Below, piece by piece: positions 1-64,000 of a DNA stretch of 64,000 nt. The stretch is taken from contig CAKNFP010000001.1 of the NCBI GenBank assembly GCA_930633525.1, positions 2,582,001-2,646,000 on the forward strand, in the 5' to 3' direction. A program made the position numbers and the translations under genes. The notes beneath the pieces are model-generated. The model was not told the DNA's origin. It saw only the letters and a program-made list of their open reading frames with translations, and made no database searches. The first letter of the stretch is position 1. Every line of letters begins with the position of its first letter. The DNA is from Hyphomicrobiales bacterium. Lineage in GTDB: Bacteria; Pseudomonadota; Alphaproteobacteria; Rhizobiales; Beijerinckiaceae.

Positions 1-365
1 TGATCAACGGAAACATGGTGGAGAATGCGGCAGGATACGCGATCTCCGTCTATCCGACCAACGTCAATACCAGCAAATTGGGAACACAGAAGATTTTCGA
101 TGTCGTGACGGCCAACACCGTCCGGAACGCCCCTGGCGGCATAGCGTTAATCCGTGCGGATACGACCTACGGCCGAATTCTCATTGGCGGCAACCTGATT
201 ACGGGCTACGCGACATCTGGCGATCTGTCCGGTGCTATCGTTCCCGCCATCTACAACGGCGCGACCGGGGTGATCAGTCGGGAGCCGGGCTCGACGGATC
301 TTGGAAATGCGAGTTCCTCTACCCTGAGCAACGTCACACTTTACCAGAACTACGCCTTCAATTGA
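1..365 (+). CDS. 3' fragment of a probable right-handed beta-helix protein
   Basis: The reading frame is open from the window edge (codons I-N-G-N precede the first ATG at 15), so this is the C-terminal end of a longer protein. The visible part has short beta-strand stretches separated by N/G turns (NGNMVENAAG, ILIGGNLITG, VISREPG), the look of a parallel beta-helix such as pectate-lyase-like or tail-spike-like proteins. There is no catalytic motif in the fragment. It ends with TGA at 363-365 and is convergent with the next gene. The fold is an inference from the spacing of polar turns; the function is unknown. Confidence 0.5.
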   Translation, partial: INGNMVENAAGYAISVYPTNVNTSKLGTQKIFDVVTANTVRNAPGGIALIRADTTYGRILIGGNLITGYATSGDLSGAIVPAIYNGATGVISREPGSTDLGNASSSTLSNVTLYQNYAFN

Positions 366-413
366 TTGTCGCGGAATAGCCGCAGGCTTGCGTCATGGAC
401 GTGGCGGGCTGGC

Positions 414-875
414 TCAGGCCGCCACGGTCTTGCGCATCGGACGACGGTAATGGTCGAGTTCTTCGACGACGGTCTCGGGCATGCCGCGCTGGCTGCGCAG
501 GATGAAGGTCAGCAGCGTCTCGTCGACCTGGGCCGCCTCGCGGACGATCTCGTGGGCGAGGCGCAGGGCCACCGGGGTGGGGCCGCCGCCGGCGCCGAGC
601 GAGACGACGAGCCAGTGGGCATCCTCGCCGCGCACGATGCCGCTGGGACGCTCGCCCCACACCACATAGTCGACGATGAGGGCGATCACCACGTCGCCCC
701 AGGCGCGTGACGTGGGGTTGACGATGCGATCGACGGCGATAAGTGCGTCCGCTTCCGCGCGGGTGGCGATGCCATCCGCGAGGATGTCGGCCTGCAGCCG
801 CTGCACGTCCTCGTCCGTGATGCTGTTGTGATCGAGGGCCCTGTCCACGAATTCACGAAGCTTCTTGTTGATCAT
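414..875 (-). CDS. hypothetical protein, 153 aa
   Basis: A soluble acidic protein of 153 residues with no signal peptide or membrane segment. An AGGC-rich GGAGG ribosome site lies about 9 bases ahead of the ATG at 875, which supports the start. The N-terminal half is helical (FVDRALDHNSITDEDVQRLQAD, interrupted by D/E pairs), and the middle contains a conserved-looking W-G-D-V-V segment. I do not recognise a family. Its neighbours on both sides face other directions, so it is probably monocistronic. A role in a TerB-like or EF-hand-like helical fold is possible but not supported by a motif. Confidence 0.6.
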   Translation of the reverse strand: MINKKLREFVDRALDHNSITDEDVQRLQADILADGIATRAEADALIAVDRIVNPTSRAWGDVVIALIVDYVVWGERPSGIVRGEDAHWLVVSLGAGGGPTPVALRLAHEIVREAAQVDETLLTFILRSQRGMPETVVEELDHYRRPMRKTVAA

Positions 876-1168
876 AACCGACGCCTCCGCGGCCTTATTT
901 TTTGCCGCTTGATTGCCTTTGATGCGTCAACCTTCGTGCAACCCTCCTAGCCAACCCGTTAATGCGAAATGGTTGCCGGATTTTCAGGTTAAGCGATGCT
1001 GATCAGGTGTGGTTGATCAAATCTTGTCGGCTAAAGGTCAGGCGTTGAAAAGCTTGGCTTTCATTGGAAAATTGACGCCAATCCCTTGCTTTACCTCGCA
1101 TTAAGCAGAACCCTAGCTGACCATATGCAGAGGCGACTTATGCTTGGTGAGGCGTCCAGGGAGCGACC
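876..1168. other. intergenic region, divergent promoters expected
   Basis: This 293-base stretch separates two divergent genes and must hold both promoters. The only recognisable element is TTGACG at 1072-1077 on the plus strand, without a convincing -10 box 17 bases on. Two GATCA words with GGTGTGGTT between them lie near 1000-1019. No coding sequence was seen. Confidence 0.3.
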
Positions 1169-2344
1169 ATGAGCAAGGATTTGGCCCTCGAAAAGGCCCA
1201 AAGGTTACTGGAGACATTGCCCCTGGTTGACGGTCACAACGACCTCCCCTGGGTCATCCGGATCGATCGCCAGGCGCGGGGCGACGTCGCCGCCTACGAC
1301 CTCACCCGCGTCCATCAGAACACGGATACCGATATCCCCCGCATGAAGGCCGGACAGCTCAGCGCGCAGTTCTGGGCGGCCTTCCTGCCGACCGCCGTGC
1401 CGCACCCCGCGCGAACCACGCTGGAACAGATCGACCTCATCAGGCGCATGAACGCGCTTTACCCGGACGTATTCCTGCCGGCGACGCGGGCGAGCGACAT
1501 CCCCCGCGCCAAGAAACTCGGCAAGATCGCCTCCTTCATGACGGTGGAGAGCGGCGTCGGGCTGGAGAACAGCCTCGCCCCCCTGCGCATCTGGCAGGCC
1601 GCCGGCGTGCGGCTGATGACGCTCTGCCACAACGAGACGCTTGATTGGGTGGATTCGGCCACCGATGCGCCGCGCCATGGCGGCCTCACCGCCTTCGGCC
1701 GCGCCGTGGTGGGGGAACTCAACCGCCTCGGCATGATCATCGACTGCGCCCATGTGTCGGCCGACGTCATGCATCAGGTTCTCGATATCTCGCAGGCGCC
1801 GATCGTCTTCTCGCATTCCAACGCGCGCGCCCTCTGCGACCATCCCCGCAACGTGCCGGACGACGTGCTCGACCGGGTGAAGGCGAACGGCGGGATCGTC
1901 ATGGCGACCTTCGTGCCGGATTTCATCAATCAGGCCTCGCGCGACTGGACACGCCCCTTCAAGGACGAATACGGCAAGAATGCCGAGGGCATCGACGTGA
2001 TGGCCGCCATGCGGGCGCGCATCCGCGAGGCAGGCGCGCAGCCCCGCGCCACGCTGGAAGAGCTCGCCGACCATATCGACTATATCGCCAACCGCGTCGG
2101 CCCGGCCCATGTGGGGATCGGCTCGGATTTCTTCGGCGGCCCGACGCCGCACGGGCTGGAGGACGTGAGCCGCTTTCCCTATCTCCTCGCCGAAATGATC
2201 CGCAGGGGCTGGTCCGATCAGGCTATCGCCGGGCTCGCCAGCGGCAATTTCCTGCGCGTCTTCCGCGCCGTGGAGCGCGTCGGCACCCGCCTGCGCAAGA
2301 CCGAGGCGCCAGCGCTCGGGCAGACCGGCGACTTTCCGGCGTGA
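1169..2344 (+). CDS. membrane dipeptidase, peptidase family M19
   Basis: A 391-residue zinc dipeptidase of the renal dipeptidase family, expected to cleave dipeptides (in bacteria sometimes D-amino-acid or L-Xaa-D-Xaa peptides). The canonical metal ligands are all visible: H23 and D25 in VDGHNDLPW, E127 in VESGVG, H195 in DCAHVS and H216 in FSHSNA, with the downstream GIGSDFFGG signature. There is no signal peptide, so it is probably cytoplasmic. GGGAGC sits 6 bases before the ATG. The stop codon overlaps the GTG start of the next gene, showing translational coupling with a glycosyltransferase. The exact substrate cannot be read from sequence. Confidence 0.92.
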   Translation: MSKDLALEKAQRLLETLPLVDGHNDLPWVIRIDRQARGDVAAYDLTRVHQNTDTDIPRMKAGQLSAQFWAAFLPTAVPHPARTTLEQIDLIRRMNALYPDVFLPATRASDIPRAKKLGKIASFMTVESGVGLENSLAPLRIWQAAGVRLMTLCHNETLDWVDSATDAPRHGGLTAFGRAVVGELNRLGMIIDCAHVSADVMHQVLDISQAPIVFSHSNARALCDHPRNVPDDVLDRVKANGGIVMATFVPDFINQASRDWTRPFKDEYGKNAEGIDVMAAMRARIREAGAQPRATLEELADHIDYIANRVGPAHVGIGSDFFGGPTPHGLEDVSRFPYLLAEMIRRGWSDQAIAGLASGNFLRVFRAVERVGTRLRKTEAPALGQTGDFPA

Positions 2345-3312
2345 TCCCCGCATCCGGACGCCGTGCCGCCATCTGCCTGACGCCGGACGCGCGCTACTTC
2401 AAGGCGGCCATCGTCGCGGCCCGCTCCATCCTGGCTCAGGAGCCGGATCTGCCGGCCGATATCGTCATTCTCTGCGATGCGGGCGACGTCGCACCGGGCT
2501 ATGACGCGCTGCCTGCGAATCTGCGCGCGCGCATCACCCTGCTGCCCTGGGAGAAATCGTCCGAGACCGCCGCTCTGCCGCTCGGGCGGCATGTGACCCA
2601 TGCCGCCTATCGCCGGCTGTTTCTCCCGGCGCTACTGGACGAACGCTACCGCCGCATTGTCTATCTCGATTCCGATATAGCTATCGTGCGTCCCGGGCTG
2701 TCGCGCCTGCTCAGTCTGCCGCTCGCCGACCGGCCCGTGGCGGCGGCCATCGACATGATCTTTCTCAAGGATTTCGAGGACGGGCCGCTGACGGCGGAAT
2801 TCCGCGCCTATCGCGCCGGCCTCGGCCTGCCGCCGGCCGCGCCATACTTCAACTCCGGCCTTCTCGTCATCGATCCGGAGGCGTGGCTTGAACAAGCCGT
2901 GACGGAGAAGGCGCTCGCCTTTCTCGCGGCCGAGCCCGCGCGCTGCCTGTTCCACGACCAGAGCGCCCTCAACGCGGTGCTGCGGGACAACTGGCTTGCC
3001 GTCTCACCCCGCTACAACTTCATGGGGGACTTCCAGCTTCTCGATCTCGAGGCCCTGATCGCGCCGGTGGTAATGCATTTCGTCAATCATCCGAAGCCCT
3101 GGCATTTCCCGGACTGGGCGGGCGAGGACCGCTTCGCGCGGATCTATCGGGAGGCCTTCGCGGCCACACCCTGGGCGGCCGACGCCATGCCCTCGCCTCA
3201 TGCCTTGCAGGAGCCCCCGCCGTTGTCGCCGGCCTTCACGGCTTTTCGCCGGAGGCTGCTCGCCTATCTCAGGACCCAGGCCTTCGCCGACACGCCGCCG
3301 GGCTGGCCCTGA
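2341..3312 (+). CDS. glycosyltransferase family 8 protein
   Basis: A 323-residue GT8-type retaining glycosyltransferase. The metal/nucleotide-sugar DxD motif is D110-S-D112 in IVYLDSDIAI, followed by the family YFNSGLLVID block and a late HFVNHPKPWH motif typical of LgtC-like galactosyl/glucosyl transferases. I chose the GTG at 2341, which overlaps the dipeptidase stop as GTGA; the frame stays open upstream only as an overlap with the dipeptidase gene and shows no GT residues there. It probably adds sugars to LPS or another surface glycan. No other glycan genes are nearby. Confidence 0.85.
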   Translation: MIPASGRRAAICLTPDARYFKAAIVAARSILAQEPDLPADIVILCDAGDVAPGYDALPANLRARITLLPWEKSSETAALPLGRHVTHAAYRRLFLPALLDERYRRIVYLDSDIAIVRPGLSRLLSLPLADRPVAAAIDMIFLKDFEDGPLTAEFRAYRAGLGLPPAAPYFNSGLLVIDPEAWLEQAVTEKALAFLAAEPARCLFHDQSALNAVLRDNWLAVSPRYNFMGDFQLLDLEALIAPVVMHFVNHPKPWHFPDWAGEDRFARIYREAFAATPWAADAMPSPHALQEPPPLSPAFTAFRRRLLAYLRTQAFADTPPGWP

Positions 3313-3321
3313 TCACATCTG

Positions 3322-4041
3322 TTACAGCGCGAACAGGCGGGCGGCAGCGGCGAAGTCGAGCCAGCGCGCTTCGCGGCGGGCGCTGGCTTCCTCATCCTCG
3401 CCCCAGACTTCGATCTGTGCATCCTCGTCCACATGGGCGGCCGTCCAGGCCTCGGCCGGCGACAGATGCCCCTCGGCGACGGCCAGCGCCAGCAGCACCG
3501 AGCCGCTGAGCGTCGTCATCACATTGAGCGCGGCCAAAGCGAAGGGCCCGGGATAGCGTTGCACGCGCGCCGCCACCGCATCGAGCGCGGCGGCCGGCTG
3601 CTCCACATGCACCACCCCCTCGGCGAGAATAAACCGCGCGCCCAGCTCTTGCCTGGCCCAAGCGAGCACCGGGTCCCACAACGCCGCCTGCCGCGCGACG
3701 AGTTTCTCCGGGTGGTCGGCGCGGTAGCAGAGGAGATCGGAGCCTGCATAGCGGACAATTTCGTCAGCGACCGCCTCGCCATTCTCCGCCACTCCGTCGA
3801 TCGCCGAATTGGCGAGCCGCGTCAGCGGCATCCGGCGCGGATCGATGACGCCATCCTGCGCGGCCCATTCAGCGGCGATCGCGTCGGCCATGGCCTGCGT
3901 CGGAAACTGGAGCGGCTTGCGCCCGGGCGTCCGCGCGCCGCGTCCGTCGAGCACCAGCGCGAAACCGTCCGGCCGCGCGTCCACGCCGGCCACGGTGTAG
4001 AAGCGCTTCGGGAGAGCGGGGGAAGGCGATTCAGACGGCAT
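3322..4041 (-). CDS. ATP12 family chaperone for F1-ATPase assembly
   Basis: A 239-residue homologue of mitochondrial Atp12, which binds free F1 alpha subunit during ATP synthase assembly and is typical of alphaproteobacteria. Family features seen are FYTVAGVDARPDGFALVLDGR, the R-T-P-G-R/K-P motif, AAEWAAQ, and R-MP-L-T-R-L-A-N-S-A-I-D. The ATG at 4041 (MPSESPSP) is preferred: the 53 extra residues of the longer frame are low-complexity and unlike the family, and GGAAGAG lies upstream of 4041. It is a single gene convergent with the glycosyltransferase; no atp genes are in the window. Confidence 0.9.
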   Translation of the reverse strand: MPSESPSPALPKRFYTVAGVDARPDGFALVLDGRGARTPGRKPLQFPTQAMADAIAAEWAAQDGVIDPRRMPLTRLANSAIDGVAENGEAVADEIVRYAGSDLLCYRADHPEKLVARQAALWDPVLAWARQELGARFILAEGVVHVEQPAAALDAVAARVQRYPGPFALAALNVMTTLSGSVLLALAVAEGHLSPAEAWTAAHVDEDAQIEVWGEDEEASARREARWLDFAAAARLFAL

Positions 4042-4210
4042 GGGGAGGCTCTTCCTTATCGGCGCGAGGCTGACGACATCCCTCTCTTTAACCGCGATCT
4101 CCCCTGTTGGCCAAGAAGCGTCCGCAGGAGGTGCACGGGAGACCGCCTGCGAAAAAACACCCCGCCGACCTGGCTGGAGCGCTTGTGCGGTTCGCCTCAA
4201 CCGTCACACT

Positions 4211-4259
4211 TGCTCTGTCGGGTCGTCACTTGCCGTGTCGGGTCGTCACTTGCCCTGTT
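4211..4259. repeat. 20-bp tandem repeat, about 2.5 copies
   Basis: Units at 4211-4230 and 4231-4250 differ by two bases (TGCTCTGTCGGGTCGTCACT versus TGCCGTGTCGGGTCGTCACT) and a partial third unit starts at 4251. The repeat runs over the TGA stop of the DUF305 gene, so the last codons (gly-lys-stop) recur in non-coding DNA. It looks like a local slippage duplication. Confidence 0.8.
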
Positions 4260-4629
4260 TGGCGAGCCAGCCCTGCATGAAGGCGATTTCCTTGTCCTGC
4301 GCGGCGACGATCTCCTCGGCGAGCTTGCGGATCTGTGGATCCTTGCCGTGCTCCAGCACGATCTTCGCCATGGCCACGGCGCCTTCGTGATGCGGGATCA
4401 TCTGGCGGACGAAATCGACGTCCGCATTTCCGGTGTAGGGAATGTTCATCGCGCCATGCATCGCGGCATTGGCCGCCTCATAGGCTTTCGTGGAAGACGA
4501 CGCGGCAGGGGCAGCCTGCACAGGCGCGCCATGGCCCGCATGGGGATTGGCTGACTGCGCAAGCGCGGGCTGCACGGCCAGCGTTGCGAGGATGGCGGCG
4601 GCGGCAATGAACTGCGATTGAAAGGACAT
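4246..4629 (-). CDS. exported DUF305 protein
   Basis: A 127-residue protein with a cleavable signal peptide (cut probably after AQPALAQ, residues 1-25), an H/M-rich linker (NPHAGHG) and a DUF305 four-helix ferritin-like domain with the family motif M-I-P-H-H-E-G-A-V-A-M-A. DUF305 proteins are often found with copper-handling genes and are rich in Met/His, so periplasmic metal binding is likely. None of its neighbours is a copper gene. GGGAG precedes the ATG by 8 bases. The 3' end lies in a 20-bp tandem repeat. Confidence 0.85.
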   Translation of the reverse strand: MSFQSQFIAAAAILATLAVQPALAQSANPHAGHGAPVQAAPAASSSTKAYEAANAAMHGAMNIPYTGNADVDFVRQMIPHHEGAVAMAKIVLEHGKDPQIRKLAEEIVAAQDKEIAFMQGWLAKQGK

Positions 4630-4738
4630 CCGTGTCTCCCGTAGCCTGCGGAAACGCCGTCTGGCATTACCGAGTCCCGCTCAGGTCACGGCTTCCCCCG
4701 TGGGAAGGTCAAGAGACTGCCAAACGCAGCCGCACGGC

Positions 4739-6280
4739 TTACTCCTCCGGCGCGTCAACGATCGGATCGTAGAGGCTGGTGTCGAAGCCCAGCAGGTTCC
4801 ACGTCTGCTGCATATGCGGCGGCAGAGGCGCCGTGACATCGATGGGTTTGCCGGTGCGCGGATGCGGAATGACGATGCGCCGCGCCAGCAGATGAAGCTT
4901 CTTCTGGATCCCGCCGGGCAGTTCCCAGTTCTCAATCTCGAAATATTTGGGATCGCCGACGATGGGATGGCCGATATGGGCGGTATGCGCGCGCAGCTGG
5001 TGCGTGCGCCCAGTGACGGGCTTCAGAGAGAGCCAGGCGAGCTTCTGCGCCATGGTGTCCACCAGGGCGTAGTAAGTGACCGCGTGGCTGGCGCCGTCGT
5101 CTCCGTGCCGCGCGACGCGCATGCGGGCATCGCCGTCGAGAGCTTCCTCCTTGGCCAGATAGGTGGAAATGCGGCCCTGCTTCACGCGCGGCACGCCGGC
5201 CACCAGGGCCCAATAGATCTTGCGGGCTGAGCGCGACCGGAAGGTCTTGGCGAGCGTGGCCGCCGCAAGCCGCGTCTTGGCGATGACGAGGCAGCCGGCG
5301 GTGTCCTTGTCGAGACGGTGCACGAGGCGGGGCTTCTGGCCATCGGCGTCACGCAGGGCCTCAAGCAGGCCATCAACATGCCGCGTGGTGCCGGAGCCAC
5401 CCTGGACAGCCAACCCCATCGGCTTGTTCAGAACCATCACGTCGCTGTCTTCATACAGCGTGATGGACTTCAGGAACTCCGCGTCCTCCTGATCACGCCC
5501 CGCAGCGCGGACAGGCGCCTTGCGCTCCTCGATCTTGAGCGGCGGGATGCGGACGGATTGGCCTGAAGCGAGCCTCTCGTTGGGCTTGGCACGCTTGCCG
5601 TCGATCCGCAGCTCGCCCTTTCGCACAATGCGCTGGATATGGGTGAAGGCGAGTTGCGGGAAGCGCGCGACCAGGAAGCGGTCGACCCGCATATCCGCCT
5701 CATCCGGTGTCACGACGAGCGTCTGCACGCCGGTCGCCAGGGTCTCGGTGGCTTCCGCCTTCTGTTTCTGCTTGGGCGAGACATTGGAGGCGACAGAGGC
5801 TGCCCGCGCCTGGGCCGGCGCCTTGCGGGCGGCTTTCTCATCACGCGGGCGACGCTCCCGCACCGTCTCGGCGCCATCGCCATGACCGCGCTTCGCCGAA
5901 CCCGCTGCCCCATCACTCGCGGAACGCAAGCGACGATCGCCCGCCGCCGGCCCTGGCCCGTTACCCGATGGCCGGGAGGAACGCTGGCGCGGCTTCATCG
6001 CAACCGCTTCGAAGGCTTCAGCCTCGCCATAGCTCTCCCGCGGTCCGCTCCCCCTCTCAGTGGAGCGACCGAAACGCTGCTGGCCACCGGCCGCGTCTTT
6101 CGCGGCTGGAGCCCGTTTGGGCGCGGATGGTCCTCTGGATGCGGATGGCCCCTTGGGGGCATAAGCGCCCTTTGGAGCGCCACTTCTCGGGGGGGACATA
6201 CGCCCGGAGGCGGCACCGCCACCCTGCCCCTTCGGACCACCACTGCGGCCGCGCGGCGGCCTGCCCTTGTTCTCACTCAT
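4739..6280 (-). CDS. rluC: RluA-family 23S rRNA pseudouridine synthase with long basic N-terminal extension
   Basis: A 513-residue pseudouridine synthase. An S4 RNA-binding domain (about 193-250, MRVDRFLVARFPQ...) is followed by the catalytic domain with HRLDKDTAG at 321-329 (catalytic Asp324). This best fits RluC (23S rRNA U955/2504/2580), though RluC versus RluD is not certain. About 190 residues at the N terminus are a disordered R/G/P/A/K-rich tract that most RluC proteins lack. The ATG at 6280 has GAGAAG upstream; the alternative ATG at 6316 would overlap crcB. It lies 10 bases after crcB on the same strand, so they are probably cotranscribed. Confidence 0.88.
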   Translation of the reverse strand: MSENKGRPPRGRSGGPKGQGGGAASGRMSPPRSGAPKGAYAPKGPSASRGPSAPKRAPAAKDAAGGQQRFGRSTERGSGPRESYGEAEAFEAVAMKPRQRSSRPSGNGPGPAAGDRRLRSASDGAAGSAKRGHGDGAETVRERRPRDEKAARKAPAQARAASVASNVSPKQKQKAEATETLATGVQTLVVTPDEADMRVDRFLVARFPQLAFTHIQRIVRKGELRIDGKRAKPNERLASGQSVRIPPLKIEERKAPVRAAGRDQEDAEFLKSITLYEDSDVMVLNKPMGLAVQGGSGTTRHVDGLLEALRDADGQKPRLVHRLDKDTAGCLVIAKTRLAAATLAKTFRSRSARKIYWALVAGVPRVKQGRISTYLAKEEALDGDARMRVARHGDDGASHAVTYYALVDTMAQKLAWLSLKPVTGRTHQLRAHTAHIGHPIVGDPKYFEIENWELPGGIQKKLHLLARRIVIPHPRTGKPIDVTAPLPPHMQQTWNLLGFDTSLYDPIVDAPEE

Positions 6281-6290
6281 GGAAAGCTTC

Positions 6291-6674
6291 TCACGCAAGG
6301 TTCCGGACAATGGCAAGCCCCGCAGCGAGCGCCAGAATCGATATTACAACAGAGCCCAGGACATAGCCCAGGGCAGGGATCCACTCACCCCGCTCCCATA
6401 GCAGCACGGCGTCGAGGGAAAAGGACGAAAAAGTCGTATAGCCGCCCAACACGCCGGTTGCCATGAACAAACGCCAGGGCTGCGACCATCCCACCTGCGT
6501 TTTAAAGGCCAGCCAGCCGGCGACAAGCCCCATGGCGAGCGATCCCGTCACATTGATGACGAAAATCCCCCAGGGAAAATGCGCCCCAAGAAGCCGGCCG
6601 ACGCCGGTATTGACGACATGCCGGAGGCATCCACCGAGCCCAGCCCCCATAAACACCAGCAGCAGCGATTGCAT
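6291..6674 (-). CDS. crcB: CrcB/Fluc fluoride ion channel
   Basis: A 127-residue, four-helix inner membrane protein of the Fluc family, which exports fluoride as a dual-topology dimer. Seen are the N-terminal G-A-G-L-G-G-C-L-R-H motif, N-V-T-G-S-L-A-M-G, and the signature G-V-L-G-G-Y-T-T-F-S-S-F-S. The ATG at 6674 begins the first membrane helix; the in-frame extension to 6797 is a charged, cysteine-containing stretch unlike the family. I looked upstream for a fluoride riboswitch and saw none that is convincing. It precedes the pseudouridine synthase gene by 10 bases. Confidence 0.92.
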   Translation of the reverse strand: MQSLLLVFMGAGLGGCLRHVVNTGVGRLLGAHFPWGIFVINVTGSLAMGLVAGWLAFKTQVGWSQPWRLFMATGVLGGYTTFSSFSLDAVLLWERGEWIPALGYVLGSVVISILALAAGLAIVRNLA

Positions 6675-6839
6675 GAAAAGCCCTAGATCAACGTAACGCC
6701 GTTCTTCATTTAGCGCTCCTGAAGGGCGACGGCCAGCAACACAAGCAAGGCACCAAACACAAGCTTCCCCACGTTCAGTGCGTCGACGTGAGACCATCGC
6801 TGTGATCCATGGAGCATCAATTTTTTATGGATTGCTCTC

Positions 6840-7175
6840 ATGAAGTTCATCGCGATTATGATAACAGCAATTGTGCTCGCCGGCTGTGGAGGGCGCGAAG
6901 CCCACCCCGTGGCGGCATCTTCGCCCGGGGATGCCGTAGCCTCATGTCCCGTTCTCTTGGCCGAGCATCAGGCCAATGTCACGCAGATCGCCTCCAAGAG
7001 CAACGAAAGAGCCTCCAACAACGGCAAGAATGCAATCGCGGGCGCTGCAGGAGCCCTGGTTTTCCCGCCGTCTCTGTTCTTCGTGGATCTGAAGAGCTAC
7101 GAGAAAGCCGAGATCGACGCGCTGGAAGCCAGGAATCAGGTGTTACAGGGCTTGATTTGGGCACGACATTGCTAG
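6840..7175 (+). CDS. small lipoprotein, function unknown
   Basis: A 111-residue protein with a lipoprotein signal peptide (MKFIAIMITAIVLAGCG; the lipobox is L-A-G-C with Cys16). The mature part has a possible second hydrophobic stretch (AIAGAAGALVFPPSLFFVDL, about 65-84) and a charged C-terminal helix ending in RHC. The pattern of a glycine/alanine-rich hydrophobic hairpin next to a coiled stretch resembles small envelope lipoproteins, but no family is recognised. It ends 3 bases before the end of rarA on the other strand. Confidence 0.7.
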   Translation: MKFIAIMITAIVLAGCGGREAHPVAASSPGDAVASCPVLLAEHQANVTQIASKSNERASNNGKNAIAGAAGALVFPPSLFFVDLKSYEKAEIDALEARNQVLQGLIWARHC

Positions 7176-7178
7176 TGT

Positions 7179-8489
7179 CTATTCACCCCGCCGCTCGGCC
7201 CTGAGCTTCTCCCACCAGTCGAGCCGCTTGCGGATCTCCCGCTCGAAGCCACGCTCGACGGGCTCGTAGAAATGCTGGCGCCCGAGCGCCTCGGGCCAAT
7301 AGTCCTGGCCTGAGAAAGCATCGGGCTCGTCATGATCATAGGCATAGCCCGCGCCGTAGCCCTCGCCTTTCATGAAGCGGGTCGGCGCATTGAGAATGAC
7401 CTTGGGCGGCATCAGCGAGCCACCCTGCTTCGCGACGGCCTTGGCGGCGCTGAAGGCCTTGTAGGCGGCATTCGATTTCGGCGCGGTCGCCAGATAGATC
7501 ACCGTCTGCGCGAGCGCGAGCTCACCTTCAGGCGTGCCGAGAAAATCATAGGCATCCTTCGCTGCATTGGCGACGACGAGCGCCTGCGGGTCGGCGAGGC
7601 CGATATCCTCCACCGCCATGCGCACCAGCCGACGGGCGAGGAACAACGGATCCTCACCCGCATCGAGCATGCGCGCGAGGTAGTAGAGCGCGGCATCCGG
7701 GTCCGACCCGCGGATGGTCTTGTGCAGCGCGGAGATGAGGTTGTAGTGCCCCTCCTGCGCCTTGTCGTAGATCGGCGCCCGGCGCTGCACCACCTCCTGA
7801 AGCGCGGCGGCCGTGAACACCTCGCCCTCACCGGCGGCGCGCCAGATTTCCTCGGCGAGAGTCAGCGACGCCCGGCCATCGCCATCGGCCATATGGACCA
7901 GCGCGAGCCTTGCGCCCTCGTCGAGCGGGAGCGGTTTTCCCTCGATTTCTTCGGCCCTTGCGAGCAATCCCTGAATCGCATTCTCATCAAGGGCGCGGAA
8001 GGTCATCACTCGTGCCCGTGACAAAAGCGCGGCATTCAACTCGAAGGAGGGGTTCTCCGTCGTCGCGCCGACGAGAGTGATCGTGCCATCCTCCATGACC
8101 GGCAGGAAGGCATCGAGTTGCGCCCGGTTGAAGCGGTGGATCTCGTCGACAAAAAGCAGCGTGCCCTGCCCGACCGCGCGGCGACCGCGCGCGACATCGA
8201 AGGTCTTCTTCAGGTCTCCGACGCCTGAAAAGATCGCCGACATGGGCTCGAAGACGAGGTCCGTCTCATGGGCCAGGAGCCGCGCCACCGTCGTCTTGCC
8301 CGTCCCCGGCGGCCCCCAGAAGATGAGGCTGCCGATCGAGCCCGACCGTAGCAGGCGCGTCAGTGCACCATCCGGCCCGACGAGATGATCCTGGCCGACG
8401 ACCTCGCTCAGGCGCTGCGGACGCAGGCGATCTGCCAGCGGCCGTGGCGCGCCGCGGTCGAGGCCCGCTGATGCGAAGAGATCAGACAT
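7179..8489 (-). CDS. rarA: replication-associated recombination protein A (RarA/MgsA AAA+ ATPase)
   Basis: A 436-residue AAA+ ATPase of the clamp-loader class acting at stalled forks. Walker A is GPPGTGKTT (59-67), Walker B is F-V-D-E-I-H (113-118), and the arginine-finger region GATTENPSFELN is present. The C-terminal RarA tetramerisation domain has the family sequence P-x-A-x-Y-Y-L-A-R-M-L-D-A-G-E-D-P. Length fits RarA (about 430-450). It follows degQ with a 44-base gap on the same strand, an order common in Hyphomicrobiales. Confidence 0.95.
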   Translation of the reverse strand: MSDLFASAGLDRGAPRPLADRLRPQRLSEVVGQDHLVGPDGALTRLLRSGSIGSLIFWGPPGTGKTTVARLLAHETDLVFEPMSAIFSGVGDLKKTFDVARGRRAVGQGTLLFVDEIHRFNRAQLDAFLPVMEDGTITLVGATTENPSFELNAALLSRARVMTFRALDENAIQGLLARAEEIEGKPLPLDEGARLALVHMADGDGRASLTLAEEIWRAAGEGEVFTAAALQEVVQRRAPIYDKAQEGHYNLISALHKTIRGSDPDAALYYLARMLDAGEDPLFLARRLVRMAVEDIGLADPQALVVANAAKDAYDFLGTPEGELALAQTVIYLATAPKSNAAYKAFSAAKAVAKQGGSLMPPKVILNAPTRFMKGEGYGAGYAYDHDEPDAFSGQDYWPEALGRQHFYEPVERGFEREIRKRLDWWEKLRAERRGE

Positions 8490-8533
8490 GGATCTACGTC
8501 CCAGTCCCCATGGCGAGTCCAGCGGCTTGCGGA

Positions 8534-9937
8534 TCAGCCGCCGAACATGGTGGTGAGCACCTGTCCCTTGCGGTTGATGGTGATCTGCCAGTAATTCGGG
8601 CGGCTGCGCATCGCCTTGTCAAGGTCGCGCGTCGTCTCGACCTCGTTGCCGTTGACCGCGAGAACCGCGTCTCCGACCTGAAAGCCGAGCCGTTGCGCCG
8701 CCGAGCCTTGCTCGAGCTCCTGAAGCACGACGCCCTTGCCCAGTCCCTGCACGGACAGTTCCTCCGCGACAGCCGGGGACAGATTGACGATCGTCGCGCC
8801 ACGCAGCGGTGAATTGCTGTCGATCGTCATCGGATCCCGGGCGGGCTTCTCGGGAGCCGCCGCGAGTTCCAAGGAGACATCCGAGCGCTTGCCACCCCGC
8901 AGGATGGTAAGGCTGGCGTGGCCGCCCAGGGGCCGGGTGGCGAAGCGGTATCCGAAGCCGTCCGGATCCTCGACAGGCTGCCCGTCGACCGCGACGATCA
9001 CGTCGCCTGTCTTGAGGCCTGCGGCACCCGCCGGACTATTGGGTTGGGTCGAGACCACAAGCGCGCCGGTCGGCCGGTCCATGCCCATGCTCTCGGCGAT
9101 GTCAGCCGAGACCGTCTGCAGCCGCCCGCCGAACCAGGGACGCCGCACCGACTTGCCGCCTTCCCTGGCGGAGGCGAGGACCGTGCGTACCATCGCCGCC
9201 GGCACGGCGAAGCCGATGCCCATGCTGCCGCCCGAGCGCGAGAAGATCGCGGTGTTGATGCCGATCACATGTCCGGTTGCGTCCACAAGGGGCCCGCCGG
9301 AATTGCCGGGATTGATCGCGGCGTCGGTCTGGATGAAGGACTGGAAATCGCTGATGCCCACCTGTGTGCGGGCGAGCGCCGAGACGATGCCCTGGGTGAC
9401 GGTCTGGCCGACACCGAAGGGATTGCCGATGGCGATGACGAAATCGCCCACTTCCATGGTGTCGTCACTGCCCAGTGGCGCGGTGGGGAACGGCCCCTTG
9501 CCCTTCATCCGCAGAACGGCGAGATCACTACGCGGGTCCCGCAGCACGATCTCCGCCTCGAACTCGCGCTTGTCCGCCAGAGCAACCTTGACCTCAGTCA
9601 TATTCTCGATGACGTGGTTGTTGGTGATGACGAGCCCGTTCGCATCGACGATCACCCCCGAACCGAGCGAGCGTTGCACCCGATCCTGCGGCACCCCGAA
9701 ACCGTCGTCACCGAAGAAACGGCGGAAGAAGGGATCGTCGAAGAAGGGATTCTGCGGCCGCTTTTCAACCCGCGCGCCATAGACATTGACCACGGCGGGG
9801 GTCACCTGCTTGACCACGGGCGACAGCGAGAACTGCACCTGGGCGCGGCTCTCGGGCACCGCGCGCTGCTGGGCCACCGCCGGCAACGAAGTCAGCAGCA
9901 AGGCGAGCGCTGAAGCGCAAGTGAACGTACGAAGCAT
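8534..9937 (-). CDS. DegQ/HtrA-type periplasmic serine protease
   Basis: A 467-residue HtrA-family protease and chaperone. It has a signal peptide (1-22, cut near PAVAQQ), a trypsin-like domain with the triad H108 (TNNHV), D138 (PRSDLAVL) and S213 (GNSGG), and two PDZ domains (about 268-350 and 380-460). The loop NPFFDDPFFRRFFG resembles the LA loop of DegP/DegQ. I took the ATG at 9937 because it gives a clean signal peptide; the longer frame to 9994 adds 19 non-signal residues. It lies downstream of the ankyrin gene and upstream of rarA on the same strand, probably one transcript. Confidence 0.92.
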   Translation of the reverse strand: MLRTFTCASALALLLTSLPAVAQQRAVPESRAQVQFSLSPVVKQVTPAVVNVYGARVEKRPQNPFFDDPFFRRFFGDDGFGVPQDRVQRSLGSGVIVDANGLVITNNHVIENMTEVKVALADKREFEAEIVLRDPRSDLAVLRMKGKGPFPTAPLGSDDTMEVGDFVIAIGNPFGVGQTVTQGIVSALARTQVGISDFQSFIQTDAAINPGNSGGPLVDATGHVIGINTAIFSRSGGSMGIGFAVPAAMVRTVLASAREGGKSVRRPWFGGRLQTVSADIAESMGMDRPTGALVVSTQPNSPAGAAGLKTGDVIVAVDGQPVEDPDGFGYRFATRPLGGHASLTILRGGKRSDVSLELAAAPEKPARDPMTIDSNSPLRGATIVNLSPAVAEELSVQGLGKGVVLQELEQGSAAQRLGFQVGDAVLAVNGNEVETTRDLDKAMRSRPNYWQITINRKGQVLTTMFGG

Positions 9938-10036
9938 CGGCAAAAATTCCTGTTGTCGTGCCAGAGCTATAAGCTGCTCCGAGATTACGCGCAAAGCGCG
10001 GCAGCGTGGCGTTTCCGTCCACGCCTCACCGCGCCA

Positions 10037-10744
10037 TCACCGTGCTCCCGCGCGCTCGAGAAGCCGCACGACCTCAGCCTGGCCCTTGCGCCGCGCATGC
10101 TGCAAGGCTGTTACCCCGTCGCGGTCCGCGAGATTGACGTCCGCCCCCTTGTCGAGGAGCAGGCGCACGATCTCCACATGCGCCGGACCACCGCTGCCGA
10201 GGATCACCGCCTCGAGCAGGCCCGTCCAGCCGAGCCGATTGACATGGTCCACATCGACGCCGCTATCGAGCAGCAGCTTCACCACGGCCACATGACCGCG
10301 CTCGCAGGCCGGAATCAGCGCGGTACCGCCGTAGCGATTCGTGCTTTTTAAATTGGCGCCCGACGCCAATGTCATCTTGAGAATTTCCAGCCGACCCGCC
10401 GCCCCCGCATAAAGATAGGGACTGTCCCGTTGGTCGTCCTGCGCGTTCACATCGGCGCCTGATGCGATCAGGAGACGTGCGATCTCGGGCTTGTCGGCGA
10501 TCGTGGCGATGAGCAGCGCCGTGCGTCCCCGGCCATCGCGGCTGTCAACCGCGACGCCCTCACCGATCAGACGGCGCACAGTCTCGGCATCGCCGCGGGT
10601 GGCGGCCTCCAGAAAACGCTCGGTCATCACATCTCTCGCTGCCGCGCGTGCGTCCGGAGCGCTGCCCGCCGCAAGGCCCCGCGCGACCCATACGAGTCCG
10701 AAGAAAGCCGAAGCGGCCATCAATGACCGACGATTGAGGCTCAT
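10037..10744 (-). CDS. exported ankyrin-repeat protein
   Basis: A 235-residue protein with a possible twin-arginine or Sec signal (NRRSLMAASAFFG, then a cut near GLAAG) followed by about six ankyrin repeats from residue 40 to the end, with typical G-x-T-A-L, V-x-L-L-L and G-A-D-V-N motifs. The ATG at 10744 begins the signal; upstream codons to 10798 run through the terminator of rplQ and are unlikely to be translated. Periplasmic ankyrin proteins often protect or scaffold envelope enzymes (for example AnkB near catalase), but the partner here is unknown. It is followed 100 bases later by degQ. Confidence 0.85.
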   Translation of the reverse strand: MSLNRRSLMAASAFFGLVWVARGLAAGSAPDARAAARDVMTERFLEAATRGDAETVRRLIGEGVAVDSRDGRGRTALLIATIADKPEIARLLIASGADVNAQDDQRDSPYLYAGAAGRLEILKMTLASGANLKSTNRYGGTALIPACERGHVAVVKLLLDSGVDVDHVNRLGWTGLLEAVILGSGGPAHVEIVRLLLDKGADVNLADRDGVTALQHARRKGQAEVVRLLERAGAR

Positions 10745-10794
10745 GCGGTGTTCCCCCGTCCGGCGGCACCCCTGCGCGATATGGTCGCCGAAAA

Positions 10795-10820
10795 GCAAAA
10801 GGGCGGCTCGAAGCCGCCCT
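10795..10820 (-). terminator. intrinsic terminator after rplQ
   Basis: An 8-bp GC-rich stem (arms 10800-10807 and 10813-10820) closed by a TCGAA-type loop, followed on the minus strand by TTTTGCTTTT. It lies 28 bases after the rplQ stop and marks the end of the ribosomal super-operon. Confidence 0.85.
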
Positions 10821-10847
10821 CCCGATCAATCTGCTATCCGATACGGA

Positions 10848-11270
10848 TCACGCAGCGTCGCTCTCGACCTCGTTCTTCTGCGACGGTCCGGAATCCAGAC
10901 CCTTCGCATCGACGTCGCGATCAACAAACTCGATCACGGCCATCGGGGCGCCATCGCCATAACGGAAGCCGGCCTTGAGCACGCGGGTGTAGCCGCCATT
11001 GCGCTCCTTGTAGCGCGGGCCAAGCACCTCGAACAGCTTCTTCACCAAAGCCACGTCACGGACCTGAGCGATCGCCTGGCGGCGCGCATGCAGATCGCCG
11101 CGCTTGCCGAGCGTGATGAGCTTCTCGACCACCGGACGCAGATCCTTGGCCTTCGGCAGCGTGGTGACGATCTGCTCGTGCTTGATCAGCGCGGCGGACA
11201 TGTTGGCGAACATCGCCTTGCGGTGCTCGACGGAGCGGTTGAACCGGCGGTGAGCGAAACCGTGACGCAT
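10848..11270 (-). CDS. rplQ: 50S ribosomal protein L17
   Basis: The 140-residue L17, a late-binding large-subunit protein near the exit-tunnel surface. [20 protein letters not shown] is the diagnostic N terminus, so the ATG at 11270 is used and 12 upstream codons are dropped. The acidic C-terminal tail (VESDAA) extends past the minimal fold, as in other alphaproteobacteria. It is the last gene of the alpha operon, after rpoA, and is followed by an intrinsic terminator. Confidence 0.97.
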
Positions 11271-11367
11271 CTGGCAACTCCTTAGTTTGTACGGCCGCCG
11301 TGCCACGGAACGGCCGCTGCTGATACCCGCGAGCCCATCTGTCAGGCCCCGGCAGCGTGCTTCATGA

Positions 11368-11392
11368 CGGAGCCGGCCTGAGGCCGGCTCCG
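11368..11392 (-). other. 11-bp perfect hairpin between rpoA and rplQ
   Basis: Arms at 11368-11378 and 11382-11392 pair perfectly around a three-base loop, directly after the rpoA stop. No T-run follows on the minus strand, so it is not a standard terminator. It may be an RNA-processing or 3'-end protecting element that sets different levels of rpoA and rplQ. Confidence 0.5.
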
Positions 11393-11398
11393 ATGTGA

Positions 11399-12415
11399 TC
11401 AGTAGTGCTCTTCGAAGCGCTTCGCGAGCTCTTCGATGTTGTCCGGCGGCCAGCCGGTGACTTCCATGCCGAGATGCAGACCCATCGAGGCCAGCACTTC
11501 CTTGATCTCGTTCAGAGACTTGCGGCCGAAGTTCGGCGTCCGCAGCATCTCGGCTTCCGTCTTCTGGATCAGGTCGCCGATGTAGACGATGTTGTCGTTC
11601 TTCAGGCAGTTCGCGGAGCGCACTGACAGCTCCAACTCGTCCACCTTCTTGAGGAGAGCCGGGTTGAAGGGCAGCTGCGGCGTGGAGATCGAGGTCTCCT
11701 CGCGACGCGGCTCCTCGAAATTCACGAAGACCGCGAGCTGGTCCTGAAGAATACGGGCCGCATAGGCGACCGCGTCCTCGGCCGAAACCGAGCCATTCGT
11801 CTCGACCGTCATGGTCAGCTTGTCATAGTCGAGGATCTGGCCCTCACGGGTGTTCTCGACCCGGTAGGAGACCTTCTTGACGGGGCTGTACAACGCATCG
11901 ACGGCGATGAGGCCGATCGGCGCGTCCTCAGGACGGTTACGCTCGGCAGCGACATAGCCCTTGCCGGTATTGACCGTGAACTCCATGCGGATCTCGGCGC
12001 CGTCGTCGAGCGTGCACAGCACGAGCTCCGGATTGAGGATCTGCACGTCGCCGACAGTCGCGATATCGCCAGCGAAGACCGGCCCCGGTCCCTGCTTGCG
12101 CAGAGCCATGCGCTTCGGACCCTCGCCCTGCATCTTGATCGAAATCATCTTGATGTTCAGGACGATGTCAGTGACGTCCTCACGAACACCAGCGATCGAT
12201 GAAAACTCGTGCAGCACGCCGTCGATATGGACGGCGGTCACGGCGCCGCCCTGCAGCGACGACAACAGAACCCGGCGCAAGGCATTTCCGAGTGTCAGAC
12301 CGAACCCGCGTTCCAGCGGCTCGGCGACCACGGTCGCAATCCGCTTCGGATCGTCTCCGGGGGTGACGTCAAGCTTGCTCGGCTTGATCAGTTCTTGCCA
12401 ATTCTTCTGGATCAC
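11399..12415 (-). CDS. rpoA: DNA-directed RNA polymerase alpha subunit
   Basis: The full-length 338-residue alpha subunit. The N-terminal dimerisation domain carries [17 protein letters not shown], and a flexible linker leads to the C-terminal domain (about 250-330) that contacts UP elements and activators, with helix-hairpin-helix motif [14 protein letters not shown]. Length and both domains are normal. It sits between rpsK and rplQ; no rpsD is inserted, as is usual for alphaproteobacteria. Confidence 0.98.
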
Positions 12416-12649
12416 GACCGCACCTCATGCCAGTCCAAAGATCAAACGGCGCCATCCAATCGCTCCGTCTGATCAAAGCCAACGTTATGCGACAGTCTGC
12501 ACTGCCTTGGCGGTCCGAAAGCCAGTCAAGTTTGACCGAAATCCGAAACCGCATGAATTCACCGGCCTGCGACATATCATATCCGAGGAAAGCCGGGTCC
12601 GCCCGATATGACGCCCGGCTCGATCGAAAGCGATACGCCTGCGACCGCG
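12416..12649. other. rpsK-rpoA intergenic gap
   Basis: A 234-base gap, longer than most in the cluster. I see no convincing ORF, tRNA or terminator. It could hold an internal promoter for rpoA, but no clear -35/-10 pair was found. Confidence 0.3.
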
Positions 12650-13039
12650 TCAGACGCGACGACGCTTGCGCGGACGGCAACCGTTATGCGGAATCGGCGT
12701 GACGTCACGGATCGAAGTGACTGTGAAGCCAACCGACTGCAGCGCACGGAGCGCCGACTCACGTCCCGAACCGGGACCGGACACCTCGACCTCAAGCATA
12801 CGCATGCCGTGCTCCGCAGCCTTGCGCGCCGCGTCTTCAGCTGCGACCTGAGCGGCGTAGGGTGTCGACTTGCGGGATCCCTTGAAACCCATCGAACCGG
12901 CGGACGACCACGAAATGGTATTGCCCTGAGCATCGGTGATGGTGATCATCGTGTTGTTGAACGAGGCGATCACATGGGCGACGCCAGACACGATGTTCTT
13001 GCGTTCGCGACGGCGGACGCGGGCGACTTCTCTTGCCAT
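12650..13039 (-). CDS. rpsK: 30S ribosomal protein S11
   Basis: The 129-residue S11 of the 30S platform, contacting 16S rRNA near the E site and mRNA. Family blocks are [35 protein letters not shown] and the basic C terminus [14 protein letters not shown]. The ATG at 13039 begins [15 protein letters not shown]; 33 upstream codons run through the gap to rpsM and look unlike S11. It precedes rpoA by a 234-base gap. Confidence 0.97.
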
Positions 13040-13193
13040 TGTCTCTTCTATCCAATCCTTCAAGCGCGCCCGTGATCCCAGGCGCTCGGGATAAATGCCG
13101 GAACACCCGGCAATCATAACAACCACCCCAGACACCATGAGGGCCTGGGGTCAACCGACCTAATCGACAGACGAGCAGCGCGCTCGCAACCGA

Positions 13194-13562
13194 TTACTTC
13201 TTCTTGCCGGCGATCGGCTTGGCCTTGCCCTTGCGGGTGCGCGCATTGGTATGCGTGCGCTGGCCGCGCACCGGAAGGCTGCGACGATGACGCAGGCCAC
13301 GGTAGCAACCCAAGTCCATAAGCCGCTTGATGTTCATCGACACATCGCGACGAAGATCGCCTTCGACCAGGTAGTCACGGTCGATGGTCTCGCGGATCTG
13401 CAGTACTTCCTGGTCGGTCAGCTGGTTCACGCGACGATCAGCCGGAATGCCGACCTTGTCGCTGATCTCCTGCGCCTTCCTGGCACCGATGCCATGAATA
13501 TACTGCAGCGCGATAACCACGCGCTTGTTCGTCGGAATGTTGACGCCTGCGATACGGGCCAC
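13194..13562 (-). CDS. rpsM: 30S ribosomal protein S13
   Basis: The 122-residue S13 of the small-subunit head, making the intersubunit bridges B1a/B1b. [15 protein letters not shown] and the basic [19 protein letters not shown] tail with [11 protein letters not shown] are diagnostic. First gene of the alpha-type operon; a TTGACG-N17 promoter lies about 180 bases upstream, behind adk. Confidence 0.97.
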
Positions 13563-13738
13563 GTTCCAGTCTCCTCAACCCTTAACATCGAAGCCGGAGC
13601 TTCATGCGGTTCGATAATGTGCCAACTCCGGGACGCCCCGGAGGAATAGTCTTGCGAACGGCCCACACGACAACACCGGCCGGCACCCCTTTGCCCAGGA
13701 CACCGGCTCGGTCACAGACTAACGTCGGCAGATTCCTG

Positions 13739-13767
13739 TCTTTAGGCGTTCATACAAGTTTCGTCAA
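13739..13767 (-). promoter_or_regulatory. candidate promoter for rpsM-rpsK-rpoA-rplQ
   Basis: On the minus strand TTGACG (13762-13767) and TAAAGA (13739-13744) are separated by exactly 17 bases, in the 220-base gap between adk and rpsM. The -35 matches the alphaproteobacterial housekeeping consensus; the -10 is weak. It would let the alpha operon be expressed apart from the spc operon. Confidence 0.5.
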
Positions 13768-13782
13768 CCTTATCTATCGAAT

Positions 13783-14364
13783 TCAGCCGCCCACGATCGT
13801 GCGAATCGCTGTGGTGACATCATCGATAGGCGCCATTCCGTCCACGGTGCGCAAGGTGCCCTTGCGGCCATAATAGTCGGTCAGCGGCGCCGTCTGTTGC
13901 CGGTAGGCCTCAAGCCTCGTCCGAAAAACTTCGGGATTGTCGTCGCGACGCACGGGTTCGCCCCGCTCCTCGGCTTCCTTGGCACGCCGAACGATCCGGT
14001 CGACGAGAATACCCTCGTCGACCTTCAACTCGATGATGGCATCGAGCTGCATGTCTTTCTGTTCGAGCATGCGGTCGAGGGCGTCAGCCTGCCCGACCGT
14101 TCGCGGAAAACCGTCGAGGATGAAACCTTTGCGCGCGTCCGGTTCCTCGATACGCGAGGCGACGATCGAAACGACGAGATCGTCAGGGACAAGAGCCCCC
14201 TGATCCATCAACTCCTTCGCCTGCAGGCCGACGGGTGTTTTGGCGGCGACCGCCGCCCGCAGCATGTCCCCCGTCGACAGCTGCGGAATACCGTGGCGTT
14301 CCACCAGACGCGCCGCCTGCGTGCCCTTACCGGCACCGGGCGGTCCGAGTAGGATCAGTCTCAT
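13783..14364 (-). CDS. adk: adenylate kinase
   Basis: A 193-residue short-form adenylate kinase converting ATP + AMP to 2 ADP. The P-loop is [10 protein letters not shown] (8-17), with the AMP-site STGDMLRA and the FPRTVGQ block. The LID is short ([16 protein letters not shown]) and lacks the zinc cysteines, as in most proteobacteria. It overlaps the secY stop by four bases (ATGA), so it is translated from the spc transcript. Confidence 0.96.
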
Positions 14365-15701
14365 TTGCGCCTTGCCCCCTTCAACTTCGACTTCTTGATC
14401 AGCCCCTCATACTGATGGGCCAACAGATGCCCATGCACCTGCGCCACCGTATCCATCGTGACGCTGACCACAATCAGCAGCGATGTGCCACCAAAATAGA
14501 AGGGAAGCGCCGCATAGGAAATCAGGACTTCAGGGATCAAGCAGATCAAAGCGAGGTAGGCCGCACCGACCACGGTGATGCGCGTAAGCACGTAGTCGAT
14601 GTAATGCGCCGTGCGGTCGCCAGGTCGGATACCGGGGATGAAGCCGCCGTGCTTCTTGAGGTTGTCCGCCGTCTCGTTCGGGTTGAACACGATCGCCGTA
14701 TAGAAGAACGCGAAGAACACGATCAACAGCACATACAGGATCATATAGAGCGGACGACCGTGCGCCAGATAGGTCGAGAGAGTCGCCAGAATGCCCGTCC
14801 CCCCGCCCTGCGCCTGGGAGAAGCTCGCGAAGGTGGTGGGCAACAAAAGCAGCGACGAAGCAAAAATAGGCGGAATGACGCCGGCCGTATTCAACTTGAG
14901 CGGCAGGAAAGAGCTCTGCCCCTCATACAGCTTGTTGCCGACCTGGCGCTTCGGATAGTTGATCAGCAGGCGGCGCTGGGCACGCTCCATGTAGACGATC
15001 AGCGCGATACAGGCGACTGCCATCACGATGACGCCGAGGATAAGGCCGGTCGAGACCGCGCCTTGACGGCCGAGCTCAAGCGTTCCGGCGATCGCCTGCG
15101 GCAGTTCCGCGACGATGCCCGCGAAGATGATCAGCGACGTCCCGTTGCCGATGCCGCGCGAGGTGATCTGCTCACCGAGCCACATCAGGAACATGGTGCC
15201 GCCGGTCAAGGTGATGACCGTCGTGATCCGGAAGAACATCCCCGGCTCGGCAACCATGTTTCCCGAGCCCTCGAGGCCGATCGAAATTCCATAGGCCTGG
15301 AAGACCGCAAGAATGACGGTGAGATAGCGGGTATACTGATTGATGACCTTGCGTCCCTGCTCGCCCTCCTTCTTGAGAGCCTCGAGCGTGGGAACGACGC
15401 TGGTCAGCAGCTGGATGATAATCGATGCCGAGATATAGGGCATGATGTTCAGCGAGAAGATAGCCATACGGCTAACCGCTCCGCCCGAGAACATGTTGAA
15501 CAGCCCCAGGACGCCGCCCTGCGTCTGGCGGAAGAGCTCCGCGACCGCCTCCGGATTGATGCCGGGAAGCGGGATATAGGTACCCAGCCGATACACGAGA
15601 AGCGCACCCAGCGTAAACCAGATGCGCTTCTTGAGTTCCTCGGCCTTCGCCAGAGCCCCGAAATTTAGATTTGCTGCAAGCTGTTCAGCTGCCGACGCCA
15701 T
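14361..15701 (-). CDS. secY: protein translocase channel subunit SecY
   Basis: The 446-residue SecY core of the SecYEG translocon, with ten predicted membrane helices. Seen are the plug region after TM1 ([11 protein letters not shown]), [13 protein letters not shown] in TM2b/3, and the C-terminal cytoplasmic loop with [16 protein letters not shown] containing the SecA/ribosome-contacting residues. Length is normal. It lies between rplO (86-base gap) and adk (overlapping), the classic spc order. Confidence 0.97.
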
Positions 15702-15786
15702 CGATGATCAATCCCGCAAAGGCTTCGTGGCGACGCCAGCTCCCAGTAAGGGTGCCCCGCCGCCACTGGCTTAGATAGGGGTTCGC

Positions 15787-16266
15787 CTACGCTTCTGCAG
15801 GTGCAGCAGCGCTCAGAATTTTCACCGAGCCGCCAACCTTCTCGATGGCGGCGATCGCTGACTTCGATGCACCGGCCACCTCGAAGATAAGCTTCGACGT
15901 AAGCTCGCCCTGCCCCAGGATCTTGACCCCGTCGCGCGCCTTGGAAACGACGCCCGCTGCGATCAGGACATCCAGAGTCACGGGGCTCGCCACATCGAGC
16001 TTGCCCGCGTCGACGGCTGCCTGCACCCGGCCGACGTTAACCTCGTTGAGGTCCCGCCGGAAGGGATTCCAGAAACCGCGCTTCGGGAGACGACGATGGA
16101 TAGGCATCTGCCCACCCTCGAAGCCCTTGATCGCAACGCCTGAACGGGACTTCTGACCCTTGACGCCACGGCCGCCGGTCTTGCCCTTGCCCGAACCGAT
16201 ACCACGGCCGACACGCATGCGGCCCTTAGTTGCGCCGGGATTATCGCGAATGTCTGTAAGTTTCAT
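15787..16266 (-). CDS. rplO: 50S ribosomal protein L15
   Basis: The 159-residue L15, a 23S rRNA-binding assembly protein. [12 protein letters not shown] and [22 protein letters not shown] are diagnostic. The ATG at 16266 has GAGGAG 8-11 bases upstream; the ATG at 16272 would be too close to that site. It starts 12 bases after rpmD and ends with an alanine-rich tail. Confidence 0.96.
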
Positions 16267-16277
16267 CGACATTCTCC

Positions 16278-16490
16278 TCACCGTGCTGCCGGCGCGTCGT
16301 CAACGACGCGCACGAGGTGACGAACCTTGTCGATCATCCCGCGGACAGCCGGTGTGTCCTCGAGCACCGAACGACGGTGAAGCTTGTTGAGACCAAGGCC
16401 GATCAGCGTTGCGCGCTGCGCGGCCACGCGGCGGATCGGACTACCGATCTGCTCGACCGTGACGGTCTTCTTCTGAGAGGATTGAGCCAT
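16278..16490 (-). CDS. rpmD: 50S ribosomal protein L30
   Basis: The 70-residue L30. The family core [10 protein letters not shown], then [15 protein letters not shown] and a D-T-P-A-V-R-G-M-I step identify it. The N terminus has a short S/Q/K extension and the C terminus a few extra residues (DDAPAAR) compared with the minimal 58-residue L30. Between rpsE (13-base gap) and rplO. Confidence 0.95.
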
Positions 16491-16503
16491 TGTTCAAGCC
16501 TCC

Positions 16504-17073
16504 TCACGCTTCGGCGCCGGCCGCGTCGCTCATATCAGCATCGCGACGACGGGACTGGAGGGCGGACACCTTGAGGCCACGGCGGGCCGCAACGGAACGC
16601 GGGCTATCTTCACGCTTCAGCGCGTCGATCGTGGCGCGCACCAGGTTGTATGGGTTCGAAGAACCGAGCGATTTCGCGACGACGTCGTGCATACCGAGCG
16701 TCTCGAAGACCGCGCGCATCGGGCCACCGGCGATGATGCCGGTACCGGCAGGCGCTGCACGCAGGATCACCTTGCCCGCGCCCCAACGGCCGGCCACGTC
16801 ATGATGCAGCGTACGGCCTTCCTTCAGCGGGATGCGCACGAGAGAGCGCTTGGCCGCTTCAGTGGCCTTGCGGATAGCTTCCGGAACTTCGCGGGCCTTG
16901 CCGTGGCCGAAACCGACCCGGCCCTTCTGGTCACCGATCACCACGAGGGCAGCGAAGCCGAAACGGCGGCCACCCTTCACGACCTTGGCAACGCGGTTGA
17001 TGTGCACCAACCGATCTACAAACTCGCTGTCGCGCTCCTCACGGTCACGCGGCTGCTGACGGTCTCTCGCCAT
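16504..17073 (-). CDS. rpsE: 30S ribosomal protein S5
   Basis: The 189-residue S5, a decoding-fidelity protein at the mRNA entry side. The double-stranded RNA-binding N-terminal domain ([19 protein letters not shown]) and the second domain with [15 protein letters not shown] are clear. The C-terminal tail is about 20 residues longer than in Escherichia coli and ends in [11 protein letters not shown] 184-base gap separates it from rplR. Confidence 0.96.
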
Positions 17074-17257
17074 ACCTCTGTCTCCACTTTCGCAGGGCGG
17101 CGGCCCTGCTCGCTTCGAACCACACCAAATCCGCCGCTTTCAAACCCGGGAAGCGCGCCAGAACACGATCCGCGATTCCCAAAAACAAGACCACCGCGTA
17201 ACCGGTTGCCTGCTTTCGCACAAGCCCCGGTGACGCGGCGGACCTGAATAAGTCAAA

Positions 17258-17620
17258 TTAAAAGCTCAAGCCGCCTTCGCGTGCGGCCTCGGCCAAAGCC
17301 TTGACCCGCCCGTGATAGATGAAAGCGCCGCGATCGAAGATGACATCCTTGACGCCAGCGGCAACGGCACGCTCTGCGATGAGCTTACCAATCGCGGCCG
17401 CAGCCTCGACGTTGGCGCCGCTCTTCAGCTGCTCGCGCACAGCCTTCTCCAAGGAAGACGCTGCCGCCAGCGTACGGCCGGCCACATCGTCGATCACCTG
17501 GACGTAGATCTGTTTCGAGGTGCGATGCACCGACAAACGCGGCCGTCCGTTCGCAGCAGCGCGCAAAGCGCGGCGAACACGCGCCTTACGACGCTCAGTG
17601 GTTCCGAGTTTCTCCGCCAT
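17258..17620 (-). CDS. rplR: 50S ribosomal protein L18
   Basis: The 120-residue L18, which with L5 anchors 5S rRNA to the large subunit. [20 protein letters not shown], and the C-terminal block [24 protein letters not shown] are diagnostic. It starts 9 bases after rplF. The gap to rpsE is unusually long (184 bases) and has a short CAGGGC/GCCCTG hairpin near the rpsE start. Confidence 0.96.
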
Positions 17621-17629
17621 GGTGGCCCC

Positions 17630-18163
17630 TTACTTCTTCTTGCCTTCCTTGCGGAAGATGAACTCACCGGCGTATTTCACGCCCTTGCCCTTATAGGGCT
17701 CGGGGCCGCGGAACTCGCGGATCTCAGCCGCCGCCTGGCCGACCTTCTGCTTATCGATGCCAGCAACGACAATTTCCGTCGGCTTCGGCGTCGTGATCGT
17801 CAGCCCGTCGGGGATCTCGAAGTCGACGTCATGGCTGTAGCCGAGCGACAGCTTGAGAATCTTGCCGGCAATGGCAGCCTTGTAGCCGACGCCGGTGATC
17901 TCGAGCTTCTTCTCGAAGCCCTTCGACACGCCGGTCACCAAGTTCTCGACCTGGCTGCGCGACATCCCCCACAGCGCGCGAGCACGCTTGGTTTCGTCAC
18001 GCGGGTCGACCTTGACCTCGCCATTGTTCAACACGACGGACACATCGTCGGGAACAACGAAGAACAGCTCGCCCTTCGCGCCCTTGACCTTGACAGTCTG
18101 CCCATCGACCGTCGCCGTGACGCCGGCCGGGACAGGAACTGGTTTCTTACCGATACGAGACAT
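17630..18163 (-). CDS. rplF: 50S ribosomal protein L6
   Basis: The 177-residue L6 next to the sarcin-ricin loop. [15 protein letters not shown], the twin L6 domains, and the C-terminal [25 protein letters not shown] segment are diagnostic. It follows rpsH by 35 bases and precedes rplR. Confidence 0.97.
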
Positions 18164-18198
18164 GATGGTCTTTCCCGTGGTTTGTCAGTGCCGCTCGA

Positions 18199-18597
18199 TC
18201 AGAAGATCTTGCAGAGCACTTCGCCGCCCACGTTATTCTCCCGGGCCTGATGATCAGCCATCACGCCGCGCGGCGTGGAGAGAATGGTGATGCCGAGACC
18301 ATCCGCAACGCGCGGCATGTTATCGACAGAGGCATAAACGCGGCGGCCTGGCTTCGACACGCGCTGGATCGAACGGATCACCGGCGTACCGTCGAAGTAC
18401 TTCAGCTCGATCTCGAACTCGGTACGGCCATTGCCATACTCGGTGGTCGAGTAGCCGCGGATATAACCTTCCTGCTGGAGCACATCGAGAACGCGTGCAC
18501 GCAGCTTGGAACCCGGCGTTCCCACCTTGCCGCGACGGCGCATCTGCGCGTTGCGGATACGGGTGAGCATATCGCCTAGCGGATCATTGATCGACAT
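18199..18597 (-). CDS. rpsH: 30S ribosomal protein S8
   Basis: The 132-residue S8, a primary binder of 16S helix 21 and, in Escherichia coli, the translational repressor of the spc operon at rplE m[21 protein letters not shown] is diagnostic; the upstream 15 codons overlap rpsN and are left out. The C terminus [25 protein letters not shown] fits the family. Confidence 0.96.
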
Positions 18598-18610
18598 CGC
18601 AGATCCTCCC

Positions 18611-18916
18611 TTACCAGCTCGACTTGACCAAGCCGGGGACAAGCCCCTGCGAGCCCAGCTCGCGAAGCGCGATACGCGACATCTTGAGCTTACGATAGAA
18701 AGCGCGCGGGCGCCCTGTGACTTCGCAGCGGTTGCGAACGCGCGTCGGATTGGCGTTGCGCGGCAGCTCGGCCAGCTTGAGGCGAGCCTCGAACTGCTCT
18801 TCCGGCGACTTCGACTGGTCGTTGGCGATGGCCTTCAGACGCGCGCGCTTGCCCGCATACTGCTTCACAAGCCGCTCGCGCCGCTTGTTCTTCTCGATTG
18901 AACTCTTCTTAGCCAT
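18611..18916 (-). CDS. rpsN: 30S ribosomal protein S14
   Basis: The 101-residue long form of S14 without the zinc ribbon: only one cysteine is present ([12 protein letters not shown]), so it is the C-minus, zinc-independent type. It binds the 30S head. [10 protein letters not shown] at the N terminus and GLVKSSW at the end match the family. It lies between rplE and rpsH. Confidence 0.96.
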
Positions 18917-18949
18917 ATTGATCTCCGGTGTCCGCGTATGAGAACAAGC

Positions 18950-19525
18950 TCACTGCCGGAACGGGAAGTTGAAGTGCTTGAGAAGCGCACGCGCTTCATC
19001 ATCGGTCTTCGCCGAGGTGCAGACGATGATGTCCATACCCCAGATCTGCTCGACACGATCGTAGTTGATCTCGGGGAACACGATGTGCTCCTTGATCCCG
19101 AGAGCATAATTGCCACGGCCGTCGAAAGACTTCGGATTGAGGCCACGGAAGTCCCGGACGCGAGGCAGAGCGATCGTCACCAGACGATCGATGAACTCGT
19201 ACATCCGCTCCTTGCGCAGCGTCACCTTGGCGCCGATCGGCATGTTCTCGCGAACCTTGAAGGTCGCGATAGCCTTGCGGGCCCGGGTTACGACGGGCTT
19301 CTGACCGGCGATAAGCGCCAGATCACCCGCCGCCACCGTTGCCTTCTTGGAGTCGTTGACAGCTTCACCGACGCCCATGTTCAGAACGATCTTCTCGATC
19401 GTCGGAACCTGCATCCGGTTCTTGTAGCCGAACTCCTCGACGAGCTTCTCGCGAACGACCTCGTCGTAGTGCTTCCTGAGGCGCGGCACATAGCCGACGC
19501 CGAGATCCTGAGCAGCCTCAGCCAT
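18950..19525 (-). CDS. rplE: 50S ribosomal protein L5
   Basis: The 191-residue L5, which binds 5S rRNA and contacts S13 and P-site t[31 protein letters not shown] and the C-terminal [20 protein letters not shown] block are diagnostic. Its start overlaps the end of rplX by 8 bases, implying coupled translation. Confidence 0.97.
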
Positions 19526-19835
19526 CGATCAGTTCTCCCGAACGCTTGGCGACACGCACCTTGCGCCCGTCGTCCAAAGTCTTGAAGCCAACGCGCGTAG
19601 CCTTGCCGTCCTTGGGGTCCGCCAGCGCAATATTCGACAGATGGAGCGGCGCTTCCTTGGAAATGATGCCGCCCTCGGCGTTCGCCGTCTGCCGCTGGTG
19701 GCGCTTCACCAGGTTCACGCCGCGCACCAGCGCGCGCTCTTCCTTGGGAAGAACCTGCACCACCTCGCCCGACTTGCCCTTGTCGCGGCCGGTGAGAACG
19801 ACGACCTTGTCGCCCTTCTTGATCTTCGCGGCCAT
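19518..19835 (-). CDS. rplX: 50S ribosomal protein L24
   Basis: The 105-residue L24, an assembly-initiator protein with a KOW motif ([20 protein letters not shown]). The ATG at 19835 overlaps the rplN stop as ATGA; a GTG one codon upstream is possible but less likely. [21 protein letters not shown] fits the family. Confidence 0.96.
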
Positions 19836-20203
19836 CACAACACCTCCGGCGCGAGCGAGATGATCTTCATGTGGTTCTTGGCGCGCAGCTCGCGCGGAAC
19901 CGGCCCGAAGATACGTGTTCCAACCGGCTCTTTCTGATTGTTGATCAGCACAGCAGCGTTGCGATCGAAACGAATCACAGAACCATCGGCACGACGGATG
20001 TCCTTGGCGGTGCGAACGACCACCGCCTTCATCACGTCACCCTTCTTCACACGGCCACGCGGAATAGCCTCCTTGACGGACACCACGATGATGTCGCCAA
20101 CGCCGGCGTACTTACGCTTCGAGCCACCCAAGACCTTGATACACATGACGCGACGGGCGCCGGAATTGTCGGCAACGTCAAGATTCGTCTGCATCTGGAT
20201 CAT
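19835..20203 (-). CDS. rplN: 50S ribosomal protein L14
   Basis: The 122-residue L14 at the subunit interface (bridge B8), also the docking site of the silencing factor Rsf[18 protein letters not shown] and [17 protein letters not shown] are diagnostic. A 103-base gap separates it from rpsQ; its TGA overlaps the rplX ATG. Confidence 0.97.
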
Positions 20204-20306
20204 GGCAACGATCCTTTCTCTGTCTCAGACCGGTTTCCGGCAGCTCACACTGCCGGACTACGACTGACGGGGATCTTTCGGTCCCCTCGCCTCTCTTCAA
20301 TAGTGC

Positions 20307-20549
20307 TCAGGATGCCGCGGAGTTTTCCAGGGCAACCCAGGTCTTGAGTTTCGATATCGGACGAGTCTCCTCGATCCATACCGTATCACCGACCTTGAAC
20401 TTATTGCCCTCATCATGGGCATGGTAGTTCTTCGAGCGACGCACCGTCTTCTTCAGAAGCGGATGCGTAAAACGACGCTCGACCTTCACGACGATCGTCT
20501 TGTCCTGCTTGTCGCTGACGACGACGCCCTGCAATACACGTTTCGGCAC
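20307..20549 (-). CDS. rpsQ: 30S ribosomal protein S17
   Basis: The 80-residue S17, an early-binding OB-fold protein. [36 protein letters not shown] and the motif [11 protein letters not shown] are diagnostic. It lies 10 bases after rpmC; last gene of the S10-type block before the gap to rplN. Confidence 0.96.
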
Positions 20550-20559
20550 GGCGGCCTCC

Positions 20560-20775
20560 TCAAACCTTGTGAGCTTCAGCCAGCTTCTGCTGCTGAAGAG
20601 TCTTGACGCGAGCTATGTCGCGACGCACCACCCTCACACGGTCCGTGCTCTCGAGCTGCCCCGTCGCGCGCTGAAAGCGCAGGTTGAACTGCTCTTTCTT
20701 CAGCTTCAGAAGTTCGTCCTGGAGCTGGTCAGCCGACATCGCGGTGAGGTCGGAAAAACGCTGCTTCGTTTTCAT
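20560..20775 (-). CDS. rpmC: 50S ribosomal protein L29
   Basis: The 71-residue two-helix L29 near the tunnel exit, where it helps dock signal recognition particle and trigger factor. [18 protein letters not shown] and [15 protein letters not shown] are diagnostic. It is 10 bases after rplP. Confidence 0.95.
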
Positions 20776-20785
20776 CGTCTACCAC

Positions 20786-21199
20786 TCACTCCGCAATGCG
20801 CTGAATGAAGCGCGTCCGGATCGGCAGCTTAGCCGCTCCAAGACGCAGCGCCTCGCGCGCGGTCTCTTCCGGCACGCCGTCGAGTTCGAACATGATGCGG
20901 CCGGGATGGACACGCGCCGCCCAATATTCCGGCGAGCCCTTGCCCTTACCCATACGCACTTCAGTCGGCTTGTCGGTCACGGGAAGATCCGGGAAAATCC
21001 GGATCCACACGCGGCCCTGGCGCTTCATCTGACGCGTGATCGCGCGTCGCGCCGCTTCGATCTGCCGGGCAGTCACGCGCTCTGGCTCGAGAGCCTTGAG
21101 ACCGAACTGGCCGAAATCGAGGTTCGTACCGCCCTTCGCGGTGCCGTGAATACGGCCCTTGAACTGCTTACGAAACTTGGTCTTCTTGGGCTGCAGCAT
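20786..21199 (-). CDS. rplP: 50S ribosomal protein L16
   Basis: The 137-residue L16 beside the A site. [31 protein letters not shown] and [19 protein letters not shown] are diagnostic; the RmpA/YcfD hydroxylated arginine position lies in the second block (hydroxylation itself cannot be judged). It follows rpsC by 20 bases. Confidence 0.97.
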
Positions 21200-21219
21200 C
21201 TCTGCCTCCTAAAGCGGCG

Positions 21220-21930
21220 TTACGCCGCAGCCTCTCTACGGCCATGACTACGCTGACCGCCACTTTCCTCGGCCATACGCTTGTCCTGAGCCATCGGATC
21301 ATGCTCAAGGATTTCGCCCTTGAAGATCCACACCTTGATTCCACACGTCCCGTAGGTCGTGAAGGCCGTGGCCGTACCGTAATCTACGTCCGCGCGCAAG
21401 GTGTGAAGTGGCACGCGACCCTCGCGGTACCATTCCATACGCGCAATCTCGGCACCGCCGAGACGCCCGGAACAGTTGATACGAATGCCTTCCGCGCCCA
21501 GACGCATCGCCGACTGAACGGCACGCTTCATGGCGCGGCGGAATGCCACACGGCGCTCAAGCTGCTGCGCAATCGATTCCGCGACGAGCTTGGCATCGAT
21601 TTCCGGCTTGCGGACTTCGATGATGTTGATCGCCACATCGGCGTCCGTCATCTTCGCCACGGTCTTGCGCAGCTTGTCGATGTCGGCGCCCTTCTTGCCG
21701 ATCACCACACCCGGACGCGCCGAGTAGATGGTGACGCGGCACTTCTTGTGCGGCCGCTCGATGACGATCTTGGAGACCGCCGCCTGCTTGAGCTGCTTCA
21801 TGAGAGCGCGGCGGATCGCCATGTCCTCGTGCAACAGCTTGCCGTATTCGATCTTGCCCGCGAACCAACGCGAATCCCACGTGCGGTTGATGCCGAGCCG
21901 CAGACCGATCGGATTGACCTTCTGTCCCAT
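21220..21930 (-). CDS. rpsC: 30S ribosomal protein S3
   Basis: The 236-residue S3 at the mRNA entry channel. [20 protein letters not shown], the KH domain with [15 protein letters not shown] and the C-terminal [16 protein letters not shown] block identify it. The tail ending in [10 protein letters not shown] is variable. It lies 10 bases after rplV. Confidence 0.97.
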
Positions 21931-21940
21931 CGCGCTCTCC

Positions 21941-22333
21941 TCAGGCTCCGCGGCCGGTTTCTTGCGCCACTTCCCGAACCACGATGGTCAGGTTCGCAAA
22001 GGGCTTTTCAATACGCACGCCGCGGCCGCGGGCACGAGCGTGAAAACGCTTCATCACCAGGCCCTTGCCGACGAAGGCCTCGGCAACGACGAGATCGTCG
22101 ACATCGAGGTCATGATTGTTCTCGGCATTGGCGATGGCGCTCTCGAGCGTCTTGCGGACGTCGAGAGAAATACGCTTGCGGCTGAACTCAAGATCCGCGA
22201 GCGCAGTCGACACCTTCTTGCCACGGATCAGAGCCGCAACAAGATTGAGCTTCTGCGGGCTGACGCGCAGATTGCGCGCAATAGCCTTCGCTTCGTTGTC
22301 CTTCAGCGCGCGAGGATTTGCGGGCTTGCCCAT
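21941..22333 (-). CDS. rplV: 50S ribosomal protein L22
   Basis: The 130-residue L22 lining the exit tunnel. Its beta-hairpin tip ([20 protein letters not shown]) reaches the tunnel constriction, the site of macrolide-resistance deletions; no deletion is visible here. [19 protein letters not shown] is diagnostic. It starts 2 bases after rpsS ends. Confidence 0.96.
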
Positions 22334-22335
22334 GC

Positions 22336-22614
22336 CTATCTCCTCTTCGCCTTCTTGTCCGCGGCATGGCCATGGAAGGTCCGGGTCGGCGCGAATTCAC
22401 CGAACTTGTGACCAACCATCTCCTCGCTGACGAAGACGGGAATGTGCTTCTGGCCGTTGTGGATGCCGAAGGTCAGGCCCACAAACTGCGGCAAGATGGT
22501 GGAGCGACGGCTCCAGATCTTGATAACTTCCGAGCGCGTCGCAGCACGCGCCGCCTCGGCCTTCTTGAGGAGGTAGCCGTCGAAGAACGGGCCCTTCCAG
22601 ATCGAACGTGCCAT
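22336..22614 (-). CDS. rpsS: 30S ribosomal protein S19
   Basis: The 92-residue S19 of the 30S head, near S13. [33 protein letters not shown] and [15 protein letters not shown] are diagnostic. It sits between rplB and rplV in the invariant S10 order. Confidence 0.97.
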
Positions 22615-22624
22615 CGCCCGCCCC

Positions 22625-23464
22625 TTATCTCTTCTTCCGCTGGTGACGCGACGTCACGATGAAGCTGTCAGTCCGCTTGTTGGCGCGGGTCTTCTTGCCC
22701 TTGGTCGGCTTGCCCCACGGTGTGACCGGATGACGGCCACCCGAAGTGCGTCCCTCACCACCACCATGCGGGTGGTCGATCGGGTTCATGGTCACGCCGC
22801 GGTTATGAGGACGCCGTCCGAGCCAGCGAGAGCGGCCAGCCTTGCCGACCGACGTGTTCATGTGGTCCGGGTTCGAAACGGCACCGACCGTCGCGAAGCA
22901 CTGGCCATGAACAAGACGCTGCTCACCGGAATTGAGGCGAACGATCACATAACCCTGATCGCGACCAACGATCTGAGCGTAGGTACCGGCCGAGCGAGCA
23001 AGCGCGCCGCCTTTGCCGATCTTGAGCTCGACATTGTGCACGATCGTGCCGACCGGCATGTTCGCCAGAGGCATCGCGTTGCCGGGCTTGATATCGACCT
23101 GGTTGCCCGCGACGACCGTGTCGCCGACCGCGAGGCGCTGCGGCGCGAGAATATAAGCAAGCCCGCCGTCCTCGTACTTGACGAGAGCGATGAAGGCCGT
23201 GCGGTTCGGATCATATTCGACCCGATCGACGACGCCAGCCTGCTCCAGGCGCTCGCGACGCTTGAAGTCGATGATGCGGTAGGTGCGCTTATGACCACCA
23301 CCGCGGAAGCGGACGGTAACCCGTCCGGTATTGTTGCGGCCGCCTGCGGACGACTTGCCCTCAGTCAGCGTCTTGACCGGCTTGCCCTTGTAGAGCTCCG
23401 AGCGATCGACGATCACCAGCTGGCGCTGGCTCGGGGTAACCGGTTTGAAGGATTTCAAAGCCAT
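22625..23464 (-). CDS. rplB: 50S ribosomal protein L2
   Basis: The 279-residue L2, needed for subunit association and the peptidyl transferase centre. [36 protein letters not shown] and the catalytic-centre block [14 protein letters not shown] with the conserved histidine are present, and the basic C terminus is complete. Confidence 0.98.
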
Positions 23465-23485
23465 CGGATCAGTCCTTCACCCGCC

Positions 23486-23797
23486 TCAAAGGCCCGTCGT
23501 CACGTCGACGCTGTGACCCTCGGCGAGGGTGACAACCGCCTTCTTCACGTCCGAACGCTGGCCGAGGGTGTTGCGGAAGCGCTTCACCTTGCCCTTGGTG
23601 ACCAGCGTGTTGACGCTGAGCACCTTAACGTCGAACAACTTCTCGACAGCCGCTTTGATCTGCGGCTTGGTCGCCTTGCCAGCAACCTTGAACACCACCT
23701 TGTTGTGCTCCGACGCCGTCGTAGCCTTCTCGGTGATGACCGGTCCGACGATCACATCATAGTGTCGCGGATCCAGTGCGATGGGAGCCTTGCTCAT
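23486..23797 (-). CDS. rplW: 50S ribosomal protein L23
   Basis: The 103-residue L23, the main docking point for trigger factor and SRP at the tunnel exit. [19 protein letters not shown] and VSVNTLV-type residues fit; [18 protein letters not shown] is diagnostic. Its ATG overlaps the rplD stop by four bases. Confidence 0.96.
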
Positions 23798-24414
23798 TTG
23801 AAGCGCGCCTCCAACGCGTCGATGGCGGCCTTCGTCAGGACGAGCTTTTCGCGCCGCAGGATGTCGTAAACGTTGATGCCCTGCACCGGCAGCACATCAA
23901 CATTCGGGATGTTGCGGGCCGCGAGGCGGAAGTTCGTCTCCAGCTCGGCACCGTCCACAACCAGTACGCTCGCGAAACCGAGCTTACCGAAGCTCGCCTT
24001 CAAGGCCTTGGTCTTGGGCTCAGCGACGCTGGCCTTGTCGAGCACGACGATCGCACCGTCCTTGGCCTTCGCCGAAAGAGCGTGGCGCAGCGCCAGGGCA
24101 CGCACCTTCTTGGGCAGATCATGCGCATGATCGCGGACGACCGGACCGAAGGCCTTGCCACCGCCGCGGAACTGCGGAGCGCGGGCCGCTCCGTGGCGGG
24201 CGTTGCCGGTACCCTTCTGGCGGTACAGCTTCTTGCCCGTGCGAGCGATTTCGGCGCGGCCGAGGGACTTGTGAGTCCCGGCCTGCCGCTTGGCGAGCTG
24301 CCAGCGCACGTAGCGATGAATAAGATCGACGCGCGGCTCAAGACCGAAGATCGTCTCATCGAGATCGATCGTGCCGGCAGCCGAGCCGTCGAGCGTGGTC
24401 ACATCGAGTTTCAT
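23794..24414 (-). CDS. rplD: 50S ribosomal protein L4
   Basis: The 206-residue L4. In gammaproteobacteria it also represses the S10 operon; no equivalent leader was identified here. The tunnel loop [27 protein letters not shown] stretch is intact, as is [17 protein letters not shown] at 24414 overlaps the rplC stop as ATGA; a GTG one codon earlier is less likely. Confidence 0.96.
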
Positions 24415-25136
24415 CACGCGTTCTCCTGTCCCTCGGCCTGCGCCGGAACAGCCGCGGACTTCGGCTCGCGGAACGCCCCGGGAAGCGGCGCTTCCTTCGG
24501 CAACTTACGCTTCACCGCGTCACGTACCAGAATCCAGCCGCCAGACACACCCGGCACAGCACCCTCAACGAGAATGAGCCCGCGTTCCACGTCCGTCTGC
24601 ACGATGCGCAGGTTCTGCGTGGTCACGCGCTCAACACCGAGATGCCCGGGCATCTTCTTGTTCTTGAACGTCTTGCCGGGATCCTGGCGACCACCGGTCG
24701 AGCCGATCGAGCGATGCGAGACCGAAACACCATGGCTGGCCCGCAGACCGCCAAAGTTCCAGCGCTTCATGCCGCCGGCGAAGCCCTTACCGGTCGTCGT
24801 GCCCGTCACGTCGACGAACTGACCGACCACGAAGTGATCAGCCGTGATCTCCGAGCCCACCGGAATGATGTGCTCGGGATCGACGCGAAACTCGGCGAGC
24901 TTCTTCTTGGGCTCGACAGTGGCGACCGCGAAACGACCGCGCTCGGCCTTCGAGACATTCTTTACCTTGGCCTTGCCGATGCCGATCTGGAGAGCGGTGT
25001 AGCCATTCGTATCGACGGTCCGGTGCGCAACAACCTGGCAGCTGTCGAGCTTCAGAACCGTAACAGGGACGTGCTCACCCGCGTCCGTAAAGACGCGTGT
25101 CATCCCAACTTTTTGTGCGATCACGCCTGAGCGCAT
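24414..25136 (-). CDS. rplC: 50S ribosomal protein L3
   Basis: The 240-residue L3, an assembly initiator reaching the peptidyl transferase centre. [16 protein letters not shown] is the family N terminus, so the ATG at 25136 is used and 24 upstream codons are dropped. [20 protein letters not shown] and [21 protein letters not shown] are diagnostic. The C terminus ([16 protein letters not shown]) is a lineage-specific acidic tail. Confidence 0.97.
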
Positions 25137-25185
25137 GAGCGGATCCTCTAAGGCGTTCCAGGAACCAACCAACCGTAACGGAGGG

Positions 25186-25494
<309 letters not shown>

Positions 25495-25521
25495 GACAAC
25501 GCCCTCGGGCCAAAATTCCGG

Positions 25522-26767
<1,246 letters not shown>

Positions 26768-26821
26768 GTAGGGCTCCTGACAGGAACTCGACGTTTTGCG
26801 TCGTTGGTTGCGGATCACAGC

Positions 26822-28891
26822 TCAGGCGTACTTCGCCTGAACCTCGGCGGCGACCGCCTGCGGCACCTGCTCGTAGTGGTCGAACTGCATGGTGTAGGTC
26901 GCACGGCCCTGGCTCATCGAGCGCAGGGTATTCACGTAGCCGAACATATTCGCCAGCGGAACCATGGCGTTGACCACCACGGCGTTGCCACGCATATCCT
27001 GGCCTTGGATCTGTCCACGGCGAGAGTTGAGATCGCCGATAACCGAACCGGTGTAGTCCTCAGGGGTCACGACTTCGACCTTCATGATCGGCTCGAGCAG
27101 AACCGAGCCACCCTTCTGAAGGCCTTCACGCAACGCAGCACGCGAGGCGATTTCGAAGGCGAGAGCCGATGAGTCGACTTCGTGGAAGGCGCCGTCGATC
27201 AGCTGAACCTTCAGGTCAACGACCGGGAAGCCTGCCAGGACGCCAGCCCCCAACACACTGTTGAGGCCTTTTTCAACGCCGGGGATGTATTCCTTCGGCA
27301 CTGAACCACCGACGATCTTCGACTCGAAGGCATAACCCGCCCCGGTCTCATTCGGCTCGATGATGAACTTCACGCGAGCGAACTGGCCAGTACCGCCGGT
27401 CTGCTTCTTGTGGGTGTAGTCAATCTCGGTCTTCTTCGTGATCTTCTCACGATAGGCGACCTGAGGCGCGCCGATATTGGCGTCGACCTTGTACGTACGC
27501 CTCAGGATATCGACCTTGATGTCGAGATGAAGCTCACCCATTCCCTTGAGAATGGTCTGGCCGGACTCGCTGTCGGTCGACACGCGGAAGGACGGATCCT
27601 CAGCTGCGAGCTTGGAAAGTGCGATGCCAAGCTTCTCCTGGTCCGTCTTTGTCTTCGGCTCGATAGCGATCTCGATGACCGGCTCAGGGAACTCCATCTT
27701 CTCAAGGATGGCCGGCTTCAGCGGATCACAGAGCGTGTCGCCGGTGCGCACTTCCTTGAGGCCTGCCAGGGCGACGATGTCGCCGGCGAAGGCTTCCTTG
27801 ATGTCTTCGCGGTTGTTCGCATGCATCAGGAGCATACGGCCAACGCGTTCCTTCTTGTCACGCGTCGAGTTCATGATCGAAGCGCCCGCCTCGACCGAAC
27901 CGGAATAGACGCGGCAGAAGGTGATGGTGCCGACGAAGGGGTCGTCCATGATCTTGAAGGCGAGCATGGAGAACGGATCGGCGTCGGTCGGCATCCGCTC
28001 CAGCGGCTCCTCGTTACGCGGATCAATACCCTTGATCGCACCGCGATCCACAGGCGACGGCAGATAGTCGACCACCGCGTCGAGGAGCGGCTGAACGCCC
28101 TTGTTCTTGAAGGCCGAGCCACACATCACGGGATGGAAGGCGCGGTTCTGAACGCCAAGACGCACGAGGCGACGGAGCGTTGCTGCGTCCGGCTCCTGGC
28201 CGTCGAGATAGGCGGTCATCGCGTCGTCGTCGAGCTCGACCGACGCTTCGATGAGGCGCGTGCGATAGTCCTTGGCCTTGTCGGCGAGGTCAGCGGGAAT
28301 GTCCTGCTCGACCGGGTTCAGGGAGTCACCCTCCCAAACCAGCGCCTTCATGGTGATCAGATCGACGACGCCGTAGAAGCCACCTTCCGTGCCGAGCGGA
28401 AGCTGCAGGCATACCGGCTTGCCGGCAACGCGATCGATGATTGAGTCGACGCATTTGAAGAGGTCGGCGCCGACCTTGTCCATCTTGTTGACGAAGACGA
28501 TGCGCGGAACGTCATATTTGTCAGCCTGACGCCATACGGTCTCTGTCTGAGGCTCGACGCCCTGGCTACCGTCCAGCACGCATACGCAGCCATCGAGCAC
28601 GCGCAGCGAACGCTCGACTTCGATGGTGAAATCGACGTGGCCGGGGGTATCGATGATGTTCAGGCGGCTCCCGCGCCAGAAGCACGTGGTCGCAGCCGAC
28701 GTGATCGTGATACCACGCTCCTGCTCCTGCGCCATCCAGTCCATAGTGGCGGCACCCTCGTGGGTCTCGCCGATCTTATGGTTCTTTCCGGTGAAGAACA
28801 GAATGCGCTCGGTCGTCGTCGTCTTTCCGGCATCAATATGCGCCATGATGCCGAAATTGCGGTAGTTTTCGATGGCGTGGGTGCGGGCCAT
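26822..28891 (-). CDS. fusA: elongation factor G
   Basis: The 689-residue translocase EF-G. G1 is [16 protein letters not shown]3 is DTPGHVDFT and G4 is NKMDK; domains II-V follow with the domain IV tip [11 protein letters not shown]. All fusidic-acid contact blocks look standard. It lies between rpsG and tufA in the str operon. Confidence 0.98.
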
Positions 28892-28921
28892 AACAGCTAT
28901 TCCCTCGACGGCTTGCGCTCG

Positions 28922-29392
28922 TTACCAGCGGTAATGCGAGAAGGCACGGTTGGACTCGGCCATCCGGTGCGTGTCCTCGCGCTTCTTCACGGCGCTACCG
29001 CGATTGCTCGAGGCGTCCATCAGCTCAGACGACAGGCGCTCAACCATGGTCTTGTCGTTACGCGAACGCGCAGCCTGGATCAGCCAGCGGATGGCCAACG
29101 CCTGGCGGCGGTCCGTACGGACTTCGACGGGAACCTGGTAGGTCGCGCCGCCGACGCGGCGGGACCGCACTTCGATGGCTGGAGCCACGTTCTCAAGGGC
29201 CTGCTTGAACACGCCGAGCGGCTCGCTCTTCAGCTTCTGCTCGATGATATCGAACGCGCCATAGACGATCGCTTCAGCGGACGACTTCTTGCCGTCGCGC
29301 ATGATCGAGTTCATGAACTTCGTAACGACGATGTCACCGAACTTCGGGTCCGGAATGATCTCGCGCTTCTCGGCACTGTGACGACGGGACAT
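28922..29392 (-). CDS. rpsG: 30S ribosomal protein S7
   Basis: The 156-residue S7, which organises the 30S head and E site and in enterobacteria represses the str operon. [20 protein letters not shown], and the C-terminal [12 protein letters not shown] are diagnostic. It follows rpsL by 78 bases. Confidence 0.97.
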
Positions 29393-29470
29393 GTCGCTCG
29401 TCCTTAACTTCGCATTTCGTCAACGGGGCCGCCTACGGCACCCCTGCTCAACCGGCAGAAACCGGTACGA

Positions 29471-29842
29471 TTACTTCGGCCGCTTGGCGCCGTACTTCGA
29501 ACGGCGCTGCTTCCGGTTCTTCACGCCCTGGGTATCGAGGACACCGCGCAGGATGTGATAGCGAACGCCCGGAAGGTCCTTCACGCGACCACCACGGATC
29601 ATGACGACCGAGTGCTCCTGGAGGTTATGCCCCTCACCGGGAATGTAGCCGATCACCTCAAAGCCATTCGTCAACCGGACCTTGGCGACCTTACGAAGAG
29701 CCGAGTTCGGCTTCTTCGGGGTGGTCGTGTAAACACGCGTGCAAACACCACGCTTCTGAGGGCAAGCCTCCAGCGCAGGAACCTTGTTACGGCTCTTGGG
29801 CGCCACCCGCGGCTTGCTGATCAACTGGTTGATCGTCGGCAT
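29471..29842 (-). CDS. rpsL: 30S ribosomal protein S12
   Basis: The 123-residue S12 of the decoding centre. [20 protein letters not shown] fixes the start at 29842; 29 upstream codons lie in the leader. The streptomycin loop [12 protein letters not shown] and [10 protein letters not shown] are wild type (lysines 43 and 88 in Escherichia coli numbering), so no ribosomal streptomycin resistance is encoded. The conserved aspartate that RimO methylthiolates is present. First gene of the str operon. Confidence 0.98.
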
Positions 29843-29967
29843 GCTCTCGTTCTCTCGCTTCGGCCGCCGTGACGACCTTTGGCCCTGTTCGGCACCGCCA
29901 CCCCCAAGGGAGGACGAGCACCAATTCACCGTGCATCAGCACAACACCAACAACCACGCACAACGAC

Positions 29968-29999
29968 TCGCGCCTTGAGCTGGTAAGCTTAAGGCGCGA
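29968..29999 (-). other. 12-bp hairpin in the rpsL leader
   Basis: Arms 29968-29979 and 29988-29999 pair over 12 positions (one G-U) around an 8-base loop. The stem is GC-rich at its base (CGCGCC). It lies about 125 bases ahead of rpsL and lacks a T-run, so a regulatory or processing role is more likely than termination. Confidence 0.55.
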
Positions 30000-30166
30000 A
30001 ACGTGTGCAGAGGACCACGCCGCTTGCGCAACGCGATCTTGCCCCAGGTCTAACTTTACCAGCTATGCCGGCGGTCAGTTGGTGCTAAATTAGCAGCGTT
30101 TAGGGCCCATATCTCGAAACGAGTCGCTTCGATAAGCGAGCGCCTACTGCCTGCCTGAGTGGGCTG

Positions 30167-30195
30167 CTTTTAGACTCAGAAACCCTGGGCGTCAA
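30167..30195 (-). promoter_or_regulatory. candidate promoter of the str operon
   Basis: Minus-strand TTGACG (30190-30195) and TAAAAG (30167-30172) with a 17-base spacer. It lies directly after the rpoC terminator and points at rpsL, giving a leader of about 320 bases. Confidence 0.6.
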
Positions 30196-30261
30196 TAGAA
30201 AATTACCTGTTTTGCCCCGCGAAGCCCGGCCGGCGCGGCCAATTGCCAATCCCTTGGCCCA

Positions 30262-30295
30262 TGAAAAAGGGCGCCGTGAAATTCACGACGCCCTT
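30262..30295 (-). terminator. intrinsic terminator after rpoC
   Basis: A 12-bp stem with one G-U (arms 30268-30279 and 30283-30294) and a three-base loop, followed on the minus strand by TTTTTCAT. About 50 bases after the rpoC stop. Confidence 0.88.
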
Positions 30296-30345
30296 CCAGT
30301 CTCTTAAGAGGTCCGCAACCCGCAAGAATCGCGGATCTGCCGTTC

Positions 30346-34524
<4,179 letters not shown>

Positions 34525-34733
34525 CGCCGTCTCCTTCAAGCCGGGATTGGAGCGCCGCTTTTCTGCTCCTGCCGGCCAAATATCCGTCGAGCCTGCCTCA
34601 GGCCCATTGCAAAACTTGGGATCGGCTGGCTGCGCATGTCCGGGAACATCCGCAGCCTCCTATCGCCTGAACGACCGGGCCGTCGCACCTGGAAGGCGAC
34701 GACCGGAGCGAGCGTAACGCTCGCTCCGCGGTC

Positions 34734-38855
<4,122 letters not shown>

Positions 38856-39277
38856 GTCTGTTCTCGCTCCTCACGCACGGCTGACCTGGCGGCCTCGTCA
38901 CGGCCGGACGGCTCAACAAAGGCCGCCAGGTCAGCCGGCCGCTCCCGCGGCATGCTGCCATCTCGCTCCCGACAGCCCCAATGGGACCGCCGTCGTCACG
39001 TCTTTCGCGCGTCGCGGCAACCATTCTTCATCAAGGTCGCGCATCGACGACACAACGGCCCCGGAGACAAGATGCCTTCGGGACCGTGGAATTCTCAACT
39101 TGTAGCGTTCCGCGTCAGCGGCTCGCCTCTAACCAAGAAGGGCCAAGAGCCCCTTCCCATTGCGATCTCCTCAAAACGAAATCGCCAGAACCAAGTCTCG
39201 AACGATAGGTGGGAACCGGATCGATCCGATAAAGACACGCCGGCCCCGCCGAGCACGGGCCAAAGCCCGCGTGGTAA
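38856..39277. other. 422-base rplL-rpoB intergenic region
   Basis: No gene is seen. Next to the rplL stop there is a bulged hairpin (about 39255-39274, CACG-GGGC with GCCCGTG) that could be a weak attenuator without a T-run. Next to rpoB there is a large perfect inverted repeat. The length suggests a regulated read-through zone between the ribosomal and polymerase genes. Confidence 0.5.
38878..38937 (-). other. 17-bp perfect inverted repeat in the rpoB leader
   Basis: Arms 38878-38894 and 38921-38937 are perfectly complementary over 17 bases with a 26-base loop; the core is GCTGACCTGGCGGCC. It ends 22 bases before the rpoB ATG. A stem this long in RNA is a good RNase III substrate; Escherichia coli has an RNase III site in the same intergenic position (rplL-rpoB). 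Confidence 0.75.
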
Positions 39278-39652
39278 TTACTTGAGCTCGACCTTGGCGC
39301 CGACCTTCTCGAGGGTCGCCTTGATCTTCTCGGCCTCGTCCTTGGACACGCCTTCCTTGACGGGCTTCGGAGCGCCTTCGACGAGGTCCTTGGCTTCCTT
39401 GAGGCCAAGGCCGGTGATCGCGCGGACTTCCTTGATGACTTCGATCTTCTTGTCACCCACGCCGGCGAGAACGACGGTGAACTCGGTCTGCTCCTCAACG
39501 GCGGCAGCGGCGCCAGCGCCCGGCGCAGCGGCGACAGCCACGGCGGCGGCGGCGGACACGCCCCACTTCTCTTCGAGGAGCTTCGCCAGCTCGGCGGCCT
39601 CGAGAACGGTTAGGCCCGACAGTTCGTCGACGAGCTTTGCCAAATCAGCCAT
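39278..39652 (-). CDS. rplL: 50S ribosomal protein L7/L12
   Basis: The 124-residue stalk protein L7/L12 that recruits translational GTPases. An N-terminal dimerisation domain ([21 protein letters not shown]), an Ala/Gly hinge ([18 protein letters not shown]) and the C-terminal factor-binding domain ([21 protein letters not shown]) are all clear. It follows rplJ by 45 bases. Confidence 0.97.
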
Positions 39653-39697
39653 GATACACTTCCTGGATTGGTTCGATTGATAGGGGTTTAGACGGCC

Positions 39698-40216
39698 TTA
39701 CGCCGCTTCGTCTCGCTTGGCATATGCCCCGAACACGCGCGCCAGCTTCCCGGCGGGTGCGTTGACGACCTGCGCGATCTTCGTTGCCGGGGCCTGAACG
39801 AGGCCGACCAGCTTGGCGCGCAGTTCATCGAGGGACGGCAGCGCGGCCAGAGCCTTCACGCCGTCCTGGTTCAGAGCGGTCACTCCCATCGCACCGCCGA
39901 GGATAACGAGCTTGTCGTTAGCCTTGGCGAAGTCGACAGCGACCTTCGGCGCCGCAACAGGGTCGCTGGAATAAGCCAGCAACGTCGGCCCCTTGAGAAG
40001 AGGCGCGATTGATGCGACGTCCGTGCCTTCGAGAGCGATCTTGGCGAGGCGATTCTTCGCGACCTTGACCGAGGCACCGGCCTGCTTCATCTCCTTGCGG
40101 AGCTTCTGCATATCGGCGACTGTCAGGCCGGCATAGTGAGCTACGACGACGACGCCGGCTGATGAAAACACATCACCCATTGCCGCGACGAACTCGGCTT
40201 TTGCCGCTCTGTCCAC
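39698..40216 (-). CDS. rplJ: 50S ribosomal protein L10
   Basis: The 172-residue L10, the stalk base that carries L7/L12 dimers on its C-terminal helix and in many bacteria represses its own operon through the mRNA leader. [17 protein letters not shown] and [13 protein letters not shown] are diagnostic. Its leader is long (see 40217-40721). Confidence 0.96.
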
Positions 40217-40721
40217 TTGGCTCTCTCCGGTTCAGCAGCAGGGAACATCCCCGCCGCCGGCTGCACATGCCACACGCCGTGCACTAGGCTTGCACCCAAT
40301 GCGCCGCGCGCGGCGCTCGCAAGCCCTGTCCCCCAGATCGCAGAGATCAAACTCACGCCCCAGGAATAGGTCCGAACCAACCCACCGAAGGAATACCCGC
40401 AAGGGGCATCCATCACGCAAATTAGCCTTCCCCGTCTATGCTGGCTTCATATTGAATTTAAGCCGTAACCGGCACCCGCAGTCTCGGACAGGACATATGA
40501 CCGGTTCGTGCAAAGCTACCGCCTTGCCCGCCGGCCACATTCACCCGGTCGCCCGGGCGAAACTCTCAGCTTGAAAACGACGACAGCGATGTCGTGACGA
40601 ATCCAGGCAAGAATGGTTTTAATAATCATTTGCCCGCGGTTTGCCAAGAGCCCACCGCAGGCAAACAGATAAGTTGCTCCATCTAGCGCACCAATGCGCC
40701 GAAGATGAGGCAGCTGTCTTC
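40217..40721. other. 505-base rplA-rplJ intergenic region with hairpin
   Basis: No gene is visible. A 12-bp stem with one G-U (arms 40629-40640 and 40654-40665, 13-base loop) lies 57 bases past the rplA stop; the minus strand continues TGATTATT, not a proper T-run. The remaining 400 bases are the expected site of an L10 autoregulatory leader, but I could not fold one with confidence, and no clear promoter was found. Confidence 0.5.
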
Positions 40722-41420
40722 TTACGCGCCGAGCACGGACGCAGGATCGACCTTCACACCAGGCCCCATCGTCGAAGAGATGGCGACGCGCTGGACATAG
40801 GTGCCCTTCGCGCCGGACGGACGGGCCTTGGAAACCGCATCCGCGAAAGCCTTGATGTTCTCGATCAGCTTGCCTTCGTCGAAGGAAGCCTTGCCGATTC
40901 CGGCGTGGACGATACCGGCCTTCTCGACGCGGAACTCGACGGCACCGCCCTTGGCGGCCGCAACCGCTGCCTTCACGTCCATCGTCACCGTTCCGACCTT
41001 CGGGTTCGGCATCAGGCCGCGCGGGCCGAGCACCTTGCCGAGGCGGCCGACGAGCGGCATCAGGTCCGGGGTCGCGATGCAGCGATCGAAATTGATCGTG
41101 CCGCCCTGGACGATTTCGAGCAGATCCTCGGCGCCGACGATGTCCGCACCGGCGGCCTTGGCCTCGTCAGCCTTGGCGCCGCGCGCGAAGACCGCAACGC
41201 GGACGGTACGGCCGGAGCCGTTCGGCAGGTTGCAGACGCCGCGGACCATCTGGTCGGCGTGGCGGGGATCGACGCCGAGATTCATAGCCACTTCGATGGT
41301 CTCATCGAACTTGGCCTTGGCGCGCTCCTTCACCATCTTCACGGCCTCTTCGAGACCATAGAGCTTCACGCGGTCGACGCCGTCGCGAAGAGCGGTAATG
41401 CGCTTTGCTGGTTTTGCCAT
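40722..41420 (-). CDS. rplA: 50S ribosomal protein L1
   Basis: The 232-residue L1 of the mobile L1 stalk, which guides deacylated tRNA out of the E site and can repress rplK-rpl[17 protein letters not shown], and the block [20 protein letters not shown] are diagnostic. 11 bases after rplK. Confidence 0.97.
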
Positions 41421-41431
41421 GATCGACCTCC

Positions 41432-41863
41432 TCAGCCCTGGACCTCAAGGCCCATCGAGCGGGCCGAGCCTTCGATCATCGCGACAGCCGCATCCACGGA
41501 GTCGCAGTTCAGGTCGACCATCTTCTTCGTGGCGATGTCACGCAGCTGGTCGCGGGTGACCTTGCCGGCATAACCGCCCTTGCCGGGGGTCTTGGACGCG
41601 CTCGTGATGCCAGCAGCCTTCTTCAGGAAAAAGCTGACCGGCGGCTGCTTCATCTCGAAGGTGAAGGAGCGGTCCTGATACGCGGTGATGATCACCGGGA
41701 TCGGCGTGCCCTTTTCCATCTGCGCAGTCTTCGCATTGAAGGCCTTGCAGAATTCCATGATGTTGAGGCCGCGCTGACCGAGCGCCGGACCGATTGGCGG
41801 CGACGGATTGGCCGCGCCTGCCGGAACCTGAAGCTTCACGTAGCCCGTGATCTTCTTTGCCAT
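41432..41863 (-). CDS. rplK: 50S ribosomal protein L11
   Basis: The 143-residue L11 of the GTPase-associated centre, also required for RelA activation. [40 protein letters not shown] and the C-terminal RNA-binding half are diagnostic. The ATG at 41863 is taken; 52 upstream codons are not L11-like. A 258-base gap to nusG has no clear promoter beyond a weak TTGAGG/ATATTG pair. Confidence 0.97.
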
Positions 41864-42121
41864 GATGGCTGCTCCCATGGGACGACGCCGCGGATGCCAA
41901 TCCGTGCGCCGGGGATGACAGATCGCGGTGCGGCCCTTCTGTTCCGGCTGGCGACCGGCGGACCTTCCGCGGATGAACCGGCAATAGACCCGCCGGCATT
42001 CTGGAGCTTGGCGCCCCAACGACTAAGGGCGGCCAGCATGCCGGCCACCCTTTGCGAAAACTCTGTAGCAATATGGCCGACCCGAAGCAAGCCTCAAGAG
42101 TCAAGCCATCACGCTAGACAA

Positions 42122-42688
42122 TCAGACCTTCTCGACCTGCCCGTATTCGAGGTCGACCGGTGTCGCGCGACCGAAGATCGACACAGCGACCTTGAGACGG
42201 GCACGTGCCTCGTCCACTTCCTCGACGACGCCGTTGAAGGATGCGAAGGGACCGTCGGCGACGCGCACCTGCTCGCCGATCTCGAAGCTGACGGAGGGCT
42301 TCGGACGATCGACGCCCTCGGCGACCTGCCCCTTGATCCGCTCCGCCTCGCGGTCCGGAATCGGCATGGGCTTGGACTTGTCCGCGCCGAGAAAGCCGGT
42401 GACCTTCGGGGTATTCTTGATCAGGTGGTAGACCTCGTCGGTGAGGTCGCACTTCACCAGGACATAGCCGGGGAAAAACTTGCGCTCGGTATCGACTTTG
42501 CGGCCGCGGCGCACCTCGACGACCTTTTCGGTCGGGACGAGGATTTCGTCGAACTTGTCCTCAAGACCGCGCTGCAGGGCCTGATCGCGCAGGGACTGGG
42601 CCACCTTGTTCTCGAAATTCGAGTAAGCGTGGACGATATACCATCGCTTCGGAGCGGATGAGAGGCTGCTCTGGCTGGGAGAAGACAT
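42122..42688 (-). CDS. nusG: transcription termination/antitermination factor NusG
   Basis: The 188-residue NusG. The NGN domain (RWYIVHAYSNFENKVAQSL) binds RNA polymerase and the KOW domain (EQVRVADGPFASFNGVVEEVD) binds Rho or S10. It is followed by an ordinary C terminus. 10 bases after secE. Confidence 0.97.
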   Translation of the reverse strand: MSSPSQSSLSSAPKRWYIVHAYSNFENKVAQSLRDQALQRGLEDKFDEILVPTEKVVEVRRGRKVDTERKFFPGYVLVKCDLTDEVYHLIKNTPKVTGFLGADKSKPMPIPDREAERIKGQVAEGVDRPKPSVSFEIGEQVRVADGPFASFNGVVEEVDEARARLKVAVSIFGRATPVDLEYGQVEKV

Positions 42689-42698
42689 CGCGAAGCTC

Positions 42699-42896
42699 CT
42701 AGCGACCGATACCGAGGATCAGCGTCACGCCGAAGCGGATGATCTGGTCGGCGAGAAGGAAAAACAGGCTTGCGACGATGACCATGACGAACACCATAGC
42801 CGTCGTGACGAGCGTCTCCTTGCGGGTCGGCCACGTGACCTTGGAGGCCTCGTTACCTACCTGCTGAATGAACTCGACCGGATTCGTCTTCGCCAT
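42699..42896 (-). CDS. secE: protein translocase subunit SecE
   Basis: The 65-residue short SecE with one membrane helix (TTAMVFVMVIVASLFFLLAD). The amphipathic stretch NPVEFIQQVGNEASKVTWPT before it carries the W-P-T/S motif of SecE. The short form is typical of alphaproteobacteria. Confidence 0.95.
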   Translation of the reverse strand: MAKTNPVEFIQQVGNEASKVTWPTRKETLVTTAMVFVMVIVASLFFLLADQIIRFGVTLILGIGR

Positions 42897-43055
42897 ATTG
42901 TCTCACCATAGCCGTCGCGCAGTGCTGATTTGGCATCGCAACGATCAACCCACAAGGGCCTGCGGCCCTGAGGCCTGTTGGAGTACCAGTCTACGATCAG
43001 CGCAACTTGCAAAAACTGCAGTCAGGAACTGAAAAGTCGACCATCGAGGATCCGC

Positions 43056-43132
43056 TGGCAGGAGTGGAGGGACTCGAACCCCCAACCCCCGGTTTTGGAG
43101 ACCGGTGCTCTAGCCAGTTGAGCTACACTCCT
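43056..43132 (-). tRNA. trpT: tRNA-Trp (CCA anticodon)
   Basis: A 77-base cloverleaf with 7-bp acceptor AGGAGTG/CACTCCT, anticodon loop CTCCAAA (anticodon CCA) and encoded 3' CCA. It lies between tuf and secE, the standard position for tRNA-Trp. Confidence 0.98.
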
Positions 43133-43296
43133 AGCGGATGCCTGCGGTAGCAGGCCGACAATGGCGTCCCCTCAAGCCAAAGCCAAGCTCAAGATGGAAT
43201 CGCCACGCCATTCCTATACATCACTCGCGCGACATGGCGATAGGCGAATGATGGGAATATTCACTGTCGCGCCGAGATACCGGCGCGACAGCCGCA

Positions 43297-44542
<1,246 letters not shown>

Positions 44543-44807
44543 AGTCACAAACCCTGGGCATTGCCATCATGATAAAGGATCGGGGCTACTGATCCCCCGA
44601 AATTGCGCGATCGTCTAGGGGGTTTCACTCGCTTGCGCAAGTGCCAGCGGCGCAATTAGTGCCGATTGTGGGGGATGCCCGCTGCGACACCTTCAACAAT
44701 ATGCCTCTGCAACCGGTCCCGACAAACACTAAATCACGTCCCTGCCCGCCGCGCTGTCCGACAACGCCGTGCTCAAAACCATCAACGAATGGACTTCGAT
44801 GAGGCCG

Positions 44808-44881
44808 TGGAGCGGGTGAAGGGAATCGAACCCTCGTCATCAGCTTGGAAGGCTGTTGCTCTACCATTGAGCTACACCCGC
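44808..44881 (-). tRNA. glyT: tRNA-Gly (TCC anticodon)
   Basis: A 74-base cloverleaf: acceptor GCGGGTG/CACCCGC, anticodon loop CTTCCAA (anticodon TCC) and encoded CCA. The anticodon stem has an A-A mismatch at its base, also seen in related bacteria. It lies upstream of tuf. Confidence 0.97.
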
Positions 44882-44901
44882 TAACGCACGTCAGGCTTGG
44901 A

Positions 44902-44986
44902 TGGTGGAGGGGGTTGGATTCGAACCAACGTAGGCGTAGCCAACGGATTTACAGTCCGTCCCCTTTAACCACTCGGGCACCCCTCC
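44902..44986 (-). tRNA. tyrU: tRNA-Tyr (GTA anticodon)
   Basis: An 85-base class II tRNA with long variable arm, acceptor GGAGGGG/CCCCTCC, anticodon loop CTGTAAA (anticodon GTA) and encoded CCA. It is 20 bases upstream of tRNA-Gly. Confidence 0.97.
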
Positions 44987-45230
44987 GGCCCATCCAGCAT
45001 GACCGACCCCGGTGGGCCGATCACCTTTCCGCTCACCTGCGGCGCAGGAGCAGTGGCGCGTTCTTAAGAGGAGGCGGTTATGGGTGTCAACTGCAAAACC
45101 GGGCTGGCGCGCCACAATCCCCTGTGTCAAACCTGCCCGACCATGAGCCCGGCCGGCTCGCATCGCGTAAACGCCTTGCTAGCCGGGCCCTGGCCGTACC
45201 ATGCCCACCCTGTGGAAACGAGCAGTAACG

Positions 45231-46070
45231 ATGAGTGATGATCAGCGCCGGCCCCGCCACGGCAAATCTGGCCCTGGCCATAAATCCGGCCCTGGCAGAT
45301 CGAATCGCCTCGCATCGCGGCCGGACTGGCGCGCCCGACGGGCGGCCGAGATCGAGGACGGTGTCGTTCTCTACGGCTGGCATCCCGTCGTCGAGGCACT
45401 TTCGAATCCGAAGCGCCGCATCCGCCGTCTGCTCGTAACCGAGAACGCCCAACGACGCCTGACCGAGGAACTGGGATCACTGCGCGTCACGCCGGAACTC
45501 GTCCGCCCGGACGAGATCGCACGCAAGCTGGACCCTGACGCGGTGCATCAGGGTCTCTATGTCGAGGCAGATCCCCTGCCCTCGCCCACCATCGAGACGA
45601 TGAATGCGCAATCGCTGATTCTCGTCCTCGATCAGATCACCGATCCGCATAATGTCGGCGCCATCGTCCGCACCGCCGCCGCCTTCGGCGTGGACAGCAT
45701 CGTGACGACTGCCCGGCACAGCCCCTCGGCCACGGGTGTGATGGCCAAATCCGCGTCGGGCGGGCTGGAGCATGTGCCCTTCACCATCGTGCGCAACCTC
45801 GCCGGCGCCCTGCAGACCCTCCGCGAGCGCGGCTTCCTGTGCATCGGGCTTGATTCCGCCGGCGAGACCGAGCTCGAGGCCGTCCCCCTGCGCCGGCCCG
45901 TCGCGCTCGTCCTCGGTGCGGAAGGCAAAGGCCTGCGGCAGCTCACCCGGGAACGCTGCAACGTGCTCGCGCGGCTCGACATGCCGGGAAGCATCAAGAG
46001 CCTGAATGTGTCCAACGCCGCCGCGGTCGCCCTCTACGCCACCTCGCGCGCGCTCGCCGCTCTTGATTGA
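45231..46070 (+). CDS. rlmB: 23S rRNA 2'-O-methyltransferase, TrmH/RlmB family
   Basis: A 279-residue SPOUT methyltransferase. A basic low-complexity N terminus (R/G/P-rich) is followed by the substrate-binding domain (VLYGWHPVVEAL...) and the SPOUT domain with motif 1 DQITDPHNVGAIVRTAAAFG, motif 2 LVLGAEGKGLR and motif 3 SIKSLNVSNAAAVALY. This is the RlmB group, which methylates G2251 of 23S rRNA. The ATG at 45231 is preferred over 45201, where ten extra residues are not conserved. It is divergent from the tRNA-Tyr gene. Confidence 0.9.
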   Translation: MSDDQRRPRHGKSGPGHKSGPGRSNRLASRPDWRARRAAEIEDGVVLYGWHPVVEALSNPKRRIRRLLVTENAQRRLTEELGSLRVTPELVRPDEIARKLDPDAVHQGLYVEADPLPSPTIETMNAQSLILVLDQITDPHNVGAIVRTAAAFGVDSIVTTARHSPSATGVMAKSASGGLEHVPFTIVRNLAGALQTLRERGFLCIGLDSAGETELEAVPLRRPVALVLGAEGKGLRQLTRERCNVLARLDMPGSIKSLNVSNAAAVALYATSRALAALD

Positions 46071-46074
46071 CACG

Positions 46075-46099
46075 CGCGGGCGCCTGCGCGCCCGCGTTT
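46075..46099 (+). terminator. probable terminator after rlmB
   Basis: A 9-bp all-GC stem (46075-46083 with 46088-46096, loop CTGC) directly after the rlmB stop, followed by TTTC. The T-run is short, so efficiency is uncertain. Confidence 0.6.
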
Positions 46100-46432
46100 C
46101 GTCCAACCACCGCAACTCCGGCTTGGCCCAACGCCGCGGCATGCCTTCCCACCGCTGCCCCTTTCGGCGGCTGCGGGGCACCCGCCCGGGCCGGATCACA
46201 GGCATGATCGACCGCTCAGCTGACCGCCTGGACGGCCGCGCATCGGCACATTCAACTTTCGAATGACGACGAATTGACGAGCGACACGGCACAGCCTCCC
46301 GCCGTAGTTTTCCCGTATTGAACGTACGATCGGCCATGATTCCCAGGGTGGCTGCAATGTTCGCAAGCAATCCTGATCTGAATTATCAAGATCGGAAGAC
46401 AATAAAACGAGGAAACACTTTAGGAGGCGTCA
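46100..46432. other. intergenic region upstream of the transporter gene
   Basis: About 330 bases without a gene. TTGACG occurs at 46274-46279 and TTGAAC at 46318-46323, neither with a good -10 box. A short GATCT/AGATC inverted repeat (46376-46394) lies before a strong AGGAGG ribosome site for the transporter gene. Confidence 0.35.
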
Positions 46433-48115
46433 ATGAGCGTCGCGGCAGCAGAAGCGATATCCGAGCAGAAGCGCCCCATGACTCGCGAAGAGCGCAAAGT
46501 TATCATTGCGTCTTCGCTTGGCACGGTCTTTGAATGGTATGATTTTTACTTGGCGGGTTCCCTCGCCATCAATATTTCGATGAATTTCTTTTCCGGCGTC
46601 AATCCGACGGCCGGATTTATTTTTACGTTGCTGGGCTTCGCCGCCGGCTTCGCAGTGCGGCCCTTCGGTGCCTTGTTCTTCGGACGGCTCGGCGACCTCA
46701 TCGGCAGAAAGTATACGTTCCTCGTGACGATGACCGTCATGGGTATTTCGACCTTCGTCGTCGGCCTGCTGCCCAGCTACGCCTCTATCGGCATCATCGC
46801 CCCGATTGCCTTCGTCGCCTGCCGCCTGCTGCAGGGCCTCGCGCTCGGCGGTGAATATGGTGGCGCCGCGACCTATGTGGCGGAGCACGCACCCCAGGGA
46901 CGCCGAGGCTTCTATACGTCATGGATCCAGACGACCGCGACGGTCGGCCTGTTCCTGTCGCTCGTCGTCATTCTCATCCTGCGTGTGTCGATGTCGACCG
47001 AAGCCTTCAACGAATGGGGCTGGCGCGTTCCCTTCCTCCTGTCGATCCTTCTGCTCGGCGTGTCCATCTGGATCCGTCTGCAGCTCCAGGAATCCCCCGC
47101 CTTCGTGAAGATGAAGGAAGAAGGCACGGGCTCGAAAGCCCCCCTCAAGGAAGCTTTCGGTACATGGCGGAATGCCAAGATCGGCATCATCGCGCTGCTC
47201 GGCGGCACCGCCGGCCAGGCCGTTGTCTGGTATACAGGCCAGTTCTACGCCCTGTTCTTCCTGACACAGACCTTGAAGATTGACGGAACGACAGCGAATA
47301 TTCTGATCGCTCTCGCTCTCCTCATAGGCACACCCTTCTTCGTGGTCTTCGGCTGGCTGTCCGATCGCATCGGCCGCAAGCCCATCATCCTAGCGGGCTG
47401 CCTGATCGCCGCGATCGCCTATTTCCCGCTGTTCGCCGCGCTTGGCAAATATGGCAATCCCACCTTGATCGCGGCGCAGGAAAGCGCGCCGGTGACAGTC
47501 ATCGCCAACCCGGCCGAATGCTCGTTCCAGTTCAACCCTGTGGGCACATCGAGCTTCACGACTTCTTGCGATATCGCCAAATCCTTCCTGGCCCGCAATG
47601 CCGTGAACTACGCGAATGAAGCAGCTCCGGCGGGTACAATCGCGAAGATCCGCATCGGCGACCAGGTCATCGAGTCTTTCGACGCCCGCGCGGCCGGCGC
47701 CGAAGCCGCCACCCGCACAGCCGCCTTCACAAAGGCCGCAACGGACGCCATCCGTTCCCACGGCTATCCCGCCGCGGCGGATCCCGCCAAGATCAACATA
47801 GTCATGATGACGCTCCTACTCACCGTCCTCGTGATCTTCGTGACGATGGTCTATGGCCCCATTGCCGCGTTGCTGGTGGAACTCTTCCCCACACGTATCC
47901 GCTACTCCGGCATGTCCTTGCCGTATCACATCGGCAACGGCTGGTTTGGCGGCTTCCTTCCGCCTACCGCCTTCGCCATCGTTGCGGCTACCGGCAATAT
48001 TTACTCCGGCCTGTGGTATCCCATTATCATCGCACTGATGACGTTCGTGGTCGGTCTTCTCCTGATGCCCGAGACCAAGGATCGCGACATCTTCACTTAC
48101 GAAGGGGACAAGTGA
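46433..48115 (+). CDS. MHS-family metabolite:proton symporter (MFS)
   Basis: A 560-residue major facilitator of the metabolite:H+ symporter type (ProP/KgtP/ShiA group), with twelve predicted membrane helices. Signatures are FEWYDFYLAG in TM1 (33-42), GRLGDLIGRKYT in the first cytoplasmic loop (84-95), and LQGLALGGEYGGAA in TM4. Between TM9-10 there is a large hydrophilic insert (about 340-454) with two cysteines (363, 379). The solute is probably an organic acid or betaine but cannot be assigned. A very strong AGGAGG site precedes the ATG. Confidence 0.88.
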   Translation: MSVAAAEAISEQKRPMTREERKVIIASSLGTVFEWYDFYLAGSLAINISMNFFSGVNPTAGFIFTLLGFAAGFAVRPFGALFFGRLGDLIGRKYTFLVTMTVMGISTFVVGLLPSYASIGIIAPIAFVACRLLQGLALGGEYGGAATYVAEHAPQGRRGFYTSWIQTTATVGLFLSLVVILILRVSMSTEAFNEWGWRVPFLLSILLLGVSIWIRLQLQESPAFVKMKEEGTGSKAPLKEAFGTWRNAKIGIIALLGGTAGQAVVWYTGQFYALFFLTQTLKIDGTTANILIALALLIGTPFFVVFGWLSDRIGRKPIILAGCLIAAIAYFPLFAALGKYGNPTLIAAQESAPVTVIANPAECSFQFNPVGTSSFTTSCDIAKSFLARNAVNYANEAAPAGTIAKIRIGDQVIESFDARAAGAEAATRTAAFTKAATDAIRSHGYPAAADPAKINIVMMTLLLTVLVIFVTMVYGPIAALLVELFPTRIRYSGMSLPYHIGNGWFGGFLPPTAFAIVAATGNIYSGLWYPIIIALMTFVVGLLLMPETKDRDIFTYEGDK

Positions 48116-48296
48116 CCCGGAACCAGCGTCCCCCGGCATCTGATAAGCTTGTCCGGCGCCGCGGGACATTCGACATCAGGACAATTTGAGCCTGCGAACA
48201 CATAAAAACTGCAATTCCGGTCGAAGCTCGCGGAACTTGGTCCTTACTCCAACGTTGTCAGACCAGGAAATTGATGCGTTTATCGAGACCCTGCAA

Positions 48297-48324
48297 ACCC
48301 CGCCTCACGGCGGGGTCTTTTTTT
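48297..48324 (+). terminator. intrinsic terminator
   Basis: An 8-bp stem (48297-48304 with 48309-48316, loop TCAC) followed by CTTTTTTT. It lies 180 bases past the transporter stop, leaving room for a 3' UTR or a small RNA. On the minus strand the same stem is followed by TTTG and could weakly stop the convergent gene. Confidence 0.9.
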
Positions 48325-48372
48325 GAGCCGAGCACCGGCAGGCGCGCTGCTCGGCCGATGCAAAAATTCTCA

Positions 48373-48900
48373 TCAGCGTTGGCAGACCGTGACGGTCCGT
48401 GTCCGCCAGACGCCGTTGACGATCACGCGGCGCGGGGCACGGTAGCAATAGGATCGACTTGAATTGGCCGCCGCCGCGATGCCGGCTCCGAGAATAGCGC
48501 CCGTCGCCAAGGCAGCGCCGGCCCCCCAGCCATCATATCCGTAGCCGTAGCCGTAGCCGTAGTAGGGACCATAGCCATAGGCAGGGCCACCGTACCAGCC
48601 GGCTCGCCATCCGGGGCGGGCATACCAGCCACCATTCCAGCCGGGACGCCATCCGGCATTCCAGCCCGGACGATACCCCCAGCCCGGACGGTTCCAGCCT
48701 CCGCCGCCCCAGCCCGGCCTCACCCCGGGCGCGAAGCGCGGCCCGCCTCCTCCCCAACCGGGTCTGCCGCCCCAATGGGCGCCACCGCCACCTCTCCATT
48801 GCGCTTCGGCGGGGGTTGGCACGCTCGCGACCATGAAGGTCGCCGCGACCATCGCGCCCGCGCTGCATAGAAGCGTCTTAATGGGTTTGAAATTTCGCAT
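48373..48900 (-). CDS. exported Gly/Trp/Tyr-rich protein with C-terminal two-cysteine motif
   Basis: A 175-residue secreted protein: signal peptide (1-34, cut after PAEAQ), a low-complexity core of W-G/P-G-W and R-P-G-W repeats and a GYGYGYGY run, a short hydrophobic GAGAALATGAILGAGIAAAA segment, and a C-terminal motif C-Y-x-A-P-R-R-V-x-V-x-G-x-W with a final T-V-x-V-C. The ATG at 48900 has GGGAG 8 bases upstream. The C-terminal motif recurs in the next gene. Function unknown; the two cysteines may form a disulphide outside the cytoplasm. Confidence 0.75.
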   Translation of the reverse strand: MRNFKPIKTLLCSAGAMVAATFMVASVPTPAEAQWRGGGGAHWGGRPGWGGGGPRFAPGVRPGWGGGGWNRPGWGYRPGWNAGWRPGWNGGWYARPGWRAGWYGGPAYGYGPYYGYGYGYGYDGWGAGAALATGAILGAGIAAAANSSRSYCYRAPRRVIVNGVWRTRTVTVCQR

Positions 48901-49069
48901 GAACGTTCTCCCGCTCAAGCTATTCCCGACGATCGAAGCTGCTTGCCGCGACCTCCTTTATCGGTAAACGCGGGCAGACCCCGCCCCGTTCCACAGGGCC
49001 TTCCGGATGCAAGGCCTCCACGACTGAGGCGGCGGTCCGTCCCGCTGGATCCGTTTGACCGAAGCCCCT

Positions 49070-49100
49070 CAAAAGAAAAGGCCCCGCATCGGCGGGGCCT
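49070..49100 (-). terminator. intrinsic terminator
   Basis: A 9-bp stem (49079-49087 with 49092-49100) followed on the minus strand by TTTTCTTTT, 22 bases after the stop of the preceding small exported protein gene. Confidence 0.88.
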
Positions 49101-49122
49101 CTCGATGGACGCTGTTGACTGG

Positions 49123-49479
49123 TCAGTCGCAGACCGTGATGCGGCGCACGGTCCAGCCCCATCCCTCGACCCAGACACGTCGGGGCGCGACATAGCAAGC
49201 CGGGCCCTCGTCATAGGCATCATAGGCCCATGGAGGGGGCGGAGGGGCGGACGCGCGCGCCGCTCCGGCAGCGAGCGCACCAAGCGCCAGGCCTCCGACG
49301 ATACCGGCGGCGACCGCCCCGCCATTGCCGCCGTGATAACGATAATAGCCCTGCCGGCCATACCAACCCGCCGACGCTTCCCCCGCGCCGGCCGCGAGCC
49401 CGCCGAGGAGCGTCAGGCCGGCAAGACCGGCCGCAACAACTTTCTTGGACAGGCCGTTGAACGAAACGGAACGGATCAT
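49123..49479 (-). CDS. small exported protein with C-terminal two-cysteine motif
   Basis: A 118-residue exported protein: signal peptide about 1-36 (KKVVAAGLAGLTLLGGLAAG, cut near GEASA), a short Y/G/R-rich stretch, a hydrophobic AVAAGIVGGLALGALAAGAA segment, and the motif C-Y-V-A-P-R-R-V-W-V-E-G-W-G-W ending T-V-C-D. The layout is the same as in the protein at 48373-48900, so they are probably paralogues of different length. The ATG at 49479 has GAGGATGAG upstream; the 99 upstream residues of the longer frame are not signal-like. Function unknown. Confidence 0.72.
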   Translation of the reverse strand: MIRSVSFNGLSKKVVAAGLAGLTLLGGLAAGAGEASAGWYGRQGYYRYHGGNGGAVAAGIVGGLALGALAAGAARASAPPPPPWAYDAYDEGPACYVAPRRVWVEGWGWTVRRITVCD

Positions 49480-49812
49480 AATCTCATCCTCGATACCATT
49501 GGCGAGAGCCTGTGGTTCATTGCGAAAGCAGGCTCTCGTCACTTCCATATCGAGAAAAAATGATCGCTCATTGTGGCCTAACGTGGCCGCAAGCGCGGCC
49601 TTGACAAGGCGGGAAAATCTTTCGATCGCATCGTCAGCATCGAGAGTGGCAGACGGCTGCTCAGCATGAGATTTCCGACACGATGCGGGCTCCGAGAGAC
49701 GGACACCCGTCGCGAGAGGCACACGCCGATCCCAATCGCCGCCCCCGTCGCCAAGCCCCCTTGCGGATTGCCGCAAAGACTGGTAGCCGAGACACCCACG
49801 CGCACCGCGCTG

Positions 49813-49888
49813 GCCGGTTTAGCTCAGCTGGTAGAGCACCTGATTTGTAATCAGGGGGTCGGGGGTTCGAATCCCTCAACCGGCACCA
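49813..49888 (+). tRNA. thrT: tRNA-Thr (TGT anticodon)
   Basis: A 76-base cloverleaf, acceptor GCCGGTT/AACCGGC, anticodon loop TTTGTAA (anticodon TGT), T-arm GGGGGTTCGAATCCCTC and encoded CCA. It is on the plus strand, 5 kb from the Tyr/Gly pair. Confidence 0.98.
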
Positions 49889-50050
49889 CATCCCATCTTG
49901 CACTGTGCGGATCTGTTGCCTGTCAACAGACTTGGAATGGCAGACTATCTGCCCCGGTCCTGCCGGTATCGGGCGGACCCGGGATCGGCCGTGTGCTCCG
50001 GGATGCAGCTGTCGTGTTGCTCGCTGGCAATAGTCCGCAGATGCGCCGAA

Positions 50051-50749
50051 CTAGTCGACGATGATCGCGAGCTTGCAGTGACCATGCGCCGTCGAGGCGT
50101 GGAACGTCCGGCTATCCGGACGAACATCGCTCTTCCACTGATTGATGGCTCCGCCGAGCAAGTGAAGATGCATATCGTCCTGGATGACATTGATGTACTG
50201 CGGGCCGACTGTCAGGGCTCGCAGTCGCCCCGACCACGAGGTTGCGGCACCGAGGCCCTCAAACCTGATCTCGCAACGGCCTCCGGCATCGCGCGCCTCG
50301 CGGATGGGGATTGCAACGGGATCGTCGGGCGCAACCGCCGGCCCCTCGGGGAAGATGACCCTGGGAGCTGGTGAAGGCCGGCGGCGCGTCAGAGGCGCGA
50401 GGACATCAAGAAAAGCCTGCTCTCCATCGAGGCCCAGGATGGACAGCAGAATGCCGCCGTCGGCAGCGACCCAATCAATCTTGGGCTGATAGGTGTCATT
50501 GAGGCCAAGGATCGTGCTGAAAACAACCGAGCGAACGGTCTCGGTCGCCAGCATGAACCCGCAAGCCGCACCGCTGGCCGCTGATCCCGATGCGCGGATG
50601 ATTGTGTTCCCTTCGAGCTTTTCGAGGGGCATGAACAGCTCATGCGCCACACCGTCGTGGCGGACGACGGCCTGGATGACCGGCAACCGGGCGAGGCAGC
50701 TCAAAATGGCGAAAGGCGGATGCTGCAGTTCAAACGAAACGCTGCTCAT
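50051..50749 (-). CDS. ChuX/HemS-like protein of the cobalamin-riboswitch operon
   Basis: A 232-residue soluble protein without signal peptide. The C-terminal part reads V-G-P-Q-Y-I-N-V, then H-L-H-L-L-G-G-A-I-N-Q-W-K (194-206), which resembles the tetrapyrrole-binding core of ChuX/HutX and HemS proteins (x-H-L-x-x-x-x-I-x-x-W). The ending FHASTAHGHCKLAI has three histidines and a cysteine, unlike typical ChuX. It is the last gene of an operon led by a B12 riboswitch, 16 bases after the ATPase gene. A role in handling a corrin or other tetrapyrrole in the cytoplasm is an inference; the family call is tentative. Confidence 0.55.
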   Translation of the reverse strand: MSSVSFELQHPPFAILSCLARLPVIQAVVRHDGVAHELFMPLEKLEGNTIIRASGSAASGAACGFMLATETVRSVVFSTILGLNDTYQPKIDWVAADGGILLSILGLDGEQAFLDVLAPLTRRRPSPAPRVIFPEGPAVAPDDPVAIPIREARDAGGRCEIRFEGLGAATSWSGRLRALTVGPQYINVIQDDMHLHLLGGAINQWKSDVRPDSRTFHASTAHGHCKLAIIVD

Positions 50750-50764
50750 GCTTGCTTGCCCATT

Positions 50765-52189
50765 TCACGCCCCGAGTGCCAGCGTATCGTCCGCCACCGC
50801 CCGCACGATGTCGCGGCTGTGACTGATGAGCACGAGCGCCAGTTCGCCCCGATCCACCAAGCCCCGCAGCAAGCCGATCGTCTCCTTCTGCACAATGGGG
50901 TCGAGACGCGACGTGGGCTCATCGGCCACGATCAGTTTCGGCTCCAGCAATAAGATGCGGGCCAAGGCCAGTCGCTGCGCCTCCCCACCGGATATCTCGG
51001 CCGGGAAACGATCGAGAAGCCGCGGGGCCAGTTTCAGGCGATCGAGAATGGGGGCGAGGGCTGCGGCAACATCGAGGCGCGGGCGCACCTCGCGCAAATC
51101 GAGCAGATGCTGCCGGATCGTGCGATGCGGTGCAAAGGCGGCCGCGGGGTCCTGGTGAAGCTTCTGAAACCGGTGCCGCAGACGTCGCAGGCCGGCCCTG
51201 TCGCGATAGGGGTCGACGCCGGCCCAACTGATCTCGCCGCGGTCAGGCCGTTGCAGGCCGAGCAGGATATTGCCGAGCGTGGACTTTCCGCAGCCGCTTG
51301 GGCCGACGACGGCCAGAACGCCGCGCCGGGGCACGTGCAGCGTCACATCCTCGAACAGGGGCGAGAAACCGGGATAGCCGAAAGCGAGGCCATGCCCCGC
51401 CAAAGTCAGGTCATCCGTCACATGGCAGCGCAAGCAGCCGGGCCATGTCGCCGGGTCCGCCGCCAGCCACGCCATCGTGTAGGGATGACGGGGCGCCGTC
51501 AGAACGGTATCGGTGTCTCCCTTCTCCACGAATATTCCGTCCTTCATCACGGCGATCTCACCGCCCAGCGCACGCGCCAGAGCCAGGTCGTGCGAGATGA
51601 CGATCAGCGCGCGGCCGTTGTCGCGCAATTGGCGCAGCCTGGTGATGGCCTGGGTGATGCGTTCCTCGTCGAGCCCCTTGGTCGGCTCGTCGGCGATGAT
51701 CAGTGGTGCACGGGTCAGCAAGGCGCTGGCGAACAGGACGCGCTGCGCCATGCCGCCGGACAGCTCATGCGGGTAGGCGTCAAGCAACCCGGCGTCCAGG
51801 CCCACCGCGGCGAGCGCGGGCGCCAGCATGGCCGGCGCGGCGCCGCTGACCCCGGCCAGCTGCCGCCCGATGCGCATGGTCGGATCGAGGGCTGCTCGCG
51901 GCTCCTGCGGCTGGAGGATGATGTCCTCGGCCCAGCATTTGCGGAGATCCCCCGGGCGTGACAGGTCGATCATCGGGCCATTGCCGAAGCGCACAACGCC
52001 GCTCGCCGTGAAGCCCGGCGGCAGAAGACCCATGATGGCCTGCGCCACAAGGCTTTTGCCGCTACCTGTCTCGCCGATGATGACGAGAGACCCGCCGCTT
52101 GCGACATCGAGGGATATGTCGGTCACGATCGCGCCGCCATTGTGATCGCGGATCGTCAAGCCGGTGAGATGGAGGGCGGATCCGGTCAA
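50765..52189 (-). CDS. fused double ABC ATPase of peptide/nickel-type importer
   Basis: A 474-residue protein with two nucleotide-binding domains in tandem, as if DppD and DppF were fused. Domain 1: Walker A GETGSGKS (39-46), signature LSGGM (143-147), Walker B ADEPT (166-170). Domain 2: GPSGCGKST (296-304), ISGGE (399-403), ADEPTSRLD (422-430). Two cysteines (CLRCH, 252-256) lie in the inter-domain linker, as in many DppD-like proteins. Its GTG/ATG overlaps the permease stop by four bases. It powers the neighbouring importer. Confidence 0.93.
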   Translation of the reverse strand: MTGSALHLTGLTIRDHNGGAIVTDISLDVASGGSLVIIGETGSGKSLVAQAIMGLLPPGFTASGVVRFGNGPMIDLSRPGDLRKCWAEDIILQPQEPRAALDPTMRIGRQLAGVSGAAPAMLAPALAAVGLDAGLLDAYPHELSGGMAQRVLFASALLTRAPLIIADEPTKGLDEERITQAITRLRQLRDNGRALIVISHDLALARALGGEIAVMKDGIFVEKGDTDTVLTAPRHPYTMAWLAADPATWPGCLRCHVTDDLTLAGHGLAFGYPGFSPLFEDVTLHVPRRGVLAVVGPSGCGKSTLGNILLGLQRPDRGEISWAGVDPYRDRAGLRRLRHRFQKLHQDPAAAFAPHRTIRQHLLDLREVRPRLDVAAALAPILDRLKLAPRLLDRFPAEISGGEAQRLALARILLLEPKLIVADEPTSRLDPIVQKETIGLLRGLVDRGELALVLISHSRDIVRAVADDTLALGA

Positions 52190-53028
52190 GCCTCAGCCTC
52201 CCGTTGTGCGTAATGGGCGGTCAGCGCCTCGCCTGCGAGCGTGAAGGCGAGCACGGTGAAAAAGATCGCCACGCACGGCGCCGCCAGCTGGAGTTGCGCC
52301 TCACCGATATAGGGTAGCAGTTCGGCGATCATCACACCCCATTCGGGCTCCGGCGGCTGCAAGCCGAGACCGAGGAAGCCGAGCGAGGAAATGGACAGGA
52401 TGGCGGCGCCTATGCCCAACGTCGCCAGGGGAACGGTCTGGCGCAGCACCGGCGGCAGCACGTGGCGCATAAGGATGCGCCATGGCGCGAAGCCGGCCAG
52501 CTCCGCCGCCTCGACATGGGCCTCGGTCAGGATTCCCGCGGCCGTCGCACGGCTCATGCGTGCAAATTGCGGCCAGAGCGCCAGTTTGATGCCGAAGAGC
52601 AGCGGAATGACGCCGCCGCCCAGGAAGCCTGCCAGAAGCAGAGCCAGGAGAAGGCCGGGGAAGGCCAGCATGAGGTCGGCCAGCCGCATGATGATCGTGT
52701 CCGTCCAGCGCCCCGCTTAGGCCGCCACGATGCCGAGGCCGATCCCGACGGATGCGGCGAGGCCGACGCATAACACGGCGATGCCAAGCGAGCGCGGGGC
52801 GCCGTGGAGAAGGCGCGCCAGCATGTCGCGCCCCAAGGGGTCGGTGCCGAGCGGATGGGTAAGGCTCGGCCCGGCGAGGCTCATCAGGAGATTCTGCGCG
52901 GAGGGATCGACAGAGGTAAGGTAAGGGCCAAGAAGCGCGGTGCCGATCACAACCCCCACGAAGGTGAGGCCGAGGATCAGGCGTCCACGCGTCGCGGGCG
53001 GGCGGCCAGGCGGGGCGGCGCTCACCAT
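52186..53028 (-). pseudogene. peptide/nickel-type ABC permease (DppC-like), interrupted by an in-frame stop
   Basis: The frame runs from 53028 through 103 codons to G-L-G-I-V-A-A, meets TAA at 52717-52719, and continues in the same frame with A-G-R-W-T-D-T-I-I-M-R-L-A-D-L-M-L-A-F-P to the normal end at 52186. In intact DppC proteins a tyrosine sits in this place (V-A-A/G-Y-x-G-G), so one base change from TAC or TAT explains the stop. The second half still has the permease E-A-A-E-L-A-G-F loop for ATPase contact. Either a real nonsense mutation that should disable the importer, or a sequencing error. Restart at ATG 52689 is conceivable but would lack the first helices. Confidence 0.88.
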
Positions 53029-54020
53029 CGTCCGTCCTGCCGGCGGCGCGGATCGAGCGCGAGTGTACCGAGATCGGCTGCGAGATTGATCAAGGTATAG
53101 AACAGGCCGATGACCAGGCCGGCGCCCATGATGAGCGGCACATCGCGCGCGAGAAGAGCATTCACCAGCAACTCGCCAAGGCCTGGATAGTTGAACAGGG
53201 TCTCGGCCATGATGAAGCCGTCAACGATATAGGCAAATTGCAGAGCCGAGAACGTCACGATGGGGATAAGCGCATTCCGAATCCCATGCTGCGCGAAGGC
53301 CTGGCGGGCATCGAGGCCCTTGATCTGCGCGAAAGTCATGAAGAACGCGCGACGCACATCCACGACCGCATTGCGGATCAGCCGCACGGAGAAAGCCGCC
53401 AGGCCGAGCGCCAGCGTCGCAACCGGCAGCACCATATGGGCCGGTGTCCGAAAACCCGCCGGCGGGAACCAGTGCAGGGTGAGCGAGAACAGGGCAATGA
53501 GCCCGATACCCACCATGAAAGTTGGAAGCGAGGCAAAGACGACAGCGATCAGCAGCGTCGCGCGGTCGACCATGCCGCCGGGACGAAAGCCGGCCGCGAC
53601 ACCAATGGGTATGGCGATGAGATAGGACAGGACCCAGCTCAGGAACCCGAGCGTCAAGGTATTGCGGCCATACTGCCAGAGCGTTTCCCCGACGGGCCGC
53701 CGGGTGACCAGCGATTGGCCGAAATTGCCGGTGGCGAGTTGCGCCATCCAGGTCGTGTATTGCGCGACCAGCGGCCGGTCGAGACGCTCCTCGTTCCTGA
53801 TGCGGGCGGTGATGTCCGTGGTGACATTGCCTTCGCCGACACGCCCGTTGGCGATCCGCAAGGCGAGGTCTCCGGGCAGCATATGGACGAAGATGAAGCA
53901 AAGCGTCGCGACGATCCAGGCCGTCGCCAGCGCTTGCCCGAGGCGCGCCGCCACGACGCCGCGCCATCCCCTGAGATGGCGCGGCGCACGGCCTGGTTGC
54001 CGCAGAGCAACCGATGTCAC
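53022..54020 (-). CDS. peptide/nickel-type ABC permease (DppB-like)
   Basis: A 332-residue inner membrane permease, about six helices. The family N terminus is present (ALATAWIVATLCFIFVHMLPGD), along with the periplasmic loop with RLDRPLVAQYTTW and the cytoplasmic E-A-A-like loop VDVRRAFFMTFAQIKGLDAR. It starts with GTG at 54020 overlapping the stop of the binding-protein gene (GTGA) and ends 7 bases inside the next permease gene, so the set is translated together. Confidence 0.93.
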   Translation of the reverse strand: MTSVALRQPGRAPRHLRGWRGVVAARLGQALATAWIVATLCFIFVHMLPGDLALRIANGRVGEGNVTTDITARIRNEERLDRPLVAQYTTWMAQLATGNFGQSLVTRRPVGETLWQYGRNTLTLGFLSWVLSYLIAIPIGVAAGFRPGGMVDRATLLIAVVFASLPTFMVGIGLIALFSLTLHWFPPAGFRTPAHMVLPVATLALGLAAFSVRLIRNAVVDVRRAFFMTFAQIKGLDARQAFAQHGIRNALIPIVTFSALQFAYIVDGFIMAETLFNYPGLGELLVNALLARDVPLIMGAGLVIGLFYTLINLAADLGTLALDPRRRQDGRW

Positions 54021-55579
54021 GCGCGGGCCTTCACGCGGTCGAGATAGAGGCGCTGCTCGAACTGATCGTTCGTGAAGCCCTCGAGCGTTTTGGCAACCGA
54101 GAAGATCTGATCGTACCAGACGACCGGGATGACCGAGAGCTCGTCGTGAATCACACGGGCGATGCCTTTGCGCAGAGGGGCGCGTTGCTCCTCCTCCGTC
54201 GCGAGGAAATAGGCGGCGACATCCCTCCGGATTTCGTCATTGCGCCAGTTCGTCACGCCGCTGCCGCCGGTGATCGGCTCGTCGAGGGTGAAATCCGTCG
54301 CGATCGTGGAAATGGGATCTGGCAGGACCACGATATTGCGCGAGCTCAAGGCCAGATCGAGCGTGCCATCGCGCTGGCCCTCGTAGATCGCCGCATAATC
54401 GGTGACCTTGATCGCCATGTCATAGCCCACCGCCTTGAACATCGCCTGCAAGGCCGAAGCGATGACCGGCAGTTCAGGGCGATTGGCGAATGTCAGCATC
54501 GTACCGGCAAAGCGCACGCCATCCTTGCTGCGAATGCCATCGGCGCCGCGTGTCCAGCCGGCCTGGTCGAGCAGGTCGTTGGCGCCCTTGGCGTCGAAGC
54601 GATACGGCGCGAGCCCGTCTGAATACCAAAGCGGCAAAGTCGGCGGAAAATACTGGGTCGCCGCGAGTTCCGGATTGCGCATGATGCTCGTGGCGATGCC
54701 GACCCGGTCGATCGCCATATTGAGGGCGCGGCGCGTGCGCACATCCGCGAACTGCGGCTTGCCACAGTTCGGCATGATGTTGTGGATGCGCGGAACGATC
54801 ATCCGGTCAATCGTCAGGCTGTCGACGCGCGCAAGCCGGTTGAGGCTCGGCGTCGGCAGATTCATCACCACCCCGGCATCCCCGGCGATCGCGATATTGG
54901 CGCGCGTCTCGCCGTTGGGCACGGCATCGAATTGCGCGGCCGCGAAGCCCGCCTTGGGACCCCAGTAGCCATCATGCCGCGCCATCGTTATGCCGCGCGG
55001 GAGATCCATCGCCGTCACGCGGAAGGGGCCCGTGGCGATCGGCTGCTTGAACTCGCCATCGGAACCGAATGCGCTCGGCGCGAAGATGGCGGTCGAATAG
55101 TCGAGCATGTAGGACAGGAAGGGGCCGAACGGCTTGTCGAGCGAAAAGACAACCTCGTCCTCGACGGCCTGGATGTCCCTGATTCCCGCCGCCTTGATGT
55201 ACAGAGAGCGTGGCAGGAGACGCTCGAAGGACGCTTTCACCGCTTGGGGCGTAACCTGGGAACCGTCGTGGAAAAGCGCGTCCTTGCGCAGCTTCAGGCG
55301 CCATTCGCCGCCCGCTTGCCGCATCGACCAGCTTTCGGCCAAACCTGGAAGAATCGAGCCATCGCCGGCGAAACCGACGAGATTTTCGGAAATGCCCGCC
55401 CGGGTGTAGGCAAGGCTGCTTTCCGAGGGCCTGATACCGCGAATTTCCCAAGGCTGCACAGCGCGCAGCAGCGAGGCTTGGGCTTGCGCATTCATAGTGC
55501 CGAAGCGTGTGAATCCGGCACCGAATGCCAGGGCCGTACCGCCGGCCAGAAAGCCGCGACGAGAGGTTGCCACCATCAT
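54017..55579 (-). CDS. Tat-exported ABC substrate-binding protein, family 5
   Basis: A 520-residue extracytoplasmic binding protein of the DppA/NikA/OppA family (SBP_bac_5). The N terminus has a twin-arginine signal (TSRRGFLAGGTALAFGAGF). Family landmarks are LAESW, K-D-A-L-F-H-D-G, and R-R-A-L-N-M-A-I-D-R. Tat export means folding in the cytoplasm, often with a cofactor or metal chelate. Two ATGs (55579 and 55576) are equally placed after AGGAG. It is 105 bases downstream of the methyltransferase gene, behind the same riboswitch. The bound substrate cannot be read from sequence; cobalt chelates or corrinoid precursors fit the regulation. Confidence 0.92.
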   Translation of the reverse strand: MMVATSRRGFLAGGTALAFGAGFTRFGTMNAQAQASLLRAVQPWEIRGIRPSESSLAYTRAGISENLVGFAGDGSILPGLAESWSMRQAGGEWRLKLRKDALFHDGSQVTPQAVKASFERLLPRSLYIKAAGIRDIQAVEDEVVFSLDKPFGPFLSYMLDYSTAIFAPSAFGSDGEFKQPIATGPFRVTAMDLPRGITMARHDGYWGPKAGFAAAQFDAVPNGETRANIAIAGDAGVVMNLPTPSLNRLARVDSLTIDRMIVPRIHNIMPNCGKPQFADVRTRRALNMAIDRVGIATSIMRNPELAATQYFPPTLPLWYSDGLAPYRFDAKGANDLLDQAGWTRGADGIRSKDGVRFAGTMLTFANRPELPVIASALQAMFKAVGYDMAIKVTDYAAIYEGQRDGTLDLALSSRNIVVLPDPISTIATDFTLDEPITGGSGVTNWRNDEIRRDVAAYFLATEEEQRAPLRKGIARVIHDELSVIPVVWYDQIFSVAKTLEGFTNDQFEQRLYLDRVKARA

Positions 55580-55684
55580 GAACTCCTGAAGACAGAAATT
55601 GAAGCGCGACGCCGCGGGGCAGCGCGATGAGCGGTGCGGGCCACGTGTGGCGGCCCGAACACCAGAACGCCGAGACAGCTGCCC

Positions 55685-56509
55685 TTAGCGGACGCTGTCC
55701 GCCAGGCCGCGTGCGGAGGGCTTGCGCGCGGAAACGACAAAGCCATTGTCATAATTGGCGAAGAGCCCGAGCCGCTCTCGCCAGGTCGCGTCCCGCAGCT
55801 GCGAGCGCGGAACAGCGCCAAGGCCGCCCGCGCGGATCGCCGTGAAGCCCGCGGCCGCAAGCATCTCCTTCAGCCTTCCGGCGCGGAGCCCTTCGCTGAA
55901 GAAGAGCTGTGCGGCGATGCTGGCATGTGCGTCGGCATCGAACAGTTTGGGTTTTGGAGAGAGGCGGTCCCACAGCGCGCCGAAGCTGCCGAGCACCTTG
56001 CTGCGCCAACTGCGGGTGACCCAGTCACCATCGGCGATGATCAATGTGCCACCTGGTTTGAGGCAACGCAGCCAATCCCGGAATGCGGCATCGGGATCGA
56101 CGAGTGTCCAGACCAGATGGCGCGAGACGACGGCGTCATAGCTGTCGTCCGGCATCATGGTGTTTTCGGCGTCGCCGAGCAGGAAGCGCGCTGGCTGGCC
56201 ACGATGCTTCGCCTGGGCGCGCGCCACCATGTCCTCCGACAGGTCGATGCCGTCGACCCGGCATCCCAGCGCCAGGAGTACGCGAGTGAACTCGCCTGTG
56301 CCGGACGCAAGTTCGAGGACCCGCCCGCCCGCGATGTCGGGGGCGTGGGCCTGCACCAGTGACCGCCACGCTTCCAGTTCACCGGAGGAGCGGATCTTGT
56401 GGGCGACGGAGAGGTCGAAAGTCTCCGAGCGCTTCGACCAATAGGCGCGGATTTCGTCCTTGATCGAGTGATTGCGCCCGAAGGCGAGAACCGTAGTCGT
56501 CTCGCTCAT
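55685..56509 (-). CDS. class I SAM-dependent methyltransferase
   Basis: A 274-residue methyltransferase. Motif I is VLELASGTGEFT (64-75), with a following acidic residue at V-D-G-I-D-L-S, and motif post-I A-E-N-T-M-M-P-D-D-S-Y-D-A-V. The N terminus has a predicted amphipathic stretch, no signal peptide. The ATG at 56509 (MSETTTVLAFG) is preferred over 56569, whose 20 extra codons lack a ribosome site. It is the first gene after the cobalamin riboswitch. The methyl acceptor is unknown; similar genes head Dpp-type importer operons in other alphaproteobacteria, but I cannot verify that here. Confidence 0.82.
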   Translation of the reverse strand: MSETTTVLAFGRNHSIKDEIRAYWSKRSETFDLSVAHKIRSSGELEAWRSLVQAHAPDIAGGRVLELASGTGEFTRVLLALGCRVDGIDLSEDMVARAQAKHRGQPARFLLGDAENTMMPDDSYDAVVSRHLVWTLVDPDAAFRDWLRCLKPGGTLIIADGDWVTRSWRSKVLGSFGALWDRLSPKPKLFDADAHASIAAQLFFSEGLRAGRLKEMLAAAGFTAIRAGGLGAVPRSQLRDATWRERLGLFANYDNGFVVSARKPSARGLADSVR

Positions 56510-56669
56510 GTCAGCCGTCTCGCCAAGACGGTGTTGGGCGAGCCTGTCGGACCGATCATCTTGCTGCACACCCGCTCAAGACACATCACGGGATGCAGGC
56601 GATCGCTTTACTCGACGGCAAAGCCTAGGCTCCCGAGGCACCCCGCCCGACAGCAATCGTGTGGACGAT

Positions 56670-56831
56670 GGCAGGTCTCCTGGCTCGCGGGTCGATGCGC
56701 GGACCGCCTTCCCGGGAATAACCCAGTGGCCAATCGGTCCGGCGCTCACCGCTTACAGTTGCGGGGGCAGCTGCGGCATGGGGCCCGAAAGCCCGCACCG
56801 CATTCCCTTTTCACCTCGTCTCCGAGGCACC
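56670..56831 (-). ncRNA. cobalamin riboswitch (B12 element) controlling the ABC/methyltransferase operon
   Basis: On the minus strand the B12-box core GCCGCAGCTGCCCCCGCAAC is followed by TGTAAGCGG, then GAAGGC and the terminal GAGCCAGGAGACCTGCC. Upstream are GGTGCC and AAAAGGGAATGCGGTG, the usual P3-P6 conserved bases. About 160 bases separate its end from the methyltransferase ATG. Such elements repress expression when adenosyl- or hydroxocobalamin is bound. Confidence 0.95.
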
Positions 56832-56871
56832 ATCAATCGATTGCTGTATAATGCTGCGCAAACGACAACAC

Positions 56872-56886
56872 CAGCATTGAATGCTG
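56872..56886. promoter_or_regulatory. 15-bp palindrome upstream of the riboswitch
   Basis: CAGCATTGAATGCTG (one central base) lies 41 bases before the riboswitch in the gap after prpB. The half-site CAGCATT recurs at 56849-56856 on the minus strand, overlapping a TTATAC-like -10 box (56846-56851). It may be an operator or part of a weak terminator. Confidence 0.4.
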
Positions 56887-56962
56887 AGAACGCGACAACA
56901 GAGAACCCGCTCCAACGGGACTACGTCCAGCCTTGCGAGGTCATTCAGGTCCGTCGTCGGCG

Positions 56963-57874
56963 CTAAGCGTTTTCCGGAACGACCGTCGCGACGATCGAGG
57001 CATCGAGAGCCTCATAGCCCGCAAGGTCGATCGCGTCATAGAGGTCGGCGCGGGTCTGCATCTCACCGAGCATGGCCTTGGTCGAACCGTCACGCGCGAG
57101 CGTGGCGTAGAGCCTTTCCTGCGCCTTGTTGGCGACGCGCAGCGAGGAAACGGGCCAGATCACCATTCTGTAACCCATCTCCTCGAACTCCTTCGCTGTA
57201 AAAAAGGGCGTTCGGCCGAACTCGGTCATGTTGGCGAGAAGCGGCACGCCGGGCATGCGAGCCGCGAACTCCCTAAACATCTCCGCGGTGGTCAGCGCTT
57301 CGGGAAAGATGGCATCGGCGCCGGCCTGCATATAGAGCTGCGCCCGGGCAACCGCGCCGTCGATCCCCTCGCTCGCGGCCGCGTCGGTGCGTGCGATGAC
57401 ATAGAGGTCCCGGCGCGCCCTGACGGCTGCCGCGACCTTGGCGGCCATGTCGCGGGCATCGGCCAGCTTCTTGTCGTTGAGATGGCCGCATTTCTTCGGC
57501 AGAAGCTGATCCTCGATATGAACGGCACCAGCCCCGGCGCTCTCGAACGTCCGCACCATATGCATCACGTTGAGGGCCTCGCCGTAGCCGGTGTCGCCGT
57601 CGACCAGCAGCGGCAAGCCCGATGCCCGGCTGACCTGGCGGATGAAGAACGACACCTCGTCCACGGTAATGATGCCGAGATCGGGAATTCCCATCGACGC
57701 CGTCATCGCCGCTCCGGAGAGGTACAGCCCCGCGAACCCGGCCGCCTTCGCCTGCAGTGCGGCCATGCCGTTGTGAGCGCCGGGAAGCTGGGTGATGCCG
57801 CCACGCTGGACCAGCGCGCGGAAGCGGACGCCCGCCGACCTTTCCGGAAGATCCGAAGATACGAGATAAGGCAT
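56963..57874 (-). CDS. prpB: 2-methylisocitrate lyase
   Basis: A 303-residue lyase of the ICL/PEP mutase family that splits 2-methylisocitrate to pyruvate and succinate, the last step of the methylcitrate cycle. The catalytic KKCGH is at 127-131 (Cys129, matching Cys123 of Escherichia coli PrpB), with metal ligands in DGDTGYGE and VHIEDQ. It lies 9 bases after prpC. Transcription runs on toward the cobalamin riboswitch on the same strand. Confidence 0.95.
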   Translation of the reverse strand: MPYLVSSDLPERSAGVRFRALVQRGGITQLPGAHNGMAALQAKAAGFAGLYLSGAAMTASMGIPDLGIITVDEVSFFIRQVSRASGLPLLVDGDTGYGEALNVMHMVRTFESAGAGAVHIEDQLLPKKCGHLNDKKLADARDMAAKVAAAVRARRDLYVIARTDAAASEGIDGAVARAQLYMQAGADAIFPEALTTAEMFREFAARMPGVPLLANMTEFGRTPFFTAKEFEEMGYRMVIWPVSSLRVANKAQERLYATLARDGSTKAMLGEMQTRADLYDAIDLAGYEALDASIVATVVPENA

Positions 57875-57883
57875 TGTCTCTCC

Positions 57884-59050
57884 TCAGGCCGCCTTGCTGG
57901 CGGCGCCGGCCCGGCCCCGCCGCTCGATCGCCAGAAACTCGAGGTTCTCCGGGCCGATGTAATGCGCCGACGGACGGATGATCTTGTTATCCTGGCGCTG
58001 CTCGATGATGTGGGCAGCCCATCCCGAGGTGCGCGCGATCACGAAAAGCGGCGTGAACATCGCCGTCGGCACGCCCATCATGTGGTAGGAGACGGCGCTG
58101 AACCAGTCGAGGTTCGGGAACATCGCCTTGGCATCGGCCATGGTCGCCTCGATGCGCTCGGCAATGTCGAACATCTTCGTCGCGCCAGCCTCGACCGAGA
58201 GCTCCCGCGCGACGCCCTTGATGACCTTGTTGCGTGGATCAGCCACCGTATAGACGGGGTGGCCGAAGCCGATCACGACTTCCCTGGCCTCGACGCGGCG
58301 ACGGACGTCCGCCTCGGCCTCATCCGGGTCGGCGTAGCGCTTCTGAATTTCGAAGGCGACCTCGTTGGCCCCGCCATGTTTTGGCCCGCGCAGCGCGCCG
58401 ATCGCTCCCGTGATCGCCGAATAGACATCCGAGCCCGTGCTGGCGATCGAACGCGCGGTGAAGGTCGAGGCGTTGAACTCATGCTCCGCGTAGAGGATCA
58501 GCGAGACATGCATCGCCTTCACGTGGGACGGCTTCGGGGCCGCTCCATGCAGCAACCGCAGGAAGTGGCCGCCGATGGAATCGTCCTCCGTCTCAACCAC
58601 GATGCGCCGGCCGTTGTGGGCATAGTGATGCCAGTAGAGCAACATGGAGCCGAGCGAGGCGAGCAGACGATCAGCGATGTCGCGCGCTCCCGGATGGTTG
58701 TGATCATGGGCCTCGGGCAGGATGTTTCCGAGCACCGAGACACCGGTGCGCAGCACGTCCATCGGATGCGCGGAGGCCGGCAGCAGTTCGAGCGCCTGCT
58801 TGACCGCCTGCGGCAAGCCGCGCGAGGCCTTCAGCTTGGCCTTGTAGGCGGCCAGTTCCGCGACGGTCGGCAAAGCCCCATGGATCAGGAGATGCGCGAT
58901 CTCCTCGAATTCACAGGTCTCGGCCACGTCGAGAATGTCGTAGCCGCGATAATGCAGATCATTGCCGGTGCGGCCCACCGTACACAACGCCGTGTTCCCG
59001 GCGATGACGCCGGACAGCGCCACAGACTTCTTCGGCCTCGGTGCGGTCAT
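57884..59050 (-). CDS. prpC: 2-methylcitrate synthase
   Basis: A 388-residue citrate-synthase-family enzyme that condenses propionyl-CoA and oxaloacetate. Typical blocks are [17 protein letters not shown], the active-site [11 protein letters not shown] and G-F-G-H-P-V-Y, and the motif RPSAHYIGP. The ATG at 59050 begins [14 protein letters not shown]; 30 upstream codons of the open frame are not family-like. Between prpD and prpB in the operon. Confidence 0.94.
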
Positions 59051-59060
59051 TTCTTCCTCC

Positions 59061-60575
59061 CTATCGTTTCCAGTCGAAGATGCCGGTAGCGGCAGCGGGG
59101 CCAAGCTGTTCCGGACGAGCCACGAAATTGAGACCGGCAAGTTCCTGCGGCTTGAGGTCCAGAAGACGCTCGACGGTGGCGATGAAGCGATCCTGCTCGG
59201 CGCTGTCGATGACGCCCTCGGACAATGTGCGGAACTTCCTCACGTAATCCGCACGCGCGAAGGGACGCGCGCCGAGCGGATGCGCATCGGCCACCGCCAG
59301 TTCATCCGCGACGACCGTTCCGTCCTGCAAGGTGACCACGACCCGGCCGCCGAACGCCTTCTCCAGCGGATCGCGGCTGTGATAGCGGCGTGTCCATTCC
59401 GGGTCCTCGACGGTAGAGATCTTGTGCCAGAGCGCCACTGTTTCCGGCCTGGCGGCGCGCTCCGGGGCATAGGAGCGCACGTGATGCCAGCCCCCGTCCT
59501 CCAATGCGACCGCGAAGATATACATGATCGAATGGTCAAGCGTTTCACGGCTGGCTTTCGGATCCATCTTCTGAGGATCATTCGCACCCGTGCCGATCAC
59601 GTAGTGGGTGTGATGGCTGGTGTGGATGACGATGCTGCGGACCGTGGTCAGGTCGCCGATCTTCGGCCCCATGCGACGCGCCAGGTCGATGAGCGCCTGG
59701 CTCTGGTATTCAGCCGAATGCTCCTTGGTGTAGGTATCCATGATCGCGCGCTTGGACTCGCCTTTCTCCGGCAACGGCACGCTGTATTCAGCCGTCGGTC
59801 CGGAGAGTAGCCAGGCGATGAAGCCATCCTCGCCCTCCCAGGCCGGCGAGGGCGCCCCCTCCCCGCGCATGACGCGGTCCACGGCCTCGACGGCCATCTT
59901 GCCCGCGAAGGCCGGCGCATAGGCCTTCCAGCTCGAGATCTCGCCCTTGCGGGATTGGCGCGTCGTCGTCGTGACATGCAGAGCCTGCTGCACCGCCTGA
60001 TAGATGGTCTCCACGGACAGGCCGAGCGCGGTTCCGATGCCGGCGGCCGCCGACGGTCCGAGATGCGCGATATGGTCGATCTTGTGCTCGTGCAGGCAGA
60101 TGCCTTTGACGAGATTGACCTGGATCTCGTAACCGGTGGCGATGCCTCGCACGAGTGCCGCGCCGGAAAGCCCGCAATGCTGCGCGACGGCCAGGACCGG
60201 CGGAATATTGTCCGCCGGATGCGAGTAGTCGGCGGCGAGGAAGGTATCGTGGAAGTCGAGCTCGCGCACAGCCACGCCATTCGCCCAGGCCGCCCATTCG
60301 GGGGAGACACGCTTGGCCGCCGGCAGACCGAAAACGGTCGCGCCCGGCAGGAAAGGATGGGCCGATGCCTGGGCGCGCGCGCTGGCGACGGGGTGCCGTG
60401 CCAGCGAGGCCGCAGCCACGGCTGCGTTATCGAGGATGCGGTTGCCGACCATCTCGACGACGTCGGCATCGAGCGCGACGTTGTCGGCTGCCACCGCCGC
60501 GATCTTCCAGGCGAGTTGGTCTTCGCGCGCAAGTTTCTCAGCGGATGTGTATGTACGGACGTGGTGCGACTTCAC
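59061..60575 (-). CDS. prpD: 2-methylcitrate dehydratase
   Basis: A 504-residue MmgE/PrpD family dehydratase, acting on 2-methylcitrate. Typical features are the N-terminal helical domain, [11 protein letters not shown], and the C-terminal [10 protein letters not shown] region. Its length fits PrpD better than MmgE. The start is GTG at 60575, overlapping the thioesterase stop as GTGA. No aconitase/AcnD gene is in the window. Confidence 0.93.
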
Positions 60576-60988
60576 GAACGAATGTCCTCTCGATAGAGCG
60601 AAACTGTTGGAGGGATGAGCATCGGCGCTCCGTCGTCATCGACAGCTACCATCATGAAGCGGCCGGTGACGGACGGGGTGGCTTCTGGCGCATCCGGATT
60701 GTCAGGGAGGATGTCGACGACCACGGTCATCGAGGACCGCCCCTGCTCGACGATCCGCGCGCGAATATCGATGATGGATCCGATGCGGATCGGACGGACG
60801 AATTCGATGGTCTCGGCCTTGGCCATGACGACGGCGCAGCGAGCATGGCGCGTGGCGCAGATGAAGGCCGCCTTCCCCATGATATGCAGCGCGTTCGCGC
60901 CATAGAGCGTGCCGTAATGGTTGGCCTGTTCGGGAAGAACGACCTCGAGAAAGCGCGCCTCGCTCCGCTGTGCTCCAATTGCCTGCAT
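60572..60988 (-). CDS. acyl-CoA thioesterase, hotdog fold (YciA/BfiT type)
   Basis: A 138-residue single-hotdog thioesterase. The core [14 protein letters not shown]-x-H-x-M and the [14 protein letters not shown] motif are those of YciA-like acyl-CoA hydrolases. The ATG at 60988 is favoured; earlier in-frame ATGs at 61036 and 61027 run into the promoter region. It is the first gene of the prp operon and overlaps prpD, so it may hydrolyse propionyl-CoA or another short acyl-CoA when the pool is high. Substrate unverified. Confidence 0.8.
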
Positions 60989-61019
60989 GACCGGTGCTAT
61001 GTCCTGATGCCCTTTGCAG

Positions 61020-61105
61020 CTTCGCATTATCCGCATATGCTGATGGGCGAAAAGAACTGAAAATGCGAAGACTTGCGAAGCTAGATTCGCAACCTTGCAA
61101 AGTTT
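61020..61105. promoter_or_regulatory. repeat-rich operator region between prp operon and regulator
   Basis: Related half-sites are CTTCGCATT (61020-61028), AATGCGAAG (61062-61070), CTTGCGAAG (61072-61080), ATTCGCAA (61085-61092) and CCTTGCAAAGTTT (61093-61105). The first two are exact inverse complements. The last resembles the AA/GTTTGCAAA words bound by RamB/ScfR-type regulators. They lie between divergent genes, so both directions may be controlled. Confidence 0.6.
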
Positions 61106-61131
61106 GAGAATATTACGACTGGAGCTTGGAC

Positions 61132-62553
61132 GTGAAGAAGGCCTTCATGGGTGTGCGCCTGAAAAGGCTGCGGGAGGAGCGCCGGCTGACCCAGCAGACC
61201 CTCGCGGATACGCTCGGCATCTCGCTGAGCTATCTCAACCAGATCGAGAACAACCAGAGGCCGATGACGGTCCCCGTGTTGCTGAGGCTCAATGCGGCCT
61301 TCGGTACCGACGTCCAGCTTTTCGCCGACAATGACGAAGCGCGCCTGATCGGAGAGCTTCGTGATGTGCTGTCCGATCCCGTTGTGGGCGAAAGCATCGC
61401 GCTGGCCGACATCAAGGAACTGGCAAGCAACATGCCGGCACTCGCGCGCGCCTTTATCACGCAGGGCCAGCGGCTCAAACAAGCTTCCGAGCAGATCTCG
61501 GCTTATGCGACCCGTCTCGGCGACGATCGGCAAGGGCGTTCGGCAGCGCTGCCGTCGATTCCCTTCGAGGAGGTCCGGGACTTCTTCTATGCCAATCACA
61601 ATTACATCGATGTACTGGATCGGACTGCCGAGGCCGTTGCCCAGGAGCTCGGCATGCCGCTGGGCCGCATGGCCGACGCCATCGCGCGGCGACTGGAAGG
61701 CCGACATGGCGTAAGGCTGGCTGAGCTGCGCGATGATGATCGCGCGGGTGTCCAACGGAGCTTCGACAGCCAGACCCGCTCCCTGCATCTTTCGCGATGG
61801 CTTCTCCCCGGCCAGCAGGCTTTCCAGATGGCGACCCAGATCGCCTTTCTCGAACAGCGCGCGTTGATCGACGGACTGGCCGTGCAAGGCTCGTTCACAA
61901 ACGACGAGGCTCGCTCTCTGGCAAGGATTGGCCTCGCCAATTACTTTGCCGGCGCACTGGTTCTCCCCTATGCCCCGTTCCTGCAACGTGCCGAACAGCT
62001 GCGCTATGATATCGACCTGCTGAGCCGCGAGTTCGGCATGAGCTATGAGACGATCTGCCATCGGCTCAGCACACTTCAGCGCGCCGAGGCGCGCGGCGTG
62101 CCCTTCTTCTTCATACGCGTCGACAATGCCGGCAACATATCCAAGCGGCAGTCGGCTACGGATTTTCATTTCTCGCGTGTCGGCGGCACATGTCCCTTGT
62201 GGAACGTGTATGACGCCTTCTCCAATCCAGGAAAGACGCTGACGCAAATCGCGGAAATGCCGGACGGGCGCGCCTATCTCTGGATAGCCCGGATGGTCGA
62301 GAGTTCACGCGGCGGCTTCCGCGCGCCAGCCAAGCGATTCGCGATCGGCCTTGGCTGCGATCTGCTCCATGCCGAACGGCTCGTCTATTCGTTGGGCACC
62401 AATCCCGCCGACCGGACCGCGCGTGTCCTCATCGGCGCCGGATGCAGAGTGTGCGAACGCGCCAGATGTCCCCAGCGCGCCTTCCCGCCTTTGGCCAAGA
62501 CGCTCCTCGTCGACCACCAACGCAGCTTCTTCGCCCCCTATTCAACGACGTGA
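61132..62553 (+). CDS. XRE-family short-chain fatty acyl regulator (ScfR/RamB-like)
   Basis: A 473-residue regulator with an N-terminal XRE helix-turn-helix (about 5-60, LTQQTLADTLGISLSYLNQIE), a central IrrE-like/DUF955 domain and a C-terminal cysteine-rich DUF2083 domain (C-R-V-C-E-R-A-R-C-P). This is the layout of RamB, PrpR and ScfR, which control the methylcitrate and glyoxylate genes in response to acyl-CoA. GTG at 61132 has GGAG 7 bases before it; the TTG at 61126 is too close to that site. It is divergent from the prp operon. Confidence 0.9.
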   Translation: MKKAFMGVRLKRLREERRLTQQTLADTLGISLSYLNQIENNQRPMTVPVLLRLNAAFGTDVQLFADNDEARLIGELRDVLSDPVVGESIALADIKELASNMPALARAFITQGQRLKQASEQISAYATRLGDDRQGRSAALPSIPFEEVRDFFYANHNYIDVLDRTAEAVAQELGMPLGRMADAIARRLEGRHGVRLAELRDDDRAGVQRSFDSQTRSLHLSRWLLPGQQAFQMATQIAFLEQRALIDGLAVQGSFTNDEARSLARIGLANYFAGALVLPYAPFLQRAEQLRYDIDLLSREFGMSYETICHRLSTLQRAEARGVPFFFIRVDNAGNISKRQSATDFHFSRVGGTCPLWNVYDAFSNPGKTLTQIAEMPDGRAYLWIARMVESSRGGFRAPAKRFAIGLGCDLLHAERLVYSLGTNPADRTARVLIGAGCRVCERARCPQRAFPPLAKTLLVDHQRSFFAPYSTT

Positions 62554-62648
62554 GCGGCATGCGATGCGCGCCGTCGCACGGGCGATCCAGGGTCGGCGGG
62601 AAGCTCCATCTCATCGATGTAAAGATATAAACAACTCTTTATATGACG

Positions 62649-62677
62649 TTGACTTCCCTCTCCCGGCGTCTCAAGAT
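62649..62677 (+). promoter_or_regulatory. candidate metE promoter
   Basis: TTGACT (62649-62654), a 17-base spacer and CAAGAT (62672-62677) place the transcription start at the very beginning of the riboswitch. The -10 is weak but the geometry is right. Confidence 0.5.
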
Positions 62678-62685
62678 GCGCACGC

Positions 62686-62862
62686 CATGGTTCCCCGACA
62701 GGCTGCGTGCGGCGCGTCGGGGCTAAGAGGGAAGCCGGTGAGACACCGGCGCTGCCCCCGCAACTGTAAGCGGCGAGCCGATGCCCACGATGTCACTGAG
62801 GCGATAGCCTTGGGAAGACGGGCGGAGGCGACGACCTGCGAGCCAGGAGACCTGCCGTGGCG
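62686..62862 (+). ncRNA. cobalamin riboswitch upstream of metE
   Basis: The conserved core GCTGCCCCCGCAACTGTAAG is followed by GCGG, a long peripheral arm, GGAAGAC and the terminal GAGCCAGGAGACCTGCC. Upstream GGTTCC and AGAGGGAAGCCGGTG match the standard B12 element. It would reduce MetE when cobalamin is available and MetH can work. Confidence 0.95.
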
Positions 62863-62961
62863 AACAACGTCCACGGGCGGGGTGTCCCGGTGGTGCGCTC
62901 GACGACCCGTCTGGGCCTGGCTCCAGCTGGGCGATCGTCCCGCGTCCGCTCTGGCCTTTGC

Positions 62962-62977
62962 CCCCAAACTTTTGGGG
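62962..62977 (+). promoter_or_regulatory. hairpin sequestering the metE ribosome site
   Basis: CCCCAA pairs with TTGGGG around a four-base loop; the GGGG is the only purine-rich site upstream of the ATG (about 9 bases away). No T-run follows, so it looks like a translational switch for the riboswitch rather than a terminator. Confidence 0.6.
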
Positions 62978-62985
62978 TTAAGCCT

Positions 62986-64000
62986 ATGTCTCAACTATCA
63001 TCCGTCGCTGTCGCGACGCTAGGCACGCCGCGCATCGGCCCGCGCCGCGAACTCAAGATCGCGCTCGAAAGCTTCTGGTCCGGCAAGTCCGACGAGAAAG
63101 CGCTGCTGGAAACCGCCGCCGCCCTGCGCGCGGCGAACTGGGCACGCCAGAAATCCCAGGGGATCACGGTTATCCCCTCGAACGACTTCTCATTCTACGA
63201 TCAGGTGCTCGACACCAGCGTGATGGTCGGCGCCATCCCCTCCGCCTATGGCTGGACGGGCGGACCGGTATCGCTCGCGACCTATTTCGCGATGGCGCGC
63301 GGCTCGCAAGGTGAGGCGCAACCTCATGCCTGCGGCCACAGCCACCACGATCCTGAATCGTCCCATGGCGTCCCGGCCCAGGAAATGACGAAGTGGTTCG
63401 ACACCAATTATCACTACATGGTGCCCGAGTTCGAGGCCGGGCAGCGCTTTGAGCTCGCTTCCCTCAAGCCGGTCGAAGAGTACCGGGAGGCCAAGTCCCT
63501 CGGCTTCGAGACCCGTCCCGTCCTACTCGGCCCCGTCACCTTCCTGCGTCTCGGCAAGGCCAAGGATCCGTCCTTCGACCCGCTCGCGCTGCTGGGCGAT
63601 CTGCTGCCGGTCTATGTCGATGTCCTGCGCCGGCTCGCGGCGAATGGCGCGACATGGGTCCAGATCGACGAGCCCTGCCTCGTGCTCGACCTCGACGAAG
63701 CTGCGCAGGAGGCTTTGCGTCGAACCTACGCGCTGTTCGCGCATGCCTTGCCTGACCTGAAGATCATGCTCGCCACCTATTTCGGGGGCATCGGCGATAA
63801 CCTGGATACCGCGCTCTCGCTTCCTGTCGCCGGCCTGCATGTCGATCTGGTGCGAGCGCCGGAACAGCTCGATGAGGTGCTCGCGAAAGCGCCGCGTGGC
63901 CTGGTGTTGTCGCTGGGCGTCGTCGACGGCCGCAACATCTGGCGCACGGATCTCGAGAAGGTCCTCGACCGCGTGGCGCCCGTTGCGGCAAAGCGTGGGA
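62986..64000 (+). CDS. metE: B12-independent methionine synthase, 5' part
   Basis: The first 338 residues of MetE (5-methyltetrahydropteroyltriglutamate-homocysteine methyltransferase), normally about 760 residues; the rest lies outside the window. The N-terminal barrel shows GTPRIGPRRELKIALESFWSG-type residues and T-K-W-F-D-T-N-Y-H-Y-M-V-P-E. The catalytic zinc half (C-terminal barrel) is not visible. A histidine-rich insert (HACGHSHHDPESSHG, about 106-120) is not usual in MetE. It is controlled by the cobalamin riboswitch just upstream. Confidence 0.95.
   Translation, partial: MSQLSSVAVATLGTPRIGPRRELKIALESFWSGKSDEKALLETAAALRAANWARQKSQGITVIPSNDFSFYDQVLDTSVMVGAIPSAYGWTGGPVSLATYFAMARGSQGEAQPHACGHSHHDPESSHGVPAQEMTKWFDTNYHYMVPEFEAGQRFELASLKPVEEYREAKSLGFETRPVLLGPVTFLRLGKAKDPSFDPLALLGDLLPVYVDVLRRLAANGATWVQIDEPCLVLDLDEAAQEALRRTYALFAHALPDLKIMLATYFGGIGDNLDTALSLPVAGLHVDLVRAPEQLDEVLAKAPRGLVLSLGVVDGRNIWRTDLEKVLDRVAPVAAKRG

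Follow-up and report, generated by a model that had tools for sequence, protein, structure and literature searches.

Two importers are among the described systems closest to the locus analysed here. CbtJKL of S. meliloti is an ABC importer whose cargo has been reported as Co(II) (PMC7689651), and for C. tetani and D. hafniense NikABCDE importers under a B12 riboswitch have been predicted (PMC2667541). Few systems are known for the uptake of trace cobalt for B12, or for the release of a metal from a tight chelator after import. On the minus strand of a 64,000-nucleotide stretch of DNA (the window), a cobalamin (B12) riboswitch is followed by genes for a class I SAM-dependent methyltransferase (MT), a family-5 substrate-binding protein (SBP), two permeases, a fused double ATPase and a compact HemS/ChuX-like protein. 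This gene order, proposed in an earlier note on the same DNA, is confirmed by Rfam, the reading frames and Pfam. The note's remark that no described system has this gene set goes too far with respect to riboswitch-controlled NikABCDE and CbtJKL, but a set that includes both the MT and the HemS-like protein did not turn up in our literature searches. We consider it reasonably probable that this is a cobalt-supply operon, in which a B12-switched Nik-type importer takes up cobalt, likely in chelated form, and is accompanied by the HemS-like protein and by an MT that would methylate the chelator.

The riboswitch aptamer (RF00174; 56653..56849, minus strand) scores 128.8 bits over the full model (positions 1-189 of 189), for which the gathering score is 31.5, was also recovered in a whole-genome search, and is complete as originally described. 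An E of 4.9e-32 over the whole 64-kb window rules out a chance match. Judging from its class, the riboswitch would permit expression when adenosylcobalamin is scarce and shut it off when B12 is plentiful. Elsewhere in this genome, riboswitches stand before metE, before class I nrdAB, before CbtA-CobW-CobN and before genes for a FecBCD-type importer, all of them genes of the cobalt and B12 economy. The leader that separates the aptamer from the MT start codon (56510..56652, minus strand) was analysed by fold prediction and carries a CCGUCU/AGACGG hairpin directly before the MT AUG, which might conceivably mask the ribosome site. It is a weak candidate for an expression platform, the fold of the leader being no better than that of shuffled sequences (z-score 0.09).

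All the genes that follow lie on the minus strand, beginning with MT (55685..56509, with a GTG at 56569 as a possible alternative start) and continuing with the SBP (54017..55579), permease B of the NikB/DppB type (53022..54020), permease C, the ATPase (50765..52189) and the HemS-like gene (50051..50749). Overlaps of 4 bases, which had been ascribed to most of these genes, are found at two of the five junctions only (SBP/permease B and permease C/ATPase); the permeases overlap by 7 bases, and gaps of 105 and 15 bases separate MT from the SBP and the ATPase from the HemS-like gene. Both permeases are present as claimed, but permease C is interrupted, a fact missing from the title of the earlier note although its text mentions an "intact-permease relative". 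An in-frame TAA divides the gene into an N-terminal piece that ends with this codon (52717..53028; OppC_N 21.5 bits, cut-off 23.9; NikC model 67.5 bits, positions 3-86) and a C-terminal piece that starts from an internal ATG (52186..52689; BPD_transp_1 70.7 bits; NikC model positions 98-256). Because of this stop codon, import may be impaired in the assembled strain, or the codon may have been read wrong.

The importer belongs to the same superfamily as NikABCDE, and the closest solved relatives of the SBP are NikA proteins. The SBP (SBP_bac_5, 220.6 bits) contains the motif SRRGFLAG, which we take to be a Tat-like signal. Matches to the NCBIfam models fall below the cut-off throughout, with 216.7 of 600 and 175 of 393 bits for two NikA models, 206.6 of 447 for NikB on permease B (BPD_transp_1, 119.1 bits), 150.2 of 358 for NikC on the C-terminal part of permease C, 252.6 of 318.7 for NikD and 239.3 of 332.6 for NikE. 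In contrast to the two separate ATPase genes of NikABCDE, a single ORF with two ABC_tran stretches (166.7 bits) combines NikD and NikE (or DppD and DppF) in one chain. The chelate-binding residues of NikA (Arg97, Arg137, Tyr402 and His416; PMC2667541) are mostly absent, as only the Arg97 position is kept in the SBP (one of four, with the numbering counted from the printed alignment), and the MT and HemS-like genes are additions to the NikABCDE set. The locus shares with CbtJKL of S. meliloti pSymB the B12 riboswitch in front, the ABC importer and an MT relative, which in pSymB comes after the ATPase. Whereas CbtJKL is a FecBCD-type set with a BtuF-like PF01497 (Peripla_BP_2) binding protein and a FecCD-type permease, the window has SBP_bac_5, BPD_transp_1 (NikBC-type) permeases, the fused ATPase and the HemS-like gene.

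In the order genomes searched we examined 22 loci of the cassette, the window not counted, and scored a locus as linked if RF00174 lay no more than 2 kb upstream of the cassette and on its strand. Five of the 22 (L053, L084, L085, L086 and L087) are linked, whereas a random placement would give 0.018 (Poisson P(5 or more) 1.6e-11). One genus accounts for three of these loci, and P(3 or more) is 9.6e-7. A S. medicae plasmid carries a riboswitch followed by DUF1636, a distant methyltransferase, a NikA-like SBP, permeases, a fused ATPase and an EamA exporter. In Fulvimarina a riboswitch, the Nik-type cassette and ATPase, CbtJ-like and permease genes form one run, and in Azospirillum the cassette precedes a riboswitch and CbtJKL-like genes. 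The SBP tree requires at least four changes of the riboswitch label and pairs the window with S. medicae (99% SH-aLRT). In several lineages the cassette is linked to a riboswitch, much more often than chance would give, which supports the proposed import of cobalt or a cobalt chelate under B12 control and runs against the possibility, raised beforehand, that homologues never lie behind B12 riboswitches. At L079 a riboswitch and B12-synthesis-like genes lie downstream of the cassette and were not counted as upstream linkage. For L172-L251 a hand-made pattern served to detect riboswitches, and Rfam confirmed all three of its hits; tested on Rfam-scored loci, this pattern missed L086 and, at its strict setting, one of two riboswitches in L153. 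Genes at L076, L155 and L169 were assigned by tblastn, and at L086 a short ORF precedes the SBP.

Not all relatives of the cassette point to cobalt. Twelve of the 22 order loci are marked, and seven of these twelve lie beside CobW/COG0523, DUF1636, Fur-type or ZnuA genes and not a B12 riboswitch, which leaves room for another metal or a broad range of metals; the zinc labels of such relatives rest on the neighbouring genes. The MT and SBP of G406 (L076) are in this kind of context, and ten of the 22 loci are without any marker. DUF1636, the sole marker at L077, occurs next to B12 genes as well. Among 43 named relatives of 32-39% identity, 36 have neither a B12 riboswitch nor Zur/COG0523/ZnuA markers and none has the MT in the fetched flanks (0/43), so cobalt need not be the cargo throughout the cassette family. 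This prevalence of named relatives without a metal marker, the in-frame stop in permease C, and a search of three other genomes of the genus that returned no SBP match above 38% identity would all suit an ordinary peptide or nickel importer that landed behind the riboswitch by chance and is now decaying. We regard such an origin as very unlikely, since the linkage recurs far above chance and the ATPase and HemS-like ORFs downstream of the split permease remain open. For relatives of the MT (90% identity) and of the HemS-like protein (79%), the JGI contig listed has moreover one and the same length in both cases, 59,745 bases, which suggests that the operon is maintained elsewhere.

The MT exceeds the PF08241 cut-off (82.7 against 21.2 bits), and its AlphaFold2 model (pLDDT 92.0) has a Rossmann fold and finds phosphoethanolamine, NovO/CouO and RebM-type methyltransferases as best Foldseek matches; it is probably of the small-molecule type. 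PADLOC returned a methyltransferase-domain match only. In the order survey 22 of 34 MT matches were opened, the window among them, while twelve (G269, G235, G413, G058, G393, G238, G208, G154, G183, G211, G407 and the second of G084) were left unopened. An ABC importer adjoins the MT at all 22 loci, window included, and likewise on plasmids (3/3 in the scripted set, 6/6 annotated). The importers beside the order MTs are of the Nik, CbtJKL and siderophore types, where the siderophore or "Fe-type" label has its sole basis in the sequence (240.7 of 374 bits for the ferrichrome/ferrioxamine model). Riboswitches accompany five MT loci against 0.030 expected among 20 loci (window and L076 left out), three of the five being from one genus. 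The MT tree follows the importer type, its labels needing 3 changes against 9.1 when shuffled, with the CbtJKL-linked MTs in one clade (99/99) and the window and L076 in another (99/97).

On S. meliloti pSymB the riboswitch is followed by a CbtJ-like SBP, a permease, an ATPase and an MT relative with 44% identity to that of the window, and RCAM1115 is annotated with the same cbtJKL-type order. This looks like the proven cobalt-uptake operon, and the place of the MT within it supports the suggestion that the MT is an importer partner. Membership of the MT in the CbtJKL operon is our own observation and lies outside the definition in the published text as available. Our literature searches, whose coverage ends short of Cheng et al. 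2011 (PMC3165532), returned no paper that names this MT as part of cobalt uptake or assigns it a role, and the main text of the 2013 B12-regulon survey (PMC3766115), as distinct from its supplements, contains none of the terms 'nika', 'dpp' and 'methyltransferase'.

The MT could also make an exported metallophore from a common metabolite, which the Nik-type importer would then reclaim, as in the staphylopine and pseudopaline (Cnt) systems. In line with such a cycle, the cassettes of G017, G240 and two G406 loci contain an EamA-type exporter, and another follows the S. medicae cassette (Pfam calls for G017 and S. medicae, by eye for G240 and G406); pseudopaline is exported by a protein of this class (PMC5719457). 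In Massilia, Acidovorax and Azotobacter the genes immediately before the cassette are for TonB receptors, named by eye, and the SBP matches both NikA and CntA models below cut-off (CntA 119.2 of 800 bits). However, the operon ORFs include no nicotianamine-synthase or opine-dehydrogenase (CntL/CntM) type gene, no exporter is present in the window operon or was seen in CbtJKL-type operons, and a single methyltransferase would make a very short pathway. We therefore consider this cycle unlikely. A further difference from the Cnt systems is the control by a B12 riboswitch.

The HemS-like protein (232 aa) has no Pfam or NCBIfam match of its own at E 0.001 and does not reach the PF05171 or PF06228 gathering scores. 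Four relatives encoded elsewhere than in the operon score above the PF05171 (HemS) cut-off, and three of these four also above that of PF06228 (ChuX_HutX). With the single sequence, the protein database yielded only the protein itself and one close relative, a pattern scan of genome contigs yielded no relatives, and the best solved structure had an E of 1.4. A profile that included paralogues brought up 184 proteins, and a profile of the protein and its relatives finds solved HemS, ChuS and PhuS with E 3.5e-12 to 6.7e-11, mostly via the second half-domain, and the AlphaFold2 model (pLDDT 93.8), with its two half-domains, matches HemS (Foldseek E 1.3e-12, TMq 0.78) and ChuS. The initial ChuX/HemS-like call was right, as the HemS fold is predicted and backed by profile homology. 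As in HemS/ChuS/PhuS and ChuX/HutX, His36-Glu37 and Asp192-x-His194-Leu-His196 are kept, the four residues His36, Glu37, His194 and His196 in 43/43 aligned family members. The protein differs from HemS/ChuS/PhuS in its length (about 345 aa in the latter), in its location among B12-controlled and not heme-uptake genes, and at positions 38, 63, 78, 79 and 83, where the operon pair lacks the residue that the 41 other aligned members share; at position 85 the pair has the majority residue. The gene occurs in the operon here and, probably, in one relative only. A model of plain cobalt-ion import gives it no role.

The HemS-like gene is the main basis for an alternative cargo, a cobalt tetrapyrrole (incomplete corrinoid, cobinamide or metalloporphyrin) that the HemS-like protein would receive in the cytoplasm and whose ring the MT would finish or modify. 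The confidently predicted fold argues for it, and so does a paralogue in the same genome, which shares a heme-uptake cluster with genes for a TonB heme receptor, ChaN and an SbmA/BacA-like ABC protein. Heme binders such as HbpA occur among the family-5 binding proteins, and when four MTs were scanned, CpaM (corrinoid-protein-associated methyltransferase) ranked with the best NCBIfam models, although its scores fell far short of the cut-off. Against it, no HemS-like relative was found at other riboswitch-controlled cassettes, the five positions above depart from the conserved residues, and the MT is common to the S. meliloti cbtJKL-type operon, with its reported Co(II) cargo (PMC7689651), and to siderophore-type importers. 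The corrinoid precursor considered in the earlier note is thus less well supported than cobalt, and we hold a tetrapyrrole cargo to be rather doubtful.

Under the favoured cobalt-supply reading, low adenosylcobalamin would switch the operon on, and the NikA-like protein would capture periplasmic cobalt, which is most likely bound by a small organic chelator and not present as the naked ion. Permeases B and C with the fused ATPase would then pump this cargo into the cytoplasm, as family and genomic company suggest. The MT would most likely methylate the chelator, either after import for metal release or before export to make it, and the HemS-like protein might hold the cargo, freed cobalt or a cobalt tetrapyrrole on its way to B12 synthesis. 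More tentatively, one SAM methyltransferase family may partner three unrelated importers (Nik-, CbtJKL- and ferric-siderophore-type) and alter the chelator chemically, thereby releasing or trapping cobalt or iron in the cytoplasm, joined here to a HemS-like protein with its pocket rebuilt for a cobalt cargo instead of heme. The presence of an MT relative in what looks like a proven cobalt-uptake operon suggests that metal uptake has a methylation step which has been overlooked, and should cobalt use depend on the MT, this missing step would be revealed. A riboswitch-controlled Nik-type cassette would also add a class of cobalt importer and correct routine 'peptide/nickel' annotations. Finally, an EitA-related stretch of a Pantoea plasmid has no methyltransferase annotated; EitA is the best-scoring NCBIfam model on CbtJ (336.8 of 640 bits).

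The operon under study (50051..56849, minus strand) begins with a B12 riboswitch at 56849-56653 on the minus strand, which matches RF00174 with 128.8 bits (E 4.9e-32, gathering score 31.5) and confirms the complete minus-strand element that the earlier note had placed before this gene set. The genes that follow encode a class I SAM-dependent methyltransferase, a family-5 binding protein that carries a Tat-like signal, two permeases (B, and C in two pieces), a double ATPase fused into one chain, and a ChuX-like protein of 232 aa. Most of these genes had been described as overlapping by 4 bases, which holds for two of the five junctions, the rest being one 7-base overlap and two short gaps. In permease C, kept as assembled with that one assembly as its sole source, an in-frame TAA separates an N-terminal from a C-terminal piece, each of which independently matches NikC models. 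Taken as a whole, the operon is most simply explained as encoding a B12-repressed importer of cobalt chelates that supplies B12 synthesis, a reading in which we infer both the cargo and the direction of transport; the methyltransferase would act on the chelator and the ChuX-like (HemS-like) protein would hold the cargo.

The closest solved relatives of the binding protein are NikA proteins. None of the importer parts reaches the cut-offs of the NikA-E models, the two ATPases are fused into one chain, unlike those of NikABCDE, and in an alignment one of the four chelate-binding NikA residues listed in PMC2667541 is retained, which together argue that this importer is a sister type and not NikABCDE itself. 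B12-riboswitch NikABCDE cases have already been reported (PMC2667541), and there is experimental support that CbtJKL of S. meliloti pSymB imports Co(II), controlled by an adenosylcobalamin riboswitch (PMC7689651, PMC12239276). The kind of system is therefore known, although the earlier note was aware of no described system with this gene set; the particular combination, its methyltransferase partner and its HemS-like addition are new within the searches made, in which this gene set was not found.

We searched for the cassette of binding protein, permeases and ATPase in 60 relatives and 397 genomes of the Hyphomicrobiales (18 at E <= 1e-75, own genome included), and opened 22 loci besides the window for comparison. 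The earlier note had named, as evidence against its reading, homologues that never lie behind B12 riboswitches; within the order the linkage recurs, RF00174 being present ≤2 kb upstream on the same strand at 5 of the 22 loci (L053, L084, L085, L086 and L087) vs a chance expectation of 0.018. Three of these five come from one genus; three or more would arise by chance with a Poisson probability of ~1e-6. Between riboswitch and cassette L084 and L087 carry a Peripla_BP_2 protein, a member of the family of CbtJ and BtuF, and L085 has a like arrangement when read by eye. A DUF1636 gene or fragment precedes five further loci, alone at L077 and together with a CobW-type GTPase and a divergently oriented gene of the Fur family at L052, L076, L078 and L079 (the GTPase of L076 being a fragment); these neighbours were read by eye and with tblastn, with Pfam checks for L052 and L079. 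L081 and L055 adjoin ZnuA-type and CobW-type genes (one each checked with Pfam, the other read by eye), and no marker was found at the remaining 10 of the 22 loci. An EamA/DMT exporter gene lies within or after the Nik-type cassette at L052, L076, L078, L079 and an S. medicae plasmid locus, L170 (Pfam check for L052 and L170), an arrangement that resembles pseudopaline export.

A contig scan among named relatives found the cassette at no fewer than 80 loci, with 43 among the matches listed (L172-L214) at 32-39% identity. Within that set of 43, Fulvimarina (L174) has a riboswitch directly upstream of the cassette, which is itself followed by genes for an ATPase, a CbtJ-like protein and a permease; in Azospirillum (L213) a riboswitch separates the cassette from CbtJKL-like genes; and in Agrobacterium vitis (L182) one lies upstream of a ribonucleotide-reductase-like pair (named by eye) that precedes the cassette. 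Zinc-type markers occur at L172, L178, L200 and L202, and neither riboswitch nor zinc-type marker was found at 36 of the 43, which is evidence against a single fixed cargo for the cassette family. Among plasmids, the binding protein's best relative comes from S. medicae SU277 (41.5% identity), where the gene order is riboswitch, DUF1636, a distantly related methyltransferase, binding protein, permeases, fused ATPase and EamA exporter. The S. medicae binding protein pairs with the window protein in a 67-row tree (99% SH-aLRT, long branches on both), on which the riboswitch label changes at least four times by a quick method with a single label per locus.

On pSymB, where stricter filters leave two RF00174 sites, the site at 66246-66475 is followed by a binding protein, permease, ATPase and a methyltransferase 44% identical to ours; we take this run, read behind that one site in a record without annotation, as cbtJKL from its gene content and replicon. 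The best NCBIfam score of the CbtJ-like protein (6645-7709 of this locus, L169) is to siderophore-binding EitA (336.8 bits, cut-off 640), which makes a chelate a possible cargo of CbtJKL too. Within the order, methyltransferase relatives at E <= 1e-30 occupy 34 places in 31 of the 397 genomes, and an ABC importer of metal-chelate type adjoins the gene at all 22 that we opened, the window's own gene and a further copy elsewhere in that genome among them. The importer is Nik-type in the window and L076 (methyltransferase 54% identical, immediately 5' of the binding protein), CbtJ-type at six loci (L151, L153, L154, L156, L157 and L160) and siderophore-type at 14; the further copy (L168, G000:C1:2310473) is oriented divergently to genes for a siderophore-type binding protein, a permease and an ATPase. 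At five of the six CbtJ-type loci RF00174 lies on the same strand and 3.1-3.6 kb upstream; at the sixth it lies 7.2 kb upstream and precedes a gene pair identified by eye as nrdAB-like. Plasmids agree, with an importer beside the methyltransferase at L169, L170 (whose methyltransferase is only distantly related) and L171 and at all six annotated loci, from Roseomonas, Chelatococcus, Cereibacter, Shinella (annotation covering permease and ATPase only), Ensifer and S. meliloti RCAM1115. In four of the five annotated records examined (all except Shinella) the riboswitch directly precedes the importer; none was found in Chelatococcus, where the importer is annotated as iron-type and the methyltransferase is divergent. 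The riboswitch-controlled importer genes and methyltransferase of Roseomonas, Cereibacter and Ensifer (L253, L255, L257) are accompanied by a gene for pseudoazurin, a copper protein that might possibly donate electrons to Co(III) chelates.

In a 25-row tree the CbtJ-linked methyltransferases form one clade (99/99) and the window with L076 another (99/97), both inside a group (88/85) that includes two siderophore-linked members, the remaining siderophore-linked ones falling outside. The three importer labels need 3 changes vs 9.1 in shuffles, and together with the clades this indicates that the methyltransferase tracks importer type. The model predicted for the protein (pLDDT 92.0) is nearest in structure to small-molecule methyltransferases, suggesting a small-molecule substrate, and a chelator is the natural candidate as something all three importer types could share.

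The ChuX/HemS-like assignment of the last gene was borne out by relatives and fold. Four relatives from outside the operon, 24-31% identical, all pass PF05171 and three pass PF06228. A closer relative, P0002, aligns at 78%; it (listed at 79%) and a methyltransferase relative, P0122 (90%), are both assigned to a JGI contig of the same length, 59,745 bases, so P0002 probably also belongs to such an operon. A profile search returned 184 proteins, and nearly all of the 120 listed are annotated with these domains. The nine best Foldseek matches of the predicted model (pLDDT 93.8) are HemS, ChuS and PhuS (E 1e-12 to 7e-11, TM 0.70-0.78 by query length). In a 43-row alignment the window protein and P0002 retain His36, Glu37, His194 and His196 and deviate from the 41 other rows at positions 38, 63, 78, 79 and 83, which may reflect a changed ligand. 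Within the order, matches besides the protein itself are ≤33% identical, which makes the gene a local addition. A paralogue in the same genome adjoins a heme receptor (TIGR01786 above cut-off), ChaN and an SbmA/BacA-like protein, and a heme-type uptake cluster of TonB heme receptor, HemS-like protein, (ChaN) and SbmA/BacA-like ABC protein recurs in this genus and others (L013 5514-11250, checked with Pfam and NCBIfam, and L014-L018).

RF00174 occurs five times in the 7.16 Mb genome. One site heads the studied operon; the other four precede customary members of the cobalt/B12 economy, namely metE, class I nrdAB, CbtA-DUF1636-CobW-CobN and a FecBCD-type importer. DUF1636, and in the FecBCD-type set the binding protein and the permease, were identified by eye. 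The metE site (62671-62873, plus strand, 136 bits) lies in the window, whose end truncates the gene. Upstream of the operon on its own strand are the methylcitrate-cycle genes prpB and prpC, both exceeding NCBIfam cut-offs, and an ORF judged by eye to be MmgE/PrpD-like, so that genes for bypassing B12, these three and the riboswitch-controlled metE, adjoin the operon at 56963-63999.
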